A stretch of DNA of 64,000 nucleotides from Hoeflea sp. (lineage in GTDB: Bacteria > Pseudomonadota > Alphaproteobacteria > Rhizobiales > Rhizobiaceae): positions 62,001 to 126,000 of the forward strand of contig NZ_NVXQ01000001.1 of the NCBI RefSeq assembly GCF_002733955.1. Direction: 5' to 3'. Below are positions 1-64,000 of this stretch, in pieces (the first letter of the stretch is position 1; the number at the start of each line of letters is the position of its first letter). Below the pieces are notes generated by a model. It was not told the DNA's origin. It ran no database searches and saw nothing but the letters and a program-made list of their open reading frames with translations. The position numbers were made by a program, and so were the translations under genes.

Positions 1-1721
1 CGAGCGCCCCCAACCCGTCGGTCGAAACCCTGCTGCACGCCTTCCTGCCGCACAATTTTGTCGACCACACCCACGCTACGGCGTTTCTGGCGCTGGCAAA
101 CCTGCCTGATGCCGAAGCTGCGATCCATGAGATCTTCGGTGACCGGCTGGCTGTTGTGCCCTACATCATGCCCGGTTTCGCGCTGGCCAAAAAGGCGGCC
201 GAAGTGTTTGACGCCAATCCCGACTGCGAAGGCCTGATCCTGCTCAAGCATGGCCATTTCACCTTCGGCGCAACGGCGCGCGAAAGTTATGACAAGGTCA
301 TCGAGCACACCAACATGGTCGAGGAATGGCTGGCCGCCCGTGCCAACGGCCGCAGCTTTGATCTCACCGTCCAGCGCGACCGCTCCATACCGGATGCGGA
401 CCTGGCCGCACCGGTCCTTCCGCTCTTGCGCGGCGCGATCGGTCGTCTGCGAGGCGCGCATCACGCAAGCGCCCCGCGGCCGGTGGTGATGGACGTCAGA
501 AGCGGCGAGGCGATCGACGCTTTCCTGCATCGCGGTGATCTCGAACAGCTGGCCCAACGCGGGGTCGCATCGCCCGATCATGTCATTCGCACCAAGGGCC
601 GCATGCTGGTTCTCGGCAAGCAGGATCTGGCCAGCGGACGCGAGGGCATTCAGGCGCGAGTGGATGAGTTCGCCAAGGCTTACCATGCGATGTTCGACGC
701 CCAGAACCAGCGGGTCGGCGGCGGCAAGGTGATGCTGGAGCCGCACCCCTGCGTCGCTTGGGTCGAAGGGCTCGGCATTATCGGCATCGGCAAGGATGCA
801 TCGGCCGCTGCTGCCGCCGCTGATATTGCCGAACAGACCGTCGAAGTCATGACGCTCGGCGAAGCGGCCGGCGGGTTCCGCCCCATTGGTCCGGATGATC
901 TGTTCGACATGGAGTACTGGTCGCTCGAGCAGGCCAAGCTGGCAAAGGCTGCCGCCAAGCCCTTCACCGGGCAGGTGGTGGCCGTCACCGGCGGCGCCGG
1001 CGCCATCGGGCTTGCGACGGCCAAGGCCTTTGCGCGTGAGGGCGCAGCGATCGCCCTGATCGATTTCAACGCCGAGGCCTGCAAGGCCGCCGCCGCCGCG
1101 ATCGGACCGAATTGCCTTGCCGTGGTCGCCGATCTGACCGCAAAGGGTGCAGCAGACAAGGCCGTGGCCGAGATCGTTGAACGCTTCGGTGGCCTCGATG
1201 TGCTGGTGTCCAACGCCGGCGCCGCCATTCAGGGCATGCTGCTCGATTTCGACGAGGACACGCTGCGCTCGAGCTTCGAGCTCAATTTCTTTTCCCATCT
1301 CGCCATGGCGCGCGCTGCGGCACGGGTGTTCGCGGCGCAGGAGCATGGCGGCCAGATGCTGTTCAACGTCTCCAAGCAGGCGGTCAACCCGGGCAAGGGC
1401 TTTGGCGCCTACGGGCTTCCCAAGGCCGCAACCTTCTTCCTGGTCCGGCAACTGGCGCTTGAACTCGGCGGCTCCGGCGTCAGGGTCAACGGCGTCAATG
1501 CCGACCGCATCCGCTCCGGCCTGCTGACCGACGACTTCATCAAGTCCCGCGCCGAGGCGAGAGGTGTGTCCGCGTCCGATTACATGGCCGGCAACCTGCT
1601 CAAGGCAGAGGTCGAAGCGCATCATGTCGCCGATGCTTTCATGGCGCTGGCGAAGTCAGAGCGGACCACGGCCCATGTCATCACCGTCGATGGCGGCAAC
1701 ATCGAGGCCGCATTACGTTAG
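1..1721 (+). CDS. Fused class II aldolase / short-chain dehydrogenase, 5' end cut by window edge
   Basis: The frame is already open at base 3, so the true start lies outside the window; about 573 residues are visible. The N-terminal part is a class II aldolase/adducin domain: the zinc-binding histidines are in DHTHA (63-77). The C-terminal part is a Rossmann SDR domain with nucleotide motif TGGAGAIG (987-1010), an NAG motif and the catalytic pair in YGLPK (1410-1424). This fusion is the arrangement of rhamnulose-1-phosphate aldolase/lactaldehyde dehydrogenase proteins of rhizobial rhamnose catabolism, which cleave a ketose phosphate and oxidise the aldehyde product. The neighbouring genes inside the window do not belong to sugar catabolism, so the substrate rests on family resemblance alone. 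The fusion is certain, the sugar is not. Confidence 0.85.
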   Translation, partial: SAPNPSVETLLHAFLPHNFVDHTHATAFLALANLPDAEAAIHEIFGDRLAVVPYIMPGFALAKKAAEVFDANPDCEGLILLKHGHFTFGATARESYDKVIEHTNMVEEWLAARANGRSFDLTVQRDRSIPDADLAAPVLPLLRGAIGRLRGAHHASAPRPVVMDVRSGEAIDAFLHRGDLEQLAQRGVASPDHVIRTKGRMLVLGKQDLASGREGIQARVDEFAKAYHAMFDAQNQRVGGGKVMLEPHPCVAWVEGLGIIGIGKDASAAAAAADIAEQTVEVMTLGEAAGGFRPIGPDDLFDMEYWSLEQAKLAKAAAKPFTGQVVAVTGGAGAIGLATAKAFAREGAAIALIDFNAEACKAAAAAIGPNCLAVVADLTAKGAADKAVAEIVERFGGLDVLVSNAGAAIQGMLLDFDEDTLRSSFELNFFSHLAMARAAARVFAAQEHGGQMLFNVSKQAVNPGKGFGAYGLPKAATFFLVRQLALELGGSGVRVNGVNADRIRSGLLTDDFIKSRAEARGVSASDYMAGNLLKAEVEAHHVADAFMALAKSERTTAHVITVDGGNIEAALR

Positions 1722-1931
1722 GCGGTCAGGCGCATCGGCACCGCGCCGCTGCGCCTGCGACGCTTTGTCCCTCATCTTCCGGTCGGCGGTTTGATGGTGC
1801 TCAGATATCCACAATTGCAAGCCACAACGGCGAAATCTCTTGCGATTTGCGGGTCCGGCGCTGCCTGACCGAAAGTCTTCGTTTACCAATGGGGCAAACG
1901 GGGGCGCGGCCAATGCCCGGTTTCTCTCATC

Positions 1932-1948
1932 ATATTGCAAAGCAATAT
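1932..1948. promoter_or_regulatory. Perfect 7-bp inverted repeat upstream of the FDH operon
   Basis: ATATTGC-AAA-GCAATAT is a perfect palindrome with a 3-nt centre, about 57 bases before the torD-like start, in the 284-base gap after the aldolase gene. A second, shorter repeat (AAATC...GATTT) lies near 1833-1848. The T-N11-A geometry would suit a LysR-type regulator, but no regulator gene is adjacent. The role as FDH operator is inference. Confidence 0.45.
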
Positions 1949-2005
1949 CGATTTGGATTGCTTTAGGTCAGGAAAGATGATCTTTTTGCATAAGGGAGAA
2001 AGCAT

Positions 2006-2611
2006 GTGCTGAATCAACAAGCTCGTTCGACAGATCCAGTTGATGAAACCGATCAGTCTCGGGTCAATGTCTACAGGCTTCTGGCACGGCTTCTGCGCGA
2101 ACCGCCCGACGCATCTCTCATTTCCATTCTGACCCAGATGACAGGCGACGAGTCTGAACTCGGCACGGCGATTGCCGATCTCTCGAACGCTGCGGCCAGC
2201 ATGAGCCTGGCCGAGGCGCGCGATGAGTACGACGTTTTGTTCATCGGCCTCGGCCGTGGCATTCTGACGCCTTTCGGTTCCTACTATCTTACGGGTTTCA
2301 TGCACGAAAAGCCCCTCGCGCGCTTGCGCGACGACATGCGTCCGCTGGGCATTGCCCGCAGCGACGATGTCAAGGATCCCGAGGATCACGCGGCCGCATT
2401 GATGGAAATGATGGCAGGTCTGATCGACGGCACTTTTGGTGCAGTGCAGCCACTGTCCGTGCAGAAGTCATTCTTCGACAGCCATGTCGGCAGCTGGACG
2501 CCGCATTTTTTCAAGGATCTCGAGACCTGTTCGTCGGCACGGTTTTTTAAACCTGTTGGCCGCATAGGTCGTCTGTTCATGGCAATCGAGCAAGGTGCGT
2601 TCGAGATGTAG
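2006..2611 (+). CDS. TorD/DmsD-family maturation chaperone for formate dehydrogenase
   Basis: A 201-residue, probably all-helical cytoplasmic protein of the TorD family, the chaperones that hold a molybdoenzyme and its Tat signal until cofactor insertion is complete. Family features visible are an N-terminal RVNVYRLLARLLREPP segment, a DEYDVLFIGLGRG segment and a C-terminal helix ending in FMAIEQGAFEM. The start is the GTG at 2006, with an AAGGGAGAA ribosome site at 1992-2000. An ATG two bases earlier (2004) opens only a two-codon frame that ends at TGA, so it cannot encode this product. As first gene of the FDH operon, followed by the Tat-dependent catalytic subunit, its client is most likely FdhA. 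Confidence 0.85.
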   Translation: MLNQQARSTDPVDETDQSRVNVYRLLARLLREPPDASLISILTQMTGDESELGTAIADLSNAAASMSLAEARDEYDVLFIGLGRGILTPFGSYYLTGFMHEKPLARLRDDMRPLGIARSDDVKDPEDHAAALMEMMAGLIDGTFGAVQPLSVQKSFFDSHVGSWTPHFFKDLETCSSARFFKPVGRIGRLFMAIEQGAFEM

Positions 2612-2715
2612 GCCGCCCTTGCGGTGAGTGTTTGTACAAGGTGTATCGCAGTCCGGAAAAGACGCCCGGCCAGACTGCAGAAAACGGTTAGAGGCGTCGA
2701 GAAGTGGAGACGAAA

Positions 2716-2913
2716 ATGAAGGCTAAGACCGAAGACGTCACGACCGACCGTCGCGGTTTTCTGAAATTCGCCGGGCTGGGCACAGTTGCCGGCGGCGCGG
2801 CTCTTGTCGCAGGCGGCGAAAGCCAGGCTGTCGAACTTGCCGAACCTGCGGGTGACGCCGGCTACCGGGAAACCGACCACATCAAGGCCTACTACGCCAG
2901 CACACGGTTTTAG
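2716..2913 (+). CDS. Small Tat-signal protein of formate dehydrogenase loci
   Basis: A 65-residue protein with a twin-arginine motif DRRGFLKFAG near the N-terminus, then a hydrophobic Gly/Ala-rich segment and a short polar tail. Such tiny proteins between a TorD-like chaperone and fdhA are known as formate dehydrogenase region Tat targets; their function is unestablished. The ATG at 2716 is preferred because GGAG lies 7 bases upstream; an in-frame GTG at 2704 would add four residues. The stop is 81 bases before fdhA, with which it probably shares a transcript. It may be a periplasmic assembly partner or a Tat escort for the iron-sulfur subunit. Confidence 0.75.
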   Translation: MKAKTEDVTTDRRGFLKFAGLGTVAGGAALVAGGESQAVELAEPAGDAGYRETDHIKAYYASTRF

Positions 2914-2994
2914 GGCCACATCTGCCAGCACGCGGTTCTGAGGAGAATCCTTGCTGATCGTCATGGAGACGAATTAAACCCAACGGAGGATACT

Positions 2995-5976
2995 ATGCTC
3001 AGGAAGAAGACAAATGGGGTTGCGCGAGGCCCCCGGCTGTCCTCGACGGTAGCAGAGCACGGAGTGACCGCGATCGATCGCCGGACATTCCTCAAGCGTT
3101 CGGGTCTCACCATCGGTGGGGCTGCGGCCATTTCCACGCTTTCGGGCGGAATGGTCAAACGCGCGGAAGCTCAGACAGCCGCAGGCACCGCAGACGTCGT
3201 GACCCGGAAATCGGTCTGCACCCACTGCTCGGTCGGCTGCACGGTAATTGCAGAAGTCGAAAACGGTGTCTGGACCCGTCAGGCTCCTGGCTATGATTCT
3301 CCCTTCAACATCGGCGCCCATTGCGCCAAGGGCGCGTCGGTCCGCGAGCATGCGCATGGCGACCGCCGTTTGAAGTACCCGATGAAGCTGGTCGGCGGAA
3401 AGTGGCAGCGCGTCTCCTGGGACGATGCCATCAACGAGATCGGCGACAAGATGCTTGAGGTGCGTGAGACCTCCGGACCGGATTCGGTCTACTGGCTCGG
3501 TTCCGCCAAGCACTCCAATGAACAGGCTTATCTGTTCCGCAAATTCGCGGCCTACTGGGGGACAAACAACGTCGACCACCAGGCCCGCATCTGCCATTCG
3601 ACCACGGTCTCCGGTGTTGCCAACACCTGGGGCTACGGCGCGATGACCAACTCCTACAACGATATCCACAATGCCAGGTCGATGATCCTGATCGGATCGA
3701 ACCCGGCTGAGGCACATCCGGTGTCGTTGCTGCATCTTCTCAAGTGCAAGGAAGAGAACAATGCACCGCTGATCGTCTGCGATCCGCGTTTTACCCGCAC
3801 GGCCGCGCATGCCGACGAGTTCGTCCGCTTCCGTCCGGGAAGCGACGTGGCGCTGATCTGGGGCATTCTCTACCACGTGTTCGAGAACGGCTGGGAAGAC
3901 AAGGAATACATTTCCTCCCGTGTCTGGGGCATGGACCAGATCCGTGAAGAAGTGAAGAAATGGAACCCGGCGGAAGTCGAGCGTGTGACCGGCGTGCCTG
4001 GCTCGCAGCTCGAGCGGGTGGCCCGTACGCTGGCTGAAAATCGTCCCGGCACCCTGATCTGGTGCATGGGCGGAACCCAGCACACCAACGGATCGTCCAA
4101 CACCCGCGCCTATTCGATCCTGCAGCTGGCACTTGGCAATATCGGCAAGAGCGGCGGTGGCGCCAACATCTTCCGCGGTCATGACAATGTGCAGGGCGCG
4201 ACCGATCTGGGCGTGCTCGCCGATACGCTGCCGGGCTATTTCGGCCTGACCGCGGGCGCCTACGCTCACTGGGCGCGCGTCTGGGGTGAAGACCTCGATT
4301 GGCTCAAGGGCCGTTTTGCCACCATGAAAGGCAAGGACGGAAAGAACAAGTTGATGATGAACGAGACCGGTATTCCGGTGTCGCGCTGGATCGACGGTGT
4401 TCTCGAAGCCAAGGACAATCTCGAGCAGCCCGACAACACCAAGGTCATGGTGTTCTGGGGCCATGCGCCGAACTCGCAAACCCGCCTGCCGGAAATGCAG
4501 AAGGCCATGGGAATGCTCGACCTGCTGGTCGTGGTCGACCCCTATCCGACCATGACCGCGGTGCTCCAGGACCGCCAGGATGGCGTCTACCTGCTGCCGG
4601 CCTCGACCCAGTTCGAGACCTACGGTTCGGTAACGGCGTCCAACCGGTCGATCCAATGGCGTGAGGCGGTGGTTGATCCGCTGTTCGAATCGCTGCCTGA
4701 CCACACCATCATGTACAAGTTCGCCAAGAAGTTCGGTTTTGAGGATCGTCTGTTCCGCAACATCGAGGTCAATGGCGAAGAGCCGCTGGTCGAGGACATC
4801 ACCCGCGAGTGGAACCGTGGCATGTGGACCATCGGCATGACCGGGCAGTCGCCCGAGCGGTTGAAGTCTCACATGGAGAACCAGCACACTTTCGACAAGA
4901 CCACCCTGCGTGGTGTCGGCGGGCCGCATGACGGGGAATTTTATGGTTTGCCCTGGCCGTGTTGGGGAACACCGGAGATGAAGCACACCGGTTCGGCCAA
5001 CCTCTACGACGTCTCGACTCCCGTCGCCCAGGGCGGCATGGGCTTCCGTGCCCGTTTTGGCGTCGAGCGCAATGGCGACAACCTGCTGGCCGAAAACAGC
5101 TGGCCGGTTGGCTCAGAGATCGAGGACGGTTATCCCGAGTTCACCATGGCCATGCTCAAGGGGCTTGGCTGGGACAAGGATCTGACTGCTTACGAGCGCA
5201 GGATGATCGAATATGTCGCAGGCATCCTCAAGGATCGCCCGAACGAGGAAGAGGTCGGCGAGACCTCGCACCAGGGCGATATCCCGTCCGACTATGACGA
5301 CAAGGTTGGAGGCGTGAACTGGAAGGTTGATCTTTCCGGCGGCATCCAGCGTGTTGCCATCAAGCACGGCTGCGCGCCCTACGGCAACGCCAAGGCCCGC
5401 GCCGTGGTCTGGACCTTCCCCGATCCGGTGCCGCTGCATCGCGAACCGCTCTACGCGCCAAATCGCGAACTCGTGGCCGACTATCCGACGATCGCCGACA
5501 AGACCTTCTGGCGTGTGCCGACGGCCTTCAAGTCGATCCAGGACGTCGATCATTCCAAGGACTTCCCGCTGGTCATGACCTCCGGGCGTCTGGTCGAATA
5601 TGAAGGCGGCGGCGATGAAACCCGCTCCAACCCTTGGCTGGCCGAGCTGCAGCAGGAGATGTTCGTCGAGATCAACACCTTCGACGCCAACAATCTTGGC
5701 ATCCGGGACCGTGAAGCGGTCTGGCTGCACAGCCCGTCCGGCGCCAAGATCAAGGTGATGGCGATGCTGACCGAACGGGTTGGCAGAGGTGTTGTCTTCT
5801 GTCCGTTCCACTTCGGCGGGCAGTTCCAGGGTGTGGACCAGAGAGACAAGTATCCTGAAGGGGCTGATCCGATCGTGCTTGGGGAAGCGTGCAACACCGC
5901 GCAGACCTACGGCTACGACATGGTCACGCAAATGCAGGAAACCAAAACCACGCTTTGCCGCATCGAGCGGGCATAG
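2995..5976 (+). CDS. fdhA: Formate dehydrogenase catalytic (alpha) subunit, Mo/W-bisMGD
   Basis: The 993-residue catalytic subunit oxidises formate to CO2. Residues 29-38 form a twin-arginine signal (RRTFLKRSGL), so the folded enzyme is exported to the periplasm. Cys75, Cys78, Cys82 and Cys110 bind the N-terminal [4Fe-4S] cluster. The metal ligand is Cys200, followed by the catalytic His201 (RICHSTTVSG), so this is a cysteine and not a selenocysteine enzyme. The C-terminal part (after about 850) is the molydopterin dinucleotide-binding domain. The downstream fdhB starts 14 bases after the stop. The length and the partner subunits match the Fdh3-type membrane-bound enzymes of proteobacteria. 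A tungstate transporter in the same island leaves open whether the metal is Mo or W. Confidence 0.95.
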   Translation: MLRKKTNGVARGPRLSSTVAEHGVTAIDRRTFLKRSGLTIGGAAAISTLSGGMVKRAEAQTAAGTADVVTRKSVCTHCSVGCTVIAEVENGVWTRQAPGYDSPFNIGAHCAKGASVREHAHGDRRLKYPMKLVGGKWQRVSWDDAINEIGDKMLEVRETSGPDSVYWLGSAKHSNEQAYLFRKFAAYWGTNNVDHQARICHSTTVSGVANTWGYGAMTNSYNDIHNARSMILIGSNPAEAHPVSLLHLLKCKEENNAPLIVCDPRFTRTAAHADEFVRFRPGSDVALIWGILYHVFENGWEDKEYISSRVWGMDQIREEVKKWNPAEVERVTGVPGSQLERVARTLAENRPGTLIWCMGGTQHTNGSSNTRAYSILQLALGNIGKSGGGANIFRGHDNVQGATDLGVLADTLPGYFGLTAGAYAHWARVWGEDLDWLKGRFATMKGKDGKNKLMMNETGIPVSRWIDGVLEAKDNLEQPDNTKVMVFWGHAPNSQTRLPEMQKAMGMLDLLVVVDPYPTMTAVLQDRQDGVYLLPASTQFETYGSVTASNRSIQWREAVVDPLFESLPDHTIMYKFAKKFGFEDRLFRNIEVNGEEPLVEDITREWNRGMWTIGMTGQSPERLKSHMENQHTFDKTTLRGVGGPHDGEFYGLPWPCWGTPEMKHTGSANLYDVSTPVAQGGMGFRARFGVERNGDNLLAENSWPVGSEIEDGYPEFTMAMLKGLGWDKDLTAYERRMIEYVAGILKDRPNEEEVGETSHQGDIPSDYDDKVGGVNWKVDLSGGIQRVAIKHGCAPYGNAKARAVVWTFPDPVPLHREPLYAPNRELVADYPTIADKTFWRVPTAFKSIQDVDHSKDFPLVMTSGRLVEYEGGGDETRSNPWLAELQQEMFVEINTFDANNLGIRDREAVWLHSPSGAKIKVMAMLTERVGRGVVFCPFHFGGQFQGVDQRDKYPEGADPIVLGEACNTAQTYGYDMVTQMQETKTTLCRIERA

Positions 5977-5990
5977 GGAGGATATACAAT

Positions 5991-6584
5991 ATGGCTAGAA
6001 TGAAATTCCTCTGCGACGCTGAACGCTGCATCGAGTGCAACGCCTGTGTCACCGCCTGCAAGAACGAGAACGAAGTGCCGTGGGGCGTGAACCGCCGTCG
6101 CGTCGTCACCATCAATGACGGCAAGCCCGGTGAACGCTCGATCTCGGTCGCCTGCATGCACTGCTCTGACGCGCCGTGCATGGCGGTCTGCCCGGTCGAT
6201 TGTTTCTACCAGACGGCGGACGGCATCGTGCTGCACGACAAGGATCTGTGCATCGGTTGCGGCTATTGCTTCTATGCGTGCCCCTTCGGCGCGCCGCAAT
6301 TCCCGCAGGCGTCGAACTTCGGCTCCCGCGGCAAGATGGACAAGTGCACCTTCTGTGCCGGCGGTCCGGAAGAAGACACCTCCGCCGCCGAGTTCCAGAA
6401 ATACGGCCGCAACCGCATTGCGGAAGGCAAGCTGCCGCTGTGTGCCGAGATGTGCTCGACCAAGGCTCTGCTGGCCGGAGACGGCGACACGGTTTCGCAG
6501 ATCTACCGCGAACGTATCGTTGCACGCGGCTTCGGTGCTGGAGCCTGGGGCTGGGGTACAGCCTACGAGCAGAAGGGCGGTTGA
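5991..6584 (+). CDS. fdhB: Formate dehydrogenase iron-sulfur (beta) subunit, Fdh3B type
   Basis: A 197-residue ferredoxin-like electron-transfer subunit carrying electrons from FdhA to the cytochrome b subunit. Four cysteine sets are visible: CIECNACVTAC (13-23), then CMHCSDAPCMAVCPVDC, CIGCGYCFYACP, and CTFC with later cysteines, consistent with four [4Fe-4S] clusters. It has no Tat signal, so it should be exported by hitch-hiking with FdhA. It also lacks the C-terminal transmembrane helix of E. coli FdnH, as is usual for the Fdh3 type. The ATG at 5991 follows a GGGAGG site at 5976-5981; an upstream in-frame extension overlapping fdhA is rejected on that basis. Confidence 0.93.
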   Translation: MARMKFLCDAERCIECNACVTACKNENEVPWGVNRRRVVTINDGKPGERSISVACMHCSDAPCMAVCPVDCFYQTADGIVLHDKDLCIGCGYCFYACPFGAPQFPQASNFGSRGKMDKCTFCAGGPEEDTSAAEFQKYGRNRIAEGKLPLCAEMCSTKALLAGDGDTVSQIYRERIVARGFGAGAWGWGTAYEQKGG

Positions 6585-6601
6585 TCGGCGTTCGCCCATC
6601 A

Positions 6602-6642
6602 CAGCCAGACCGGCCGGCGGGAGCATTCTTGCCGGTCGGCTG
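6602..6642 (+). promoter_or_regulatory. Hairpin between fdhB and fdhC
   Basis: In the 97-base gap CAGCC-A-GACCGGC (6602-6614) pairs with GCCGGTC-GGCTG (6631-6642), 12 pairs with one bulge. No T-run follows, so it is not a classical terminator. It may set the subunit ratio or protect mRNA. Confidence 0.4.
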
Positions 6643-6681
6643 GTGGTCGCCAGATCGTATCCGGACACCGGGAGTTCACCG

Positions 6682-7839
6682 ATGAAACATCTCACGACGC
6701 GCCGCGCGTCTGCGCGATACCTCCTACCCGGCATCGCTTTTGCGCTCTTGTTTCTTGCCGGGCTGCTGCTGCCGCTCGAGGCCAATGCCCAGAGCTCGGT
6801 TCGCCCACCTGAAGATGCCACGACCTCGATCGCGCCGCCCGGACCGCCCTTGCAGGGCGGGGTTCAGGGCACCGAATCGGATGCCGATATCTGGCGTGAT
6901 ATCCGTCAGGGTGAGGTGGGTTATGTGCCGATCCCCGACAAGTCGGCCGGGCTGATGATCCAGTCGCAGGGCGAAGACTGGCGGCTTTATCGCAACGGCC
7001 CGATGAATGATTACCTGGGCTACGCCATGCTGGCCACGATTGTGTTGCTGGCGCTGTTCTTTGCCATTCGCGGCCGCATCAAGGTCGAGCACGGAATGTC
7101 AGGGATCAAGATCAAGCGCTTCTCCACCCTTGAGCGGATGAGCCATTGGCTGATGGCGCTGTCCTTCATCACACTCGGAATCAGTGGCCTCAACTTCACC
7201 TTCGGCCGCTCGTTCGTCTTGCCTGTCATCGGCAAGGACCTGTTCGGCCCCTTGTCCGGCTTTCTCAAGGCCACGCACAATTACACCGCCTTTGCCTTCA
7301 TGGTCGGCCTCGTTCTCGCCTTTGTGCTCTGGATCGTCCACAACATCCCTGACCGGACCGATCTCAACTGGCTGGCCAAGGGCGGCGGACTGATCGGCAA
7401 GTCGAACCATCCGCCGGCGAGGAAGTTCAATGCCGGCCAGAAGCTTATCTTCTGGGGCGTGATGCTTCTCGGCCTGTCGGTGTCGGTCTCGGGCTGGGCT
7501 TTGCTGTTTCCTTTCGAGCACCACCTGTTTACCAGCACCTTCGCGCTTCTGGGCAATATCGGTATCGATGTTCCGGCCATTCTCGGCCTGCCGGAGCCGC
7601 CTTACACCGCCATTCAGGAGCAGCAGTTCAACAGCGCCTGGCATGGTATCATTGCAGTCGTGATGATCTGTCTGGTCCTCGCCCATATCTATATCGGCAC
7701 CATCGGGATGCAGGGCGCCTACGATGCCATGGGCTCGGGAGAGGTCGACCTCAACTGGGCGCGGGAACACCATTCCCTGTGGGTTGAGGAAGTCATGGCT
7801 AAGAAGACCGAGCGGTCTTCACCCGCGCCGGCCGAGTGA
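6682..7839 (+). CDS. fdhC: Formate dehydrogenase cytochrome b (gamma) subunit
   Basis: A 385-residue membrane subunit that passes electrons from FdhB to the quinone pool. Residues 12-36 form a cleavable signal or first helix ending in ANAQ. About five further hydrophobic helices follow (roughly 113-130, 155-172, 200-220, 254-276 and 320-340). Candidate haem b ligands are His155 (RMSHW), His199 (ATHNY), His321 (SAWHG) and His335 (LAHIY), the pattern of the FdnI/FdoI family. The extra N-terminal periplasmic domain (about 37-110) is typical of Fdh3-type gamma subunits. The start at 6682 has GGGAG about 8 bases upstream. Confidence 0.92.
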   Translation: MKHLTTRRASARYLLPGIAFALLFLAGLLLPLEANAQSSVRPPEDATTSIAPPGPPLQGGVQGTESDADIWRDIRQGEVGYVPIPDKSAGLMIQSQGEDWRLYRNGPMNDYLGYAMLATIVLLALFFAIRGRIKVEHGMSGIKIKRFSTLERMSHWLMALSFITLGISGLNFTFGRSFVLPVIGKDLFGPLSGFLKATHNYTAFAFMVGLVLAFVLWIVHNIPDRTDLNWLAKGGGLIGKSNHPPARKFNAGQKLIFWGVMLLGLSVSVSGWALLFPFEHHLFTSTFALLGNIGIDVPAILGLPEPPYTAIQEQQFNSAWHGIIAVVMICLVLAHIYIGTIGMQGAYDAMGSGEVDLNWAREHHSLWVEEVMAKKTERSSPAPAE

Positions 7840-7857
7840 GACGGGAAGGAAGAGACC

Positions 7858-7986
7858 ATGAAAGCATTTCTTCTCAGCATTGCAGTTTTGCTGCTGATTG
7901 TCGCCGGAGCCCGGTTTGGCCTCAAGCCGCTGTGGGAAACCCCGTCGGCGGTGGCTTATTCGACAGATAATGTGCGCCTCCACTGA
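7858..7986 (+). CDS. 42-residue single-helix membrane peptide at the end of fdhABC
   Basis: ATG at 7858 opens a 42-codon frame ending at TGA 7984-7986. An AGGAAGAG site lies just upstream (7846-7853), and the start is only 18 bases after the fdhC stop. The product has one hydrophobic helix (about residues 4-18, FLLSIAVLLLIVAGA) and a short polar tail ending VRLH. I do not recognise a named family. Its size, spacing and ribosome site suggest a real accessory peptide, perhaps an assembly or stability factor for the cytochrome b subunit. It is easily missed by gene callers. Confidence 0.65.
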   Translation: MKAFLLSIAVLLLIVAGARFGLKPLWETPSAVAYSTDNVRLH

Positions 7987-8055
7987 TAGGCTTTACCCGG
8001 CCGCGGGCACAGGGTGCTTTTCGGCCGTACCGGCCCCGGAAATGAAAGTGACACA

Positions 8056-8247
8056 ATGAGCGACGAAACCTTCAACCTGTCGATGCGCAAATTCCTCAAG
8101 CAAGTGGGCGTCACGTCGCAGCAGCAGATCGAGGAGCTGGTGCGCTCGGGCGCCGCGGGCAGCGGCCCGTTGAAGCTCAAGATGGTGCTGACAGCCGAGG
8201 GCACCGATATGCATCATGTCGTGACCGGCGAAGTCGAGTTGCCCTGA
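8056..8247 (+). CDS. DUF6494 family protein
   Basis: A 63-residue soluble protein beginning MSDETFNLSMRKFLKQVGVT, the signature of the DUF6494 family. A helix-rich N-terminal half (RKFLKQVGVTSQQQIEELVR) resembles a small helix-turn-helix or adaptor fold. The C-terminal half (LKLKMVLTAEG...VTGEVELP) looks like a beta hairpin. The start at 8056 is chosen because conservation begins there; a longer frame from 8014 has no good ribosome site. It lies 69 bases after the membrane peptide and 8 before the next gene. Function unknown; the context implies a role in FDH assembly. Confidence 0.75.
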   Translation: MSDETFNLSMRKFLKQVGVTSQQQIEELVRSGAAGSGPLKLKMVLTAEGTDMHHVVTGEVELP

Positions 8248-8255
8248 CCGGAAAC

Positions 8256-8990
8256 ATGCTGCCCGATCCCGAATTTCCGCCCCTGTTGACGGGGCATGCG
8301 GTGCCTGCTTCGCAAGACCCGTTGATCGTTGCGCTTGAGCGCATGCGCGAAGCCAGGCTCGAAGCCGGCGATCTGTTCTGGTCGATGGCGGAAACCCACG
8401 CCCGTGCCGCGATCGCTCTCGAGCCAGACTGCAGCCTGGGCAAGGCACTGCAGATGGTGCCGCTGCTTATGGTTGCCATCGGCGATGCGCTGGGTGCCAT
8501 CGGACCGCCCAATCTGGCGCTGATGTATCGATGGCCGCAGACATTGCTCGTCAATGGTGGCGAGGTTGGCGATGTGTTCCTGCACGCGCCTGATGGCATC
8601 GGGCTTGAAGAAACACCCGACTTCATGGTTCTGGGGTTCTCGATTGCGATGAGCCTGCCGCCCGAAATCATCGACGCGCCGGGACTGACGAGCCATGCCA
8701 CCGCGCTGTTTGAAGAGGGTTGCGGTGATCTTGACCGGACCCAGGTGATCGAAGCGGTGGCCCGGCATTTCCTGTCCTGGGTCGATACCTGGGAACATGA
8801 CGGTTTTGCCGCAGCCCACGCCGATTTTCACGGCCGCATGCAACCGGCGGACACCATCGCGGTTCAGATCGGGCCAGTGACACATGAAGGCCGGATGATC
8901 GGCATAGATGAAGATGGCGGCCTGCTGTTGAAAGGCACTGACGGTGCCCACGGCCTGTCGCTGGCGCAAGGATTGGGGATGGCCGAGTGA
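8256..8990 (+). CDS. Biotin/lipoate protein ligase-like protein, probably catalytically degenerate
   Basis: A 244-residue protein with the overall fold signature of the BPL/LplA/LipB family followed by a C-terminal SH3-like part (about 205-244, MIGIDEDGGLLLKG). The adenylation motifs are missing. The position equivalent to KWPND reads RWPQT, and where BirA has its catalytic Lys this protein has NGGEVGD. The glycine-rich GRGR loop is also absent. It is thus unlikely to attach biotin or lipoate and more likely binds a protein or cofactor. Its stop overlaps the start of the next gene (GTGA), so the two are translationally coupled. Homologues of this type are recorded as ligase-family proteins in alphaproteobacteria without proven activity. 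Confidence 0.7.
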   Translation: MLPDPEFPPLLTGHAVPASQDPLIVALERMREARLEAGDLFWSMAETHARAAIALEPDCSLGKALQMVPLLMVAIGDALGAIGPPNLALMYRWPQTLLVNGGEVGDVFLHAPDGIGLEETPDFMVLGFSIAMSLPPEIIDAPGLTSHATALFEEGCGDLDRTQVIEAVARHFLSWVDTWEHDGFAAAHADFHGRMQPADTIAVQIGPVTHEGRMIGIDEDGGLLLKGTDGAHGLSLAQGLGMAE

Positions 8991-10009
8991 CATCGACGAA
9001 TGACAGGGTAAGGGGCGTGATCTGGAAATCCGCCGGACAGCATCTCACCCACAGGCTCGACAATGGTTGGCTTGCGGTGAGCGGGGATTTCCTGCGCGCC
9101 TATTACACAAGGCCCGAGATCCATCCGGTCGAGGAAAGCTGTGCGGTCGAGCATGCACTGTTCGAACGGTTGATGGCCGACCCGTTTGCGCCGGTCAGCG
9201 CCGAGGAACTGGCCAAGATTGCCGATCCGGATGCGGCGGAAAACTATGCCGTGGTACTGCGGTTTCGCGACCACCTGGTCGCCAAGGGGTCGATAGAGGC
9301 CGCCTATGCTTCGCTGTTTACCCCCGGCGCGCCGCTGGTCCCACCGGTGTTCATCAGCCAGATGGCGCATCTGATCATGGGCAACATCCTGATGGGCGAA
9401 ACCGATGCGATGGTGGCGCGCGGGGCTGAGCTGTTCTTCCGGGAGCAGACCGCCACCACATCAAACGAGCGGATGATGCTCGCCGATGCCGAGGTTGTGG
9501 AAACCCGCGCCCAGCAGACCGCGCTTTTGGCTCTGAGCGATCCCCGCCGCACCGAAGTCGACCTCGAAATCCTCAACGCCGAAGGCGCGGAAGACTACTG
9601 GGCTCGCGCCGACCGGTTTGATCTGGCGCTCGATTTCCGCTTTGCCGAGCCGGGGCAGGATGCCTTTGCCCGGCTGATCGAACGCTGGATCAGGCATTTC
9701 CTCGACATGCGGGTCCGGGTGCAGCCACTGCAGTCGGTCAAGGATCAGCGCTGGTCGTGGCATGTCGGACTTGATGCGGAGGCAACCCGCATCCTCAACG
9801 CGCTCTATGAGGGCGAGTATCTGCCCGAGCAGGGGCAGGGCAGCATCGTTGCCTTGTTCCGGATGGAGTTTCTCGATTACGACCGGGTGGTGGAGAAGAT
9901 GCGCCGCAAGCCGGCCTTTCTCGGGCTGGCTGTCGATGCGCATGACCGCATTCGCATGAAGCCGCAAAATCTCCTGATCAACCTGCCGCTCAACCAGGTG
10001 CTCCAGTAG
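8987..10009 (+). CDS. DUF6352 family protein
   Basis: A 340-residue soluble protein recognised as DUF6352. The GTG start at 8987 overlaps the preceding TGA by 4 bases. No catalytic motif, signal peptide or membrane helix is evident. The N-terminal half is helical (LLFERLMADPFAPVSAEEL-like repeats near 50-80). The C-terminal half contains RWIRHFLDMRVRVQPL and WSWHVGLDAEATRILNAL, which may be a dimer interface. It is the last gene of the + strand FDH run. Function unknown; its place suggests a dedicated FDH maturation or quality-control factor. Confidence 0.75.
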   Translation: MTSTNDRVRGVIWKSAGQHLTHRLDNGWLAVSGDFLRAYYTRPEIHPVEESCAVEHALFERLMADPFAPVSAEELAKIADPDAAENYAVVLRFRDHLVAKGSIEAAYASLFTPGAPLVPPVFISQMAHLIMGNILMGETDAMVARGAELFFREQTATTSNERMMLADAEVVETRAQQTALLALSDPRRTEVDLEILNAEGAEDYWARADRFDLALDFRFAEPGQDAFARLIERWIRHFLDMRVRVQPLQSVKDQRWSWHVGLDAEATRILNALYEGEYLPEQGQGSIVALFRMEFLDYDRVVEKMRRKPAFLGLAVDAHDRIRMKPQNLLINLPLNQVLQ

Positions 10010-10115
10010 CGCCCAGCACCGTCGCCGGCTGTTTCGCCGGAAAAGCAGCACAAGGTTTCACCGCCCGGGATATGTCTCCCGGCCATCTGCGTCCGAAAAA
10101 AGGCTGCTGGAAGAG

Positions 10116-10379
10116 TTACTGGGACTCGACCGCAATGGCGGTGATCTTTCCAACGCCGCTGTCGCCTGCGGAATCGTACTCGATGGTGACCTTGTTTCCG
10201 GCGCTCAGGCCTTCGGGCACGAGGTCACCTGCCGGCGCCAGATCCCAGACCGTCTTGTCATCGAGAACCAGGACATGATCGACCCGGTCATAGGCGACAA
10301 CCGTGCCTCCGGCGGTGTCCGCCAGAGCCGGTGTTGCGAGCATAGATCCAAGAAGTGCAAGAGCAGAAATCAGGCGCAT
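10116..10379 (-). CDS. Small secreted DUF1344 protein
   Basis: An 87-residue protein with a Sec signal (MRLISALALLGSMLATPALA) and a mature part of about 66 residues that should form a small beta barrel (GGTVVAYDRVDHVLVLDD, then GNKVTIEYDS). This is the DUF1344 pattern of Rhizobiales. The start at 10379 is preferred because a GGAGGA site lies 5 bases upstream; an ATG 12 bases earlier is in frame but falls before that site. It lies between two FDH-linked transcription units but faces the minus direction. Nothing ties it directly to formate metabolism. Confidence 0.7.
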   Translation of the reverse strand: MRLISALALLGSMLATPALADTAGGTVVAYDRVDHVLVLDDKTVWDLAPAGDLVPEGLSAGNKVTIEYDSAGDSGVGKITAIAVESQ

Positions 10380-10490
10380 GCGATCCTCCATACGACGTGT
10401 TGCCGCATAGCTATGCGCCTGTCCTGTCATTCCCGCAAGAGCCTTTGTCAGCCATGCAAACCGCGCTGCAAAGACCGGGCATCAACGCCG

Positions 10491-12521
10491 TTATTTATCG
10501 CTGAGGAAATCCTCCACCGTCAGACCCTGGCGGCCGGCCTCCAGATAGTCGTCGGTGGTGCGGGTGCGGCGCTTGTTCGCAATGGCAAAGGGGTCCGCCC
10601 CGTCGCGCGACAGCGATTCGAGCCGGCAGTCCTCGCACATGTGGATCAGGGCCCGTCGCTCCTCGCTGTCAAACATCCAGTTGCCCTCGAGCCGCCGCTC
10701 CACCGCCCGCAGCATGCCGCCGGCAGCAAAAGCCTTGCCGCAGGAGGTGCAGCAGGCCGGTTCGTCCTCATGCAGAGTGACAGGCTGCATCACGGCCGGT
10801 GACAGATTGTAGCGCGGCTCAAGGCTTATCGCTGATTCCGGGCAGGTCGATTCGCAGATGCCGCACTGGACACAGGCCGCTTCGACAAAGCGCAATTGCG
10901 GAGAGCCGGGTGTGTCGCGCAGCGCATCGGCCGGGCACGAGGATGTGCAGGCCATGCACAGCGTGCAGGCTTCCGTGTCCACCAGCACTGTTCCGTAAGG
11001 GGCGCTGCCGGAAAGCGGGAGGATGCCGGAAACGGGTGTACCGGCATCGGCCAGCACACCGAGTGCGGCGCGCGCGACTTCCCGCTTGCCGCCAAAGGGC
11101 GTGGGGGCGGCGCGTGTGAGTTCCGGCAGGTCGGGCAGGGCGTAAAGCGCGGATTCCACCTGATCCGGATCGGCTTCGAGCAAAGTCACGATCCGTCCGC
11201 CGCTATGGCCGAAGCCCGACAGCAGGGTTTCCATCAACTGGCTTTCTTCTGCGACCGCACTGAACTCCTCCGCCTTGTGCGGATCCCCGAGCACCACGAT
11301 CTGGCGGAACCCGGCGGCCAGCGCCGCTGCCATCACATCGTGGCCGATGCCGCTGGTCGCATGCATCTCCAGCGGAATGACCCTTGCCGGCAGGCCGCGG
11401 CCGAATCGCGCCATGGCTCCGATCAGAGGCGTGCCGTGGCTCGCATCATGCAGCAGCAGCACCGGCGCCTGGCCTTTCGCAGCGAGGTAGGTCCGGGCCA
11501 GCGTCTGGACCTTGAGGATCTGGTCGGTCCGTGTCGGATAGGCATAGGCTACCGCACCCGTCGGGCAATGGGCCGCGCAATTGCCGCAGCCGCCGCAGAT
11601 GCCAGGATCTATGGTGATGATGTCGCCCTGACCGGTGATCGCGCCGGCGGGGCACTGATCGATGCACTTGGTGCAGCCGGTTTTCCGCGACCGCTCATGG
11701 GCGCAGATCGAAGCGTCATAGGTAACATAAAGCGGCTTTTCGAAGCTGCCGACGTAATCCGAGGCCTCGATCACCGCTTCCAGGATGGCCACCGGATTGC
11801 CCGGATCGGCCCGGAAATAACCATCCCGGCCGTGGGCGCGCGTGAACAGCGCGGTCTCGCCGGAGATGTCGAAGATCACGCTGCAGCTGGTTTTCGCTCC
11901 GTCGCGGGGCATCGCAAAGTCCGGCTTCGCGCGCGACGATGGAAGCATCGCGGCGTAGCCGTCCACGACCAGCTCGAAGGCGCCAAGCGAACCGGTTGCA
12001 GAACTGACGCGCCCGGCGAAGATTGGAAACTCAAGCTCGGACGGCAGCACCAGATCGTCGACTGCACTGAGCAGCAAGGTCACCGACAAGCTCCGGTTGA
12101 GCCGTTGCGCTGCATCGAACGCGGCCTGGCCGGCCCCGATCACCAGGCACAGCCCGTCGCTCTCGATCGACCTCAGCCGCGCAGGCACCGTCGGCAGCTT
12201 GGCTGCAGTCAGCAGGGCTTCGATCTTCGGCGTCTTCGATGCGTTGTCAGCGGTCCAGCCCGCCATCTCCCGGATATTGACGAATGACAGGGCGTCATGG
12301 CCTGTTTCTGCAGCAATTTCCTCAAACAGCGGACGTTCCTGGGTGCAGGCAATGCAGATCGGTGATTCTGTGGCGAGCGCGGTCTCGAGCGCTCCCATTT
12401 CACTGCGGCAAAGCTGGGTGTGGCACGACACTTCGCCATAGGCTGACCCCAGTTTTGCGGGGTCTATGGACATGGTCTTCTCGCAGCTGCATACAAATAA
12501 CTTGGTTGCGTCTAAAACCAT
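10491..12521 (-). CDS. Multi-cluster 4Fe-4S protein with HdrA-like layout, FDH-associated
   Basis: About 676 residues, apparently cytoplasmic. In order: an N-terminal CxC (FVCSCEK) with more cysteines (CHTQLC, CIACTQ); a nucleotide-binding-like segment LVIGAGQAAFDAAQRL near 135; a first ferredoxin pair GCTKCIDQCP and GGCGNCAAHCP near 290-325; a Rossmann-like region; a second pair CTLCMACTSSCP and CVQCGICESTCP near 515-560; and C-terminal CTSCG and CEDC pairs. It should carry at least four [4Fe-4S] clusters plus zinc- or iron-type sites. The layout recalls HdrA/polyferredoxin proteins but lacks a clear full FAD domain. Start chosen at ATG 12521 (AAGGG upstream); a GTG at 12551 is the alternative. 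It diverges from DUF3305 and probably delivers electrons or clusters during FDH assembly. Confidence 0.75.
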   Translation of the reverse strand: MVLDATKLFVCSCEKTMSIDPAKLGSAYGEVSCHTQLCRSEMGALETALATESPICIACTQERPLFEEIAAETGHDALSFVNIREMAGWTADNASKTPKIEALLTAAKLPTVPARLRSIESDGLCLVIGAGQAAFDAAQRLNRSLSVTLLLSAVDDLVLPSELEFPIFAGRVSSATGSLGAFELVVDGYAAMLPSSRAKPDFAMPRDGAKTSCSVIFDISGETALFTRAHGRDGYFRADPGNPVAILEAVIEASDYVGSFEKPLYVTYDASICAHERSRKTGCTKCIDQCPAGAITGQGDIITIDPGICGGCGNCAAHCPTGAVAYAYPTRTDQILKVQTLARTYLAAKGQAPVLLLHDASHGTPLIGAMARFGRGLPARVIPLEMHATSGIGHDVMAAALAAGFRQIVVLGDPHKAEEFSAVAEESQLMETLLSGFGHSGGRIVTLLEADPDQVESALYALPDLPELTRAAPTPFGGKREVARAALGVLADAGTPVSGILPLSGSAPYGTVLVDTEACTLCMACTSSCPADALRDTPGSPQLRFVEAACVQCGICESTCPESAISLEPRYNLSPAVMQPVTLHEDEPACCTSCGKAFAAGGMLRAVERRLEGNWMFDSEERRALIHMCEDCRLESLSRDGADPFAIANKRRTRTTDDYLEAGRQGLTVEDFLSDK

Positions 12522-12596
12522 CTCAGCACCCTTGTTGTCGTCTGCAAACACCTTATACTTTCAACGGGAAGAGACAACCGTGATTGCCTCAAGACC

Positions 12597-13160
12597 GTGG
12601 AGGAACTGGCGGGCGTGTCGCGGGAACTGACAATTATGCTGGGAGTGATTGCCGAGAAGCGGCAATCGGTCTCACGCTGGGCAAAAGACTACTGGATGCC
12701 CGTCGGCGTGATGCTGGCGCCGGCCGACCTCAATGCGGGAGACATCCTGGTCAGCGATGACCGCATGACCCGCTACTACATGGGGCGGGTGGATCTCACC
12801 TGTTATGCCGCCGACACCGATGCCTATGTCGAGAATTTCGACAGCGGCAATCCCGCGCTCTATGTGGTGTTGCGGCGCGACAGCGAAAACGAGCACCCGC
12901 TCGACTGGTATGTCCAAAGCGTCACCGCCTCTCCGCACGCCGCCCAGGACTACGAGGTCGGCAGCGAAGACATCATCGAGCGCCTGCCGATGCCGCCGGA
13001 GATTGCCGAGGCAATCCTCGAGTTTCTCGACGCCTATCATGTCGAGACGCCCTTCCTGAAACGGCGGCGCGACAAGCTGGATCTAGAGGAACAGAAATTC
13101 GGCAAGCAGCCGATCTTTCTGAGCCGCAAGCGCTCGGACCGGGGAGACCTCGATGGCTGA
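12597..13160 (+). CDS. DUF3305 protein
   Basis: Up to 187 residues, recognised as DUF3305 from the N-terminal GVIAEKRQSVSRWAKDYW and PVGVMLAP segments. No membrane helix or catalytic motif is visible. The start is uncertain: GTG 12597, GTG 12618 and ATG 12636 are all in frame. The last begins just before the conserved segment and may be the true one. It overlaps the DUF3306 start by 8 bases, so the two are coupled. DUF3305/DUF3306 pairs are recurrent neighbours of formate dehydrogenase genes; their function is not established. It is transcribed divergently from the Fe-S protein across fewer than 80 bases. Confidence 0.75.
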   Translation: MEELAGVSRELTIMLGVIAEKRQSVSRWAKDYWMPVGVMLAPADLNAGDILVSDDRMTRYYMGRVDLTCYAADTDAYVENFDSGNPALYVVLRRDSENEHPLDWYVQSVTASPHAAQDYEVGSEDIIERLPMPPEIAEAILEFLDAYHVETPFLKRRRDKLDLEEQKFGKQPIFLSRKRSDRGDLDG

Positions 13161-13833
13161 CGAAAAAGAAGGGTTTCTCTCGCGCTGGTCAAAGCGCAAG
13201 CAGGCGCAATTGTCCAATCCGGATGTGGATCCCGACGATGGGGCGCCTGCGGCCGCACCGGTCGAGATCGATGAGGAGCAACTGGAAGCCGAGCGCAGTG
13301 AAGCCGAGGCCAACCGTCTGGCTGCCGAAGAGGTCGATCTGGAGAAGGTCGAATACGGTTTCGATTTCTCGATCTTCATGAAGCGCGGCGTGCCCGATGT
13401 CCTGCGCAAGAAGGCGCTGAAGAAATTCTTCAACTCCAACCCGGTTCTCGCCAATCTGGATGGCTTGAACGACTACGACGAGGATTTCAACAACCCGCTG
13501 CACATGGTCTACAAGTCGTCCTGGGACGTGGGCCGGGGTTTCCTGACGGAGGCGGAAAAGGTGCTGCAGCAGGCAACCGGACGTCTCACGCGCGATGAAC
13601 CGCTTCCTGACGCTGCCTCGACAGAGGTTCCCGAAGAGCTGGAAGCCGACGCGGCGGAAACGTCAGTTCCTGCTGGTGACGAGGCAAGCGCTGAGGCGGA
13701 TGCGGCCACCAACTCTGACGACCCTCAGGCCGAGGAGGCTCAGCCCCTCGATGCACAGCCGGAACCGGAAACCGCAGAGGTTGAACCGCCGCAACACAAG
13801 CGGGTGTCGATCAGGCAGCGGCTGAACGGATGA
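13153..13833 (+). CDS. DUF3306 protein
   Basis: A 226-residue acidic protein of family DUF3306. The opening EGFLSRWSKRKQ is the family hallmark. A folded core at about 60-140 contains DFSIFMKRGVPDVLRKKALK and FNNPLHMVYK. The last 80 residues are a low-complexity Glu/Ala/Pro-rich tail, probably disordered. It shares 8 bases with DUF3305, which implies stoichiometric synthesis. With its basic N-terminus and acidic tail it could act as a tether or assembly scaffold, but that is guesswork. Confidence 0.78.
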   Translation: MADEKEGFLSRWSKRKQAQLSNPDVDPDDGAPAAAPVEIDEEQLEAERSEAEANRLAAEEVDLEKVEYGFDFSIFMKRGVPDVLRKKALKKFFNSNPVLANLDGLNDYDEDFNNPLHMVYKSSWDVGRGFLTEAEKVLQQATGRLTRDEPLPDAASTEVPEELEADAAETSVPAGDEASAEADAATNSDDPQAEEAQPLDAQPEPETAEVEPPQHKRVSIRQRLNG

Positions 13834-13841
13834 TGCACGTG

Positions 13842-14087
13842 TCAGACGTTGGGGTCGGCCAGATGGTTGCGCAACATTTCGCTATAGGCTGCGGCCATCT
13901 CGTTCACGAAGGCTTCGTGATCGGCGACGTCGATCACGTTCTTGGCGACAAATGCGTTGTAGCGCGCTGCGCCATAAAGGAACGCCATGTGGATCTCAGT
14001 GGCGGGGATCTTGGCATTGGCCGTGTTGGCGGTGCGGACGAACCGATCGGCAAGCCTGACAAATTTTTCCGTTGCGGTGCTGTCCAT
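13842..14087 (-). CDS. DUF3144 protein
   Basis: An 81-residue soluble helical protein of family DUF3144. The core FVRLADRFVRTANTAN and FLYGAARYNAFVAKNV matches the family. It ends 8 bases from the convergent DUF3306 stop and starts about 100 bases before the divergent Mrp gene. No function is known for the family and nothing else in the sequence suggests one. Confidence 0.75.
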   Translation of the reverse strand: MDSTATEKFVRLADRFVRTANTANAKIPATEIHMAFLYGAARYNAFVAKNVIDVADHEAFVNEMAAAYSEMLRNHLADPNV

Positions 14088-14188
14088 CGCGGGTCTTCTC
14101 CATCACTCAATGACTGTCGAAGCGCCATGCCCGGATCCGAGACCGGAACCGGAATGAGAGCTGCGACAACTGGGGCGCACTATCGACC

Positions 14189-15343
14189 ATGGGGTACGCA
14201 GTGACAATCGCCATCGATCAGATTCTGGAACAACTCAAACGGGTCAAGGGGCCCGACCTGAGCGGCAATATTGTCGATCTCGGACTGGTTTCGGATATCG
14301 CAGCCAGCAATGATCAGGTCGCGTTCTCGATCACGGTTCCAGCCGATCGCGCCGCCCAGCTGGAGCCGTTACGCGCCGCAGCCGAAAAAGCGGCCCTGGC
14401 TGCGCCGGGCGTTGCCAAGGCGCTGGTCACGCTGACGGCGGACAGCAAGGAACAGCCCGCGCCCGTGCGCTCGGCACCGTCCATCGAGCAGGCCGCTGCG
14501 GTGCCTCCGCCGATGCAGAAACAGGCACCACAGCCGCAATCCGCGACCAGGGCTCCTGTGCCCGGGGTCGGGGCGATCATTGCCGTTGCCTCGGGTAAGG
14601 GCGGTGTCGGCAAATCCACCACGTCGGTCAACATCGCGCTCGGCCTACAGGCCCGCGGCCTCAAGGTCGGCATACTCGATGCCGACATCTACGGGCCGTC
14701 ACTGCCAAGGCTGCTCAATATCTCGGGCCGGCCACAAAGCGGCGGCGACCGCGTCCTCATCCCGCTTGAGGGCCATGGCCTGAAGGTGATGTCGATGGGG
14801 TTCATGGTCGACGAGGATACCGCCACGGTCTGGCGCGGGCCGATGATCATGCAGGCGCTGACCCAAATGCTGCGCGAAGTCGCCTGGGGCGAGCTCGATG
14901 TGCTGATCGTCGACATGCCGCCGGGCACCGGTGACGCCCAACTGACCATGGCGCAGAATGTGCCGCTGGCCGGCGCCGTGATCGTCTCGACGCCGCAGGA
15001 TCTGGCGCTGATCGATGCCCGCAAGGGGCTCAACATGTTTCGCAAGGTCGATGTGCCCATTCTCGGCATCATCGAGAACATGAGCTATTTCAGCTGTCCC
15101 GATTGCGATGGCCGGCATGCGATATTCGGCCATGGCGGCGCACGCGCGGAAGCCGAGCGCATTGGTGCGCCGTTTCTGGGCGAAGTCCCGCTGGTGATGC
15201 AGATCCGCGAGACATCCGACAGCGGCACCCCCATCGTGGTGTCCGATCCCGAAAGCGTTCAGGCCCAGATCTATCGCGACATTGCCGGGCTGATCTGGGA
15301 CCGGCTGACTGAAGAACGGATGCTGGCGGGAGGTCACGGTTAG
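14189..15343 (+). CDS. Mrp/NBP35-family Fe-S cluster carrier ATPase (ApbC-like)
   Basis: A 384-residue P-loop ATPase that carries and transfers [4Fe-4S] clusters. An N-terminal MIP18/DUF59 domain (about 1-80) is joined by an Ala/Pro/Gln linker to the ATPase domain. This has the deviant Walker A ASGKGGVGKST near 134, a switch segment DMPPGTGD, and the cluster-binding CPDC near 305. The start is ATG 14189; GTG 14201, four codons later, has an equally good GGGG upstream and cannot be excluded. The stop is 3 bases before tupB, so it appears to be the first gene of the tungstate operon. This placement suggests it loads Fe-S clusters for the FDH system rather than acting only as a housekeeping carrier. 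Confidence 0.88.
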   Translation: MGYAVTIAIDQILEQLKRVKGPDLSGNIVDLGLVSDIAASNDQVAFSITVPADRAAQLEPLRAAAEKAALAAPGVAKALVTLTADSKEQPAPVRSAPSIEQAAAVPPPMQKQAPQPQSATRAPVPGVGAIIAVASGKGGVGKSTTSVNIALGLQARGLKVGILDADIYGPSLPRLLNISGRPQSGGDRVLIPLEGHGLKVMSMGFMVDEDTATVWRGPMIMQALTQMLREVAWGELDVLIVDMPPGTGDAQLTMAQNVPLAGAVIVSTPQDLALIDARKGLNMFRKVDVPILGIIENMSYFSCPDCDGRHAIFGHGGARAEAERIGAPFLGEVPLVMQIRETSDSGTPIVVSDPESVQAQIYRDIAGLIWDRLTEERMLAGGHG

Positions 15344-15346
15344 GCC

Positions 15347-16054
15347 ATGCAGGATTTCGCAGGTGCATTCGGGCTGGCATTCGGGCTGATCGCTTCGGGC
15401 GATCCGGACCTGTTCGAGATTGTCGGGCTGTCGATGCGCGTCAGCCTGACGGCGCTGCTGCTGTCTTGTCTCATCGGTTTTCCCATCGGCGCGCTGCTGG
15501 TGGTGCGAAAATTCTTTGGCCGCGGCATCGTTATTGCCCTTGTCAATTCGATGATGGGGTTCCCCCCGGTGGTGATCGGGCTTCTGGTCTACCTGGCGCT
15601 GTCGCGCGCCGGCCCGCTGGGCTGGCTTGGCCTGCTCTACAGTCCGACGGCGATGATCATTGCCCAGACCCTGCTGATCGCGCCGATTGTTGCCGCCCTG
15701 TCACGCCAGGTGCTCGAAGCCCTGCAGGCCGAGTATGACGAGCAGTTCCGCTCGCTCGGGGTTTCGCGCGGCTCCGCCATGCTGGCGCTGATCATCGACG
15801 GGCGTTACGGTCTTGTCACCGTCGCACTGGCAGGCTTTGGCCGCGCCGTGGCCGAGGTCGGAGCGGTGATCATTGTCGGCGGCAATATCGAACATCTGAC
15901 CCGGGTGATGACCACGGCGATTGCGCTCGAGACCTCGAAAGGCGACCTCGGAATGGCGCTGGCGCTCGGGATCATCCTGATGAGCATCGCTGTCTCGGTC
16001 AATCTCGGCGCAAGCGCGCTGCGGGCGGTGGCGGAAAGGCAGGCCTATGCCTGA
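15347..16054 (+). CDS. tupB: Tungstate ABC transporter permease
   Basis: A 235-residue inner-membrane permease with about five hydrophobic helices. The ATPase-coupling loop reads SLGVSRGSAMLALIIDG near 138-155, and the helix after it contains GFGRAVAEVGAVIIVGGN, characteristic of TupB/WtpB-type permeases for tungstate. It overlaps the ATPase gene by 8 bases and follows mrp by 3. Together with tupC and tupA it forms a complete high-affinity oxyanion importer; Tup proteins are known to prefer tungstate over molybdate. Confidence 0.88.
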   Translation: MQDFAGAFGLAFGLIASGDPDLFEIVGLSMRVSLTALLLSCLIGFPIGALLVVRKFFGRGIVIALVNSMMGFPPVVIGLLVYLALSRAGPLGWLGLLYSPTAMIIAQTLLIAPIVAALSRQVLEALQAEYDEQFRSLGVSRGSAMLALIIDGRYGLVTVALAGFGRAVAEVGAVIIVGGNIEHLTRVMTTAIALETSKGDLGMALALGIILMSIAVSVNLGASALRAVAERQAYA

Positions 16055-16832
16055 CGCCGCACCGATCGTCTCACCTGGAAAATCGGACAAGGGACCGCCG
16101 ACGCCGCGTGATCGTTTGTTGCCGGGTGCACTCCGGCTTGATGGCCTCACGCTGCAAGTCGCGGGGAAGACGCTGGTCGATATCGAGAAACTGTTGCTGG
16201 AACCGCGCTCCGTCACGGTGGTCATGGGTCCCAACGGCGCCGGCAAAAGCCTGTTCCTGCGCCTGGTCCACGGTTTGATCCCGCCGACCAGCGGCTGGGT
16301 CAGCTGGGGCGAGGTTGCCTGCGGTGAAGCCACCCGCTCGACCCAAGCCATGGTCTTCCAGAAGCCGGTGCTGCTGCGCCGCTCAGTGGCCGCCAACATC
16401 GATTTCGTGCTGCGCCACCGCGCGGGAACCAGGGCCGAACGCCGGTCGCGGTGCGAGGAATTGCTGGCCCGGGTCGGGCTTGCCGGCCAGGCCGAACAAC
16501 CGGCGCGGCTCCTCTCAGGAGGCGAGCAGCAGCGGCTGGCACTGGCGCGCGCCCTGGCGACACGCCCAAAGGTGTTGCTCCTCGATGAGCCGACAGCCAG
16601 CCTCGATCCGGCATCGGTTCAGATGATCGAGCAGATCGTGCTGGCAGCGAGTGCGGAAGAGACAAAGGTGATTTTCGTCACCCATGATGTGGGCCAGGCC
16701 CGACGGCTCGCCGATGACGTGGCGTTCCTGCATCACGGCCAACTGATCGAACATCGCCCGGCGGCCGAGTTTTTCACCAGCCCGGCATCCGAAGCTGCCA
16801 ATGCCTATCTGGCCGGACGTATCGTGCTTTGA
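16047..16832 (+). CDS. tupC: Tungstate ABC transporter ATP-binding protein
   Basis: A 261-residue ABC ATPase with Walker A GPNGAGKS, Q-loop in MVFQKPVLL, signature LSGGEQQR, Walker B VLLLDEPT and switch His in VTHD. It has no C-terminal TOBE/MOP domain of the ModC type, which agrees with a TupC assignment. The first 30 residues are a Pro/Lys-rich extension before the nucleotide-binding fold; the overlapping start inside tupB supports this reading. Confidence 0.88.
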   Translation: MPDAAPIVSPGKSDKGPPTPRDRLLPGALRLDGLTLQVAGKTLVDIEKLLLEPRSVTVVMGPNGAGKSLFLRLVHGLIPPTSGWVSWGEVACGEATRSTQAMVFQKPVLLRRSVAANIDFVLRHRAGTRAERRSRCEELLARVGLAGQAEQPARLLSGGEQQRLALARALATRPKVLLLDEPTASLDPASVQMIEQIVLAASAEETKVIFVTHDVGQARRLADDVAFLHHGQLIEHRPAAEFFTSPASEAANAYLAGRIVL

Positions 16833-16863
16833 GCTGAAGCTGAACCATATTGCAGAGGAAGAT

Positions 16864-17682
16864 ATGATGACAAAAACAAGCATTTTCGGGGCGGCATTGC
16901 TTTCCATCCTTGCGACAGGCGCATCCGCTGCCGAGCCATCAATTCTGGTTCAGTCGACCACATCAACGCAGAATTCGGGCTTTTATGACTACATCCTGCC
17001 GATCTACAAATCCGAGACCGGCGTAACGGTGAACGTGGTCGCCGTGGGCACCGGGCAGGCGATCAAGAACGCGCAGAATTGCGACGCGGACGTGCTGCTG
17101 GTCCACGCCAGGGCGGCGGAGGAAAAATTCGTAGACGGCGGCTTCGGCGTGGCGCGCTCGGACCTGATGTACAATGATTTCGTCATCGTTGGTCCAACTG
17201 CCGACCCCGCCGGAATTGACGGCGGCAAGGATGCCGTCGCGGCCTTCGAAACCATCGCCGACAAGAAGACGCTGTTTGCCTCGCGCGGCGATGATTCCGG
17301 CACCAACAAGGCCGAACTCAGGCTTTGGGAAAAGGCAGGCATCGACACCGAGGCAGCCTCGGGCGACTGGTACCGCGCCACCGGCTCCGGCATGGGCGCG
17401 ACACTCAATGCCAGCGTCGGCATGGGCGCCTACACGATCTCGGATCGCGCCACATGGATCAGCTTCGGCAACAAGGGCGATTACAAGATCACGGTTGAAG
17501 GTGATCCGGTGCTGTTCAACCAGTACGGCATCATCCTGGTCAATCCGGAAAAGTGCCCGAGCGTGAAGACCGATCTCGGACAGCAGTTCATTGATTGGCT
17601 GACTTCGCCGCACGGGCAGCAGCTGATCAACGATTTCAAGCTTGACGGCAAGCAGCTGTTCTTCGCCAACGCGAACAAGTGA
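16864..17682 (+). CDS. tupA: Tungstate-binding periplasmic protein
   Basis: A 272-residue secreted binding protein with a Sec signal ending TGASAAE and, directly after it, the oxyanion-binding TupA motif STTSTQNSGFYDYILP. A second signature is RGDDSGTNKAEL near 142. The start is ATG 16864 or 16867 behind AGAGGA. It delivers tungstate to TupBC. The stop TGA and the stop of the convergent moeA share the palindrome TGATCA, so no base separates the two genes. Tungstate supply in an FDH island suggests a tungsten-containing or tungsten-tolerant enzyme. Confidence 0.9.
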   Translation: MMTKTSIFGAALLSILATGASAAEPSILVQSTTSTQNSGFYDYILPIYKSETGVTVNVVAVGTGQAIKNAQNCDADVLLVHARAAEEKFVDGGFGVARSDLMYNDFVIVGPTADPAGIDGGKDAVAAFETIADKKTLFASRGDDSGTNKAELRLWEKAGIDTEAASGDWYRATGSGMGATLNASVGMGAYTISDRATWISFGNKGDYKITVEGDPVLFNQYGIILVNPEKCPSVKTDLGQQFIDWLTSPHGQQLINDFKLDGKQLFFANANK

Positions 17683-18939
17683 TCAGCTGTCGATCCCGAA
17701 CCCGGTAAAGGGCAGGAACGATACCAGCTCGCCCCTGGCCACCGATGTTACCTCTTCGGTGATCTCGATCAGGCCCGTCGCCTGCCGCAAACCGGAAATC
17801 AGCCCCGATCCGTCGCGCGCAAATTTATGCGCGACGGGGCGTCCGTCCGGACCGGGCTCCAGCCATCCGCGCCAGAATTCGCGGCGGCCGGGTTTTTTGC
17901 CCGGCACTTCAAAACCGGCTGCCACCGGAAACCGGATCGGCTCCTGATAGCTGCCGCCGCCGAGCACCGTGAGCGCCGGGCGCACATAGAGCAGAAAACA
18001 GACAAAGGCTGCGACCGGATTGCCCGGCAGGCCGAGAAAGATGCAGTCGCCGATCTGGCCGAAGCTCATCGGCCTGCCGGGCTTGACCGCGATCTGCCAC
18101 AGGTGCCGCGTCCCCAGCGTGTCGATGGCATTGATGATGTGGTCCTCATCGCCGCGCGACGCGCCGCCGCTGGTCAGGATCACGTCATGGGTCTTGGCGA
18201 CCTCGGACAGCGTGGACTCGATCAGCTCAGCATTGTCGGGCAGGATGCCGAGGTCGGTTATCTCGCAGGGCAGGGTGCCAAGCAGCGCATGCAGCATCGA
18301 GCGGTTGGAATCATAAACCTGGCCCTGGGCGATCTCGGCGCCGGGCTCCAGCAGCTCGTCCCCATTTGACAGGATCGCGACACGCACCGGTTTCCGCACC
18401 GCCACTTTTGGAAGGCCGAACGAGGCCAGCGCCGCCATGTCCTGCGGGCGAAGCCGCGAGGTGGCGTGCAGCACGGCCGAATTGGCGGCCACATCCTCGC
18501 CGGCGCGGCGGGCGTTGGCGCCGCATTTGAGATCGAACGGAATGGTGACCCGATCACCCTCAACCGTGCAATCTTCCTGCATCGCCACCGTGTCGGCGCC
18601 TTCGGGCATCGGGGCGCCGGTGAAAATGCGCGCGGCCTGACCCGGCTCGATGCGGTAGCTGCCAAGATCACCTGCGGCGATGCGGGCAACCACCGGCATC
18701 GGCCCGGTGGCAGGCGCCGCAAAGGCGTAGCCGTCAACGGCGGAATTGTCATGCAGCGGCACGTTGCGCGGCGCGATGATATCGGCGGCAAGCCAGCGTC
18801 CGGAAGTCTCGACCAGCGGCAGCTCCTCGACGCCGGCCACCACTGACAGTCGGCCGGTCAGGATTTCCAGGCATTCCGCATGGCTGAGCCGGTCCTTGTC
18901 GGTGAGGAAGCAATCATTGAGCAGTTTGCGCGAGGTCAT
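17683..18939 (-). CDS. moeA: Molybdopterin molybdotransferase
   Basis: A 418-residue cytoplasmic enzyme that inserts molybdate (or tungstate) into adenylylated molybdopterin. Visible family segments: NSAVDGYAFA (substrate loop), IFTGAPMPEGADTV, SNGDELLEPG, the MPT-binding TSGGASRGDEDH, PGRPMSFG and LPGNPVAAFVCF. The C-terminal domain IV is present. The first ATG overlaps the mobB stop (ATGA). It is the last gene of the fdhD-mobA-mobB-moeA operon, so it serves the same enzyme as the oppositely oriented structural genes. Confidence 0.93.
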   Translation of the reverse strand: MTSRKLLNDCFLTDKDRLSHAECLEILTGRLSVVAGVEELPLVETSGRWLAADIIAPRNVPLHDNSAVDGYAFAAPATGPMPVVARIAAGDLGSYRIEPGQAARIFTGAPMPEGADTVAMQEDCTVEGDRVTIPFDLKCGANARRAGEDVAANSAVLHATSRLRPQDMAALASFGLPKVAVRKPVRVAILSNGDELLEPGAEIAQGQVYDSNRSMLHALLGTLPCEITDLGILPDNAELIESTLSEVAKTHDVILTSGGASRGDEDHIINAIDTLGTRHLWQIAVKPGRPMSFGQIGDCIFLGLPGNPVAAFVCFLLYVRPALTVLGGGSYQEPIRFPVAAGFEVPGKKPGRREFWRGWLEPGPDGRPVAHKFARDGSGLISGLRQATGLIEITEEVTSVARGELVSFLPFTGFGIDS

Positions 18940-19454
18940 GCGGCGGTCTCTCCCAGTCCGGTTTCAAGCGCAATCATATCGGCGATGGCAGTGACGTCGT
19001 CCAGTGAGAAGACGGGAACTTCTGCGTCATCGACGGCATGATCGGAGGCGATGGCGCGAAGGCTGCTGTCGGTATCGGGCAGCGGTGCCCGGTCAAGCGC
19101 TGCCTGCCGCCGCACTTCGATCTTCGGATGGCTCTCGCGCTTGTAGCCTTCGATCAGGACCAGGTCGCAAGGTGACAGGCGCGCCAGCATCTCCTGCATC
19201 GATGGTTCCGGCCCGTCCTTGAGTTCATGCATGAGGGCCCAGCGGCGGCCCGACACGATGGCCACTTCCCCTGCGCCCGCCTGGCGATGGCGGTGGCTGT
19301 CAGTGCCTTCGTGGTCGACATCAAACGCATGATGCGCGTGTTTGAGGGTGGACACCCGAAACCCGCGCCGGGTGAATTCCTCCACCAGCTTGCAGGTCAG
19401 CGTGGTCTTGCCTGAATTCTTCCAGCCGGTAATGCCGAAGACACGCGGTGTCAT
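18936..19454 (-). CDS. mobB: Molybdopterin-guanine dinucleotide biosynthesis protein B
   Basis: A 172-residue GTP-binding P-loop protein: GWKNSGKTTL is the Walker A, followed by STLKHAHHAFDVD and LVLIEGYKRESHPKIEV, all MobB hallmarks. It assists MobA in converting molybdopterin to the guanine dinucleotide form needed by bis-MGD enzymes such as FdhA. The start is ATG 19454, which overlaps the mobA stop by 4 bases; a longer frame reaching into mobA is rejected because the family begins at the MTPRVFGITG segment. Overlaps on both ends show translational coupling. Confidence 0.92.
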   Translation of the reverse strand: MTPRVFGITGWKNSGKTTLTCKLVEEFTRRGFRVSTLKHAHHAFDVDHEGTDSHRHRQAGAGEVAIVSGRRWALMHELKDGPEPSMQEMLARLSPCDLVLIEGYKRESHPKIEVRRQAALDRAPLPDTDSSLRAIASDHAVDDAEVPVFSLDDVTAIADMIALETGLGETAA

Positions 19455-20071
19455 GCAGACGCTCCGGCGAGGTAGGTCTGTGCCTCGGCCAGTTCCTCGG
19501 GCGTGTTGGCGTTGAAGAACGGATCCGGCGCACCGTTGTCTCCAGCTTCGAAATCGCAGAAGGCAAAATCGTGCCGGTGAACCCAGGCGAGAACCTTCAT
19601 CGTGTCGCTGGTGGCAAGCCACTCCGTCAGATCCTGGCGCAAAACCACCGGCCACAGCCCGAACACCGGGTGCCGGTTGCCATTCGAACGGGCGATGACA
19701 ATGCGCTCCGGCCCGGACAGCGTGGTGAAACGCTCGACCAGTTCTAGCGGCAGGAAAGGCGTGTCGGTTGCGGCCGTGACGACATGGGTGACACCGGGCA
19801 GCGTGGCCGCCCATTCGAGGCCGGTGAGCACACCGGCAAGCGGGCCGACATGGCCACTGATCGTATCGGGCAGAACCGGCAGGCCGAAGGCGAGATAGGG
19901 GGCAGGATCAGAATTCGCGTTGATGGCCAGGTGCACCACCTGCGGTGAGATCCGCTCGATGACGCGCGAGATCATCGATTGTCCGGCGAGCAGCTGCAGG
20001 CCCTTTTCGCCGCCGCCCATCCGCCGAGACAGACCGCCCGCCAGCACCAGACCTGCAATCGCCCCGCTCAC
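19451..20071 (-). CDS. mobA: Molybdenum cofactor guanylyltransferase
   Basis: A 206-residue nucleotidyltransferase that attaches GMP to molybdopterin. The N-terminal LAGGLSRRMGGGEKGL is the NTP-binding loop. TDTPFLP is the metal-binding aspartate motif, and a C-terminal FFNANTPEEL segment is typical of MobA. The GTG start at 20071 overlaps the fdhD stop (GTGA), and the stop overlaps mobB. Bis-MGD made here is what FdhD-activated FdhA requires. Confidence 0.93.
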   Translation of the reverse strand: MSGAIAGLVLAGGLSRRMGGGEKGLQLLAGQSMISRVIERISPQVVHLAINANSDPAPYLAFGLPVLPDTISGHVGPLAGVLTGLEWAATLPGVTHVVTAATDTPFLPLELVERFTTLSGPERIVIARSNGNRHPVFGLWPVVLRQDLTEWLATSDTMKVLAWVHRHDFAFCDFEAGDNGAPDPFFNANTPEELAEAQTYLAGASA

Positions 20072-21060
20072 GACTTGTCCTCTGACGCGCCCTTGCTGCG
20101 GTGCCTGGACGATTCTCCGGCGGCCTCGGTGGGATCGCCGTCAAACTCGATCCGGTCGAGGCCTGCCAGAGCCACGAACCGCTTGCCGCGCGCCCGCCCG
20201 ATCAGCGTCAGTCCGGCTTCCTTCGCCAGCTCCACGCCCCAGGCGGTGAAGCCGGATCGTGAGACCAGGATGGGGATTCCCATCATCACGGTCTTGATCA
20301 CCATTTCCGAGGTTAGCCGCCCGGTGGTGTAGAAGATCTTGTCGTCCGGCTTGACCTTGTTCATGAACATCCAGCCGGCGATCTTGTCGACCGCATTGTG
20401 CCGCCCGACATCCTCCATATAGACCAGTGGCGTGTCCCCCTGGCACAGCACGCAGCCATGGATGGCGCCGGCTTCCAGGTAAAGGCTCGGCGCGGTGTTG
20501 ATCTTGTGGGTCAGGCTGTAGAGCCAGGAGGTTTTCAGCCGCGCGTCCGGCGAAAGCTCGATGTCGGAAAAATTCTCCATCACATCGCCGAACACGGTGC
20601 CTTGCGCGCAGCCCGAGGTGCGCACCTTTTTCTGCAGCTTGGTCTCGTAATTGGTCTCGCGCTCGGTCCGGACCACCACCACTTCGAGATCGTCATCATA
20701 GTCGATCGCCGTGATCTCGTCGTCGGCATGCAGCATGTTCTGGTTGAGCAGATAACCGACCGCCATCAGGTCCGGATGGTCCCCGATCGTCATCATGGTG
20801 ACGATTTCCTGCCGGTTGAGATAGAGCGTCAGCGGCTTTTCGGTGACCACCCGCGTGGTGACTTCCGCGCCAAGATGGTCGACACCGGTAACCTCGGCGG
20901 AGAGCCGGGGGTCGGATGGGTCTGATCTGAGCAGAAAGCCGTCGTCAAACGGCGGTTTGGCTATCGTCAACGGGACAACTTTCGCTTCGAGTGCATTGGC
21001 CCGGGATGCTACAGCGATTTGCGTCAAACACAACTCGTCCGTAGCCGGCGCATTCGCCAT
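20068..21060 (-). CDS. fdhD: Formate dehydrogenase accessory sulfurtransferase
   Basis: A 330-residue protein that transfers sulfur from a cysteine desulfurase to the Mo/W cofactor, making the sulfido ligand that FDH needs. Family segments: LYLNRQEIVTMMTIGDHPDL, RTSGCAQG, the conserved cysteine region GCVLCQGD, YMEDVGRHNAVDKI, TTGRLTSEMV and SRSGFTAWGVELA. The N-terminal 30 residues are longer than in E. coli. It heads the fdhD-mobA-mobB-moeA operon. The start is the ATG at 21060; the 900 bases upstream hold only a decayed gene and the iron-island promoter. Confidence 0.94.
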   Translation of the reverse strand: MANAPATDELCLTQIAVASRANALEAKVVPLTIAKPPFDDGFLLRSDPSDPRLSAEVTGVDHLGAEVTTRVVTEKPLTLYLNRQEIVTMMTIGDHPDLMAVGYLLNQNMLHADDEITAIDYDDDLEVVVVRTERETNYETKLQKKVRTSGCAQGTVFGDVMENFSDIELSPDARLKTSWLYSLTHKINTAPSLYLEAGAIHGCVLCQGDTPLVYMEDVGRHNAVDKIAGWMFMNKVKPDDKIFYTTGRLTSEMVIKTVMMGIPILVSRSGFTAWGVELAKEAGLTLIGRARGKRFVALAGLDRIEFDGDPTEAAGESSRHRSKGASEDKS

Positions 21061-21119
21061 CCCGGTGAAATTTTGCCGTGCGGCATGCGGTGAGTTGTCT
21101 CAGTCCGTTCCGGTCGTGG

Positions 21120-21420
21120 TCAACAATTGCCGCACCATCCGTTGAGCATTTCCAGCTCCTTGTCCCAGGTGGCATTCTTGTCGATCGAGACCGTGCGCAG
21201 GGCAAGTCCGAGCAAGCTGGAAGCACAACATGCCGGAGCGCGGAAATTTCCCTGATCGTCAGCCCGCTGTCCTGCAACGCGTCCGCCCACCGGCTGTCGA
21301 GATGCAGTTCGACGTCGCGCACCAAGCTCTGGATTTCGGGGAACAACTTGGCGTTTCCACGCTCTGACATCCAGATCAGGATGACCGCCAGGAAACGTGG
21401 ACTGCTGAAGATCTCTCAGT
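21120..21420 (-). pseudogene. Probable decayed gene upstream of fdhD
   Basis: Two minus-strand frames read like pieces of one protein. One carries IWMSERGNAKLFPEIQSLV and LHLDSRWADALQDSGLTIREISALR. The other carries LRTVSIDKNATWDKELEMLN and ends at 21120. A stop codon interrupts the first frame near its start, and no single frame joins the parts. I do not recognise the family. The rest of 21061-21827 holds nothing else that I can support. Confidence 0.35.
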
Positions 21421-21827
21421 CCCTGTCGATGGCGGCATCCATGCGGCTGTGAGATCGACGATGAAGTGCGCCATGGCAATGCGGATCGTTGGCCGGAGCA
21501 GGGGCGGCAACGCACGCTCTCGTTGACGACACGAAACTTCGGATGGCCGGCTCCATCTCGGGACTCACTCTTCGGAGTCATGCTGGTGTCTTGCTCTTCG
21601 GGGGTCTGCGGAGACATCACATGGCGCCTGAAAACCTATGAAACGCCGTCCCGGAAATGTGTCAAATATGCCACATTGATGTTCGGGATTTCTAAAGTTG
21701 GGGTCTCCTATATTCTACGGGTTCTTGGAAAAATATATAATTATCAGTTATTTGAGCTGTGTCTGCCGCCTGGCTTGACTGCGCCTCATTGCGAACAATT
21801 TCCTCGCCACGGCCCCAGCACTTTACT

Positions 21828-21842
21828 TGAGAAAAATAGTCA
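21828..21842. promoter_or_regulatory. Iron-responsive operator (RirA-type) upstream of the siderophore receptor
   Basis: TGA-GAAAAATAG-TCA fits the TGA-N9-TCA consensus of rhizobial RirA operators and extends to TTGA...TCAA. It lies about 130 bases before the receptor start and overlaps a possible promoter (TTGAGA at 21827, then 17 bases, then GGTAAT). An adjoining palindrome ATAGT-CA-ACTAT spans 21836-21847. Confidence 0.55.
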
Positions 21843-21974
21843 ACTATTGGGTAATCCATCGTAGCCAGCCAGCCATCCCGTGCGAGGATCGTGAGCCAGC
21901 CAATCCAGGACTCCCTTCGGATTAGCCGATTGGGAGGCTCATAATCTTTGTACATCTTATATGGGGGATGGGAC

Positions 21975-24473
21975 ATGAAAGTCTCGCTCAGAGGCGCGCC
22001 GACTTCCGGCACTCGATCAAATTCACACTCGCAGATTTCCGACATGTTGAGCGCCACTGTGGCCGCAGCCTGTTTCGTTGCAGTGGGCACCCACGGCACG
22101 ATGGCGCAGGATGGCGAGACAATCGTTCTCCCCACTGTTGAAGTTGAAACCACGCAGCAAGAGCAGTCGACTGCTCCGACCGAGGCTCAGCGGCAAGAGG
22201 CAGCAGCAGCGAGCCGTCGCGCAGCGCAACGTGCTGCGGCAGCAAACGCCAGGCGCCAGGCCGCTGCGGCTGCCGAGCGCGCGGCCGCAATCGAAGCGGC
22301 CAATCAGCGTGCCGCAGCCGAAGCAGCAGCAGCGGCTGCCGCAGAAGCCAGGGCCAAGGAAATTGCCCGCGGCAACCCCTTCGCCGACCCGGACGCGCCC
22401 TTCAAGAGCGATCGCCTGGCCAACTCGCGTCTGCCCGGCTCCATCGCCGACACGCCGCGTACGGTAACTGCGATCGGCAAGGAAGTCCTCGAAACCACCG
22501 GCATGACCTCGGTGCGTGAAATCGCGCGGACCACCCCCGGCATGTCGATCGGTTTCGGTGAAGGCGGCAACTCCTTCGGCGACAACATCTATATCCGCGG
22601 CTTCAAGGCCAACAACGACATCTATGTTGACGGCATCCGCGATCCCGGCATCAGCGTGCATGAAACCTTCAACACCGAACAGGTCGAAATCATCAAGGGC
22701 CCTGCCGGAACAGTCGGCGGCCGTGGAACGACCGGCGGTGCGCTGGATATCGTTTCCAAGAAGGCCAAGGATATCTCCTTCTTCGAAGCATCGACGACCT
22801 ACACTAGTGCCAACACCAAGCGCGGCACGATCGATTTCAACCATGCGTTCAATGAACAGGTCCAGCTGCGCATCAACGCCCTCATCCAGGATGGCAACGT
22901 CGCTGGCCGTGACCATGTCGAGGATGATCGCCGCGGCCTTGCGGGGGCCGTGACCCTCAAGCCGACCGACCGTTTCACCGTCGAGGCCGACGTTTCGCAC
23001 ACCACCCTCAACCAGACACCGGACTGGGGCGTGGCTTCTCTGTCGGATGATGGTGGTCCTGTCACCGAATATGGTGTCGATCGGGCGACCTTCTACGGCG
23101 TCGTTGGCCGGGATTACCAGGACGTGGCGCAGACAGTCGGCACGCTCAAGACCATCTACGAGCTGTCAGACAGCGCCAAGCTCACCAACACCGCCCGTTA
23201 CTCGCGGTCGATCAATGATTACGTGCTGACCGCTCCGAGCGGCCTGATCACCAACGGCTCGACCGACATCAACGACTGGCAGGTTCGTCTGAGCTTCAAG
23301 AGCAAGTACCAGGAGACGGACGTGTTCTCTGATACCCTGGAGCTGACCGGCGAATCCTCGCTGGGCGGTGTCTCGCACAACTACGTGGCCGGGTTGAGCT
23401 ACAGCGACGAGAAGGTAAGAGCCTTCAGCTACGACAATCTCCAGAGCGAAGACTATCTTCCGCCCGCAGGTCAGCGTGGCTGTACGGTATCGGCGGTCAA
23501 TCCCGATCCGATCGGCGAAGGCTGCTGGTCCGGTGAAACTCCTGTCCGGGGAACCTCCGCCACCACCACCCGCGTGCGCACCACATCGCTTTATGCCCTC
23601 GACACCATCGAACTGTCCGAACGCTGGCTGATCAATGGTGGCGTCCGTGTCGACTTCTATGACAACGAGCGCACATCCGCTTCCAGCGATCTGGCCCGCA
23701 AGGACACGCTGTTCAACTGGAATGCCGGTGTGACCTACAAGCCGTGGGAAAGCACAAGCTTCTATGCGGCCGTTGCGAGTTCCTCCAACCCCTCGGGACA
23801 GGAAATTGCAGCCGGCGGAAGCTTCTACGGCGGACTGGACAATGGCGGGGTCATTCTGGCGCCCGAGCGCAACATGTCCTACGAAGCCGGCGTCAAATAC
23901 GAGTACAATGAGCACCTGTTGCTGACTGCCGCGGTCTTCCAGACCGTCAAGTCCGATGCCCGCGAAGACTACGATCCCGATGGTCGCGGCGGCCCGGCTC
24001 CAACCCAGTATCTCGACAGCCTGAAATACAGCATGACCGGTGTCGAGCTTGGCGTCTCCGGCAACCTGACCGACCGGATCGCCCTGTTCGGTGGTGCCGT
24101 GTTCATGGACAGCAAGATCCTCGAGAGCAACGATCCTGACAATGTCGGCAAGGACATCGCCAACATTGCCCACCAGCAGTTCAGCCTTCTGGGAACCTAC
24201 CAGTACAATGACCAGCTGACACTCGGTGCAAGGGTCACCTATGCCGGCGGCAGAAAGCTTGGCGGTCCGGTGGAAAACGGCAACACCTTGCCGGACTACA
24301 CGACCCTTGATCTGATGGCGACGTACAAGTTCTCCGAACATGCGGAACTGCAGTTCAACGTCAACAATGTCGCCGACACCACCTACTACGACTCGGGATA
24401 CCGTTCGGGTTCGCCCTTCACCTATGTGGCGCCCGGTCGCGAGTTCTCGTTCAACTTCAAGGCCAAGTTCTAG
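21975..24473 (+). CDS. TonB-dependent catecholate-type siderophore receptor with Ala-rich linker
   Basis: An 832-residue outer-membrane receptor. Residues 1-44 are a long signal peptide ending in MAQ. A TonB-box-like TIVLPTVEV follows (49-57). Residues about 71-133 form an Ala/Arg/Glu/Gln-rich, probably helical linker that ordinary receptors lack. The plug domain contains TPRTVTAIGKEVLE and IYIRGFKANNDIYVDGIRD, and the rest is a 22-strand barrel ending in the aromatic FSFNFKAKF. Plug motifs resemble Fiu/ferric-catecholate receptors. The ATG at 21975 has a GGGGGATGGG site; an in-frame ATG at 21948 lacks one. The piuC, exbB, exbD and tonB genes follow on the same strand, so substrate uptake and its energiser are made together. 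Confidence 0.92.
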   Translation: MKVSLRGAPTSGTRSNSHSQISDMLSATVAAACFVAVGTHGTMAQDGETIVLPTVEVETTQQEQSTAPTEAQRQEAAAASRRAAQRAAAANARRQAAAAAERAAAIEAANQRAAAEAAAAAAAEARAKEIARGNPFADPDAPFKSDRLANSRLPGSIADTPRTVTAIGKEVLETTGMTSVREIARTTPGMSIGFGEGGNSFGDNIYIRGFKANNDIYVDGIRDPGISVHETFNTEQVEIIKGPAGTVGGRGTTGGALDIVSKKAKDISFFEASTTYTSANTKRGTIDFNHAFNEQVQLRINALIQDGNVAGRDHVEDDRRGLAGAVTLKPTDRFTVEADVSHTTLNQTPDWGVASLSDDGGPVTEYGVDRATFYGVVGRDYQDVAQTVGTLKTIYELSDSAKLTNTARYSRSINDYVLTAPSGLITNGSTDINDWQVRLSFKSKYQETDVFSDTLELTGESSLGGVSHNYVAGLSYSDEKVRAFSYDNLQSEDYLPPAGQRGCTVSAVNPDPIGEGCWSGETPVRGTSATTTRVRTTSLYALDTIELSERWLINGGVRVDFYDNERTSASSDLARKDTLFNWNAGVTYKPWESTSFYAAVASSSNPSGQEIAAGGSFYGGLDNGGVILAPERNMSYEAGVKYEYNEHLLLTAAVFQTVKSDAREDYDPDGRGGPAPTQYLDSLKYSMTGVELGVSGNLTDRIALFGGAVFMDSKILESNDPDNVGKDIANIAHQQFSLLGTYQYNDQLTLGARVTYAGGRKLGGPVENGNTLPDYTTLDLMATYKFSEHAELQFNVNNVADTTYYDSGYRSGSPFTYVAPGREFSFNFKAKF

Positions 24474-24489
24474 GGCCTGACACGAAACC

Positions 24490-24518
24490 GCGTTCCGGGC
24501 GGCACCCGTCCGGAACGC
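24490..24518 (+). promoter_or_regulatory. Hairpin between receptor and piuC
   Basis: GCGTTCCGG (24490-24498) and CCGGAACGC (24510-24518) form a perfect 9-bp stem with an 11-base loop just after the receptor stop. There is no T-run. It could attenuate downstream expression so that receptor exceeds the energising proteins, or stabilise the receptor mRNA. Confidence 0.45.
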
Positions 24519-24539
24519 ACATTCAGTTGGAATTGCCAG

Positions 24540-25223
24540 ATGCTGATCACGATCCCCGATATCCTGAACAAGGATGAGGTGCGCCACTTCCGCGATGTGC
24601 TCGACAAGGCGGAGTGGGAGTCCGGTTCCAAGACCGCCGGGATCCAGTCCCAGTCGGTCAAGCAGAACCAGCAATTGCCGGTGTCCAGCGATGCGGCCCT
24701 CAAGCTCGGCCAGTTCCTGCTGCAGAAACTCTCGGCAAATTCGCTTTTCCTGTCGGCTGCGCTGCCGTTGCGCATTCTGCCGCCGATGTTCAACCGCTAC
24801 GAGACGCAAGAAACCTTCGGGGTTCACGTCGACAATGCCATCCGCCTCAACCACCTCACGCAGGAGCGTCTGAGAACCGACCTGTCGATGACGGTGTTTC
24901 TCAGCGAGCCGGATGAATATGACGGCGGCGAGCTGATCGTCGAGGATCACTACGGGGCTCAGGAGGTCAAGCTCGAAGCCGGTCACATGGTGCTTTACCC
25001 GGCCACCAGCCTGCATCAGGTCACCCCGGTGACCCGCGGCGCGCGCGTGGCTTCGTTCTTCTGGCTTCAAAGCATGATCCGCTCCGATGCACACCGCACC
25101 ATGCTGTTCGATCTTGACCAGACAATCCAGACGCTTGCCGGGCGCCTGGACGCCGGAGACAGCGAAGTCGTTCGCCTGACCGGCATTTATCACAACCTCA
25201 TACGCACATGGGCCGAGACTTAA
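24540..25223 (+). CDS. PiuC-type Fe(II)/2-oxoglutarate dioxygenase (PKHD hydroxylase)
   Basis: A 227-residue cytoplasmic dioxygenase of the PKHD/PiuC family. The iron ligands are HVD (in [10 protein letters not shown], near 99-101) and the His of [11 protein letters not shown] (near 160), with the 2-oxoglutarate-binding Arg following in the same segment. PiuC proteins are regularly encoded next to catecholate siderophore receptors and are induced by iron limitation; their substrate is not firmly known, and modification or release of a siderophore is often assumed. Position directly after the receptor and 3 bases before exbB agrees. Confidence 0.9.
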
Positions 25224-25226
25224 ATC

Positions 25227-26114
25227 ATGAAGACCAAACTGATCCGATATGGAGTTTTGACCGCGCTGGTGATGCTGGCGGGGAGCGCGGTGGCGCAGGA
25301 CGCTGCCCAGACCTCCGCACCGGCTGCCTGGCTCGGCGATATCGGCGCAGGCCTCTCCGCCTGGCTTGAAGAGGCTGGCGAAGACCATCTGAGCGCCATG
25401 GGCATGTTCATGGCTGCCGACTGGGTGGTCAAGGCGGTGATGGTTTCGCTGGCCTTTGCGTCGGTGCTGACCTGGATCATCTTCTTCGCCAGAACCACCG
25501 ACCTGATCTGGCAGCGGGGCCGGTTGAAGCGCGACTTCCGCCGGCTTGATGGTCACGCCACCCTGAACCGGGTCCAGTCGATCTTTCCCAAGGGCAAGGG
25601 CGTGGTGGGCCGCATGGTGCATGCAGCCCTGCGCGAGCAGGAACGCAGCAGCGCCGGAGGCCTGGACAAGTCCGGGGTCAAGGAGCGGGTTTCGTCCGAG
25701 CTGGCGCGGATCGAGGCAGGTGCGGCCAGAAGCATGATGACCGGCACCGGCATTCTCGCCAATATCGGCTCGACGGCGCCTTTTGTCGGTCTGTTCGGCA
25801 CCGTCTGGGGCATCATGAACTCCTTCATCTCGATTTCCGAGAGCAACACCACCAACCTGGCGGTTGTGGCGCCGGGCATCGCCGAAGCCCTTCTGGCCAC
25901 CGCGATTGGTCTGGTGGCCGCAATCCCGGCGGTGATCTTCTACAATCTGATCGCGCGCGGGCTCGGTGGCTATAAGGTGATGCTCGCCGATGCCTCGGCA
26001 CTGGTCGAACGCACCTTGTCGCGTGATCTGGATTTTGCCGAGAGAGAAGCAAACACTGCGCCTGCGGCGATGCCGGCAACGCAAGTGGTTGATCTCGCCG
26101 AGGCTGCGGAGTAA
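25227..26114 (+). CDS. exbB: ExbB energiser subunit of the TonB system
   Basis: A 295-residue inner-membrane proton-channel subunit. An N-terminal signal-like segment ends near AVAQD. Three helices follow (about 70-92, 175-200 and 222-245) with the family signature GLFGTVWGIMNSF and the pore segment PGIAEALLATAIGLVAAIPAV. The extended periplasmic N-terminus is common in alphaproteobacterial ExbB. It starts 3 bases after piuC and lies 5 before exbD. Confidence 0.93.
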   Translation: MKTKLIRYGVLTALVMLAGSAVAQDAAQTSAPAAWLGDIGAGLSAWLEEAGEDHLSAMGMFMAADWVVKAVMVSLAFASVLTWIIFFARTTDLIWQRGRLKRDFRRLDGHATLNRVQSIFPKGKGVVGRMVHAALREQERSSAGGLDKSGVKERVSSELARIEAGAARSMMTGTGILANIGSTAPFVGLFGTVWGIMNSFISISESNTTNLAVVAPGIAEALLATAIGLVAAIPAVIFYNLIARGLGGYKVMLADASALVERTLSRDLDFAEREANTAPAAMPATQVVDLAEAAE

Positions 26115-26119
26115 GCGCC

Positions 26120-26602
26120 ATGGCTGGCAAGATCGCTGACGACGACGAACTCTCCGAGAGCCACGATATCAACATCACGCCCTTCATCGACGTGATGCTG
26201 GTGCTGTTGATCATCTTCATGATTGCAGCGCCGCTGTCGACCGTGGATATCCCGGTGGAACTGCCCGTGGCCGTGGCCGAGCCGCCCCAGCGCCCGCTCA
26301 AGCCGGTGTTCATCACGATCGCGGAGGATTTGCAGCTCTCGGTCGGCGAGACCAGCACCACCTTCGAGCGGCTCTATATCGATGTCGGCATCGCCACGAT
26401 GCAGAAGCGCGACACGAGGCTTTACATTCGCGCCGACAAGTCTGTGCCTTACGGCGAGTTCATCCGGGTGATGAACATCCTGCGCGCCGACGGCTTCCTG
26501 AAGATCGGTCTGGTGGGGCTCGATGAAGATGCCGTGCCGGGCGAGGAGGCGGGGGTTCCCGGTGCAACCCCGCCATCACCAGCGGCAGGGCCGCAGCCAT
26601 GA
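26120..26602 (+). CDS. exbD: ExbD energiser subunit of the TonB system
   Basis: A 160-residue protein with one N-terminal transmembrane helix (about 21-42). It contains the proton-carrying aspartate in the conserved NITPFIDVMLVLLIIF segment, and the rest is a periplasmic domain. The C-terminal Pro/Gly/Ala-rich tail is longer than in E. coli. Its stop overlaps the tonB start by 4 bases (ATGA). Confidence 0.93.
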   Translation: MAGKIADDDELSESHDINITPFIDVMLVLLIIFMIAAPLSTVDIPVELPVAVAEPPQRPLKPVFITIAEDLQLSVGETSTTFERLYIDVGIATMQKRDTRLYIRADKSVPYGEFIRVMNILRADGFLKIGLVGLDEDAVPGEEAGVPGATPPSPAAGPQP

Positions 26603-27444
26603 GCCTGATCTACCAGCGGTCGGCTTCCGGCATCTGGTTCTGGGCATGCGCGGCGGTCGTGAGTGTCGGCCTGCATGGCGGGCTGTCCTATCTCGCCTTG
26701 CGTGAGCAGCCTGTTCCAGTAAACGAGCAGCCGGTCGATACCGGGATTACCGGCGCCATCATGTTCGATCTGTCGGACCTGATTGCAGCACCTGCAGACA
26801 TGGCGGAGGACAGCGCCCAGGCAGATGAATCCGCCGAGGCCCCCACCATTACCGAAAGCCCCGAAGTCGTCGATCCGGCCAAGGCTGCGGATGAACCGAT
26901 GCTCAGCCAGATCCCTTACGAGGTCGAGGATGAGAGCCTCAAATTTGGTGTTGCGAGTCCGGAGCCGGTCGAGGAGACCGAGGAACTCGCCCACGAGATC
27001 GCCGCCGAATACAAGCCCGAGGACGTCGCGCAACCCAGCACCACCGGTGCCCAGGAAAGCGATGCAGCGGATGCTTCGGTCGCGTCCGTTGCCGCTGAAG
27101 AAACCGCGGAAACCACCAAAGCTACCGGCGAAGGCTTGACGGCGGAGCAGAAAGAGGAGGTGCGCGAGTGGCAGCGCGATATCGTCCTCAGGATCAGCAA
27201 GATCCGCAAATATCCCGCCTTGGCGCGTGAAAAGCGCATCGAAGGCGAGGTGCGGGTTCGCTTCACGGTCGACCAGTATGGCGAGATCCTGGCCACGGAG
27301 ATTGAAACATCGTCGGGGTCAGCAGTGCTCGATGAGGCGGCACTCGCCGTGTTTGAAGAAATCGGCAAGCTGCCGACACCGCCGCGTTACCTTGAAGGTG
27401 ACCGCTTCACGCTGCTGGCGCCAATCCGCTATTCGTTCCGCTAA
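26599..27444 (+). CDS. tonB: TonB energy-transducing protein
   Basis: A 281-residue protein with an N-terminal signal-anchor helix (about 12-34, containing the usual His in VGLHGGLSYLAL). A long acidic periplasmic spacer rich in Glu/Ala follows, in place of the more common Pro-Lys repeats. The C-terminal TonB domain (about 190-281) is seen in KYPALAREKRIEGEVRVRF and LAPIRYSFR. It closes the iron-uptake operon; only one base separates its stop from that of the convergent oxidase gene. Confidence 0.92.
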   Translation: MSLIYQRSASGIWFWACAAVVSVGLHGGLSYLALREQPVPVNEQPVDTGITGAIMFDLSDLIAAPADMAEDSAQADESAEAPTITESPEVVDPAKAADEPMLSQIPYEVEDESLKFGVASPEPVEETEELAHEIAAEYKPEDVAQPSTTGAQESDAADASVASVAAEETAETTKATGEGLTAEQKEEVREWQRDIVLRISKIRKYPALAREKRIEGEVRVRFTVDQYGEILATEIETSSGSAVLDEAALAVFEEIGKLPTPPRYLEGDRFTLLAPIRYSFR

Positions 27445-27445
27445 G

Positions 27446-28558
27446 CTAATCTTTCGCGTCAGAAACGGTCTGCCGGCGCAGGATGTCTGGTGTGGTGTCG
27501 GCCACGCTGCGGCATCCGGTCAACATCATCGCAACTTCCAGCTCGTCGCGCAGCAGCCTCAGGACATGGCTTACGCCGGCGCTGCCAGCCACGGTCAGTC
27601 CGGCAATTGCGAGCCGGCCGACAAGCACCGCGGAAGCCCCCAGCGCCAGCGCCTTGAGAACGTCCGTGCCGCGGCGAACTCCGCCATCCATCAGCACCGG
27701 GACAGCGCCGTCGCTCGCCTTCACGATGGCGGGCAGCAAGGTGATCGTCGCCGGCACCGTATCGAGGATTCTGCCGCCATGATTGGAGACGATGATCCCG
27801 CTCGCGCCCGCCTCGATGGCCTGGCGCGCGTCGTCCGGGTGCACAATGCCCTTGAGGATCACCGGCAAGGGCGAATTCTGGCAAAGCCACTCCACATCGG
27901 CCCACCGGGGCGAGACGTGGGCGATCCGGTCAAACAGGATGGATTCGCCGGGCTCCAGAGGCGCAAAGCGCGGCATCGGCATGCCGGCAAGATTGACGGC
28001 GGAGATATCCGCGGGAAGCCCGAAACCGGTTCGTGTTTCCCGATCGCGGACGCCCTGGACCGGCGCGTCCACCGTCAGCACGATGGCGGTGAAACCGAGG
28101 TCTGCCATACGCTGCACAAGCGCCATGACTGCCTCACGCTGAGCCGTCCAGTAGAGTTGAAACCAGGTGCAGCTCGGACCGGCGGTACGGGCGGCGCCGG
28201 CGTCGACGCTGCTTTGCGCGCTCAGTGTCATGACGGTATCTTGCGCGGCGGCGCCGAGCGCCATTGCGGCTTCCCCTTCGGGGTGAACCAGCTTCTGGTA
28301 GGCGACTGGCGCGAGTATGATCGGGTGCGCCATGGTCTGATCAAGCAGCGTCGTCCGGGTCGAGCCGCCACGGACATCGCGCAACATGCGCGGAAGCAGT
28401 TCGATATCTGAGAATGCGCTCTGGTTGGCGTCAAGTGTCCGCTCATCCGCGGCGCCGCCGAAGAAATACGCCGCCCTGTCCGGGCTCAGCAGGTCGTATG
28501 CCTTGCGCTCGTAATCGCGCAGGGTCGGCTGCAAGGCTTGGGTCTCGGCTTCTGTCAT
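27446..28558 (-). CDS. FMN-dependent alpha-hydroxy-acid oxidase/dehydrogenase
   Basis: A 370-residue TIM-barrel flavoenzyme of the L-lactate dehydrogenase/glycolate oxidase family. The catalytic His and substrate Arg lie in IIVSNHGGRILD (near 275-286). FMN-phosphate binding is in LMDGGVRRGTDVLKAL and ALGASAVLVGR. Other family segments are ILAPVAYQKLVHPEGE and SAQSSV. The start at 28558 is chosen because the family begins there; the longer open frame upstream runs through hemP. It lies 14 bases after hemP on the same strand, so it may be iron-regulated. Whether the substrate is lactate, glycolate, mandelate or another acid cannot be told. Confidence 0.88.
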   Translation of the reverse strand: MTEAETQALQPTLRDYERKAYDLLSPDRAAYFFGGAADERTLDANQSAFSDIELLPRMLRDVRGGSTRTTLLDQTMAHPIILAPVAYQKLVHPEGEAAMALGAAAQDTVMTLSAQSSVDAGAARTAGPSCTWFQLYWTAQREAVMALVQRMADLGFTAIVLTVDAPVQGVRDRETRTGFGLPADISAVNLAGMPMPRFAPLEPGESILFDRIAHVSPRWADVEWLCQNSPLPVILKGIVHPDDARQAIEAGASGIIVSNHGGRILDTVPATITLLPAIVKASDGAVPVLMDGGVRRGTDVLKALALGASAVLVGRLAIAGLTVAGSAGVSHVLRLLRDELEVAMMLTGCRSVADTTPDILRRQTVSDAKD

Positions 28559-28572
28559 CTGTGATGTCAGGC

Positions 28573-28788
28573 TCACTTGTGGAGGATGAGTTTGCCCTGC
28601 CGGGTGATGCGCAACCGGTAAAGAGCACCTTCGTGGGAAATCGTGATCTCCCGGCGTTTGTGAAACAGTTTGCTTGAAGGAATAGCATTGGCCAACGCCT
28701 GCGCATCCGGCGCCGGAGCTTGGCCGGCGAGACATGCCGGCCGATCGGGCTTTGGCGCAAGGGGTGATTGAGGGGCGGGCTTTTCCAT
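28573..28788 (-). CDS. hemP: Hemin uptake protein HemP
   Basis: A 71-residue protein whose C-terminal 38 residues carry the HemP signature: SSKLFHKRREITISHEG and YRLRITRQGKLILHK. The N-terminus is Pro/Ala-rich and variable. HemP/HmuP proteins are small iron-responsive factors; in several proteobacteria they act as activators of haem-uptake genes. The ATG at 28788 precedes the conserved part by about 30 residues. A TGA-N9-TCA operator lies 65 bases upstream, which fits iron control. No haem receptor gene is adjacent, only the siderophore system on the other strand. Confidence 0.88.
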   Translation of the reverse strand: MEKPAPQSPLAPKPDRPACLAGQAPAPDAQALANAIPSSKLFHKRREITISHEGALYRLRITRQGKLILHK

Positions 28789-28852
28789 AAGGCTACTCGA
28801 CTCGAAGCGACACCCGCGGACTGCCGGGCTGGCAGAAGCGGAGCTGTAATAC

Positions 28853-28869
28853 ATGACTAAAACAGTCAT
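28853..28869. promoter_or_regulatory. Iron-responsive operator (RirA-type) upstream of hemP
   Basis: ATGACT-AAAAC-AGTCAT is a perfect 6-bp inverted repeat. It contains TGA-CTAAAACAG-TCA, an exact match to the TGA-N9-TCA consensus of rhizobial RirA operators. It lies about 65 bases upstream of the hemP start. Confidence 0.65.
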
Positions 28870-28950
28870 ATTTAAATCAGCACGCGTTGTCTACAGCCTG
28901 AGAGTCGTTTTGAGCCTTGCCGCATCTCCCGTCGATTGCCTTGTCTTAGC

Positions 28951-28978
28951 CACCTCTCCCGGTTCGCCGGGAGAGGTG
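28951..28978. repeat. Perfect 12-bp palindromic hairpin with TTCG loop
   Basis: CACCTCTCCCGG and CCGGGAGAGGTG enclose a TTCG tetraloop, a very stable RNA hairpin in either strand. No T-run follows on either side. The form matches short palindromic repeats scattered between genes in rhizobial genomes. It lies between two minus-strand units, after the 3' end of the isomerase gene, and could serve as its transcript end. Confidence 0.55.
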
Positions 28979-29023
28979 AGTGCTCCTGAAACCGCTTGCG
29001 ACTGAAGTGCGATGGAGGCGCCT

Positions 29024-29842
29024 CTATTGTCCGAGGCCCAACGATTGCAGATAGGCAATCGAAGCCGGGATCTTGGACTTGTCCCGGATCTCGACAATCA
29101 GGCGCGGGTTCGAGGTCAGCGCGCCGAGAGCGGCAAACACCGAATGCCAATGAATGATGCCTTCCCCAAGGCTCCAGTGCCGGTCTGCGTAACCGTCGGC
29201 ATCCTGCAGATGAACATGTTGCAGCAGGTTGCCCGCGGCGTGAACATAATAATCGACCGGAGGCGCCCCGGTCGAACCATGCGCATAGCAGGCATGACCG
29301 GTGTCGATCGACACGGCAATGGCTTCCGACTGGAAGCTTTTCACCAGATCGACACGCGCTTGCGGATCAACGTCCTCGATGTTTTCGACAACCAGCACGC
29401 ATCCCATGTCTTCAGCCCGCTTGACGACATCGGCAATGGTCTCGTGGGTCCGTTCGACCACCGAGGCGCGGGCGTTCGGCAGGTTGTCGAGATTGTTGTA
29501 GTCCCAGGTCGAATAGGGTGAGTGGATGACCATCTGGTTGGCGCCGATCGCCTCGCACACATCCAGTCCCTGATGGAATTTGCGCCGAACGATGTCGCGC
29601 ACATCAGCATCCTGCGAGGCAATGTTGAAGCCCCAGAACGGGCCGTGAATGCCGATACGGCCGGTGTGGCCGTCGAGCAGCTTGCGGGCTTTTTCGGCCA
29701 CCGAAGCCCAGTCGCCATTGAGCAATCTGGCGTCAAAGAAATCCTGGATCTCGATGTCGCGCGGCAATTCACGCATCAGCTCATGATGGGTTTCATAGTC
29801 GGCGATGGTCATCGCCGCGCCGATTACAGGCAAGTCACTCAT
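29024..29842 (-). CDS. Sugar phosphate isomerase/epimerase family (xylose-isomerase-like TIM barrel)
   Basis: A 272-residue cytoplasmic TIM-barrel protein. Metal-binding positions typical of the AP_endonuc_2 superfamily are seen in GIHGPFWGF, MVIHSPYSTWD, LVVENIEDVDP, SIDTGHACYAH, VHLQDADGYADRHW and LIVEIRD. The start at 29842 is preferred over a longer frame that runs into the divergent promoter. It diverges from the phosphodiesterase gene across about 200 bases, so the two may respond to the same signal. Substrate unknown: the family isomerises or epimerises sugars and also includes hydrolases and lyases. Confidence 0.82.
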   Translation of the reverse strand: MSDLPVIGAAMTIADYETHHELMRELPRDIEIQDFFDARLLNGDWASVAEKARKLLDGHTGRIGIHGPFWGFNIASQDADVRDIVRRKFHQGLDVCEAIGANQMVIHSPYSTWDYNNLDNLPNARASVVERTHETIADVVKRAEDMGCVLVVENIEDVDPQARVDLVKSFQSEAIAVSIDTGHACYAHGSTGAPPVDYYVHAAGNLLQHVHLQDADGYADRHWSLGEGIIHWHSVFAALGALTSNPRLIVEIRDKSKIPASIAYLQSLGLGQ

Positions 29843-29880
29843 GGTCAGACCTTCTCTTGATTGAGCGAGGTCAATCGGGC

Positions 29881-29892
29881 CCCGCATGCGGG
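29881..29892. promoter_or_regulatory. 12-bp palindrome in the divergent isomerase/phosphodiesterase promoter
   Basis: CCCGCATGCGGG is a perfect palindrome midway in the gap between the two divergent genes. It could be an operator for a dimeric regulator, but a chance GC-rich palindrome is also possible. Confidence 0.3.
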
Positions 29893-30046
29893 ATCCGCTA
29901 TAGCGCCGGTCATGCGACGGGCAGTTATCAGAAGCATGACGGTTTGATGAAGCTTGGCCTTTGCCGCCGGATTTCCCCAGGCCCGTAGCATGACTGTCGC
30001 ATTGCGGGCTTAGACCGGGGGGAGCCAGATCGAGGAGACTGCAAAA

Positions 30047-31516
30047 GTGGCAAACAATGTTTCGCGCGTGGTCATCGCAGTGTTTGACGGGCTGCGGCCC
30101 GACCGGATTTCGCAAGCGCTAACCCCCAATCTGCATGGTTTTCTGGCAGGCGGGCTTTGGTACCGGGAGGCGCGGTCAGTGTTTCCCTCGATGACCCGTG
30201 TTGCCACCACCAGCTTTGCCACCGGATCGCATCCGTCGCAGCACGGCATTGTCAACAATGCCTTCTTCCATCCGGCAATCGAGGGAGGTGAGCCGCTCGA
30301 CACCTCGCGCGCCGCGCATATCAGAAGCGCAAATGCCTGGCATGACGGGGCGTTTGTCGAGGCGGAGGGGCTTGGCTGCGTTCTGGCCGCTGCGGGCAAG
30401 AGGCTTGCCGTTGTCCATTCGGGATCGGCAGGCTCGGCCTGGCTTCTCAATCACCGCGCCAGGGAACATGGTCACTGGACCTTTTCCATCAACGGGCGGG
30501 ACCACAGCGATACGCCGGAGGCGGTTGATCAGGCGGTGGAACGCTTTGGCGCGCTTCCAGCCGGACCCTCGCCGAAACTTGATCAGGCTACCTATGCGAC
30601 ACGGGTCCTGACCGAACTGGTATTGCCTGAAGTGCAGCCGGATGTTGCCGTCATCTGGTACTCGGAACCCGACACGTCCTATCACTTCCACGAGATCGGA
30701 TCGCAGCAATCGGCGGCTGCCACGGCACATGTGGACGCCTGTTTCGGCCGAGTTCTGCATGCCGTCCGTGCCTCGGCTCAGGCTGACGAAACGATGCTGA
30801 TCGTGATGAGCGATCATGGCCAGATCGCGACCACTTCGGCGTTCGATCTTGTTGCCGCGCTCCGGGCCAGGGGATTTGAGGCGGGACACCGCGACGAGGC
30901 CCGAACAGAGGTTCTGGTCACACCGGGGGCGACGGCTGGCATCACGCTGAAATCCGGGGATCCGGTTCTCCTGCAATCGCTTGGCGCGGCACTGATGGAG
31001 ATGCCGCAAACAGGCATGTTGTTCTGCCGGGCCGGTGAGGACGGAGAGCCAGTCATTGACGGTGCATTCGACCGGGCTCTGGTTGGCGCCGACCATTCCC
31101 GCGCTCCCGACATCTACTGGGTCGGACGGTCCTGCGAGAAGGCCGATCAGCACGGTCTTGCAGGATCCGGCATCTATACAACAGGCGTGAATGTGCCGGT
31201 CGGAGGCGGCATGCATGGTGGTCTCAACCCCTACGAGATGAACACCCTGCTTGCCTTTGCCGGTGCAGGCATCGCTGCCGCTCACGTCAATGATCATGCA
31301 AACCTGACAGACATTGTCCCAACCGTGCTCGCCGCGCTCGGAATTGACCGGCCTGCGTCGATGACCGGGCTGCCGCTGGATGCCGTGTTCGGCAAACAGG
31401 CTCCCGAGAGCCGTGAGACACGCCACGAAGCCGGCGCGGGTGAGTTCCGGCAATATCTTGTTCGGGCCGCCGACAGCGGGAGGCAAGGCATCCCGCTAAG
31501 AGGTGGCCGTATTTGA
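30047..31516 (+). CDS. Alkaline-phosphatase-superfamily phosphodiesterase (nucleotide pyrophosphatase-like)
   Basis: A 489-residue metalloenzyme without signal peptide, so apparently cytoplasmic. The catalytic Thr and first metal site match the nucleotide pyrophosphatase/phosphodiesterase pattern: FDGLRPD near 14-20, FPSMTRVATTSFATGSHPS near 46-64, then WYSEPDTSYHFHEIG, VMSDHGQ and GGGMHGGLN supply the remaining Asp and His ligands. The GTG start at 30047 has a GAGGAG site 9 bases upstream. It is followed by a peptide-type ABC transporter on the same strand, so it probably cleaves an imported phosphodiester or a related ester. Confidence 0.85.
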   Translation: MANNVSRVVIAVFDGLRPDRISQALTPNLHGFLAGGLWYREARSVFPSMTRVATTSFATGSHPSQHGIVNNAFFHPAIEGGEPLDTSRAAHIRSANAWHDGAFVEAEGLGCVLAAAGKRLAVVHSGSAGSAWLLNHRAREHGHWTFSINGRDHSDTPEAVDQAVERFGALPAGPSPKLDQATYATRVLTELVLPEVQPDVAVIWYSEPDTSYHFHEIGSQQSAAATAHVDACFGRVLHAVRASAQADETMLIVMSDHGQIATTSAFDLVAALRARGFEAGHRDEARTEVLVTPGATAGITLKSGDPVLLQSLGAALMEMPQTGMLFCRAGEDGEPVIDGAFDRALVGADHSRAPDIYWVGRSCEKADQHGLAGSGIYTTGVNVPVGGGMHGGLNPYEMNTLLAFAGAGIAAAHVNDHANLTDIVPTVLAALGIDRPASMTGLPLDAVFGKQAPESRETRHEAGAGEFRQYLVRAADSGRQGIPLRGGRI

Positions 31517-31698
31517 ATGCCGGTTCTTTCCGGGCCGGCGACAACGCCTGAACCTGTGAACTGTCACTAAAAATTTACGGACTCGAATCCGGAACGTCAC
31601 AAACCGGCCTTACCTCTTGCCGGGTCTTCGGGGCTGGTGACGGACCCTGGGCAAGATCGCGAAGTACAAGCCCCATATCGGAATTTGAGGAACGGAAC

Positions 31699-33360
31699 AT
31701 GACCCTTACCCGCAAGCCTAAAGCCATGATTGGCGCATTGCTCCTGGCAACCACAATGCTGACTGTCCCCGGGCAGGCATTGGCGCAGGAGCGCCCCGAA
31801 ATCACAGTCGCAGTCCAGCAGATCGTCAATGCCGGTGCACTCGACGTGCTGCGCGAGCAGTCCAATGTCGGCGCCCGCGTATTCTATTCGATCTTCGAAA
31901 CCCTGATCGACTACGATCGCCAGAACGCCGACCTGCCGCAGAAGCCGGGTCTTGCTACCGAGTGGAAGCGCATTGACGAAAAGACCGTCGAACTGAAGCT
32001 GCGCCCCAACGTCAAGTTCCACAATGGCGACGTGATGACCGCCGATGACGTTGTCTTTACCTTCTCCAAGGAACGCTTCGGTCTTCTCGACGAACAGGAT
32101 GATGCGCGCAAGGACGGCAAGACGCTGTTCACCTCGAGTGCCAGCACTGTTGCCAACGGCAAGGTTCCGCCGGCAGAAGTTGCTGCTGTCGCCAAGCGCG
32201 CCTGGCCGAACCTCGACCGTGTGGAAAAAGTCGACGACATGACGGTCCGCTTTGTCTCCACCGTCGCCGACCCGACGCTTGAAGGCCGCATCTCCCGCTA
32301 TGGCGCGGAAATCCTGTCCAAGCGCGCCTATGAAGAAGCCGAATCCTGGCTGGCCTTCGCCCAGAAGCCGGTCGGCACCGGCCCTTACAAGGTTGTCGAT
32401 TTCAAGCCTGACAACATTCTCGTGCTCGAAGCCCATGACGACTACTGGGGTGGCACACCGCCGGTCAAGACCTTGCGTTTCGCTGTGGTGCCGGAAGTTG
32501 CCAGCCGCGTGAACGGTCTCCTTTCCGGCGAGTATGACTTCATCACCGATCTTCCGCCGGATCAGATCAGCACGGTGGAATCCAACGCCAAGTTCGAAGT
32601 TGTCGGCGGCCCGATCACCAACCACCGCCTGATGGTGTTCGACAAGAACAACGGTCCGATGCAGAACGCCAAGATCCGTCAGGCGATGACCCACGCCATC
32701 GACCGCGACACCATCGTGGAAACCCTCTGGGATGGCCGCACCGCAGTCCCGGCCGGCCTGCAGTGGTCCTACTATGGCGACATGTTCCTGTCCGACTGGA
32801 CGGTGCCGGAATACGACATGGAACTGGCGAAGAAGCTGGTTCAGGAATCCGGTTACAACGGTGAGGAAATCACCTTCCGGGTTCTCAACAACTACTATAC
32901 CAACCAGGTGTCGACCGCGCAGATCAACGCTGAATCCTTCCGCCAGATCGGTCTCAACGTGAAGATCGAGATGAAGGAAAACTGGCAGCAGATCTTCGAC
33001 ACGGAAAGCGGCCCGCGCATGGTTCGCGACTGGTCGAACTCGGCTCCGTTCCCGGATCCGGTTTCCTCCATCGTCAACCAGCATTGCCAGAACGGCCAGC
33101 AGCAGCAGGTCGGCGAATGGACCAATGAAGAGTTCAACAAGCTCTGCATCAAGCTGGAAACCTCGACCGATCTCGAAGAGCGCCGCGCGGCATTCCGCCG
33201 GATGCTCGAAATCGCCGAGCGGGAAGATCCTGCCTACACGGTCCTGCATCAGAGCGCGATCTTCTTTGGCAAGCGCAAGGATCTGGAATGGAACTGGTCC
33301 GGTCTGCAGTCGATGGACTTCCGGCCTGACAATTTCCGGGTCGTCGTACCTGCCAACTGA
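31699..33360 (+). CDS. ABC transporter substrate-binding protein, peptide/opine family 5
   Basis: A 553-residue periplasmic binding protein with a Sec signal ending PGQALAQE. The family 5 signature is spread over TEWKRIDEKTVELKLRPNVKFHNGDVMTADDVVFTF (about 90-125), GTGPYKV and the C-terminal lobe. Family 5 proteins bind oligopeptides, opines, nickel chelates or glycosides; this one has no visible feature to decide. The ribosome site is GAGGAA. A strong terminator follows its stop, so it is probably made in excess over the rest of the transporter. Confidence 0.9.
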   Translation: MTLTRKPKAMIGALLLATTMLTVPGQALAQERPEITVAVQQIVNAGALDVLREQSNVGARVFYSIFETLIDYDRQNADLPQKPGLATEWKRIDEKTVELKLRPNVKFHNGDVMTADDVVFTFSKERFGLLDEQDDARKDGKTLFTSSASTVANGKVPPAEVAAVAKRAWPNLDRVEKVDDMTVRFVSTVADPTLEGRISRYGAEILSKRAYEEAESWLAFAQKPVGTGPYKVVDFKPDNILVLEAHDDYWGGTPPVKTLRFAVVPEVASRVNGLLSGEYDFITDLPPDQISTVESNAKFEVVGGPITNHRLMVFDKNNGPMQNAKIRQAMTHAIDRDTIVETLWDGRTAVPAGLQWSYYGDMFLSDWTVPEYDMELAKKLVQESGYNGEEITFRVLNNYYTNQVSTAQINAESFRQIGLNVKIEMKENWQQIFDTESGPRMVRDWSNSAPFPDPVSSIVNQHCQNGQQQQVGEWTNEEFNKLCIKLETSTDLEERRAAFRRMLEIAEREDPAYTVLHQSAIFFGKRKDLEWNWSGLQSMDFRPDNFRVVVPAN

Positions 33361-33366
33361 GGTCAC

Positions 33367-33400
33367 AAGGCCGGGGCGCATGAGGCGCCCCGGCCTTTTC
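33367..33400 (+). terminator. Intrinsic terminator/attenuator after the binding-protein gene
   Basis: AAGGCCGGGGCGC pairs perfectly with GCGCCCCGGCCTT over 13 bp around a 5-base loop, followed by TTTTC. It sits between the stop at 33360 and the next start at 33422. Partial read-through would give high binding protein and low membrane components. Confidence 0.85.
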
Positions 33401-33421
33401 TATTGCAACGGGGAAACTGCC

Positions 33422-34450
33422 ATGGAAACGCTTTTGTCGGTCAAGGATCTCAAGATCGATTTCGATCAGGGAAAACGCTTCGTAAGGGCGCTTCACGGCG
33501 TCAATCTCGACGTTGCCAAAGGCGAGGTTCTGGGAGTGGTTGGCGAATCCGGTTGCGGCAAGTCGATCACCTGGCTTGCGGCGCTGGGGCTACTTGGCAA
33601 CCGGGCAAGGATCTCCGGTTCGGTCCGGCTCGATGGTGAGGAGATCGCCGGGATGAACGAGACCGATCTCTCCCGACTGCGCGGCGGGCGCATAGCCATG
33701 ATTTTCCAGGATCCTTCGAGTTCGCTCAATCCGGTCCACCGTATCGGTCGCCAGATCAACGAGGCGCTCAAGTTGCACCGGGGCCTGACCGGCGCTGCGG
33801 CCGATGCCGAATCCGCCCGGCTGCTTGACCGGGTTGGCATCGCCAATGCCACGCGGCGGCTGCGTGAATACCCGCACGAAATGTCGGGCGGCATGAACCA
33901 GCGCATCATGATCGCCATGGCTCTGGCCGGAGAGCCCGAACTGCTGATCGCCGATGAACCGACCACTGCGCTGGACGCGACGATTCAGGCACAGATCCTC
34001 GATCTGCTGACCGAATTGCGCCGCGACACCGGCATGGCGCTGGTTCTGATTTCGCACGATCTCGGTGTTGTCGCCGACATGAGCGACCGCGTTGCGGTGA
34101 TGTATGGCGGGCGGGTGATCGAGGAAGCCGATACCGGTTCGCTGTTTGACAACCCCGCCCACCCCTACACCAAGGGTCTGATCGCGGCCTTGCCCGACAT
34201 TGATGGCCCGCGCCGTCGCCTGGAATCCATTCCCGGCACCGTACCTGCTCCTGATCAGTTGCCCCCCGGCTGCAGCTTTGCACCACGCTGCGCCATTGCC
34301 AGCAAGATCTGCGATGCTGCGATGCCTGGTTTCCTGCCCTTCGGCGAGAGCGCAAACCATTTTGCCGCTTGTGTCAAATGCCGGGAGGAAGCTCCCTTCG
34401 GGGAAGCAGCTCCCGGCGAGGCCGTCAAACCCGGCTTGGTGCCGGCATGA
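33422..34450 (+). CDS. Peptide-type ABC transporter ATP-binding protein (DppD-like)
   Basis: A 342-residue ABC ATPase with Walker A GESGCGKS, signature MSGGMNQR, Walker B LLIADEPTTALD, switch His in ISHDLG and the oligopeptide-type C-terminal cysteine segment CSFAPRCAIASKIC that binds a [4Fe-4S]-like or zinc site. The start at 33422 has GGGGAAACTGCC upstream. The stop overlaps the second ATPase gene (ATGA), the usual paired arrangement. Confidence 0.9.
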   Translation: METLLSVKDLKIDFDQGKRFVRALHGVNLDVAKGEVLGVVGESGCGKSITWLAALGLLGNRARISGSVRLDGEEIAGMNETDLSRLRGGRIAMIFQDPSSSLNPVHRIGRQINEALKLHRGLTGAAADAESARLLDRVGIANATRRLREYPHEMSGGMNQRIMIAMALAGEPELLIADEPTTALDATIQAQILDLLTELRRDTGMALVLISHDLGVVADMSDRVAVMYGGRVIEEADTGSLFDNPAHPYTKGLIAALPDIDGPRRRLESIPGTVPAPDQLPPGCSFAPRCAIASKICDAAMPGFLPFGESANHFAACVKCREEAPFGEAAPGEAVKPGLVPA

Positions 34451-35448
34451 GTGAGTTGTTGAAGGTCCGCGATCTCAAGCGGCATTACGAGGTGCATGTT
34501 CCGCAAGGCCTGTTTGGCCGCAAGGCATCGCTCAAGGCGGTCGATGGTGTTTCCTTTTCGATCGAAAAGGGCAAGACGCTGGGTCTCGTCGGTGAATCCG
34601 GTTGCGGCAAGTCGACCACCGCAAAGCTGGTGCTTGGTCTGATCCCGGCAACCGCAGGCTCTGTCGAATTTGCCGGAACGCCGGTGACGGCCAAACATGA
34701 TGCCCGTTGGCGCGCGCTCAGACGCCGCATGCAGATGATCTATCAGGATCCTCTCGGTGCTCTGGACCGAAGGCTTCCAGTGGTGACCCAGATCGGCGAA
34801 CCCTTCGAGATCCACAATCCGGAAATGTCCAGGGTCGAGCGTACCGAGCGCGCTTCCGGCTTGATGAACGCCGTCGGACTGAGGCCGGATCAGGCGATGC
34901 GATACCCGCATGAACTGTCCGGTGGTCAGCGTCAGAGGGTGGTGATTGCCCGTGCGCTGGCGCTTGAACCGGATCTGCTTGTTTGCGACGAACCGGTTTC
35001 GGCGCTTGATGTGTCGATCCAGGCGCAGGTGCTCAACCTGCTGGATGACCTGCGCGAGCGCACCGGCTTTGCCGCTCTCTTTATCAGCCACGATCTCAAG
35101 GTGGTCCGCCAGATGTCGGACCGGGTCGCTGTGATGTATCTCGGACGCATTGTCGAGGCAGGGTTGCCGGAAGATGTCTTCCTGCGTCCCCAGCACCCTT
35201 ACACAAAGGCTCTGGTCTCGGCCATTCCGACACCGGCACGGCGTGGGAAACGCGAACGCATCGTGCTGGAGGGAGATCCGCCGAGCCCCGTCGATGTGCC
35301 GCCGGGATGCGCCTTCCACACCCGTTGCCCGATCGCGCAACCTTCGTGCCGCAACACGGTCCCGCAACTGGTTTCCAGTGGTGGCCACGCGGTCGCCTGC
35401 CACCTGGTCAATGACGGAGCCGCGACAGCGGTTCAGGCAGCGGAGTAG
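34447..35448 (+). CDS. Peptide-type ABC transporter ATP-binding protein (DppF-like)
   Basis: A 333-residue second ATPase of the heterodimer: Walker A GESGCGKST, Q-loop in MIYQDPLGALDRR, signature LSGGQRQR, Walker B LLVCDEPVSALD, and the C-terminal CAFHTRCPIAQPSC. It is coupled to the first ATPase by a 4-base overlap and precedes the permease gene by 5 bases. Confidence 0.9.
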   Translation: MSELLKVRDLKRHYEVHVPQGLFGRKASLKAVDGVSFSIEKGKTLGLVGESGCGKSTTAKLVLGLIPATAGSVEFAGTPVTAKHDARWRALRRRMQMIYQDPLGALDRRLPVVTQIGEPFEIHNPEMSRVERTERASGLMNAVGLRPDQAMRYPHELSGGQRQRVVIARALALEPDLLVCDEPVSALDVSIQAQVLNLLDDLRERTGFAALFISHDLKVVRQMSDRVAVMYLGRIVEAGLPEDVFLRPQHPYTKALVSAIPTPARRGKRERIVLEGDPPSPVDVPPGCAFHTRCPIAQPSCRNTVPQLVSSGGHAVACHLVNDGAATAVQAAE

Positions 35449-35453
35449 AGCAG

Positions 35454-36389
35454 ATGGTAGAATACTTGCTGATGAAGATTTTCCGAGCGCTTGTCACGGT
35501 GACCCTCATCGTATCCGCGGCCTTTGTGGTGCTGAGGCTGTCGGGGGACCCGGCGATCATCATTCTAGGCCCGGAAGCTCCTCCTGAAGCCTTCGAGGCT
35601 TTCCGCCGCAACTGGGGCCTCGATCAGCCAATCTGGGTGCAGTACCTCAAATATTTCGCAGCGGTATTTCAGGGTGATCTGGGTGTCTCCATGCGTGACG
35701 GGCGAAGCGCACTTGAAGTGGTGAGCGAACGCATTCCGCTGACACTGGCGATCACGCTGCCGGCACTGTTTCTCAAGCTTTGCATCGGCCTGCCTGCCGG
35801 TGTGACGGCTGCCTTGTACAGGAACAGCTGGGTCGACCGGCTGATCATGATGCTGTCGGTCGCGGGTTTTACCGTCCCCAGCTTCGTGCTTGGTCTGGTG
35901 CTGGCGATGGTGTTTGCGGTCTGGCTCGGTTGGCTGCCGTCCGGCGGCTCTGACACCTGGGCTCATGCGGTGCTTCCAACCGTGACCATGGGTCTCGTCG
36001 GCGCCGCCGTCATCGCCCGCTTTACCCGCTCGGCCATGCTTGAGGTCCTGGGGCAACCTTACATCCGCACCGCTTCGGCCAAGGGCTTGCTCTGGCGTGA
36101 CGTGGTCCGCACCCATGCGCTTCCGAACGCGGCGATTCCGACGCTGACGATCATCGGGTTTCTGGTCGGCTCTCTCGTTGCCGGCGCGGTGGTGGTGGAA
36201 AGCGTGTTTTCATGGCCGGGTGTCGGGCGCCTGCTGGTCAATGCGGTCGCCAACCGCGATCTGGCTGTGGTGCAGGTGATCCTGCTGCTCGTCGGATTGA
36301 CCATGGTCGGCGCCAATCTCGCTGTCGATATTCTCTACGGAATGGTCGATCCGCGCCTGCGTATCAAACGGCTCAAGGCCGGGAGTTGA
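35454..36389 (+). CDS. Peptide-type ABC transporter permease (DppB-like)
   Basis: A 311-residue inner-membrane protein with about six helices. The family 5 permease N-terminus is visible in LRLSGDPAIIILG and GLDQPIWVQYLKY, and the ATPase-coupling EAA-like loop in YIRTASAKGLLWRDVVRTHALPNA. It forms the translocation pore with the next gene product. Confidence 0.9.
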   Translation: MVEYLLMKIFRALVTVTLIVSAAFVVLRLSGDPAIIILGPEAPPEAFEAFRRNWGLDQPIWVQYLKYFAAVFQGDLGVSMRDGRSALEVVSERIPLTLAITLPALFLKLCIGLPAGVTAALYRNSWVDRLIMMLSVAGFTVPSFVLGLVLAMVFAVWLGWLPSGGSDTWAHAVLPTVTMGLVGAAVIARFTRSAMLEVLGQPYIRTASAKGLLWRDVVRTHALPNAAIPTLTIIGFLVGSLVAGAVVVESVFSWPGVGRLLVNAVANRDLAVVQVILLLVGLTMVGANLAVDILYGMVDPRLRIKRLKAGS

Positions 36390-36391
36390 AG

Positions 36392-37309
36392 ATGACACTT
36401 GAAACAGCACCGGGTCTCGAACCCGCGACCCCTGCCAACACCAGCGGCAGCGTGTTTACAGCCAAGAACCGTGTCCAGGCCTTCTTCGAAGCCTGGCCGC
36501 CACTGGTGCTCATCGCACTCTTCTGGATCGCGCTGATTGCGGTGCTGGTCGTCGGCGCAATGTGGATTGCACCTTACGATTTCATGGCACTCGACCTGCG
36601 GGCCAGACTGATCCCGCCGGTCTTCATGGGCGGAAGCTGGGCGCACCCGCTGGGGACAGATGAATTGGGCCGTGACGTGCTCTCACGCCTTATCGTCTCG
36701 ATCCGGATTTCGATGGTGATCGCCTTCCTGTCGACCATGATTGCCGCAGTCCTTGGTGTCACGCTCGGCTTTCTCGCCGCCTATTTCCGGGGCCGCGTCG
36801 AACAGGTCATCCTGATGCTGATCGATGCCCAGGCGGCGATGCCGTTCATGATCATCGCTCTCGCTGTGCTGGCCTTTCTCGGCAGCTCACTGTTCCTGTT
36901 TACGGTGCTGATGGGGTTTTACGGCTGGGAGCGGATTGCCCGCATTTCCAGGGGGCTGGCGATTTCCGCCAATGAACGCGGATATGCAACGGCCGTACGC
37001 GACCTCGGCGCAACGCCATACCGGATCTACTCGCGTCACATCCTGCCCAACATTGCCTCGACGCTGATCGTCTCGCTGACCTTGAACTTTCCCGAGGTGA
37101 TCCTGCTCGAATCCGGCCTCTCATTTCTTGGGCTTGGCGTGCAGCCTCCGATGACATCGCTTGGCAACATGGTTGGCTATGGGCGCGATTACATCCAGTC
37201 GGCGCCCTGGATCATGCTGGCGCCAAGTGCTGCAATCGTGCTGACAACGCTGTCGATTTCAATTCTTGGCGATTGGTTGCGCGACAAGTTCGATCCGACC
37301 CTCGATTGA
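36392..37309 (+). CDS. Peptide-type ABC transporter permease (DppC-like)
   Basis: A 305-residue inner-membrane protein with about six helices. HPLGTDELGRDVLSRLI and the coupling loop YATAVRDLGATPYRIYSRHILPN mark it as a DppC-type permease, and ESGLSFLGLGVQPP lies near the C-terminus. The ATG at 36392 follows the dppB-like stop by 2 bases; a longer frame that overlaps dppB is rejected because the GGGAG site lies directly before 36392. Confidence 0.9.
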   Translation: MTLETAPGLEPATPANTSGSVFTAKNRVQAFFEAWPPLVLIALFWIALIAVLVVGAMWIAPYDFMALDLRARLIPPVFMGGSWAHPLGTDELGRDVLSRLIVSIRISMVIAFLSTMIAAVLGVTLGFLAAYFRGRVEQVILMLIDAQAAMPFMIIALAVLAFLGSSLFLFTVLMGFYGWERIARISRGLAISANERGYATAVRDLGATPYRIYSRHILPNIASTLIVSLTLNFPEVILLESGLSFLGLGVQPPMTSLGNMVGYGRDYIQSAPWIMLAPSAAIVLTTLSISILGDWLRDKFDPTLD

Positions 37310-37352
37310 GGGCCGGCAACCGGGTGGTCAAACCCCACGCAGGCGAGGGCAG

Positions 37353-39020
37353 CTATTTTGCCGCTGGCTTGGGGGAGGGCGCCCCTGTCGGGATGAGGCT
37401 GCTGAAAGGTTTGCCGGTGGTTTCCTCATATTCGGACTCGTCCCAGAACCCGATCAGAATGCCGTTGTCCGCGGCCTTTCGCTGCCGTGCCAGAACCTCT
37501 GCGGTCGCGGTGATCCTGGTGTGATGTTGCATCGACCAGGCCAGCAGTGACTTTTGCATCTCGTCGCGAACCTGCTTGTGCTCGGGCGCCTCGGATCCAC
37601 CCAGATCGGTGAGTTCCTGCGGATCTGTTTCCAGGTCGAACAGAACCGGGCGGAAGCCTTCGCAGCGAATATATTTCCAGCGTCCGTCAAAGATCATCAC
37701 CGTGCGTGCGTCTTCCTGAGGGACATCAAGGGCGGTGGCCATTTCGAAGCTGGAATAGTCATGCTCGCTGATGGCATAGCGGCGGAAGAAGCCCTCGGTT
37801 CCATGCAACAGGGGCGTCAGGTCACGGCCCTCGATGATGTGCGGTTTGGGTGCACAACCCATCGCCGCCATGAAGGTCGGCGCGAGGTCGATCATCTCGA
37901 CCAGTTCCTCGGAGGTTGTCCCGCGGGTTGCGTTCGCTTCGGGCCTTGGATCTGCAATGATCAGGGGCACTTTGGCGGCAACCTCGTGGTAGAAATCCTT
38001 GTCGCCCAGCCAGTGGTCGCCCATGTAGTCACCATGGTCGGAGGTAAATGCGATGATCGTGTTCTCGCTCAGACCTTTCTCGTCCATCCAGGCAAACAGG
38101 CGTCCCAGATTGTCGTCAAGCTGCTTGATCAGTCCCATATAGGCCGGGATCACGTGCTCGCGCACATGGTCGCGCGAGAAGCTGCGGCAGACCCGCGCCT
38201 GATGATAGGCGCGCAGCAGCGGGTGGTCGGTCTCCCGCTCCGCCTGTGATCTGATCGGCTCGACAATATGCTCAGGACCATACATGTCATGATAGGGCGC
38301 GGGCACGATGTAGGGCCAATGCGGCTTGATGTAGCTCAGGTGACACAGCCATGGTTTGCCCCCCTGCATGGCTTCGCTCATGAAGTCCATTGCCCGGTTG
38401 GTCATATAGGCGGTTTCGGAGTGCTCTTCGGGCACATTGGCGGGCAGGCGGGAGTTCTTCAGCAACCAGGCCGACATCAGCTCGCCATCAGGATCGACAC
38501 CTGAATTGGCGAAATCCTCCCAGGGATTGTCGGACTTGTACCCGAGACTGACCAGGTAGTCGTCATAGGCCGACCACTGCTGGCGATGGCTGTCGGGGTG
38601 CAGCCCGTCATCGCGCTCGAATGGCTCGAATCCGCATTCCGACACGCGCACGCCGATCTCGCTGGCCGGATCGATGCCGAGCCAGGCCATGCCCTCGCCA
38701 TCGGCGATCATGTGGGTTTTGCCCACAAGCACCGCCCGGGCGCCGGCTTCGCGCAGATGGTCGCCAAGGGTTGGTTCGCCCACGCGCAGCGGGATGCCGT
38801 TCCAGGTGGAGCCGTGGCTGCGTACGTACCGGCCGGTATAGGCCGACATGCGCGAAGGGCCGCATACGGGGGATTGCACATAGGCCTTGTTGAAGCGGAC
38901 ACCGCGCGCCGCCAAAGCGTCGATATTCGGGGTGTCGAGATGCGGGTGCCCGTAGCAGCTCAGGTAATCGAACCGCAGCTGGTCGGCCATGATCCACAAG
39001 ACATTTGGCGTATCGGTCAT
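37353..39020 (-). CDS. Sulfatase-family hydrolase (formylglycine type)
   Basis: A 555-residue enzyme of the alkaline phosphatase/sulfatase superfamily, with no signal peptide. The formylglycine signature CGPSRMSAYTGRY near 53-65 has the modifiable Cys first (CxPSR). Metal ligands are in LWIMADQLR, FTSDHGDYMGDHWLGDKDFYHE and the early DTPNIDAL region. It hydrolyses a sulfate, phosphonate or phosphate monoester; choline-sulfatase- and phosphonate-monoester-hydrolase-like enzymes share these motifs. Activity needs a maturase to make formylglycine, and none is encoded in this window. Its start overlaps the MarR gene stop by 4 bases, so regulator and enzyme are coupled. Confidence 0.88.
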   Translation of the reverse strand: MTDTPNVLWIMADQLRFDYLSCYGHPHLDTPNIDALAARGVRFNKAYVQSPVCGPSRMSAYTGRYVRSHGSTWNGIPLRVGEPTLGDHLREAGARAVLVGKTHMIADGEGMAWLGIDPASEIGVRVSECGFEPFERDDGLHPDSHRQQWSAYDDYLVSLGYKSDNPWEDFANSGVDPDGELMSAWLLKNSRLPANVPEEHSETAYMTNRAMDFMSEAMQGGKPWLCHLSYIKPHWPYIVPAPYHDMYGPEHIVEPIRSQAERETDHPLLRAYHQARVCRSFSRDHVREHVIPAYMGLIKQLDDNLGRLFAWMDEKGLSENTIIAFTSDHGDYMGDHWLGDKDFYHEVAAKVPLIIADPRPEANATRGTTSEELVEMIDLAPTFMAAMGCAPKPHIIEGRDLTPLLHGTEGFFRRYAISEHDYSSFEMATALDVPQEDARTVMIFDGRWKYIRCEGFRPVLFDLETDPQELTDLGGSEAPEHKQVRDEMQKSLLAWSMQHHTRITATAEVLARQRKAADNGILIGFWDESEYEETTGKPFSSLIPTGAPSPKPAAK

Positions 39021-39526
39021 TCTACAGAGTCTCTTTCCAGAAATGTATCGATGGGACGGCGCAGGAAATTCTCGAACCGGTCCAGCAGGTTGACGAAGGT
39101 CGCAATCTCTTCGGGCGAGAATTCTGCCTTCAGAGCTTCACGCCGGAGTTTCATGGTCGGCGCCGTGGTTTCATAGGCACGCCGTCCCGTTTCCGTCAGT
39201 GCGACCACGATCTGCCGTCCGTCTGCGCTGTCACGGGTCATGGTGACGAACTGCTTCTTCTGCATCGCCGGCAGGGCCCGGCTCAGCTGTGAATGATCGG
39301 TGCGCTGGATTTCAGCCAGGTCACGGATTGTCATCGGACCGGCTTCATAGAGGTCCCACAGCACCCGCCATTCCACGATGGAGAGGCCGCCGGCACGCTG
39401 CAGCACCCGCTGCCCCTGCAACCGCGATGCCGCATAGGCCGCAGGCAGGCGGGAAAACAGGTTCTGTTCCTCCCGCTCCCGTCGCTGACTTATCCGTTCG
39501 GCCTGGCGCGCCGATGGCTGTTTCAT
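39017..39526 (-). CDS. MarR-family transcriptional regulator
   Basis: A 169-residue winged-helix repressor. The DNA-binding part lies at about 55-115: LSIVEWRVLWDLYEAGPMTI, DLAEIQRTDHSQLSRAL and the wing SADGRQIVVALTETGRRAYE. The start at 39526 is chosen because AAGGGAGACGGGG lies immediately upstream; two earlier ATGs lack such a site. It precedes and overlaps the sulfatase gene and diverges from the TAXI/TRAP genes, so it may control both. A palindrome TGAC-AA-GTCA (39573-39582) in the shared promoter is a possible binding site. Confidence 0.87.
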   Translation of the reverse strand: MKQPSARQAERISQRREREEQNLFSRLPAAYAASRLQGQRVLQRAGGLSIVEWRVLWDLYEAGPMTIRDLAEIQRTDHSQLSRALPAMQKKQFVTMTRDSADGRQIVVALTETGRRAYETTAPTMKLRREALKAEFSPEEIATFVNLLDRFENFLRRPIDTFLERDSVE

Positions 39527-39572
39527 CCCCGTCTCCCTTAATGGCATGGAGTAGACACCGAAAAAAAATGCG

Positions 39573-39582
39573 TGACAAGTCA
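39573..39582. promoter_or_regulatory. Candidate MarR operator in the divergent MarR/TAXI promoter
   Basis: TGAC-AA-GTCA is a perfect palindrome next to the AT-rich stretch ATATATTAT, about 47 bases from the MarR start and 84 before the TAXI start. Short; the assignment is inference. Confidence 0.3.
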
Positions 39583-39665
39583 TATATTATCTGCAACGCT
39601 TGTTTAAATGCTTCCGGCCAGGGGGCGTTGCACCTTTGGAGGGGTGCTCAACAGGGAGGAACATA

Positions 39666-40724
39666 ATGATCAAGTCCGTACTATTGGGAGCGACGCTTGC
39701 GCTTGCCCCGCTGACCGTGGCCGCACAGCAGGTTACGCTGACATCGGAAACCACAACCCCGGGCTCAACCCCGCATTATATTGATTCGACTTTGGCAGCC
39801 GTGCTCGACAGCACTGGCGTCGCAACCCTGCAGATCACTGAGGGTGCAACGCTTACAAATTCGGTTCAGGCCGTGGCCGAAGGGCGTCTTGACATGGCGC
39901 CAGCGCCGTTGATCCTTCCATTCTTGTTGTCGAGGGGCATTGGTCCCTACAGTGGTGTAGGTCCGGACAAAGGCGCTGAACTGGCCGCCAACCTGCGTGT
40001 GATCTTCTTCAATGCCGGTTCGGCCCAGATGTTGGGCTACTACAACAGCAACCCGATCGAGGACATTCGCGACATGTCCGGAAAGCGGATCTGGAATGGA
40101 CCGCCACGCGGGGCCGCGCTGACGTCGGGGCGTGCGATGATCCAGCTTTTGTCCGGATTGAAAGATGGCGAAGGCTATGAGGGTGTGCAGTCAGCCTGGC
40201 CCGATGCCGTGTCCACCATCACAGGCGGCGGAGTTGACGCCTGGACAATTCCCGAGGGGCTGCCATCGGGTCGCGAGATCACCATTGCTTCGGCAGGCGG
40301 TATCACCATTCATGATGTGCCCTCTGACCTGCTGGCCAGCAAACTGGGTCAGCAAATCCTGAAGGCGCCGGGCCACGCCCCATATTCAGTGCCAATCGAG
40401 GATTTCCGCAACGCCTATGCGGGCAATGACATCACGGTTGTGGTCGATGATGACAGCTTTGACAGCTTTGCCACGGCCTTTGGTCAGATTGTACCAGCCG
40501 GGATGGACGAGCAACTGGTCTATGACATCGTCACGGCGTTCCTGGAAGGCGAAGAGCGCTTCCTCACCGGGTCGCCAAGGGGGCCTTTTGCGCGCATCAG
40601 TTTTGGCGACATTGATGGTGTCAGCCAGGGCGCTTGCGGTGCGGTGCAGATCAAGATGCATCCCGGCGCTATCCGCGCCTACGAAGCAGCCGGCCATACG
40701 ATTGCCGACTACCTGCGCCCGTAA
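39666..40724 (+). CDS. TAXI-type TRAP transporter substrate-binding protein
   Basis: A 352-residue periplasmic protein with a Sec signal ending VAAQQ. TAXI-family features: an early SETTTPGSTPHYIDS segment, AEGRLDMAPAPLI, GKRIWNGPPRGAALTSGR and YSVPIEDF. The ribosome site GGGAGGAAC precedes ATG 39666. TAXI proteins are normally paired with a fused TRAP permease, as here. Ligand unknown. Confidence 0.87.
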   Translation: MIKSVLLGATLALAPLTVAAQQVTLTSETTTPGSTPHYIDSTLAAVLDSTGVATLQITEGATLTNSVQAVAEGRLDMAPAPLILPFLLSRGIGPYSGVGPDKGAELAANLRVIFFNAGSAQMLGYYNSNPIEDIRDMSGKRIWNGPPRGAALTSGRAMIQLLSGLKDGEGYEGVQSAWPDAVSTITGGGVDAWTIPEGLPSGREITIASAGGITIHDVPSDLLASKLGQQILKAPGHAPYSVPIEDFRNAYAGNDITVVVDDDSFDSFATAFGQIVPAGMDEQLVYDIVTAFLEGEERFLTGSPRGPFARISFGDIDGVSQGACGAVQIKMHPGAIRAYEAAGHTIADYLRP

Positions 40725-40734
40725 TGCCTTCGTT

Positions 40735-40779
40735 CCGGCTCCCAGGCGCCCGGTTGATTCCGTGGCGCCTGGGAGCCGG
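40735..40779 (+). terminator. 15-bp perfect hairpin between TAXI gene and permease
   Basis: CCGGCTCCCAGGCGC (40735-40749) pairs exactly with GCGCCTGGGAGCCGG (40765-40779) around a 15-base loop. No T-run follows, so it is either an attenuator or a structure that protects the 3' end of the binding-protein mRNA. Compare the terminator at 33367 in the same position of the ABC operon. Confidence 0.6.
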
Positions 40780-40808
40780 ATGTTCCCTTCGTTGACTGGA
40801 TCCGTGCC

Positions 40809-43163
40809 TTGACCTTTGAAAGCTTACCGCGCCGTGCCGTGGGACGGTATATCGCCATGGTTCTGGCGCTGATCCTGGTCGTCGTCGGCATGGTCAACAC
40901 CATGCCCGAAATAGCCGGGCTGCAGGACTGGGTCCGCGACGTTACCGGACAACCGTTCTTTCGCATCTCAGGCTTTCAAACCGAGTACTTCTTCCCGCCT
41001 GTCTTCCTGCTGATGATGACCATCGTGGTCTTCGACGCCAGTATCTACCGCGCCTGGAAAGTCGAAAAGCCACGTCTGGCCTGGCTGGGCCTGGCTCTGG
41101 ATCTGGGGCTATTGCTGGCAGCTGGCTTGGCGGCCTTCGGCTATCTCGTCGAGATCGACAGTGTCTGCCTGATCGACCAGATTACCGGAGAACGTGCCCA
41201 CCTGATTGAGGAAGCCGCATCCCGTTCCGACGTCATACCCGGTATCTCGTTTGATGCCGAAGTGCCTGCTTGCCAGACCCGATTTGGTGTTTGGACCCTG
41301 CCACTGCTGTTTACCATCATCACGCTGTTCTTCCTCTACAATGTGCGGGTCTGGGGTCTGCCGCTGGTGATCGTGGCCAGCACTGTGGTGCTTTACACCG
41401 TCGGCACCGCCCTGATCTGGATGTTCGATCTCTCTGACAACAATTTCCTGCTGACCAAGCTCGGCGCCGATGGCGGCGACGTCATGGCAGCCGCCACTCA
41501 GAAGGCCACAAACGTCTTCATCTCGCCCGATGGCTTCATGGGCCGGTTCATGGACATCGTCGTCAACCAGGTCTTTCCTTACGTGATCCTCGGCGCGCTG
41601 TTCGGCACCTCTGCCGGCGGCACGTCGCTGATCAAGCTCGCCGTGCGGCTGACCCGTCACTTGCGCGGAGGCCCGGCCCACGCGGCGATTGTCTCCTCGG
41701 CCATGTTCGGCACCATCACCGGCGGGCCGGTCACCAATGTGTTGTCGACCGGGCGGCTGACCATCCCGATGATGATGCGTAACGGCTTCAGCAAGTATTT
41801 TGCCGGTGGCGTCGAGGCCGCGGCATCGTCAGGCGGGCAGATCATGCCGCCGGTGATGGGGGTGGCGGCCTTCGTGCTGGTGGCACTGACGGCGGTGCCC
41901 TACACCAAGGTGATCACGGCCGCTTTCCTGCCCGCCATGGCCTTCTTCTTTTCGATTTTTCTTGCTGTGATGTTCCAGGCCCGGCGCGACAAGGTCGAGG
42001 CGATGAAGGAGATCCCCGAAGATCTGGTCATGGAGCGGCAGGACTGGAGCAACCTGATCATCATCTTCGTCCCGATCCTAATTATTCTGCTCCTGCTTCT
42101 GGGCAACAAGGATGCCGTGGGGCTGGGGCCACTGGGCTGGCTTCTGGGGGCTGAAACCGAACTGCGCAACGGGGTTCGCGTGGTCACCGAACGCTCTGGC
42201 GTACTGCAGACCATCGTCAATGCCACCGGCGATGCGGTGTCGGCCGGCTGGTGGGCCGTGGCGGCCCTGATCCCGCTCTTGTTCCTCGACCCGGGAACCA
42301 GGGCGCAGCCCTCCAAGGTGCTGGTGTCGCTCGCCCAGGGCGGGATCCTGATTTCGCGCCTGTTCCTGTTGCTGTTTGCTGTCTCGATCATTGCCGCCTT
42401 CCTCAATGAAAGCGGTCTCACTGGCGAATTGACCCGCGCGGTCACAACCTGGCTGGAAGCAGCCAACATGCTGTATCTGTTCGGCTTCGAAATTCCGATT
42501 GTCGGCGGCGTCTACCTGATGCTGGCGCTGACCTGCGCGATGCTCTGCGCCATCCTGCTCGGAATGGGAATGCCGACGGTGCCGGCCTACGTCAACGTGG
42601 CGCTGTTGCTGGGGCCGCTGCTCGCCAATCTGGGCGTCAGCTTCTTCACCGCCCACATGTTCGTGTTTTACTTCGCCGTCGCTTCCGCCATCACGCCACC
42701 GGTCGCCGTGGCTGCTTTTGCCGCGGCCTCGATCACCGGCGGCGAGCCGATGCGCACAGGACTGGCCGCCGTGCGCGTGGGCATCGTGATGTTCACCATA
42801 CCTTTTGTCTTTGCCTGGTATCCGGAATTGCTGCTGATCGAAGAAGCGGTCACCATCACCAATGAAGCAGGACAGAAGGTGCTGATTGACGGCTACTCGG
42901 GCCAGACGGACTGGGGCCAGCTCAGCTTCCTTCTGCTGCGGCTGCTGCTTTCGCTTTATCTGATGGCTTCCGCGCTGGCGCGTTTCGACAAGAGCCGGAT
43001 TTTTGGCGCTGAACTGTGGTTGAGACTGCTGCTCGCGGTGCTGGTCTTGTGGAAAACGCCGCTGGTGATGACTATCGGAATTGCCGGTGCTGTAGCCCTG
43101 CTGGTCTGGCATCACTTTGTCAAAGAGCGGGTCGGACAACCCGTGACCGCGCGAAACCCATAG
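40809..43163 (+). CDS. TRAP transporter fused DctQM-type permease
   Basis: A 784-residue membrane protein with about 16-18 helices. The N-terminal DctQ-like part (to about 200) is joined to the DctM-like symporter (KLAVRLTRHLRGGPAHAAIVSSAMFGTITGGPVTNV region and GGQIMPPVMGVAAF). Two unusual hydrophilic loops occur at about 120-150 and near 430. The proposed start is TTG 40809; GTG 40839 or ATG 40857 are alternatives, all before the first helix. It works with the TAXI protein in Na+- or H+-coupled uptake of an organic acid. Confidence 0.87.
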   Translation: MTFESLPRRAVGRYIAMVLALILVVVGMVNTMPEIAGLQDWVRDVTGQPFFRISGFQTEYFFPPVFLLMMTIVVFDASIYRAWKVEKPRLAWLGLALDLGLLLAAGLAAFGYLVEIDSVCLIDQITGERAHLIEEAASRSDVIPGISFDAEVPACQTRFGVWTLPLLFTIITLFFLYNVRVWGLPLVIVASTVVLYTVGTALIWMFDLSDNNFLLTKLGADGGDVMAAATQKATNVFISPDGFMGRFMDIVVNQVFPYVILGALFGTSAGGTSLIKLAVRLTRHLRGGPAHAAIVSSAMFGTITGGPVTNVLSTGRLTIPMMMRNGFSKYFAGGVEAAASSGGQIMPPVMGVAAFVLVALTAVPYTKVITAAFLPAMAFFFSIFLAVMFQARRDKVEAMKEIPEDLVMERQDWSNLIIIFVPILIILLLLLGNKDAVGLGPLGWLLGAETELRNGVRVVTERSGVLQTIVNATGDAVSAGWWAVAALIPLLFLDPGTRAQPSKVLVSLAQGGILISRLFLLLFAVSIIAAFLNESGLTGELTRAVTTWLEAANMLYLFGFEIPIVGGVYLMLALTCAMLCAILLGMGMPTVPAYVNVALLLGPLLANLGVSFFTAHMFVFYFAVASAITPPVAVAAFAAASITGGEPMRTGLAAVRVGIVMFTIPFVFAWYPELLLIEEAVTITNEAGQKVLIDGYSGQTDWGQLSFLLLRLLLSLYLMASALARFDKSRIFGAELWLRLLLAVLVLWKTPLVMTIGIAGAVALLVWHHFVKERVGQPVTARNP

Positions 43164-43245
43164 TCAACGAGAACTGCACTCGCTTCATGCGAATGGTCTT
43201 CCTGCTGGTACCAAAGTGTGTGCTCAAAGCCGTCGATGGAAGCGG

Positions 43246-44217
43246 TCACGTGTTTCGAAACACACTCTCCACCAGAGCATTCGCATCCTCGTCCTGCACG
43301 AAGCCTGCGGCTTCCGCGCGTGGAGTTTGGAGCGGAGGCAGCCGACCGAACAGGGCCTCGATTTTGGGGTCCGGTTCGAAACTGAATTTTGCTGTGCTCT
43401 CCGCACCGAACCGGCCTTCGAGCGCTGCGATAATCCGGCCGACACTGGCATGGAGCGAAGGGAGCTGCCAGGACCTCGACGCAGGCAGACCGTCCGTTTC
43501 GACAGCTGCCGCGTTCACCAGGTTCGCAATGCAGGTTTCGAGCGACATCCACCAGGACGTGGCTTGCGGCGAAACCGGGGAGACATAGGGAGAACCGGAC
43601 CGTGCCTTGTGAAACAGCAGGCTCATGAAGGCGGACCCATGACCGCTTTCTGTCTCGGGTCGGGCAACAATACCGGGCAACCGGATACTTCGCGCATCGA
43701 CTTCGCCGCGCCGCGACAGATCGGCAAGGCCTATTTCCGTCATCAGCTTGTGGGCGCCATAGCTGATGGCCGGAATGGCAGGGTGATCCTCGGTCACCGC
43801 CTCCGGCCCCATCGGACCATAGACTGCGATCGTGCTGGCAAACACCACGCGCGGCGTGATGACGCCAAGGCGGCTTTGGTCTGCCAGGCGCCGGGCCAGC
43901 AACAAGGGCGCCTGGAGATTGACTGACCACCCCAGCTCGGGTTTCTGCTCGGCAAGTGAACCGGGCAGACTTGCCAGATGGAACAGGCAGTCCACCGGTT
44001 CATCCAGTAACTGATCCAGATAGGACGGGTCAGTCAGGTCGCCGCAGCGCCATTCGGCGAACGCGTAATCCTGCAGAGCGCGGAGATCTGAAGGTTCAGT
44101 AAGGTCGGCCAGGATCAGCTTTGAGATCGGACGGCCCAATGCATCCGGCCGATGGCACAGATGACGAGCCAAGCCGTTGCCGACAAAGCCGGAGGCGCCG
44201 GTGATGATGATACGCAT
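43246..44217 (-). CDS. NAD-dependent epimerase/dehydrogenase (D-erythronate dehydrogenase-like)
   Basis: A 323-residue extended SDR with the nucleotide motif TGASGFVGNGLA near 6-17 and the catalytic YGAHK near 148. GNG in the motif and the segments LFHLASLPGSLAEQKPE and FASTIAVYGPMGPE resemble D-erythronate/4-carbon acid sugar dehydrogenases of the DenD group. The start at 44217 is supported by AAGGAC upstream. It converges on the TRAP genes, so it may act on the compound they import. Confidence 0.8.
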   Translation of the reverse strand: MRIIITGASGFVGNGLARHLCHRPDALGRPISKLILADLTEPSDLRALQDYAFAEWRCGDLTDPSYLDQLLDEPVDCLFHLASLPGSLAEQKPELGWSVNLQAPLLLARRLADQSRLGVITPRVVFASTIAVYGPMGPEAVTEDHPAIPAISYGAHKLMTEIGLADLSRRGEVDARSIRLPGIVARPETESGHGSAFMSLLFHKARSGSPYVSPVSPQATSWWMSLETCIANLVNAAAVETDGLPASRSWQLPSLHASVGRIIAALEGRFGAESTAKFSFEPDPKIEALFGRLPPLQTPRAEAAGFVQDEDANALVESVFRNT

Positions 44218-44348
44218 CTGCTGGTCCTTCAAGACATGAAATGTTGGCCCACGCGCCATTGTACACAGCGGGCCAGGTCCGGCGGCGCACAGGGAAACAG
44301 ATGATCGCTGGCGATGGATACCTTCAGGAGTACAGCCAAATTCATAGC

Positions 44349-44598
44349 TCAGTTTCCATCCGAAATAGTGGTTCCACCATCAACGATGATATTCTGTCCG
44401 GTGACGAAGCCCCCCGCCTTGCCGGCCAACATCACGGCCACTCCGGCGATTTCCTCAGGCTCGCCAGCCCGTCGCAATGGCGTCATCCCCAGACGGCGGT
44501 CCATGAATGCCTGATTGGACATCGGCGAGGCCCAGGCCACTGGAAGCCCCCGTTACAAGCGCAGTTTTGCCTGCCAGCGAAAAAAGACTGTTGGACAT
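44349..44598 (-). pseudogene. Internally deleted short-chain dehydrogenase
   Basis: The minus strand starts a normal SDR at 44598: MSNSLFSLAGKTALVTGASSGLG, with a ribosome site. About 25 codons in, the sequence jumps to the C-terminal part of the same kind of enzyme in another frame. That part reads MSNQAFMDRRLGMTPLRRAG, then PEEIAGVAVMLAGKAGG and VTGQNIIVDGG, and stops at 44349. Roughly 150-170 middle residues, with the catalytic Tyr-Lys, are gone. The two retained ends show that this is a deletion, not a chance frame. Confidence 0.8.
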
Positions 44599-44601
44599 GA
44601 C

Positions 44602-45180
44602 TTACCTGTCCGCCAGCACCTTGGCGAGCTCAGGATCATAAGTGGCGTCGATGAGCACGAACAACATGCGGCAAGGCTTGCCCGAGCGGTTCGCCCAGGC
44701 ATGATTGGTGCCGCGCTGGATGACAACGCTGCCCGGCTTCAATTCGACTTCACTGTCATCGAGAACAAGTGTCAACTCGCCGGCAATGACGATGCCGTAA
44801 TCGATCGTTTCCGTGCGGTGCATCAGCGGATGCGGTGAGTTTTCGCTGGACGTGGAAGCCTTGCCCTCGCCGACTTCGCTGAATGCCGCCGTCATGCTGG
44901 CGGCGCCATGTTTGAGAAAGTCCTCGGTCTCGGGCGGGATATCGACAAAGCGGATCCTTGTACCATTTTCCGGTGGAGAAATCGTCAGTTCGCCAAATGT
45001 CGGATCATCGCCATTGTCGATCACCGGTGGGGTCGCGCTGGTGCTCCAGACTTCGTGAAAGACCGTGCCGGGAACATGGGCCAGCTCCTTGACCACGGGC
45101 AGCGGCCCCTCGGAGACCACGATGGCCTTGCCGTTTTTGTCATGTCCGGTCACGACCCGTTGAATGTCTGGAAAAGTCAT
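44602..45180 (-). CDS. Cupin-domain protein
   Basis: A 192-residue protein whose C-terminal half is a cupin barrel: HRTETIDYGIVIAGELTLVLDD, KPGSVVIQRGTNHAWANRSG. The conserved metal-site His/Glu positions are partly present. The N-terminal half (to about 90) is a second, more diverged beta region. It directly precedes the deleted SDR gene (4 bases) on the same strand, so the pair was once an operon. Likely a dioxygenase- or isomerase-type enzyme, or a ligand sensor. Confidence 0.8.
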   Translation of the reverse strand: MTFPDIQRVVTGHDKNGKAIVVSEGPLPVVKELAHVPGTVFHEVWSTSATPPVIDNGDDPTFGELTISPPENGTRIRFVDIPPETEDFLKHGAASMTAAFSEVGEGKASTSSENSPHPLMHRTETIDYGIVIAGELTLVLDDSEVELKPGSVVIQRGTNHAWANRSGKPCRMLFVLIDATYDPELAKVLADR

Positions 45181-45360
45181 AGGCGCCTCAAATACGTGTT
45201 GAGCAAAGCGGTGTCGTGCATGGAGCGCAAGGCTTTCTGCACAGGTGCTGCGAAGAACAAGACGCTATAAACGCCGTTTTCAGAACGGGTTCAAGAGGCA
45301 GGCTGTGTCTGCTGCAACGCCGGTCGAGAGGGTTTTGAGCTACGGCCCGGGGTTTGACCT

Positions 45361-46266
45361 TCACATGGTCTCGGCGATCTCAAGCATGAAGTTCCGCAAC
45401 AATCTGGCCTCGACATCGAATTCCTGATGGTCCTTCCAGGTGAGGTATTCCGTCAAGGGAGGTATGTCGCATGGCGGATCGATATGAACCAGATCCTCCA
45501 GATGCTCTATCTGCTTGAGCAGCCGTGTATGAATGGTCGAAATGTTTGCGGTTCCGGAAATGTAGTGCGGCAGCACCACAAAGCTTGGCAGCGACGCGGC
45601 AATCTTGATGTTGAAATTCTGTTCATCCAGCCAGTTTTCGAAATGGCTCTTGCCGTGGCCGACAAAGAAATTCGTCACCACGTGCGGGGCATTGAGAAAC
45701 CCCTCCAGTGTCAGTCCCGTCTTGCACACCGGATTGCTTTTGCAGACGACACATTTGAAGCCGTCCTCGAACACGGCTGCGCGATTGAGATCAGGCCCGG
45801 ACCAGAACGAGGGCCCGATCATGAAATCGATCTTGCCGCGGTTGAACCGGTCCATCGAATCTTCGCTGAACGGGACCACCGCCAGCGATACGCCGGGCGC
45901 CTCTGAGGAGAGCCGCTTGGAAACGGAAGACAGGAAAACGGCAGCGACGTAATCCGAAGCGATCACCGTGAACTGACGGTTGAGCGACACCAGGTCCGTT
46001 GTTGCCCGCATGCGCGACAGCGCGCGTAGCCGCATCACCATTTCGGGAATGATACCGGCGATGGATTGTCCGAATGGCGTCGGACTCATCTTCTGCCCGT
46101 CGTAAAACAGGATCTCGTCTTCAAAATGGGCGCGCGCGCGCTTGAGCGCACTGCTTACCGCAGATTGCGTCAGGTTAAGCTCCGCGGCCGCGACGGTAAC
46201 GCTGCTGGTGCGCAACAGCGCGTCGATCACGACGAGCAGGTTCAGATCGAGTTTCTCAAGGTGCAT
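45361..46266 (-). CDS. LysR-family regulator, NodD/NahR-like
   Basis: A 301-residue LysR regulator. The winged helix-turn-helix is in LDLNLLVVIDALLRTSSVTVAAAELNL-type sequence (5-32) with TQSAVSSALKRARAHFED after it. The effector domain begins with RQFTVIASDYVAAVF, the NahR/NodD-type pattern. It diverges from the DctPQM genes across 134 bases, so it probably controls uptake of their substrate. CAA-N9-TTG (about 46301-46317) in the gap may be part of its operator; this is weak. Confidence 0.9.
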   Translation of the reverse strand: MHLEKLDLNLLVVIDALLRTSSVTVAAAELNLTQSAVSSALKRARAHFEDEILFYDGQKMSPTPFGQSIAGIIPEMVMRLRALSRMRATTDLVSLNRQFTVIASDYVAAVFLSSVSKRLSSEAPGVSLAVVPFSEDSMDRFNRGKIDFMIGPSFWSGPDLNRAAVFEDGFKCVVCKSNPVCKTGLTLEGFLNAPHVVTNFFVGHGKSHFENWLDEQNFNIKIAASLPSFVVLPHYISGTANISTIHTRLLKQIEHLEDLVHIDPPCDIPPLTEYLTWKDHQEFDVEARLLRNFMLEIAETM

Positions 46267-46400
46267 GAGGTATTAACAGCATCACTGACCGGTAGCGTCA
46301 ATATCAATTTCCTTACTTGAGAAAATTCGCGCTAAGGTCTGCCTGACGTCACGGCAGACGGGGAGGAGCCCGCATGAGCGTGACATATTTGGAGGGTTCT

Positions 46401-47456
46401 ATGAAAATTGCTGGTTTGAGCGCAGCCGCGCTCGTTCTCATGTCGTCGACAGCGGTGCTTGCCGACAATTACAACGTGACACTCGTTGCCGGGCACCCGC
46501 CGGTTTTCCGTTGGGTGAAGATGCTGCCGGAAGCGTTCATCCCGACAGTGACCGAGAAACTCTCCGAATTGGGCCACACGGTCTCTTTTTCGGAGCAGTA
46601 TGGCGGCGCGATTGCCGGCGTTGGTGAGGAGCTCGAGACCGTCGAGGCGGGCCTGGCCGAAATCGGCGTCTGCTCGAGCCTGTTTGACCCCGGCAAGATG
46701 GCCGTCCAGAACGTGTCCTACTACACCCCATTTGTCAGCGCAGACGCAAGGCTGGTTGCCGATACAATGCACGATCTCCATGTTGACGATCCGCGCATGC
46801 AGCAGGCCTATACCGACAACGGCGTGGTTTATCTCGGCGCGCCGACATCGATCGACGACTACACGCTGATGACCAATTTCCCGGTCAATTCGCTGGCTGA
46901 CCTCGAAGGCCGCAAGATTGCGGCGCCCGGCGCTGCGATCAACTGGCTGTCGGGCACCGGCGCGGTTGGCGTGCAGGGCAACCTGACGACCTATTACAAC
47001 GAGCTGCAGACCGGTGTGTATGACGGCGTCATCGTCTTCGCCTCGGCAGCCTTTCCGGGCAAGCTCTACGAAGTCGCCCCCTACATCACCAAGGCCGGAC
47101 TTGGCGCGCAATATGCCGGTTCGCTGTGCGCCAACAAGGACTGGTGGGATGGACTTCCCGATGACGTGCAGAAAGCCTTCCGGGCAGGGTCTGACGCGGC
47201 TGCCGAATGGTACATCGGTGACCTCGAAGCCTTCGTGAACATCGCCTACGGCAAGATGGCCGAAGCCGGTGCAACCATCACTGACGCCAGTGACGAGTTG
47301 CGTGCGCAATGGGCCGACGGAATGGACAATGCCGCAGGGACATGGGCCGATGGGCTTGACGCTGCAGGCAAGGATGGTTCGGGCGTTCTGGCCGAGTACA
47401 TGGACCGGATGCGCGCCGGAGGCGCCAAGCCGCTTCGCGACTGGGACAAGGAATAA
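46401..47456 (+). CDS. TRAP transporter substrate-binding protein, DctP family
   Basis: A 351-residue periplasmic protein with a Sec signal ending AVLADNY. DctP-family parts: AGHPPVFRWVKMLPEAF, FSEQYGGAIAGVGEELETVEAGLAEIG, the ligand-binding DLEGRKIAAPG and GVQGNLTTYYNELQTG. The conserved Arg that binds carboxylates is in GRKIAAPG. GGAGGG lies 7 bases before ATG 46401; an earlier in-frame ATG at 46374 is rejected. It feeds the DctQ/DctM pair that follows without gap. Confidence 0.9.
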   Translation: MKIAGLSAAALVLMSSTAVLADNYNVTLVAGHPPVFRWVKMLPEAFIPTVTEKLSELGHTVSFSEQYGGAIAGVGEELETVEAGLAEIGVCSSLFDPGKMAVQNVSYYTPFVSADARLVADTMHDLHVDDPRMQQAYTDNGVVYLGAPTSIDDYTLMTNFPVNSLADLEGRKIAAPGAAINWLSGTGAVGVQGNLTTYYNELQTGVYDGVIVFASAAFPGKLYEVAPYITKAGLGAQYAGSLCANKDWWDGLPDDVQKAFRAGSDAAAEWYIGDLEAFVNIAYGKMAEAGATITDASDELRAQWADGMDNAAGTWADGLDAAGKDGSGVLAEYMDRMRAGGAKPLRDWDKE

Positions 47457-47972
47457 ATGTCAGCCACTTCTTTCCCCTTGCGTGTCCTCAATCTGGCCAC
47501 GCAGGGGGCGAATATCGCCGGAACCATGCTGATTGTCGGGCTGGTCGTGATGATCTGCACGGATGTGCTCGGCCGCAACCTGTTCGGCGCGCCCTTGCCT
47601 GGCGTTCCGGAGATGGTTTCGCTGTCGATCGTGGCGATCGTCTTCCTGCAGGTGCCCCAGGCACTCAAGGCCGGACGCCTGACCCAGTCGGACGCGGTCA
47701 TCACCACCTTGCGGCAGAAGTCGCCCCGGACGGCCAATCTTCTCGAGATCGTGTTCGAGCTTCTGGGTTTTCTGGTCATCGCCACAATCATCTATGCCCA
47801 CTGGCCGATGCTGATGAAAGCCATCACGCGCCATGAATTCGTCGGTGCGGTCGGCAATTTCACCATGCCGACATGGCCCGCCAAGCTGATGATCCTCATC
47901 GGGGCGGTGCTGCTGGCCTTGCAGTTTGTCGCCAGGATCGTGATGCGGCTGAGCAAAGGGACTCCCGAGTGA
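47457..47972 (+). CDS. TRAP transporter small permease, DctQ family
   Basis: A 171-residue membrane protein with four helices (about 20-40, 54-72, 97-117 and 138-158). The DctQ signature VLGRNLFGAPLPGVPEM is near the first loop. Its start directly follows the dctP-like stop and its stop overlaps the DctM-like start (GTGA). Confidence 0.9.
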   Translation: MSATSFPLRVLNLATQGANIAGTMLIVGLVVMICTDVLGRNLFGAPLPGVPEMVSLSIVAIVFLQVPQALKAGRLTQSDAVITTLRQKSPRTANLLEIVFELLGFLVIATIIYAHWPMLMKAITRHEFVGAVGNFTMPTWPAKLMILIGAVLLALQFVARIVMRLSKGTPE

Positions 47973-49279
47973 CTGATTTTGCCATCGGTATGGTAAGCCT
48001 GCTTGCCATGGGCACGCTGGTGCTTGGCGGGCTTTACGTTCCCATCGCCCTGATCCTGTGCTCTTTCGTAGGTGTCTGGGCGATCAAGGGAACTCCGCTT
48101 CTGGCGGCCAAGATGCTGGGTCTTGCGGCCAATGACGCAATTTCCAGCTATTTCTTCGGCGTGGTCCCGGTCTTTGTTCTGATGGGATTCCTGGTCTCGG
48201 AAAGCGGCATGGGGCGCGATGCCTTCGACGTGGCCAACGCCACCTTCAAGCGCATCAAGGGCGGACTGGGGATCGGCACCATAGCCGCCAACGCCATCTT
48301 TGCCGCCATTACCGGCATTTCGATTGCGTCGGCTGCGGTCTTCACCAAACTCGCGGTGCCGGAACTGCGCCGCCATGGCTATTCCGCCCGCTATTCGGTG
48401 GGCGTGGTGGCAGGCAGCTCGGTTCTGGGCATGCTGATCCCGCCAAGCCTGTTGATGATCCTCTATGGGCTGCTTGCCGAACAGTCGATTGGCGACCTGT
48501 TTCTGGCCGGCGTCGTGCCGGGCCTGCTTCTGGCGCTGCTGTTTGCCGTCGGCACCATCCTGATGGCCTATGTGACGCCCGGTTTCATCGGTCGTTCGCT
48601 GAGTTCCGACAGCGAAACCATGCCGCTGTCCGAAGTCGCCTCCAAGGGCCTGCCGATTGCCCTGCTGATCGGCCTGGTGCTGGGCGGGCTCTACATGGGC
48701 TTTTTCACGCCTGTCGAGGCCGGCGCGGTGGGCGTGGCCGGTGCGCTGATCATCGGTGTCGCCAAGCGCCGCCTGTCGCTGGCGGCCTTGTGGCGGGTGC
48801 TGGTCGAGACCGGCCTGATCACCGCTGCGATCTCCTTCCTGATCATCGCCGCGCAGATGTACTCCCGGATGCTGTCCTTCTCCGGTGTTCCGGCCGAATT
48901 CGGTTCCATGGTGGCGGGCGCGGACATGAGCATGCTCTCCATCATCCTGCTTTATGTGGTGGTGGTCATCCTGTTCGGCATGATCCTCGACAGCGGTTCG
49001 ATCATGCTGATCCTGGTGCCGTTGATGCTGCCGGTGATGACCGGGCTGCAGGTCGATCTGGTCTGGTTCGGCGTGGTCACTGTCATCGCCGTCGAAATCG
49101 GGCTTCTGACACCGCCCTTCGGCATCTCGGTCTACGTGATCAAATCCACCCTGAATGACCCGGAAATCAGCCTGAAAGACATCTTCATAGGCGCAGCTCC
49201 CTTTGCCCTGATGATGCTGATTTGCCTGGCGCTCGTCATCGCATTCCCGGTTATCGCAACCGGCCTGTTGGGTCGCTGA
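47969..49279 (+). CDS. TRAP transporter large permease, DctM family
   Basis: A 436-residue membrane protein with about 12 helices, the ion-coupled channel of the TRAP system. Family segments: GVWAIKGTPLLAAKM, FVLMGFLVSESGMGRDAFD, GVVAGSSVLGMLIPPSLLMILYG and ITPPVGISVYVIK-like LLTPPFGISVYVIK. GTG 47969 overlaps the previous stop. The next gene, the cyclase, starts 23 bases later, so transporter and catabolic genes seem to be one operon. Confidence 0.92.
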   Translation: MTDFAIGMVSLLAMGTLVLGGLYVPIALILCSFVGVWAIKGTPLLAAKMLGLAANDAISSYFFGVVPVFVLMGFLVSESGMGRDAFDVANATFKRIKGGLGIGTIAANAIFAAITGISIASAAVFTKLAVPELRRHGYSARYSVGVVAGSSVLGMLIPPSLLMILYGLLAEQSIGDLFLAGVVPGLLLALLFAVGTILMAYVTPGFIGRSLSSDSETMPLSEVASKGLPIALLIGLVLGGLYMGFFTPVEAGAVGVAGALIIGVAKRRLSLAALWRVLVETGLITAAISFLIIAAQMYSRMLSFSGVPAEFGSMVAGADMSMLSIILLYVVVVILFGMILDSGSIMLILVPLMLPVMTGLQVDLVWFGVVTVIAVEIGLLTPPFGISVYVIKSTLNDPEISLKDIFIGAAPFALMMLICLALVIAFPVIATGLLGR

Positions 49280-49301
49280 CCCCTTCCAAACGGAGAAAAC
49301 C

Positions 49302-50072
49302 ATGAGACTTGTCGATCTATCCCGGCCGTTGGAAAACACCGATTATGCCGATCCGCCGGGCCTTGGTCCGAAGATTGCCTACACAGCCCATGACGATTCG
49401 GCGGAGCAGGTGCTTGGCTTTTTCCCCGGAGTGACCCGCGACCAGCTGCCCGGCGGCGAAGGCTGGGCCGTGGAACTGGTGACCTTGAGCACCCATAACG
49501 GCACCCATCTTGACGCGCCTTACCATTTTCATTCCACGATGGACGGCGGCAAGCGCGCCATCACCATCGACGAGGTGCCGCTGGAGTGGTGCTGGGGGCA
49601 GGGCGTCAAGCTCGATTTCCGTCATTTCGGCAATGGCTATGTCGCCACCGCCAGGGATGTGGAAGACGAACTCGCCCGCATCGGGCACACCTTGCGTGAG
49701 GGCGACATCGTGCTGGTCAACACCGCTGCGGCCGAGGCTTACGGCACACCCGCCTATGTCGGCACCGGCTGTGGCATGGGCCGCGACGCCACGCTCTACC
49801 TGACCGAGCGCGGCGTTCGGGTGACGGGAACCGATGCCTGGAGCTGGGACGCCCCCTTTACCTATACCGCCGAGAAAGTGGCCGAGACCGGCGATGCCTC
49901 GCTGATCTGGGAAGGTCACCGGGCCGGCATGGTGCGCGGCTATTGCCACATGGAGAAGATGGCCGCGCTCGACACACTGCCCGCCACCGGCTTCGAGGTG
50001 ATCTGCTTCCCGGTCAAGGTCAAGGATGCGAGCGCCGGCTGGTGCCGGCCGGTGGCTGTGTTCAGGGACTGA
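49302..50072 (+). CDS. Cyclase/kynurenine-formamidase-family hydrolase
   Basis: A 256-residue metal-dependent hydrolase. The family metal motif is seen in STHNGTHLDAPYHF (H-x-G-T-H-x-D-x-P-x-H) near 65-78, and YCHMEKMAALD supplies the later His/Glu. The family hydrolyses amides and cyclic compounds such as formylkynurenine or isatin. Ribosome site GGAG precedes ATG 49302. A decayed paralogue lies at 51800-52147. Confidence 0.87.
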   Translation: MRLVDLSRPLENTDYADPPGLGPKIAYTAHDDSAEQVLGFFPGVTRDQLPGGEGWAVELVTLSTHNGTHLDAPYHFHSTMDGGKRAITIDEVPLEWCWGQGVKLDFRHFGNGYVATARDVEDELARIGHTLREGDIVLVNTAAAEAYGTPAYVGTGCGMGRDATLYLTERGVRVTGTDAWSWDAPFTYTAEKVAETGDASLIWEGHRAGMVRGYCHMEKMAALDTLPATGFEVICFPVKVKDASAGWCRPVAVFRD

Positions 50073-50124
50073 CCCTTTCACTCTCACGCGCGCAGACCAG
50101 ATCATGAATTGAGGAGACACCACG

Positions 50125-50697
50125 TTGCAGATCGTCACCCGAAGCGAAAACCCGCCGGAATTGCAGTCTTTCGAGCCTTATGAGCGGTCCAGGATCAAGC
50201 CGGGCGAGCCCGTCTGTTTTCCGTATCATGTCATCGCCGAGCCCGGCGAGGGACAGAGCAAGCGCGGCGTGATCCTCAGCCCGCGGCCGGATTACAGCAG
50301 CTGGGAAGTGCGCTGCGACGAGGGCACGGGAATGGGCGGCGATGACGAGGCGCCTTCGCCGCTCGGCTACCTGATCATGGGCGTCGCCTTCTGCCTGCTG
50401 ACCCACATCAAGGGTTATCTGCACAAGGCGCCGATGCAGATCTCCAGCATCAAGGTCGAGATCCGCGCCGAATACGCGACTTTGCAGCCTGACCCGCAGA
50501 ACGGCGGCCAGGGCGTCGGCCGTTGCGATGCCTATGGCTGCCACGTACTCATCGACAGCGACGAGCCGGATGAAAAGATCCACGCGCTGGTCGCGGTCTG
50601 CCGTGACGCCTGCATGGCCATCGCCACCATTGCCAATGCGGTGCCGACCACGACCAGGGTTTTCGTCAACGGCGCGACCGACGGGATCGCCGTCTGA
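50125..50697 (+). CDS. OsmC-family protein
   Basis: A 190-residue protein of the OsmC/Ohr fold. The conserved Cys region is seen in GVAFCLLTHIKGYLHK near 89-104 and CRDACMAIATIANAVP near 156. The usual role is thiol-dependent reduction of organic hydroperoxides; the family also includes catabolic proteins of unknown role. The start is TTG 50125 behind GAGGAG; no ATG or GTG fits. In a pathway with several oxygenases it could detoxify peroxides. Confidence 0.8.
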   Translation: MQIVTRSENPPELQSFEPYERSRIKPGEPVCFPYHVIAEPGEGQSKRGVILSPRPDYSSWEVRCDEGTGMGGDDEAPSPLGYLIMGVAFCLLTHIKGYLHKAPMQISSIKVEIRAEYATLQPDPQNGGQGVGRCDAYGCHVLIDSDEPDEKIHALVAVCRDACMAIATIANAVPTTTRVFVNGATDGIAV

Positions 50698-50781
50698 CAT
50701 CCCTCGGCGCAGCACAACAGATCAATTTCGGCTCTGGAACCTATGCCAGCCAGGGCCCCGGATGAGACAAGGAACACAGCA

Positions 50782-51765
50782 ATGAAATTCGTGACGCTTG
50801 CCAATGGCACACCGGACGGACGCCTTCATATCGCTTCGCGCGACGGAGAACGCGCGGTGCCTGCTCAAAACGCCGAAACCCTGCAACAGGCACTCGAAAC
50901 CTGGGCTGACAACGCTTCGGTCTGGCAAGCGCAGTATGAAAAGCTGAACGCGGGCGAGGCGGCCGGTGCGCAGCCTGTTTCCGCAGATACCGTTCTCGCT
51001 CCCCTGCCGCGGGCATGGCAATGGCTCGATGGCTCGGCCTTTGAAACCCATTCCCTGTTGCTGCAGAAAGCCTGGGGCCAGCCGGAAGTTGGCCTCAACG
51101 ATCGCCCATTGATGTATCAGGGAATGTCCGACCGCTTCCTGCCGCCTACCGCGACAGCGGTGTTTCCATCGGCCAAGGACGGCATCGACTTCGAGGGCGA
51201 ATATGGTGTGATCCTCGATGCCGTGCCGATGGGCACCAAGGCGGAGGATGCGGCCAAATACATTCGTCTCGTCGTGCTGATCAACGACTGGAGCCTGCGC
51301 GCCCTCGGCCCCATCGAGATGGCGACGGGTTTCGGCTGGCTGCAATGCAAACCCGCCTGCGGCATCGCACCACTCGCCGTCACCCCGGAGGAACTGGGTG
51401 CGGCATGGAACAACAATCGTGTCTGCCTGCCGCTGCAGGTGCGCCTCAACGACGAGGAATTCGGCCGAACCAACGGCGACGAGATGAAATTCGGCTTCGA
51501 CCAGCTGATTGCCCATGCTGCCTATTCGCGCAACCTGCCCGCCGGAACCATCCTCGGCTCGGGCACGGTCTCCAACAAGGACTATGAGAGCGTCGGCTCA
51601 AGCTGCATCGCCGAGCGCCGCGCCATCGAGACCATCAAGCACGGCGAGGCAAGAACCGCTTTCATGCAGCACGGAGACCGCGTCCGTATGCGGACCGAGA
51701 CCGAAGCCGGCGACAACCTGTTCGGCGACATCAGCCAGGCCGTCAGTATTCTGGAGCAGCAATAG
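50782..51765 (+). CDS. Fumarylacetoacetate hydrolase family protein
   Basis: A 327-residue protein with an N-terminal FAH-specific part (MKFVTLANGTPDGRL) and a C-terminal catalytic barrel. Metal ligands are in IDFEGEYGVILD (Glu pair near 135-145) and VLINDWSLRAL; ILGSGTVSNKDYES forms the active-site loop. Size and N-terminus match bacterial fumarylacetoacetase of the homogentisate route rather than the shorter fumarylpyruvate hydrolases. The substrate is a 3-ketoacid or acylpyruvate from ring cleavage. Confidence 0.85.
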   Translation: MKFVTLANGTPDGRLHIASRDGERAVPAQNAETLQQALETWADNASVWQAQYEKLNAGEAAGAQPVSADTVLAPLPRAWQWLDGSAFETHSLLLQKAWGQPEVGLNDRPLMYQGMSDRFLPPTATAVFPSAKDGIDFEGEYGVILDAVPMGTKAEDAAKYIRLVVLINDWSLRALGPIEMATGFGWLQCKPACGIAPLAVTPEELGAAWNNNRVCLPLQVRLNDEEFGRTNGDEMKFGFDQLIAHAAYSRNLPAGTILGSGTVSNKDYESVGSSCIAERRAIETIKHGEARTAFMQHGDRVRMRTETEAGDNLFGDISQAVSILEQQ

Positions 51766-51799
51766 CAAACCCGCGGCCGGCAAACTGGCTAAGAAGGAG

Positions 51800-52147
51800 T
51801 TGTCCCGGCCTGGTGCGTTCCCCATCCGGACGACATTGGTATTGATGAACACGAAGGTTGGTCCTTGAAGGGACCGGTCGACGCGGGTGAGTTGAAACCG
51901 CTGCCGCGTCACCATGCACGGCGCGTCGAGATGGGTGCCGTTACGCGTGGTGACGAAGAGCTTCTCGGCGGCCGCGGCCTAGCCGTCGGGATAGTCCGAC
52001 GGCGAGGGTCCGGGATAGAGGTGCTGGAATTCGCCGACCCGTGTCCTTGTGCGCCTGATACTCGATCCGTGGAGCAAACAGCGGCGGGTCCGAGAGGACA
52101 TCGTTCTCAAGGAAGACTGAAAAGTCGACGATCCTGCGCTGGGCCAT
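51800..52147 (-). pseudogene. Decayed second cyclase-family gene
   Basis: The minus strand begins MAQRRIVDFSVFLENDVLSD, then PPLFAPRIEYQAHKDT, a typical cyclase N-terminus with ATG at 52147. Near 52035 the frame shifts to EFQHLYPGPSPSDYPDG, which ends in a TAG. The metal motif then reads VTTRNGTHLDAP, with the first His changed to Arg. The remainder continues to about 51800 without the full C-terminal domain. Frameshift, nonsense codon and lost metal ligand together show a pseudogene of the same family as 49302-50072. Confidence 0.8.
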
Positions 52148-52165
52148 GTTTGCTCCCCTTGTTGC

Positions 52166-53317
52166 TCAGGCGGCAGCTTGCACCTTGGCTGTGTGCGAAA
52201 CCCGGGCCTGGCTGAAGCAGATCACCGCAAGGACTGCAACGATCACCACGGCGATACCGATGGCCGGGTAGCCCGAGAACTTCACCAGCGTTCCGCCCAG
52301 GATCGGTCCGACCGCAGCCCCTGTCATCAGCATGGCCGGAGTGGCGGCCAGGGCGCGTCCGGTCGGATCGAGCCGCGACAGAAGCCCGAACGCGAAGGTG
52401 TGTGTGAAGATCATCACCGCAATATAAACCGCACCACCGGCAACATAGGCGGGATAGGCGGCGACCATGGTGATGAGCAGGGCGAGCGCTGCCTGCACGA
52501 TCGGCCCGGTGGTAACCACCTTCTCCGCGCTCAGGCGCTTTTGCAGCAAGGCGGCGAGCGGCGCCGGCACCAGATTGACGAAGCCGAGCACGATGAGCAC
52601 CAGCGTTATGGCCTCGACGGTATAGCCGCGGTCCGCGCCGATCCGCTCAAAGAAGCTGAACACCATGGCCTGATTGAGCGCCATCAGGCTGACGCCGATG
52701 ACACCGGCCCAGACCGCCTTGCTGAAGCGTGGATGGGCGATGTCGAAATCCGTGCCCTGGGCCTGTTCGGGTTGCGGAAACAGAAGCAGGGAAGTGACCG
52801 CGGCAACCACCATCACGCCGGCGAAAATCTGGAACATCGCTGCACCACCAAAGGCGGCCACGATGTTGGGAACTGCGCCCAGGAAGATCACTGCGAAGAT
52901 GCCAAGCGCAAGCCCGACCATGGCGAACATCCGGTGTGGATTGGCGCTGCGGCCAATGGTGCCATGGGTCACCGAAAGCGCCGATCCGGCGGCAAGACCT
53001 GCCAGCACATGACACAAGGCCATCATTCCGAAGCCGGTCTGTGTCGAGGTGATCCCGAAGGCCAACGCCGACAGGCCGAAGCCAAGGGACGCAACAAGCT
53101 TCCGGTTCAGGCGGTTGAACCGCGGTGCGAAGAAAAGGCTCGACGCTACAGCACCGACGAGAAAGAGTGTCGCCAGTCCGCCGGACTGCTGCGGATCGAA
53201 CTTGTAGGCTGAGATCAGCGTGCCGACCCAGACCGGCAGTGCGACCAGATCCACCATACCGGCGCAGTGCGCCACCATGAGCGCGACGCGCCTTGGCCAT
53301 TTTTTCGTTGTTGTCAT
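52166..53317 (-). CDS. MFS transporter
   Basis: A 383-residue membrane protein with about 12 helices. Helix 1 contains RVALMVAHCAGMVDLVALPVW and the A-like loop after helix 2 reads FFAPRFNRLNRK. The start at 53317 has GGGAGGACAG upstream. It lies 24 bases after the FAD monooxygenase stop on the same strand, so it probably imports the aromatic substrate or exports an intermediate. Substrate unknown. Confidence 0.87.
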   Translation of the reverse strand: MTTTKKWPRRVALMVAHCAGMVDLVALPVWVGTLISAYKFDPQQSGGLATLFLVGAVASSLFFAPRFNRLNRKLVASLGFGLSALAFGITSTQTGFGMMALCHVLAGLAAGSALSVTHGTIGRSANPHRMFAMVGLALGIFAVIFLGAVPNIVAAFGGAAMFQIFAGVMVVAAVTSLLLFPQPEQAQGTDFDIAHPRFSKAVWAGVIGVSLMALNQAMVFSFFERIGADRGYTVEAITLVLIVLGFVNLVPAPLAALLQKRLSAEKVVTTGPIVQAALALLITMVAAYPAYVAGGAVYIAVMIFTHTFAFGLLSRLDPTGRALAATPAMLMTGAAVGPILGGTLVKFSGYPAIGIAVVIVAVLAVICFSQARVSHTAKVQAAA

Positions 53318-53341
53318 GTTCTGTCCTCCCACAGATTGAAT

Positions 53342-54472
53342 TCAGATTGGCTGGGCCAGCGCGATCATGGAATCGCGCATGATGCCCGCATGCTCCTGCT
53401 TGTCGCCGTCCTCGATCTCGATCTCTCCCAGGCGCAGCGAATTCTTCACCACCATGCGGCACCGCTCCCAACGGCGCGCTTCGAAGGCCGCGAGCGCAGC
53501 ATGGACGGTTTCGGCCTTCTCCAGTTCCTCCGCCAGCACGATTGCATCCTCGATGCCGATGCAGGCGCCCGATGCCAGGTGCGGCGTTGTTGCGTGAACG
53601 GCGTCGCCGATCAGCACGATGCGGCCCTGATGCCAGGGCAACGGCACCAGCAGCTCCTCGAGAGGCCGGTAGATGACCTGAGACGTGTTGCTGACCTCGG
53701 CCCGGACCCTGACCACCTCGTCAGCCGTGAACGGCGCGAGCAGGCCAACAAAAGTGTCGAGATATTCGCTCTCGTCGAGGCGGCGTTTTTGCGGGCGGTC
53801 CTCGGTGACGAAGACATAGACTTCGGTTTTCGAGACCGGGTTGATGCCGACCTTCACCTTCGGCCCCACATAGATCATGGTGCTGTCGAGGCCTGCCGGC
53901 CGGTCCAGCACCGCCCGCCATACGGCTTGTCCCGTATAGGATGGCCTGGGCGCATCGGGCATCACCGTCTCGCGCACCTTCGAAAACAACCCGTCAGCGC
54001 CGATCACCAGATCATAGGTGTCCTGCTGTCCGTTGGTGAGCTTGACTTCAACGCCCGATCCGGCCGGCGTCATGGTCTCGAATGTGGCGCCAAGCGTGAC
54101 GTTGACGCCGGCGGCGCGTGTTGCCTCTGCAAGAATCGCTGCCAGCACCGGCCGCATGATCGCCCCGCCACCGGGAACGTCGGGACCGGCAATGCGCGGT
54201 GTTGGCAAGGTTGCCAGCAGCGCACCGTTGGGCAGATGCACATGGGCTCCATCGGCGCCGGCCCCCTTTTCCAGAAACTCTTCGAGAATGCCGAGGGTGC
54301 GGAATGCCCTGAGCGTTGCACCCCCCAGCGAAATGCCGGCGCCGTAGGAGCGCCATTCCGGGTCGATTTCGACCAGATCGACCTCAATCCCGCGCTTGCG
54401 CAATTCGATGGCTGCCGACATGCCGGAAAACCCGCCACCGATGACAAGGATCTTTTCAACCGCACTGTTCAT
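53342..54472 (-). CDS. FAD-dependent aromatic monooxygenase
   Basis: A 376-residue class A flavoprotein hydroxylase. The FAD-binding GxGxxG is VIGGGFSGMSAAIELRKRG near 9-27, the DG motif is DLVIGADGLFSKVRE near 150-165, and the GD motif is VLIGDAVHATTPHLASGACIG near 280-300. It resembles salicylate/3-hydroxybenzoate/6-hydroxynicotinate hydroxylases, which use NAD(P)H and O2 to hydroxylate a ring. The start at 54472 overlaps the Rieske gene stop (ATGA), an unusual partner because such enzymes do not normally need a ferredoxin. Confidence 0.9.
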   Translation of the reverse strand: MNSAVEKILVIGGGFSGMSAAIELRKRGIEVDLVEIDPEWRSYGAGISLGGATLRAFRTLGILEEFLEKGAGADGAHVHLPNGALLATLPTPRIAGPDVPGGGAIMRPVLAAILAEATRAAGVNVTLGATFETMTPAGSGVEVKLTNGQQDTYDLVIGADGLFSKVRETVMPDAPRPSYTGQAVWRAVLDRPAGLDSTMIYVGPKVKVGINPVSKTEVYVFVTEDRPQKRRLDESEYLDTFVGLLAPFTADEVVRVRAEVSNTSQVIYRPLEELLVPLPWHQGRIVLIGDAVHATTPHLASGACIGIEDAIVLAEELEKAETVHAALAAFEARRWERCRMVVKNSLRLGEIEIEDGDKQEHAGIMRDSMIALAQPI

Positions 54473-54822
54473 ACCGATTCCTCCCCCTCGGTCTGGGCGG
54501 CGATCTCGATGCCGCCCGATTGATTGATGGTGACCGGAATTGCCGTGAGCGACTGGCCGAGACAGGGCCCGCTCACACATTTTCCGGTGTCGATGTCGAA
54601 CTGCGCGCCGTGGGCGTGGCAGACGAGATGAGTGCGCGCGCCGTTGAGATAGGCGTCGGTCTTCCAGGCCATCGGCGTGCCAGCGGAATAATGCGGGCAG
54701 GCATCGCGATAGGCCCTGATGCGCCCGTCGCGGCGCACGAGAATGATCTTGCGATCGAAACCGGCCACGGTGAAACCGCGCGCCTGGCCTTCTTCGAGAT
54801 CATTCTTCCTGCAAAGTTCCAT
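54469..54822 (-). CDS. Rieske [2Fe-2S] protein
   Basis: A 117-residue Rieske-type ferredoxin. The cluster ligands are in ACPHYSAGTPMAW (Cys-x-His, about 40-42) and VCHAHGAQFDIDTG (Cys-x2-His, about 66-69). The start at 54822 has GGGAGGAGG just upstream; two earlier ATGs are rejected. It overlaps the monooxygenase by 4 bases. It could donate electrons to an oxygenase in this cluster or bind to it as a small subunit; no ferredoxin reductase gene is near. Confidence 0.87.
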   Translation of the reverse strand: MELCRKNDLEEGQARGFTVAGFDRKIILVRRDGRIRAYRDACPHYSAGTPMAWKTDAYLNGARTHLVCHAHGAQFDIDTGKCVSGPCLGQSLTAIPVTINQSGGIEIAAQTEGEESV

Positions 54823-54842
54823 GGCCTCCTCCCTCATGCCAA

Positions 54843-55778
54843 TCAGGGCTTCGGACCCGGTCCGGGAATCCATTTTTCACGGAACTGCAGCAGGAACATC
54901 TGCGAGGCTTCCGGGCTGATCGGCCTCTGCCGCGCAACCCAGCTGTCGTCATGCTTGTCCATGTCGGCGTCGTACTCGACATTGCAACCCAGCGGGCTCT
55001 TGAAATACCAGAACCAGTTGGATCCGAATTTGTGCCGGCCGGGGCCCCAGAAGCTCTCGAAGCCCTTGTTCATCAGCCGCGTGCCGGCCACCATCAGTTC
55101 GGTCGGCCCGCCCATATGGAAAGCCAGGTGTTCCATGCCCTTCATGTGCTCGGGCGTGCGGATGAAGAACAGCGTGTGGTGGTCATCATTGGCTTTTGGC
55201 CGCAGAAACGGCCCGGCCCCCTGCAGCTCGTCGGTGATCACGAAACCAAGCCGGTTGCAGTAAAACCCGGTCGCAGCTTCCATGTCCGGGACAAACAACA
55301 CGTTGTGGCTCAGCGTGCGCGGCTTGGCCGGCATGTCGTCCCAGACCCCGAGCTCGTTCGGCGCGCGCTGGGCCGGAGCACCCGGGGCGTTGATCTTTTC
55401 GGCAGGCATGTCGAGCTGCTTGCGGACCGTGATCTGGAACTTCAGCGCGAAGCCGAGATCATCGGTGGTCTCGATGGTGCCGTCGGCAAGCCGGTGTACC
55501 TTGCGGTCCTTCGCAAGCTCATCGGCAATGGCCACGATATCGGCGTCCGTCCGCACGCCGTAGACCTGCTGACGCAGCATGGCGCCGTTGGGCAGCGCAG
55601 CGGGTAGGTCCGGGTCATTCTTGTGACGGACAATTATCCCGGTGCCGTCGAGGGCAGCGAACAATCCGCCATTTTCGGTAAGGTTGACCGGCTCGAGGCC
55701 GAATGCGGTCAGAAATTCGGTGCAGGCAGCAATATCGTCAACGCCAAACACCAGGTAGTCGGGTCCGATAATGTTCAT
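54843..55778 (-). CDS. Extradiol-type ring-cleavage dioxygenase (VOC fold)
   Basis: A 311-residue protein with two vicinal-oxygen-chelate modules. The iron ligands fit the extradiol pattern: His in TLSHNVLFV near 155, His in MEHLAFHMG near 218, Glu in GCNVEYDADMDK near 270. FESFWGPGRHKFGSN and WFWYFKSPLG are typical C-terminal segments of catechol-2,3-dioxygenase-like enzymes. It lies 12 bases from the hydrolase and 20 from the Rieske gene, so it is probably the ring-cleaving step. Confidence 0.88.
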   Translation of the reverse strand: MNIIGPDYLVFGVDDIAACTEFLTAFGLEPVNLTENGGLFAALDGTGIIVRHKNDPDLPAALPNGAMLRQQVYGVRTDADIVAIADELAKDRKVHRLADGTIETTDDLGFALKFQITVRKQLDMPAEKINAPGAPAQRAPNELGVWDDMPAKPRTLSHNVLFVPDMEAATGFYCNRLGFVITDELQGAGPFLRPKANDDHHTLFFIRTPEHMKGMEHLAFHMGGPTELMVAGTRLMNKGFESFWGPGRHKFGSNWFWYFKSPLGCNVEYDADMDKHDDSWVARQRPISPEASQMFLLQFREKWIPGPGPKP

Positions 55779-55790
55779 CAGAGGTCGTCC

Positions 55791-57044
55791 TTAACTCTTG
55801 TCCGAATTGGCGGTGCGACCGCCGAGTGTTTCTGCGACCCAGTCGGCGATATAGGCGCCGGCATTGGCCGAATTGTCGAAGCTGGAATGCTGCACGCCGC
55901 CTTCGCGATCGGTGAACACCTTCAGTTTGCGCTTGGGACTGTTGACCAGCTGCTCATAGGTGCGTTCGGCCCATTTGAGCGGAATCTGGCTGTCCTTCTG
56001 GCCATGGGTGACCAGGAAAGGCACCTTGATCCGGTCGAGAACGCCGTCGAGGTGAACGTTTTCGGCGATCTGCATGAACTCGTCGATGTCCTTGGCACCC
56101 CAGACCCAGCAGACATGGTTCCAGTAGTGCGGGACAGGGAAATTGCCTTCCTTTTCGAGCCGGCGTTTCTGGACGTCGCGCCAGTCATGATTGGCGCCCC
56201 AGATGGCGCCGCAGGCAAAGCGAGGCTCGAAGGCGACGGCACGCGGGCAGTAGTAGCCGCCGAGCGAAACCCCTTCCATTCCGATGCGCTTTGGATCCAC
56301 ATCGTCGCGGGTTTCAAGCCAGTCGACAATGGCCGAGGCCCAGTGTTCGCTGTCGTAACGGGCATGCAAATTCTGCAGGCGCAGTGCTTCGCCGGTTCCC
56401 GGCTGGTCGACGATGAGGGAAGCCACGCCGCGCTGTCTTAGCCATTCGGGGAGACCGACCAGGTATTTCATCTCCTTGGTGGAATCGAGACCGTTGACCT
56501 GCACCAGCAGTGGTTGTGGCCCGTTTACACCTTTTGCAGGAACATAAAGCGCGGACAGATGCGTGCCTTCATAGGGGATCTCGACACGCTCGACCGGCGC
56601 GCCGGACTGCTCGGCACCCTTGAGGAAAGTGGTAAGAAAACGCTTGTAAAGATCGAGCCGGCCCTCGGCGTCATGCGCCTGGAGGCGCTCGGCGATCTGC
56701 ATGTAGTTGGAGGCCCGGATGCGCTTGTCGCCGGCGGAGATCACGCGGCCCTTGGCATCATCCTCTTCGGCTAGCGAGACGAGTTTGTCCGCCATCTTCA
56801 CCCAAGTCTCGCGGAATGCCCTAGTGCCTGCCGCATCGGGGGCCTTGGCGGCCTCCTGCAGCGGCGCGCACATTTCCTCGATCTCGCCGATCCGTGCGCC
56901 CATCTCGATCGAAAGATCGACCGAGAGGTTCCAGACATAGTTGGTGGGGAAGTACTTGAACAAACCGCGTCTCCAGTCGTCTCGAGTAGACCCAGGCCCG
57001 GATCGTTCCGCGCCGGGGTTCGATTTCAGATGATCAGAACTCAT
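55791..57044 (-). CDS. Alpha/beta hydrolase, possible C-C bond hydrolase
   Basis: A 417-residue enzyme. The nucleophile elbow is GMEGVSLGGYYC near 261-272, the acid is in VTHGQKDSQIP near 340, and the His in GGVQHSSFDNS near 388. The long helical N-terminal lid (FKYFPTNYVWNLSVDLSIE) resembles 2,6-dihydroxypseudooxynicotine hydrolase and related C-C hydrolases. After an extradiol dioxygenase this would cleave the ring-fission product. It overlaps the upstream metallo-hydrolase gene by 11 bases. Confidence 0.85.
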   Translation of the reverse strand: MSSDHLKSNPGAERSGPGSTRDDWRRGLFKYFPTNYVWNLSVDLSIEMGARIGEIEEMCAPLQEAAKAPDAAGTRAFRETWVKMADKLVSLAEEDDAKGRVISAGDKRIRASNYMQIAERLQAHDAEGRLDLYKRFLTTFLKGAEQSGAPVERVEIPYEGTHLSALYVPAKGVNGPQPLLVQVNGLDSTKEMKYLVGLPEWLRQRGVASLIVDQPGTGEALRLQNLHARYDSEHWASAIVDWLETRDDVDPKRIGMEGVSLGGYYCPRAVAFEPRFACGAIWGANHDWRDVQKRRLEKEGNFPVPHYWNHVCWVWGAKDIDEFMQIAENVHLDGVLDRIKVPFLVTHGQKDSQIPLKWAERTYEQLVNSPKRKLKVFTDREGGVQHSSFDNSANAGAYIADWVAETLGGRTANSDKS

Positions 57045-57996
57045 CCATGTCGCTGGCGAAGGTGACCTTGCCGGAGTATTTGCCGGCGATTGTTTCGCCG
57101 TATTTCCTGAAATGCTCTTCGGTCATGGCTGCACCAGGAATGAGGTGCGTGACCACGAGTTCCTTTACCCCGGTGCTTGCTGCCATCGCGCCGAGATCTG
57201 CTGGTGTGAGGTGATGCGCGGCAAGATGGATCTTGATGCCATTGAGCCGGTCTTCGGGCATTTTGGGGTCGATCATCTTGATCTGCTCGACAGTGAAGTC
57301 GACATCGATCATTTCGGCGATCAACATGTCTGCACCCTTGGACAGCTCTTCGACATCGGTGCTGGGGCCGGTGTCGCCGGTAAAGGCTATGATCTTGTCG
57401 GGGGTCTCGAACCGGAATGAGAGCGACTGGTATTTGCCGTGCTCATCGCTCCCGGGCTCAAAGCTGTAATGGGTGTTGTGGGACACCTTTACCTTGACGT
57501 CGCCCAGTTCAAAGCTGTCGCCGCCCTTGATGTCATGGGCCACCACAAGTTCTTCGGCGGTGTAGCTTTTCTGGCCGGGGACGCCGTAGCCCGCTTCCAT
57601 CGAAGGCTTCATGCTGGCCAGGAGGCCGTCAACGAGCTCCTTCGTGCCGGGAGGGCCATAGACCTGCACCGGCTTGGGCGAATTGGTCTGGAACCGCAGG
57701 CCGAGAATGCCCTGCAGGCCGGCCATGTGATCGAAATGCAGATGGCTGATCAGGATGTTGTCGACACGTGCTGTGGGAATCCGGATTTTCGACAGGCGCT
57801 CGGCGGTGCCGTCGCCCACATCAACCAGCGTGTTGACGCCGTTGACCACCAGCAGATTTGAGGGCTGACCCCGGTGGGGCGAGGTAATCGGACCGCCCTG
57901 GGTACCGAGGGTGACGAATTTCGTTTCAGTCGACGCCTGTGACGTCAGCAATGCAGCAGCGAGCGCAGTGGTCGCAGCTAGAACTTTCCAGGTCAT
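57034..57996 (-). CDS. Secreted metallo-beta-lactamase-fold hydrolase
   Basis: A 320-residue protein with a Sec signal (residues 1-24, TTALAAALLTSQAS) and thus probably periplasmic. Metal ligands are in ISHLHFDHMAG (HxHxDH), SHNTHYSF, FTGDTGPS and VTHLIPG. It is the first gene of the minus-strand catabolic operon. GGAGGAG precedes ATG 57996; a longer frame upstream is rejected because it lacks a site and runs through the hairpin region. It may hydrolyse a substrate ester or lactone before uptake. Confidence 0.87.
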   Translation of the reverse strand: MTWKVLAATTALAAALLTSQASTETKFVTLGTQGGPITSPHRGQPSNLLVVNGVNTLVDVGDGTAERLSKIRIPTARVDNILISHLHFDHMAGLQGILGLRFQTNSPKPVQVYGPPGTKELVDGLLASMKPSMEAGYGVPGQKSYTAEELVVAHDIKGGDSFELGDVKVKVSHNTHYSFEPGSDEHGKYQSLSFRFETPDKIIAFTGDTGPSTDVEELSKGADMLIAEMIDVDFTVEQIKMIDPKMPEDRLNGIKIHLAAHHLTPADLGAMAASTGVKELVVTHLIPGAAMTEEHFRKYGETIAGKYSGKVTFASDMDEF

Positions 57997-58041
57997 TTTG
58001 ACTCTCCTCCATTCCGGGCGCACAGCATCCGGTTCTCCCTG

Positions 58042-58069
58042 ATTACCGGTCGTCGAAACGACCGGTAAT
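58042..58069. promoter_or_regulatory. Perfect 12-bp inverted repeat in the divergent LysR/catabolic promoter
   Basis: ATTACCGGTCGT and ACGACCGGTAAT flank a CGAA centre. It lies about 46 bases before the metallo-hydrolase start. A TATT-N12-AATA element, which suits LysR binding, spans 58131-58150. Either could be the operator of the LysR protein encoded on the other side. Confidence 0.55.
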
Positions 58070-58164
58070 TCCTCCAATTTGACGGATAGGTCAGAGCCAA
58101 CTATTTGAAAAATTGTTTCGCAAAATATGTATTATGGATTTTGTGAATACTTCGGGAGGCTGCG

Positions 58165-59070
58165 TTGCGCTTCAAGAACCTGGATCTCAATCTGCTGGTC
58201 GCGCTGGATCTGCTGCTCATGGAGCGCAATGTCAGCCGGGCGGCGGCGAAAATGCACATCACCCAATCAGCCATGAGCAATGCGCTGGCGCGGCTGAGGG
58301 ATTACTTCCGCGATGACCTGCTGGTCCAGGTCGGCCGCAGGATGGATCTGACACCGCGGGCCGAACTCCTCCGGGAGCCGGTGCGCGACATTCTGGTAAG
58401 GATCGAATCCTCGGTGACCGCCACACCGGATTTCGATCCAACTGTCTCCGACAAGACCTTCCGGATCTTTGTCTCGGACTATTCCCTGGCAACGCTGGTG
58501 CCGCAGTTCCTGCAACTGGTGTCGCCGGGTCGCTTTCCGATCCGCTTCGAGTTCCGGCCGCAATCGAGCGATCCGAGAAAGACGCTTGATGCGGGGGATG
58601 CCGACCTGCTGATCATTCCCGAGGAATACGCATCACAAGCCCACCCCTCCGAGGTGATCTTTACGGAGGATTTCGTCTGTATTGCCGACATCGACCATCC
58701 GCGTATCGGTGATGAACTGGACCTTGAGGCATTTGCGCGGGAGCGGCACGCCGTGATGCAGCCGCCCCACGACGCCACGTCATTCGAGACCCTGGGGATG
58801 CGCCGGCACGGCATTGACCGCAATATCGACGCAACGACCTTCAGCTTTGCCTCGCTGCCCTATCTCGTCGCCGGCACGGAGCGGCTTGCCACCATTCACG
58901 CCCGGCTTGCCAAACAGGCCTGCCTGCATCTTCCGCTGAAGATCATGCCCCTGCCCTTCACCCTTGCGCCGATGAGGCAGGCCATCCAGTGGCATGCTTA
59001 CCGCAGCAACGATCCGGCCTTGAACTGGCTGAAAGATAGGTTGCGCCTGGCAGCAAGCCAGCTTGCATGA
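58165..59070 (+). CDS. LysR-family regulator, NodD/NahR-like
   Basis: A 301-residue regulator. The DNA-binding part reads LDLNLLVALDLLLMERNVSR with the recognition helix ITQSAMSNALARLRDYF. The effector domain begins with KTFRIFVSDYSLATLV, the NahR/NodD pattern for aromatic inducers. The start is TTG 58165 with GGGAGG 6 bases upstream; no ATG fits. It diverges from the minus-strand catabolic operon and most likely activates it in response to the aromatic substrate. Confidence 0.9.
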   Translation: MRFKNLDLNLLVALDLLLMERNVSRAAAKMHITQSAMSNALARLRDYFRDDLLVQVGRRMDLTPRAELLREPVRDILVRIESSVTATPDFDPTVSDKTFRIFVSDYSLATLVPQFLQLVSPGRFPIRFEFRPQSSDPRKTLDAGDADLLIIPEEYASQAHPSEVIFTEDFVCIADIDHPRIGDELDLEAFARERHAVMQPPHDATSFETLGMRRHGIDRNIDATTFSFASLPYLVAGTERLATIHARLAKQACLHLPLKIMPLPFTLAPMRQAIQWHAYRSNDPALNWLKDRLRLAASQLA

Positions 59071-59660
59071 CGGCTGCGGCGCCTCGAGAGACAAGGATTA
59101 GCCGCCGCGTTCGCTGCTGGTGCCAAGAAGTCAACGGCTGGATCTGCACCGAAGGCGCCGCACTCCGCCCACTTCAACACGATCGTTCCGCAAAGTAAGC
59201 CTCGAACGTCCAAGGCATTGTCCTCTGGCACGATCGTGAGCAGCGCTGTTTTCGGGAAATGCCGAAACTGCCCGTTAAGGCCGAACTTGGGGCGCATAGC
59301 TGACACAAGGCGCCCTGTTCCCCAAGCGAATGGGTCGAAGCTTGCCGCTGTTTTGCGCTCATCGGAGGCAGGCTGTATTGCGAGTTGGTATTCCATCACG
59401 CCTCAACATACACCTGCCGGCTAATGGCTAGACGCAGCAGTCATGCTTGAAGAGGGAGATTGGCTGGGGAACCTGGATTCCCAGCTAAGGTTTTTCGACC
59501 CCCTCACAAGCATCTGAAATGGTTGGTGAAATCCGATCACCGCAGTTCTTGTAAGACAAAATTGTCATACACTCCCGGGGGACAGTCGTGCAAGACAATT
59601 CCCAAACGGATCGTCAGGCTGATGAGCCAGGCTGACCGATCGTCACCGCGCCCGTGAGGA
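59071..59660. other. Intergenic stretch between LysR and HNH genes
   Basis: No convincing gene. The minus strand is open from 59399 back into the LysR gene (start MMEYQLAIQPASDER) but shows no family motif. A near-palindrome GTAAGACAAAATTGTCATAC lies at 59551-59570, and its first 12 bases recur before hipB. Confidence 0.5.
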
Positions 59661-60038
59661 TCAGTTAGGGACAGCTCTTCGTTCTCTGAAAGTCGTTCTC
59701 ACTTGCGGCGGGTGCCATCTGCCTTTCGCAAGCCTCAAACGCACGACGGAAGCATGCTTGGCTGCGTCCAATGGGTGCTTCACCTTGTGTCGCGTCGTGT
59801 TGCAGAAGTGGCAGGCAGCCACGATGTTCGGCGCAATATCCTCGCCGCCATCGCATCGAGCCTTGAGATGCTCGGCAGTGCATTGAAACCGCTTTGCCAG
59901 CCCAGGTGAAATCCCATAGCGCCCGATGAATTCCTCGGGCCTGGAATCCCACATCGGGTACCGGCAATAGAAACAGTAACCGCCTTGTCGCTGGGCCGCC
60001 TGTTTTCTGAGTTTCTTGAGTCTGTTTCCTGAAGTCAT
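59661..60038 (-). CDS. HNH endonuclease family protein
   Basis: A 125-residue protein with the HNH nuclease fold: zinc cysteines in GYCFYCRYPMW near 22-29 and CHFCN near 84-88, and the catalytic histidine in CTAEHLKARCDGG near 53-63 followed by the conserved Asn of IAPNIVAACHFC. The N-terminus is basic (RLKKLRKQAAQRQ), consistent with DNA binding. Stand-alone HNH proteins are common on mobile elements, phages and defence islands. Its neighbours hipBA support an accessory region. Confidence 0.75.
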   Translation of the reverse strand: MTSGNRLKKLRKQAAQRQGGYCFYCRYPMWDSRPEEFIGRYGISPGLAKRFQCTAEHLKARCDGGEDIAPNIVAACHFCNTTRHKVKHPLDAAKHASVVRLRLAKGRWHPPQVRTTFRERRAVPN

Positions 60039-60410
60039 GAGTCCACGTCCTTTGCTTCATTACTGAAGCGGACGTGCAATGACCCTTATGGGTCATCCCT
60101 CAATTGGGAGGAATTATCCTCGCACAAGACGACGTATACGTAATACGTCACTCCGCAGTCTTTGAACGGTACGAGCGCCTTATAGGCGTTTCGCTGACGA
60201 GATCGTCTGTTACGACACCAAGCAAGCCATTTGTCTTGCTTCCATCCAATTTCAGCTTAGCAAAAGATCAGCTGTGATCAAGCGACTTCGCGGTCGCCTT
60301 ACCGAGAGGGAAGAATTCTTCATTTTCTTCACGAGCTTCCTTATCGGGAAGTTTTCATGGATTATTGATTATTCTTCCTGTACGGTAAGACAAAATATGG
60401 AGAGCACCTC
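60039..60410. promoter_or_regulatory. Non-coding gap with a palindrome before hipB
   Basis: No gene. GACGTAT-ACGTA-ATACGTC (60131-60149) is a perfect 7-bp inverted repeat. GTAAGACAAAAT (60385-60396), directly upstream of hipB, repeats 59551-59562 and may be a HipB operator half-site. The last 60 bases are AT-rich and promoter-like. Confidence 0.4.
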
Positions 60411-60677
60411 ATGATCCGTTCAGCGGCAGATTTCGGCGCACTTGTTCGAGACCACAGGAAAAAATTGGGCTGGACCCAGACCCAACTTGCCGAACGTTGC
60501 GGGACCGGTGAACGTTTTATCGTCGACCTGGAGAGCGGCAAGCCCAGCTGCCATCTTGAGAAATCACTCATCGCAGCACGGACGGTGGGCATCGATCTCG
60601 GTGACCTGAAATCTGCGACACCGCCTGATGCCCCTGAAGCCGATGACGATCTCGGCTATCTGCCCCGTTTCTCCTAA
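60411..60677 (+). CDS. hipB: HipB-type antitoxin (XRE-family DNA-binding protein)
   Basis: An 88-residue helix-turn-helix protein. The DNA-binding helices are in DFGALVRDHRKKLGWTQTQ and LAERCGTGERFIVDLESGK (about 7-45). The short C-terminal tail is acidic (PDAPEADDD). It precedes hipA by 12 bases and should bind the toxin and repress the shared promoter. Confidence 0.9.
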   Translation: MIRSAADFGALVRDHRKKLGWTQTQLAERCGTGERFIVDLESGKPSCHLEKSLIAARTVGIDLGDLKSATPPDAPEADDDLGYLPRFS

Positions 60678-60689
60678 CCAGGTGCCATC

Positions 60690-61934
60690 GTGACGACGAT
60701 CTTCTACGAAACATGGCCAGTCGCTCAGCTCACCGAGAAGGATGGGATTTCGCTCACCTATGAGCCGAGTTGGGAAAGTCGCGCCTCAGCATTCCCAATC
60801 TCGCTGACCATGCCTTTGAGGTCAGGCCCCTATGGTGCAGATCAGATCATGCCCTGGCTTGCCAATCTTCTGCCTGAATCGCATCTCTCCGAGATCGGTC
60901 AGCAGCTCAAGATTTCGCCTCAGGACATTGTCGGCCTTCTCATGAACATCGGCCGCGACACAGCAGGGGCCTTTGCGATCGGCGAACCGCGCCGAGACGG
61001 AAATAATTTCCGCATTGTTCCCGATGAGGCAGCGCTTGAGCGCATCCTGAACGAACTTCCAGAGCGCCCTTTCCTGATTGGAGAGCAGGGGGTCTCCATG
61101 TCGTTGGCGGGTGTGCAGGACAAACTGCCTGTCTACATTGGTAAACATGGCAAGATAGCTATTCCCGTCGATGGCACGCCCTCCACACACATACTGAAGC
61201 CGGATATCAAACGCCTGGCCGGCAGCGTTCAAAATGAAGCCTTCTGCATGACCTTGGCCAAGCTCTGCGGTCTGGAGACGGCCGAGGTGACCACCGGCAG
61301 AGCGGGCAAGCGTGATTACCTTCTGGTCAAGCGTTACGACCGCATCGCCGACAGCCAGGGGACAATCCGCCGTGTCCACCAGGAAGATTTTTGCCAGTTG
61401 CTCGGCCTGTTCCCGTCAGAAAAATACGAACGTGCGGGGCTTGGTCAGCGCAGCGGCGCATCACTGGTGCAGATGTTCGATGTCTTGACGCGATACGTTT
61501 CCCCTGGCGAAAGGCTGAAGCTGCTCGACGCCGTGATTTTCAACATCCTGATTTGCAACTCCGACTCCCATGCCAAGAACTATTCAGTTCTCATTGGTGC
61601 GGCAGGAACTGCCAAACTTGCACCCCTTTATGACTTGATGTGCGCAGCAGTTTACAAACAAGTGGACCAGTCACTTCCGCAGCAACTTGCTACAAAGCGA
61701 AACGCCAATGAACTCCACGGGAAAGATTGGCGACAATTTGCAGAGGCTGTCGGATTGAGCCCAGTTTCGGTTGTCAGGCGTGTTCGCGAAATGATTGACC
61801 AGGTCATGAGTCAGCTGGATGGCAGACATCAGCCCCTCTTTGGTGGAGAAGGCGCAGGCGAAGAAATGGCCGACAAACTCGGCCACCTGGTAAGCAAGCG
61901 GTGTCGTCGGATAGATCGACAGCTTCGCCAGTGA
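60690..61934 (+). CDS. hipA: HipA-type serine/threonine kinase toxin
   Basis: A 414-residue kinase toxin. An N-terminal subdomain (1-110) is followed by the ATP-binding MSLAGVQDKLPVYI near 131-144, the substrate region ILKPDIKRLAGSVQNE, and the catalytic segment LICNSDSHAKNYSVLI near 292-307 with the metal-binding LAPLYDL after it. In E. coli HipA phosphorylates glutamyl-tRNA synthetase and induces dormancy. All catalytic residues appear intact. The GTG start at 60690 follows hipB closely. Confidence 0.92.
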   Translation: MTTIFYETWPVAQLTEKDGISLTYEPSWESRASAFPISLTMPLRSGPYGADQIMPWLANLLPESHLSEIGQQLKISPQDIVGLLMNIGRDTAGAFAIGEPRRDGNNFRIVPDEAALERILNELPERPFLIGEQGVSMSLAGVQDKLPVYIGKHGKIAIPVDGTPSTHILKPDIKRLAGSVQNEAFCMTLAKLCGLETAEVTTGRAGKRDYLLVKRYDRIADSQGTIRRVHQEDFCQLLGLFPSEKYERAGLGQRSGASLVQMFDVLTRYVSPGERLKLLDAVIFNILICNSDSHAKNYSVLIGAAGTAKLAPLYDLMCAAVYKQVDQSLPQQLATKRNANELHGKDWRQFAEAVGLSPVSVVRRVREMIDQVMSQLDGRHQPLFGGEGAGEEMADKLGHLVSKRCRRIDRQLRQ

Positions 61935-62316
61935 GGCCTGGTCAGAGCATTCTTGATTGCGGCGGCGGCGCACATGCAAAACACGGCCTCTCCACCTGAA
62001 AATTTGGCGAACAAGCGCCGCGAGATAAAGATTTCTCCGCAAGAAGAAATCATCACCGTTATGTCCGCAGGTTGGTCATAAATGCTCGTCTTGTTGCTTT
62101 TCGAGTTGGTTGAAATCGATCAAATCTGGCTGCACCAGAATGTTGTGATTTTCCCGAAATCGCTGGATTCCGACCATTGAAAAACTCAATAAAATCAACA
62201 AAACACTTTTAACGTCAATATGTTGACAATATAAAATAGTTTGACTTACTAAAAAATCGAGATGATCATAGACGTACAGCAACGTTCTGGATCGATGAGA
62301 AAGGTAATCAATCAAC
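61935..62316. promoter_or_regulatory. AT-rich gap with a promoter-like element
   Basis: No convincing gene. A good promoter match is TTGACA (62223-62228), 17 bases, then TTACTA (62246-62251), about 65 bases before the next start. The stretch 62160-62290 is much richer in A+T than the window average, in keeping with acquired DNA. Confidence 0.45.
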
Positions 62317-63422
62317 ATGTCGAGTAAATCAAACAATAACTCTAATAAAAATACTGAAAATACGTTTCTAGGCGCTGAAAGCGCGCAATCGGGTTCGACC
62401 GAAAACGCGGTATCACCTGAAGTGGCAAGCACACTGAAACGAGCGGCCGCAAAAATCACAGCGCTCAATCGCGATTCTACAGACAAGCTTTCGAGAAGGG
62501 TGCGATATTCGCGGAGGTAAAATACCTCGTCCCTGAGAAATCATTCGGACAGTGGCTGAAGACCTTCTCCGACTACAAAGTCCGCTCTGCGTGGAACTAC
62601 ACCTCGGTGCACGAACGCCTTCAGGACCATCGCGAGCAGCTGATCGCATCGGCGGTGTTGCCCACAGTGATGTTCGAGTTGGCCAAGGGCGAACCGGCGC
62701 AGATCGAAACCCTCGTTGCCCGCATCGCGGCTGGCGAGCGTCTAAAGGTAAAGGATATCAAAGAAGCGGTCGGGGGAAAACCGAAGTCCGACATTCCTCC
62801 TCTCGACGTCGGTGGACTTGCGGGGCTTCGCAAAGCGGCCGAAATCAAGCTGAGCACCGACATCGCCGAGTTCGAGAAGCGTGTGAAGCACATTTTGGTT
62901 CATGTCGGTGAGGCGCTGGATACGATCGAGCGCGGCAAGCGGGTCGTCAAGAATAAACTTGCTGCCAACATTGAAATCCAGAGTCGACATGCCCACGATC
63001 TCTTCAAAGTGATCGTTGCACCGATTCAGCCCCACAGTTGGAACGAGAATGGCAACTGGGAGATCGGCAAGCTGGACGATAGGACCTCGTGGGGCAAGGT
63101 TCAGCGGTTGCTACGTCAACTGGGCGGTGCCGATGATTGGCCACCGGCGAAGGAGCTGAATAGCTGGCTGGTTGATGAGGTGAATCCGGCACTTCGCTTT
63201 GTCATCTATAGGGAACCACTGACGGCCACGCCGCTGACCGCTAGCACTGCCGCTTCAGAGGTAGAGTCAGTGGAATCGACTGAGCATCCAGAGGCGACGA
63301 TGGTGGTAGAGACTCCGTCGGGCGCGCCGGATACGGCCATCACAGAGAGAGCACAGCGACCCAAGATTACTTCAATACCCAAAAAGGGCGGAAGCCAAGC
63401 AACGGTAGCAGAAGCGGCCTGA
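62317..63422 (+). pseudogene. Frameshifted gene, DUF3102-like plasmid/phage type
   Basis: The first frame starts at ATG 62317 (AAGG upstream) and encodes a Ser/Asn-rich N-terminus ending SPEVASTLKRAAAKITALNR. Near 62475-62490 coding sense moves to a second frame, with QAFEKGAIFAEVKYLVPEKS then FGQWLKTFSDYKVRSAWNY, and runs to the stop at 63422. The second frame has no start codon before 62607 and is open only from 62421, so one base was lost or two gained. KITALNRD...KGAIFAEVKYLVP resembles DUF3102-type proteins of plasmids and phages, and the rest is helical. It may be a true lesion, a sequencing error or, less likely, recoding. Confidence 0.6.
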
Positions 63423-63451
63423 CCGGCATCAACGCATTTGGGAATTCAGGG

Positions 63452-63475
63452 CCCGCTTCGGCGGGCTTCTTCGTA
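63452..63475 (+). terminator. Intrinsic terminator after the frameshifted gene
   Basis: GCCCGC-TTCG-GCGGGC (63452-63467) is followed by the T-rich TTCTTCGT, 30 bases after the stop at 63422. A clear simple hairpin terminator. Confidence 0.75.
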
Positions 63476-63973
63476 TCTGGATAGATGAGTGGCCCGCGTC
63501 ACCTGTTAACCATGCCGGAGCTCTTTGTTCCGGATGCGTTCTTCTTGCTTGCCGGATACGAAACTCCGGGCTACCTCTCATGTGTCGGCAGAAACCAAAT
63601 ATCTGCAGTGACTTAGTGGCCCCCGCCGATGCGTCAACATCGAACGAGGGCCTGACCCGCAACCTTGCATTAGAAGGAATTGGGCTATGTTGACCCTTAA
63701 CGCCATCTCCCTGAATGGGAAAGACCATTCGCACTGCTCTCCTGTTGAAACACGATCGCGGCAAGGCCTTCGGCTGTTTGGCGACCTGTCGCCATCACCT
63801 ATCTCGCTTTCGCACCGCTGATTGTTCCGACACACTGCGATCACGCCCAATTCCTTGCTGACATCATGGTTGCTGCCGCCCGTATGGGCAGCCAATGCGG
63901 AAATTATTTCCGCCTGTGACCCCGCTTGTCTGCATGGATTTTGCCGTCATCGCTCCTCAACAGGAGACACCCA
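63476..63973. other. Gap without a convincing gene
   Basis: Short frames on both strands are interrupted. Segments such as HAQFLADIMVAAARMGSQCG (about 63840-63900) look coding-like but lack a start. It may hold a decayed gene. Confidence 0.35.
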
Positions 63974-64000
63974 ATGACCAAACAAATCCTCAAGACCACG
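63974..64000 (+). CDS. Start of a gene cut off by the window edge
   Basis: ATG 63974 follows CAGGAG at the usual distance, and the frame MTKQILKTT is open to the last base. Only nine codons are visible, so no family can be named. Confidence 0.5.

Follow-up and report, generated by a model that had tools for sequence, protein, structure and literature searches.

How complex Mo/W formate dehydrogenases, which are sought for CO2 reduction, acquire their clusters and sulfurated cofactor is, to our knowledge, not fully known. This question is raised by a locus in a 64,000-nucleotide window from a Hoeflea-like member of the Rhizobiales, where positions 2006-15343 encode an FDH3-type formate dehydrogenase amid conserved genes without known function. 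A preliminary description had taken these neighbors to be an island of helper genes around fdhABC, and every gene named there was present and matched its family. Gene content and distribution across relatives suggest that the locus is probably a maturation module dedicated to its formate dehydrogenase, an FDH3-type enzyme that is exported by Tat and anchored in the membrane.

The enzyme was encoded on the plus strand by fdhA (2995..5976; one open frame for the molybdopterin/[4Fe-4S] catalytic subunit), fdhB (5991..6584) and fdhC (6682..7839; cytochrome b subunit, PF01292). It was assigned to the FDH3 class because FdhB passed the FDH3 beta subunit model NF038355 (349.6 bits; cut-off 240) and FdhC passed the gamma subunit model TIGR01583 (152 bits; cut-off 115.85). 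FdhA carried a Cys at the site of selenocysteine in some formate dehydrogenases. The FDH-N and FDH-O enzymes of Escherichia coli are Tat-exported, contain Fe-S and cytochrome b subunits and are accompanied by FdhD and FdhE. Export, both subunit types and FdhD were shared with the present locus, which differed in its FDH3 beta subunit, in an FdhA below the FDH-N alpha equivalog TIGR01553 (329.2 versus 814.2 bits) and in the classical maturation factor FdhE, found in none of the 39 FDH3 genomes.

Upstream of fdhA were plus-strand genes for a TorD-like chaperone (2006..2611), which satisfied the wide family PF02613 (95.8 bits; gathering 22.2) and fell below the TorD equivalog NF003442 (48.5 versus 132 bits), and for a 69-residue Tat-signal protein (2704..2913; formate_TAT, TIGR02811, 58.9 bits; cut-off 48.45). 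The TorD-like gene neighbors FDH3 in relatives. All 39 FDH3 genomes gave a match for the small Tat protein at E 0.001, 20 of them above cut-off; the match in G064 was weak and partial, and weak matches also occurred in three of seven controls. RR leaders were seen on FdhA (by eye) and on the small Tat protein (TIGR01409 match); the former, together with the usual cytochrome b FdhC, places the active site outside. A WD40-cytochrome c, likely the electron acceptor, adjoins FDH3 in most relatives examined. None was seen in the present genome, so electrons here probably pass straight to quinone.

Downstream of fdhC, the plus strand encoded a 42-residue single-span membrane peptide, P42 (7858..7986), DUF6494 (8056..8247; PF20104, 96 bits), a biotin-ligase-like protein without ligase motifs (8256..8990; PF16917, 196.2 bits; gathering 27) and DUF6352 (8987..10009; PF19879, 261.7 bits). 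A large Fe-S protein, the HdrA-derived polyferredoxin, followed on the minus strand (10491..12551), then DUF3305 (12597..13160, plus; PF11749, 107.6 bits), DUF3306 (13153..13833, plus; PF11748, 72.6 bits) and an 81-residue DUF3144 protein (13842..14087, minus; PF11342, 45.9 bits). The tight spacing and overlaps described earlier were confirmed by a 4-bp overlap between the ligase-like and DUF6352 genes and an 8-bp overlap between DUF3305 and DUF3306. The outline of the island required correction: DUF6494 starts at 8056, and the island runs on through an Mrp/ApbC-type Fe-S carrier (14189..15343, plus; PF10609, 342.6 bits; just short of the ApbC equivalog at 343.1 versus 348 bits) into an ABC importer of tungstate type (15347..17682, plus; permease, ATPase and binding protein). 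Because the importer scored below the tungstate TupABC equivalogs (TupA 237.1 versus 400 bits; TupB 159 versus 320 bits), it is best called Tup-like only. By family matches, genes for the cofactor synthesis and sulfuration factors MoeA, MobB and FdhD followed on the minus strand (17683..21060).

In comparison with a contig of Hoeflea sp. BRH_c9 (L062), counterparts were found for 14 of 15 tested genes, with dN/dS from 0.018 to 0.238, values that point to purifying selection on these 14. The DUF3144 gene gave 0.111; its homologue was present in 23 of 80 named loci, and Mrp/ApbC in 12 of 80 and also in the Alloyangia cluster. A small minus-strand ORF (10116-10385) was rejected as an island gene, having no match in L062 or L066 and no Pfam family; L063 and L069 gave weak partial matches.

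P42 had a dN/dS of 0.148 against L062 and a hydropathy of 2.37. P42-like ORFs were found in 29 of the 47 named loci with FdhC, on the same strand in 24, and a 42-residue match in Alloyangia reached a score attained by 0 of 10,000 shuffles. The P42 profile also picks up stray membrane segments, and support is limited to these dN/dS, locus/shuffle and hydropathy checks.

Co-occurrence was surveyed in 289 Alphaproteobacteria, with FDH3 called by its beta subunit, which gave 39 FDH3 genomes. DUF3306 was present in 38 of these, and 38 of its 41 carriers had FDH3. DUF6352 occurred with FDH3 in 29 of 32 carriers, even where its gene lay far from fdhABC; two of the three remaining carriers have fdhA adjoining DUF6352 on a cut contig. 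Ten families with DUF6352 varied in their possession of FDH3, and within every one of them DUF6352 tracked FDH3 exactly. Counted from 100 bits upward, a threshold chosen after the scores were seen, the ligase-like family had FDH3 in 27 of 30 carriers and was carried by 27 of 39 FDH3 genomes. The polyferredoxin, at E 1e-60, was found in 39 of 39 FDH3 genomes, 0 of 29 controls and two of four doubtful genomes, so that among these 72 chosen genomes two of 41 carriers had no FDH3 beta subunit. In G028, fdhB, DUF6352 and DUF6505 were separated by 98-378 kb, yet all were kept. These distributions showed, at the level of gene content, that FDH3 and its helper genes are passed on together, also where they are not linked.

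Occurrence mostly without fdhABC had been named beforehand as grounds for refuting the proposed dedication of the neighboring genes to the enzyme. On this test dedication was not refuted for DUF3306, DUF6352, the ligase-like protein and the polyferredoxin and was refuted for DUF6494, of whose 46 carriers 26 had the FDH3 beta subunit and 20 did not (in two of the 20, G071 and G127, the enzyme is probably on a cut contig). A further new result is that DUF6505 and the WD40-cytochrome c belong to the module in relatives, not in this genome. Among the 39 FDH3 genomes DUF6352 was absent from 10, DUF6505 from 16 and both from five; neither is therefore generally essential. The near-invariant core of the module comprised DUF3305, DUF3306 and the polyferredoxin.

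The polyferredoxin consisted of an HdrA-like N-terminal part, two 2x[4Fe-4S] modules and a C-terminal CxxC..CxxC, and its Cys sets could perhaps serve five or six metal sites. The top three PDB matches of its N-terminal profile were all HdrA (E 2.5e-6 to 3.3e-5). The flavin glycines of HdrA (GxGxxG) were absent in the alignments, and the protein lay far below the NCBIfam HdrA2 cut-off (59.2 versus 1100 bits). Judged by profile and alignment, the N-terminal part is homologous to HdrA and has lost the flavin glycines, a relationship that is new here. With the HdrA of heterodisulfide reductase it shares ferredoxin modules, the N-terminal domain and the first part of the flavin domain; it differs in the lost GxGxxG, an extra ferredoxin module and the CxxC..CxxC tail, and, unlike heterodisulfide reductase, the locus has no further Hdr subunit among its named genes. 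An MvhD-like middle domain was not claimed, since the 24 members yielded a single weak Pfam match and the PDB none.

The ligase-like protein was compared with BirA-type biotin protein ligases, whose signature motifs are the nucleotide/biotin loop G[RK]GRxG and the Lys of KWPND. The fold family and the WP motif are shared, whereas neither the loop nor a Lys preceding WP (or FP) was found in any of 19 members. This lack of the ligase motifs is also a new result. Its profile matched PDB 3bfm, a structure of unassigned function, over positions 1-240 of 246 (E 1.4e-56). Predicted models of DUF6352 (pLDDT 92.9; new here) and DUF3305 (pLDDT 88.2) had no PDB match at E 0.001 in a fold search; since that search ran without a positive-control model, a new fold was claimed for neither. 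With hhalign, no distant similarity was detected among the DUF6352, DUF3305, ligase-like, polyferredoxin, TorD-like, DUF3306 and DUF6494 families, and comparison ruled out DUF6505 as a DUF6352 relative. NF011058 names a MobA-DUF3305 fusion whose C-terminal part aligns to DUF3305; it was dropped as a guide to function, with 0 members in 249 genomes at E 1e-70 and equally silent controls, which make the search uninformative.

Inspection by eye showed no RR leader on DUF3305, DUF3306, DUF6352, the ligase-like protein or the polyferredoxin, and these five helpers should therefore meet FdhA before export. No N-terminal hydropathy peak above 1.6 occurred in 148 aligned members of the five families; this measure stays below 1.6 on both genuine Tat leaders and so cannot exclude such leaders, and their absence rests on inspection by eye. 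DUF3305 and DUF3306 are called putative membrane proteins by Bay et al. (2015; PMC4464133), and by hydropathy none of the 37 members of either family had a membrane span.

A maturation module is proposed because the helpers are co-inherited with FDH3, FdhE is missing from all 39 FDH3 genomes, no RR leader was seen on five helpers and cofactor genes are adjacent. The TorD-like protein would hold the FdhA leader while DUF3305, DUF3306 and the flavin-less polyferredoxin complete, in the cytoplasm, the loading of cofactor and clusters. The polyferredoxin may give low-potential electrons with which the W/Mo center is reductively loaded or sulfurated, and Mrp may feed Fe-S clusters. The dead biotin-ligase-like protein and DUF6352, with DUF6505 in relatives, could make up an accessory sub-module for hand-over or with a holdase role. 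Tat would export FdhAB after loading, and FdhC, the 42-residue peptide and the small Tat protein would complete the membrane complex. Weighed against this, the helper roles are predicted, and electron transfer for the working enzyme would suit a multi-cluster ferredoxin just as well. The preliminary description had left assembly and electron transfer as alternatives; sequence does not settle between them, and assembly is favored.

Electron transfer could take the form of a cytoplasmic HdrA-like branch, in which the polyferredoxin and the DUF proteins connect ferredoxin, or some other cytoplasmic carrier, with the oxidation of formate or the reduction of CO2. HdrA homology, the many Cys sets and the presence of the polyferredoxin in every FDH3 genome examined fit such a branch, but an active site outside, the lost flavin glycines and the cytochrome c near FdhC in relatives make it unlikely. 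The helpers might instead be a general Mo/W-enzyme or Fe-S maturation kit, neighbors of fdhABC by chance, as Mrp, MoeA, MobB and FdhD of the same stretch, which are general factors, and the occurrence of DUF6494 widely without FDH3 would suggest; with so few carriers of DUF3306 (three of 41), DUF6352 (three of 32) and the polyferredoxin without FDH3, we regard this as quite improbable. In several lineages megaplasmids carry the FDH3 cluster, and joint transfer with no functional tie could have linked the genes passively. Co-inheritance persists, however, with scattered genes and within families, and the tested genes appear to be under purifying selection, so passive linkage has very little left in its favor; unlinked co-inheritance effectively refutes it for DUF6352 and the polyferredoxin, and it is possible for DUF6494 and DUF3144.

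The preferred maturation module may, tentatively, be taken further: FDH3 might be built by an FdhE-independent machine consisting largely of retired enzymes, though we consider this doubtful as yet. A flavin-less HdrA would supply nascent FdhA with Fe-S or with electrons of low potential, a dead biotin ligase would hold a cofactor or peptide, and DUF6352, possibly a new fold, would join them. If true, this would be a previously unrecognized class of Mo/W-enzyme maturase. The short list of role-less helpers inherited with FDH3 can be tested directly in heterologous production and bears on how FDH3 matures without FdhE. Apart from its absence from the FDH3 genomes, FdhE was found in two of 12 genomes without FDH3 (E. 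coli control positive); missing from 10 of these 12 as well, it is not specially absent from FDH3 carriers. According to PMC4464133, almost all species with TorD-fdh have FdhD/E in trans, a statement that disagrees with the present count as regards FdhE.

Calling the system undescribed was too strong, since PMC4464133 had already placed ferredoxins, a Tat protein and DUF3305/DUF3306 next to fdh operons. There, DUF3305/DUF3306 adjoin 60% of dmsD-fdhGHI operons and ferredoxins 43% of TorD-fdh operons, and an operon figure legend names a Tat protein and a 4Fe-4S protein. These components are shared with the present locus; unlike the present account, the passages concerned assign them no role and draw no link to HdrA. 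DUF6352 and DUF6494 had no mentions in the text of PMC4464133, and DUF6505 occurred in none of the papers found. The small Tat protein is already curated as an NCBIfam family.

The region at 2006-15343 of the window opened with genes for a TorD-like protein, a 69-residue Tat protein (formate_TAT, TIGR02811), FdhA, FdhB and FdhC of an FDH3-type formate dehydrogenase (FDH3), and a 42-residue membrane peptide. These were followed by DUF6494, a biotin-ligase-like protein (PF16917), DUF6352, and a 686-residue Fe-S protein (a polyferredoxin) on the opposite strand, and the region closed with DUF3305, DUF3306, DUF3144 (minus strand) and an Mrp/ApbC-type Fe-S carrier (Mrp). Beyond Mrp were a Tup-like importer, MoeA, MobB and FdhD. 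Among named contigs the closest, with DUF6352 89% identical, came from Hoeflea sp. BRH_c9. Against this contig, dN/dS was 0.018 to 0.238 in 14 of the 15 genes tested (0.148 for the 42-residue peptide); among the 15 genes compared, the ORF at 10116-10385 had no counterpart there. Three more distant contigs gave higher values, up to 0.48 (FdhC), and in one of them (Allgaiera, L063) the peptide and DUF3144 were not found.

The order TorD-Tat-fdhABC-peptide-DUF6494-ligase-like-DUF6352-Fe-S-DUF3305-DUF3306 was mostly retained in Stappia, Aurantimonas, Fulvimarina, Oricola, Nitratireductor, and Roseibium. Among the best 80 of at least 581 DUF6352 loci, the neighbors of DUF6352 were the ligase-like gene (at least 57), FdhB (at least 46), DUF3306 (at least 42) and the Fe-S protein (at least 42), all lower bounds because contig ends interrupt many of the 80 loci.

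The preliminary description had proposed that the uncharacterized proteins around fdhABC form a dedicated system. Across 289 alphaproteobacterial genomes, spread evenly over the class, carriers over cut-off numbered 39 for FDH3 beta (FdhB), 32 for DUF6352, 41 for DUF3306, and 46 for DUF6494. The proposal was supported for DUF6352 (29 of 32 with FDH3 beta) and DUF3306 (38 of 41), and failed for DUF6494, which shared 26 genomes with FDH3 beta and occurred in 20 without it. The three DUF6352 carriers lacking FDH3 beta were G007 (93% complete, 810 contigs), G071 (82%), and G127 (74%). In G071 and G127, fdhA and the Tat gene adjoined DUF6352, so the missing beta genes are probably assembly gaps. 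PF16917 was common (190 of 289 genomes); matches of at least 100 bits, a threshold picked once scores were known, occurred in 30 genomes, 27 of them with FDH3. In two of the 30 (G087, G226) the match was on a different contig from DUF6352 and fdhB.

At E 1e-60, the Fe-S protein was searched in 72 genomes and found in all 39 with FDH3, none of 29 without, and two of four doubtful ones (G071 and G125, not G007 or G127). Matches in two FDH3 genomes (G075, G286) covered part of the profile only, and the G064 gene had two internal stops. In G125, DUF3306 and a polyferredoxin with one internal stop codon persisted at C3:108826-113064; FDH3 beta was not over cut-off and formate_TAT was not found, and this looks like a decaying FDH3 locus. 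Two genomes, G159 (C26, C27) and G184 (C88, C2), carried two FDH3 beta genes each, with the fuller helper set near just one of each pair in the stretches fetched.

Shared descent and travel as neighbors were weighed as sources of this pattern. Kinship was controlled by family: in all 10 families that vary for FDH3 and have DUF6352, DUF6352 tracked FDH3 in every sampled genome, and the within-family chances multiplied to 8.6e-5, with one of the genomes lacking both (G255) just 63% complete. Physical linkage is not required for co-inheritance. On one chromosome of G028, fdhB was at 1.27 Mb, DUF6352 at 1.55 Mb and DUF6505 at 1.65 Mb, and in G233 fdhB and DUF6352 were 0.58 Mb apart. In G051, G105, G128, G159, and G236 the two were on separate contigs, more than 80 kb apart with contigs joined the nearest way. 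Since DUF6352 is co-inherited from such distances, it does not merely travel as a neighbor. In seven loci DUF6352 had no other helper gene nearby.

DUF6494 is not dedicated to FDH3. Neighborhoods were examined in 18 of the 20 carriers without FDH3 beta, plus two loci of FDH3 genomes; by eye, many contained neighbors like sdhAB, mdh, recG or ccm homologues. In three genomes of one family (G008, G142, G241), DUF6494 was within about 2 kb of Tup-importer profile matches, and DUF6494 may thus have a looser connection with W/Mo uptake. The carriers lacking FDH3 (L142, L149, L154, and others) included small genomes (1.4 Mb) as well as others.

The module extends beyond the gene set of the window. 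Annotated plasmids of Sinorhizobium meliloti (pB) and Bradyrhizobium sp. 184 had the order ligase-like-DUF6505-DUF6352-DUF3305-DUF3306-TorD-Tat-fdhABC. In Alloyangia, DUF6505 followed the ligase-like gene, DUF6494 and Mrp were between the Fe-S and ligase-like genes, and DUF6352 was not annotated. Of the 39 FDH3 genomes, 23 had DUF6505 over cut-off, as did G127; the Hoeflea sp. genome of the window did not. Five FDH3 genomes had DUF6505 without DUF6352 and five had neither. One control lacking FDH3 beta, 97% complete, was an exception to the association, with DUF6505 over cut-off (G281:C118:40126-40575).

A WD40 beta-propeller fused to cytochrome c, the likely electron acceptor, adjoined FdhC on the Alloyangia pacifica plasmid (L162:3225-4520). 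Relatives occurred in 29 of 39 FDH3 genomes vs. 0 of 21 controls (five as the cytochrome part alone), and 26 of the 29 were within 15 kb of fdhB; none was found at E 1e-20 in the Hoeflea sp. genome of the window. Among named loci, the 42-residue peptide was on the FdhC strand in 24 and on the other strand in five. In the 24, it lay 1.0-1.5 kb after FdhC in 21, and a WD40-cytochrome match intervened in 19. The peptide directly followed FdhC in the window, Hoeflea BRH_c9, and Nitratireductor, an arrangement suggestive of cytochrome loss there.

Of the invariant cysteines in the Fe-S protein, four formed an N-terminal set; the others made up [4Fe-4S] motifs in two pairs and, at the C-terminal end, CxxC..CxxC. 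For the first 256 profile positions the three best PDB matches were HdrA chains (E 2.5e-6 to 3.3e-5), with alignments spanning roughly the first 190; the flavin glycines of HdrA were absent at that place in the family. Single sequences barely revealed this likeness (1 of 22 members, E 0.08). The ligase-like profile aligned with PDB 3bfm ("biotin protein ligase-like protein of unknown function") across 240 of its 246 positions (E 1.4e-56), and it also matched BirA (E about 1e-11); the GRGRRG-type loop was missing in 19 of 19 members, and none of the 19 had a Lys ahead of the WP/FP motif. DUF6352 was predicted with pLDDT 92.9 and pTM 0.91, and DUF3305 with pLDDT 88.2. In a fold search run without a positive control, no PDB chain matched either model at E 0.001. 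No other Pfam family matched more than one of 31 DUF6352 members.

The preliminary description had left assembly and electron transfer as alternative roles. FdhA, an exported protein, carries an RR leader. By eye, no leader was present in the Fe-S protein, DUF6352, ligase-like, DUF3305 or DUF3306 proteins, and 0 of their 148 aligned members had a strong hydrophobic N-terminal stretch, by a weak measure that also missed both genuine Tat leaders. DUF3305 and DUF3306 are called putative membrane proteins in PMC4464133; the hydropathy peak of a membrane span was found in 0 of 37 members of each. These five helpers should therefore act on FdhA ahead of export, a point in favor of a maturation role rather than electron transfer by the mature enzyme. 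In maturation, the polyferredoxin would be the electron donor for reductive loading or sulfuration, and the ligase-like, DUF6352 and DUF6505 proteins may form a hand-over module.

FdhE (PF04216), a maturation factor of E. coli, was detected in none of the 39 FDH3 genomes and in 2 of 12 without FDH3 (E. coli control positive), which suggests that FDH3 can do without it. Replacement of FdhE by the module is not implied, as most genomes without FDH3 also lacked it. According to PMC4464133, nearly all TorD-fdh species have FdhD/E in trans, a mismatch for FdhE that may stem from joint counting of FdhD and FdhE. That paper also finds 60% of dmsD-fdhGHI operons accompanied by DUF3305 and DUF3306, and ferredoxins next to TorD-fdh operons; a figure legend names a Tat protein and a 4Fe-4S protein. 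In the part of the openly licensed PMC literature covered, DUF3305, DUF3306, DUF6352, and DUF6494 are scarcely mentioned by name, and no FDH-related title was found for DUF6505, DUF4444, 3BFM, TIGR02811, PF16917, or BPL_LplA_LipB_2.

Elsewhere in the window, an iron-type uptake cluster (TonB-dependent receptor, PKHD-type hydroxylase, ExbB, ExbD, and TonB; 21948-27441) adjoined the FDH region, and G+C dropped from about 0.61 to 0.53-0.54 at 60001-64000.
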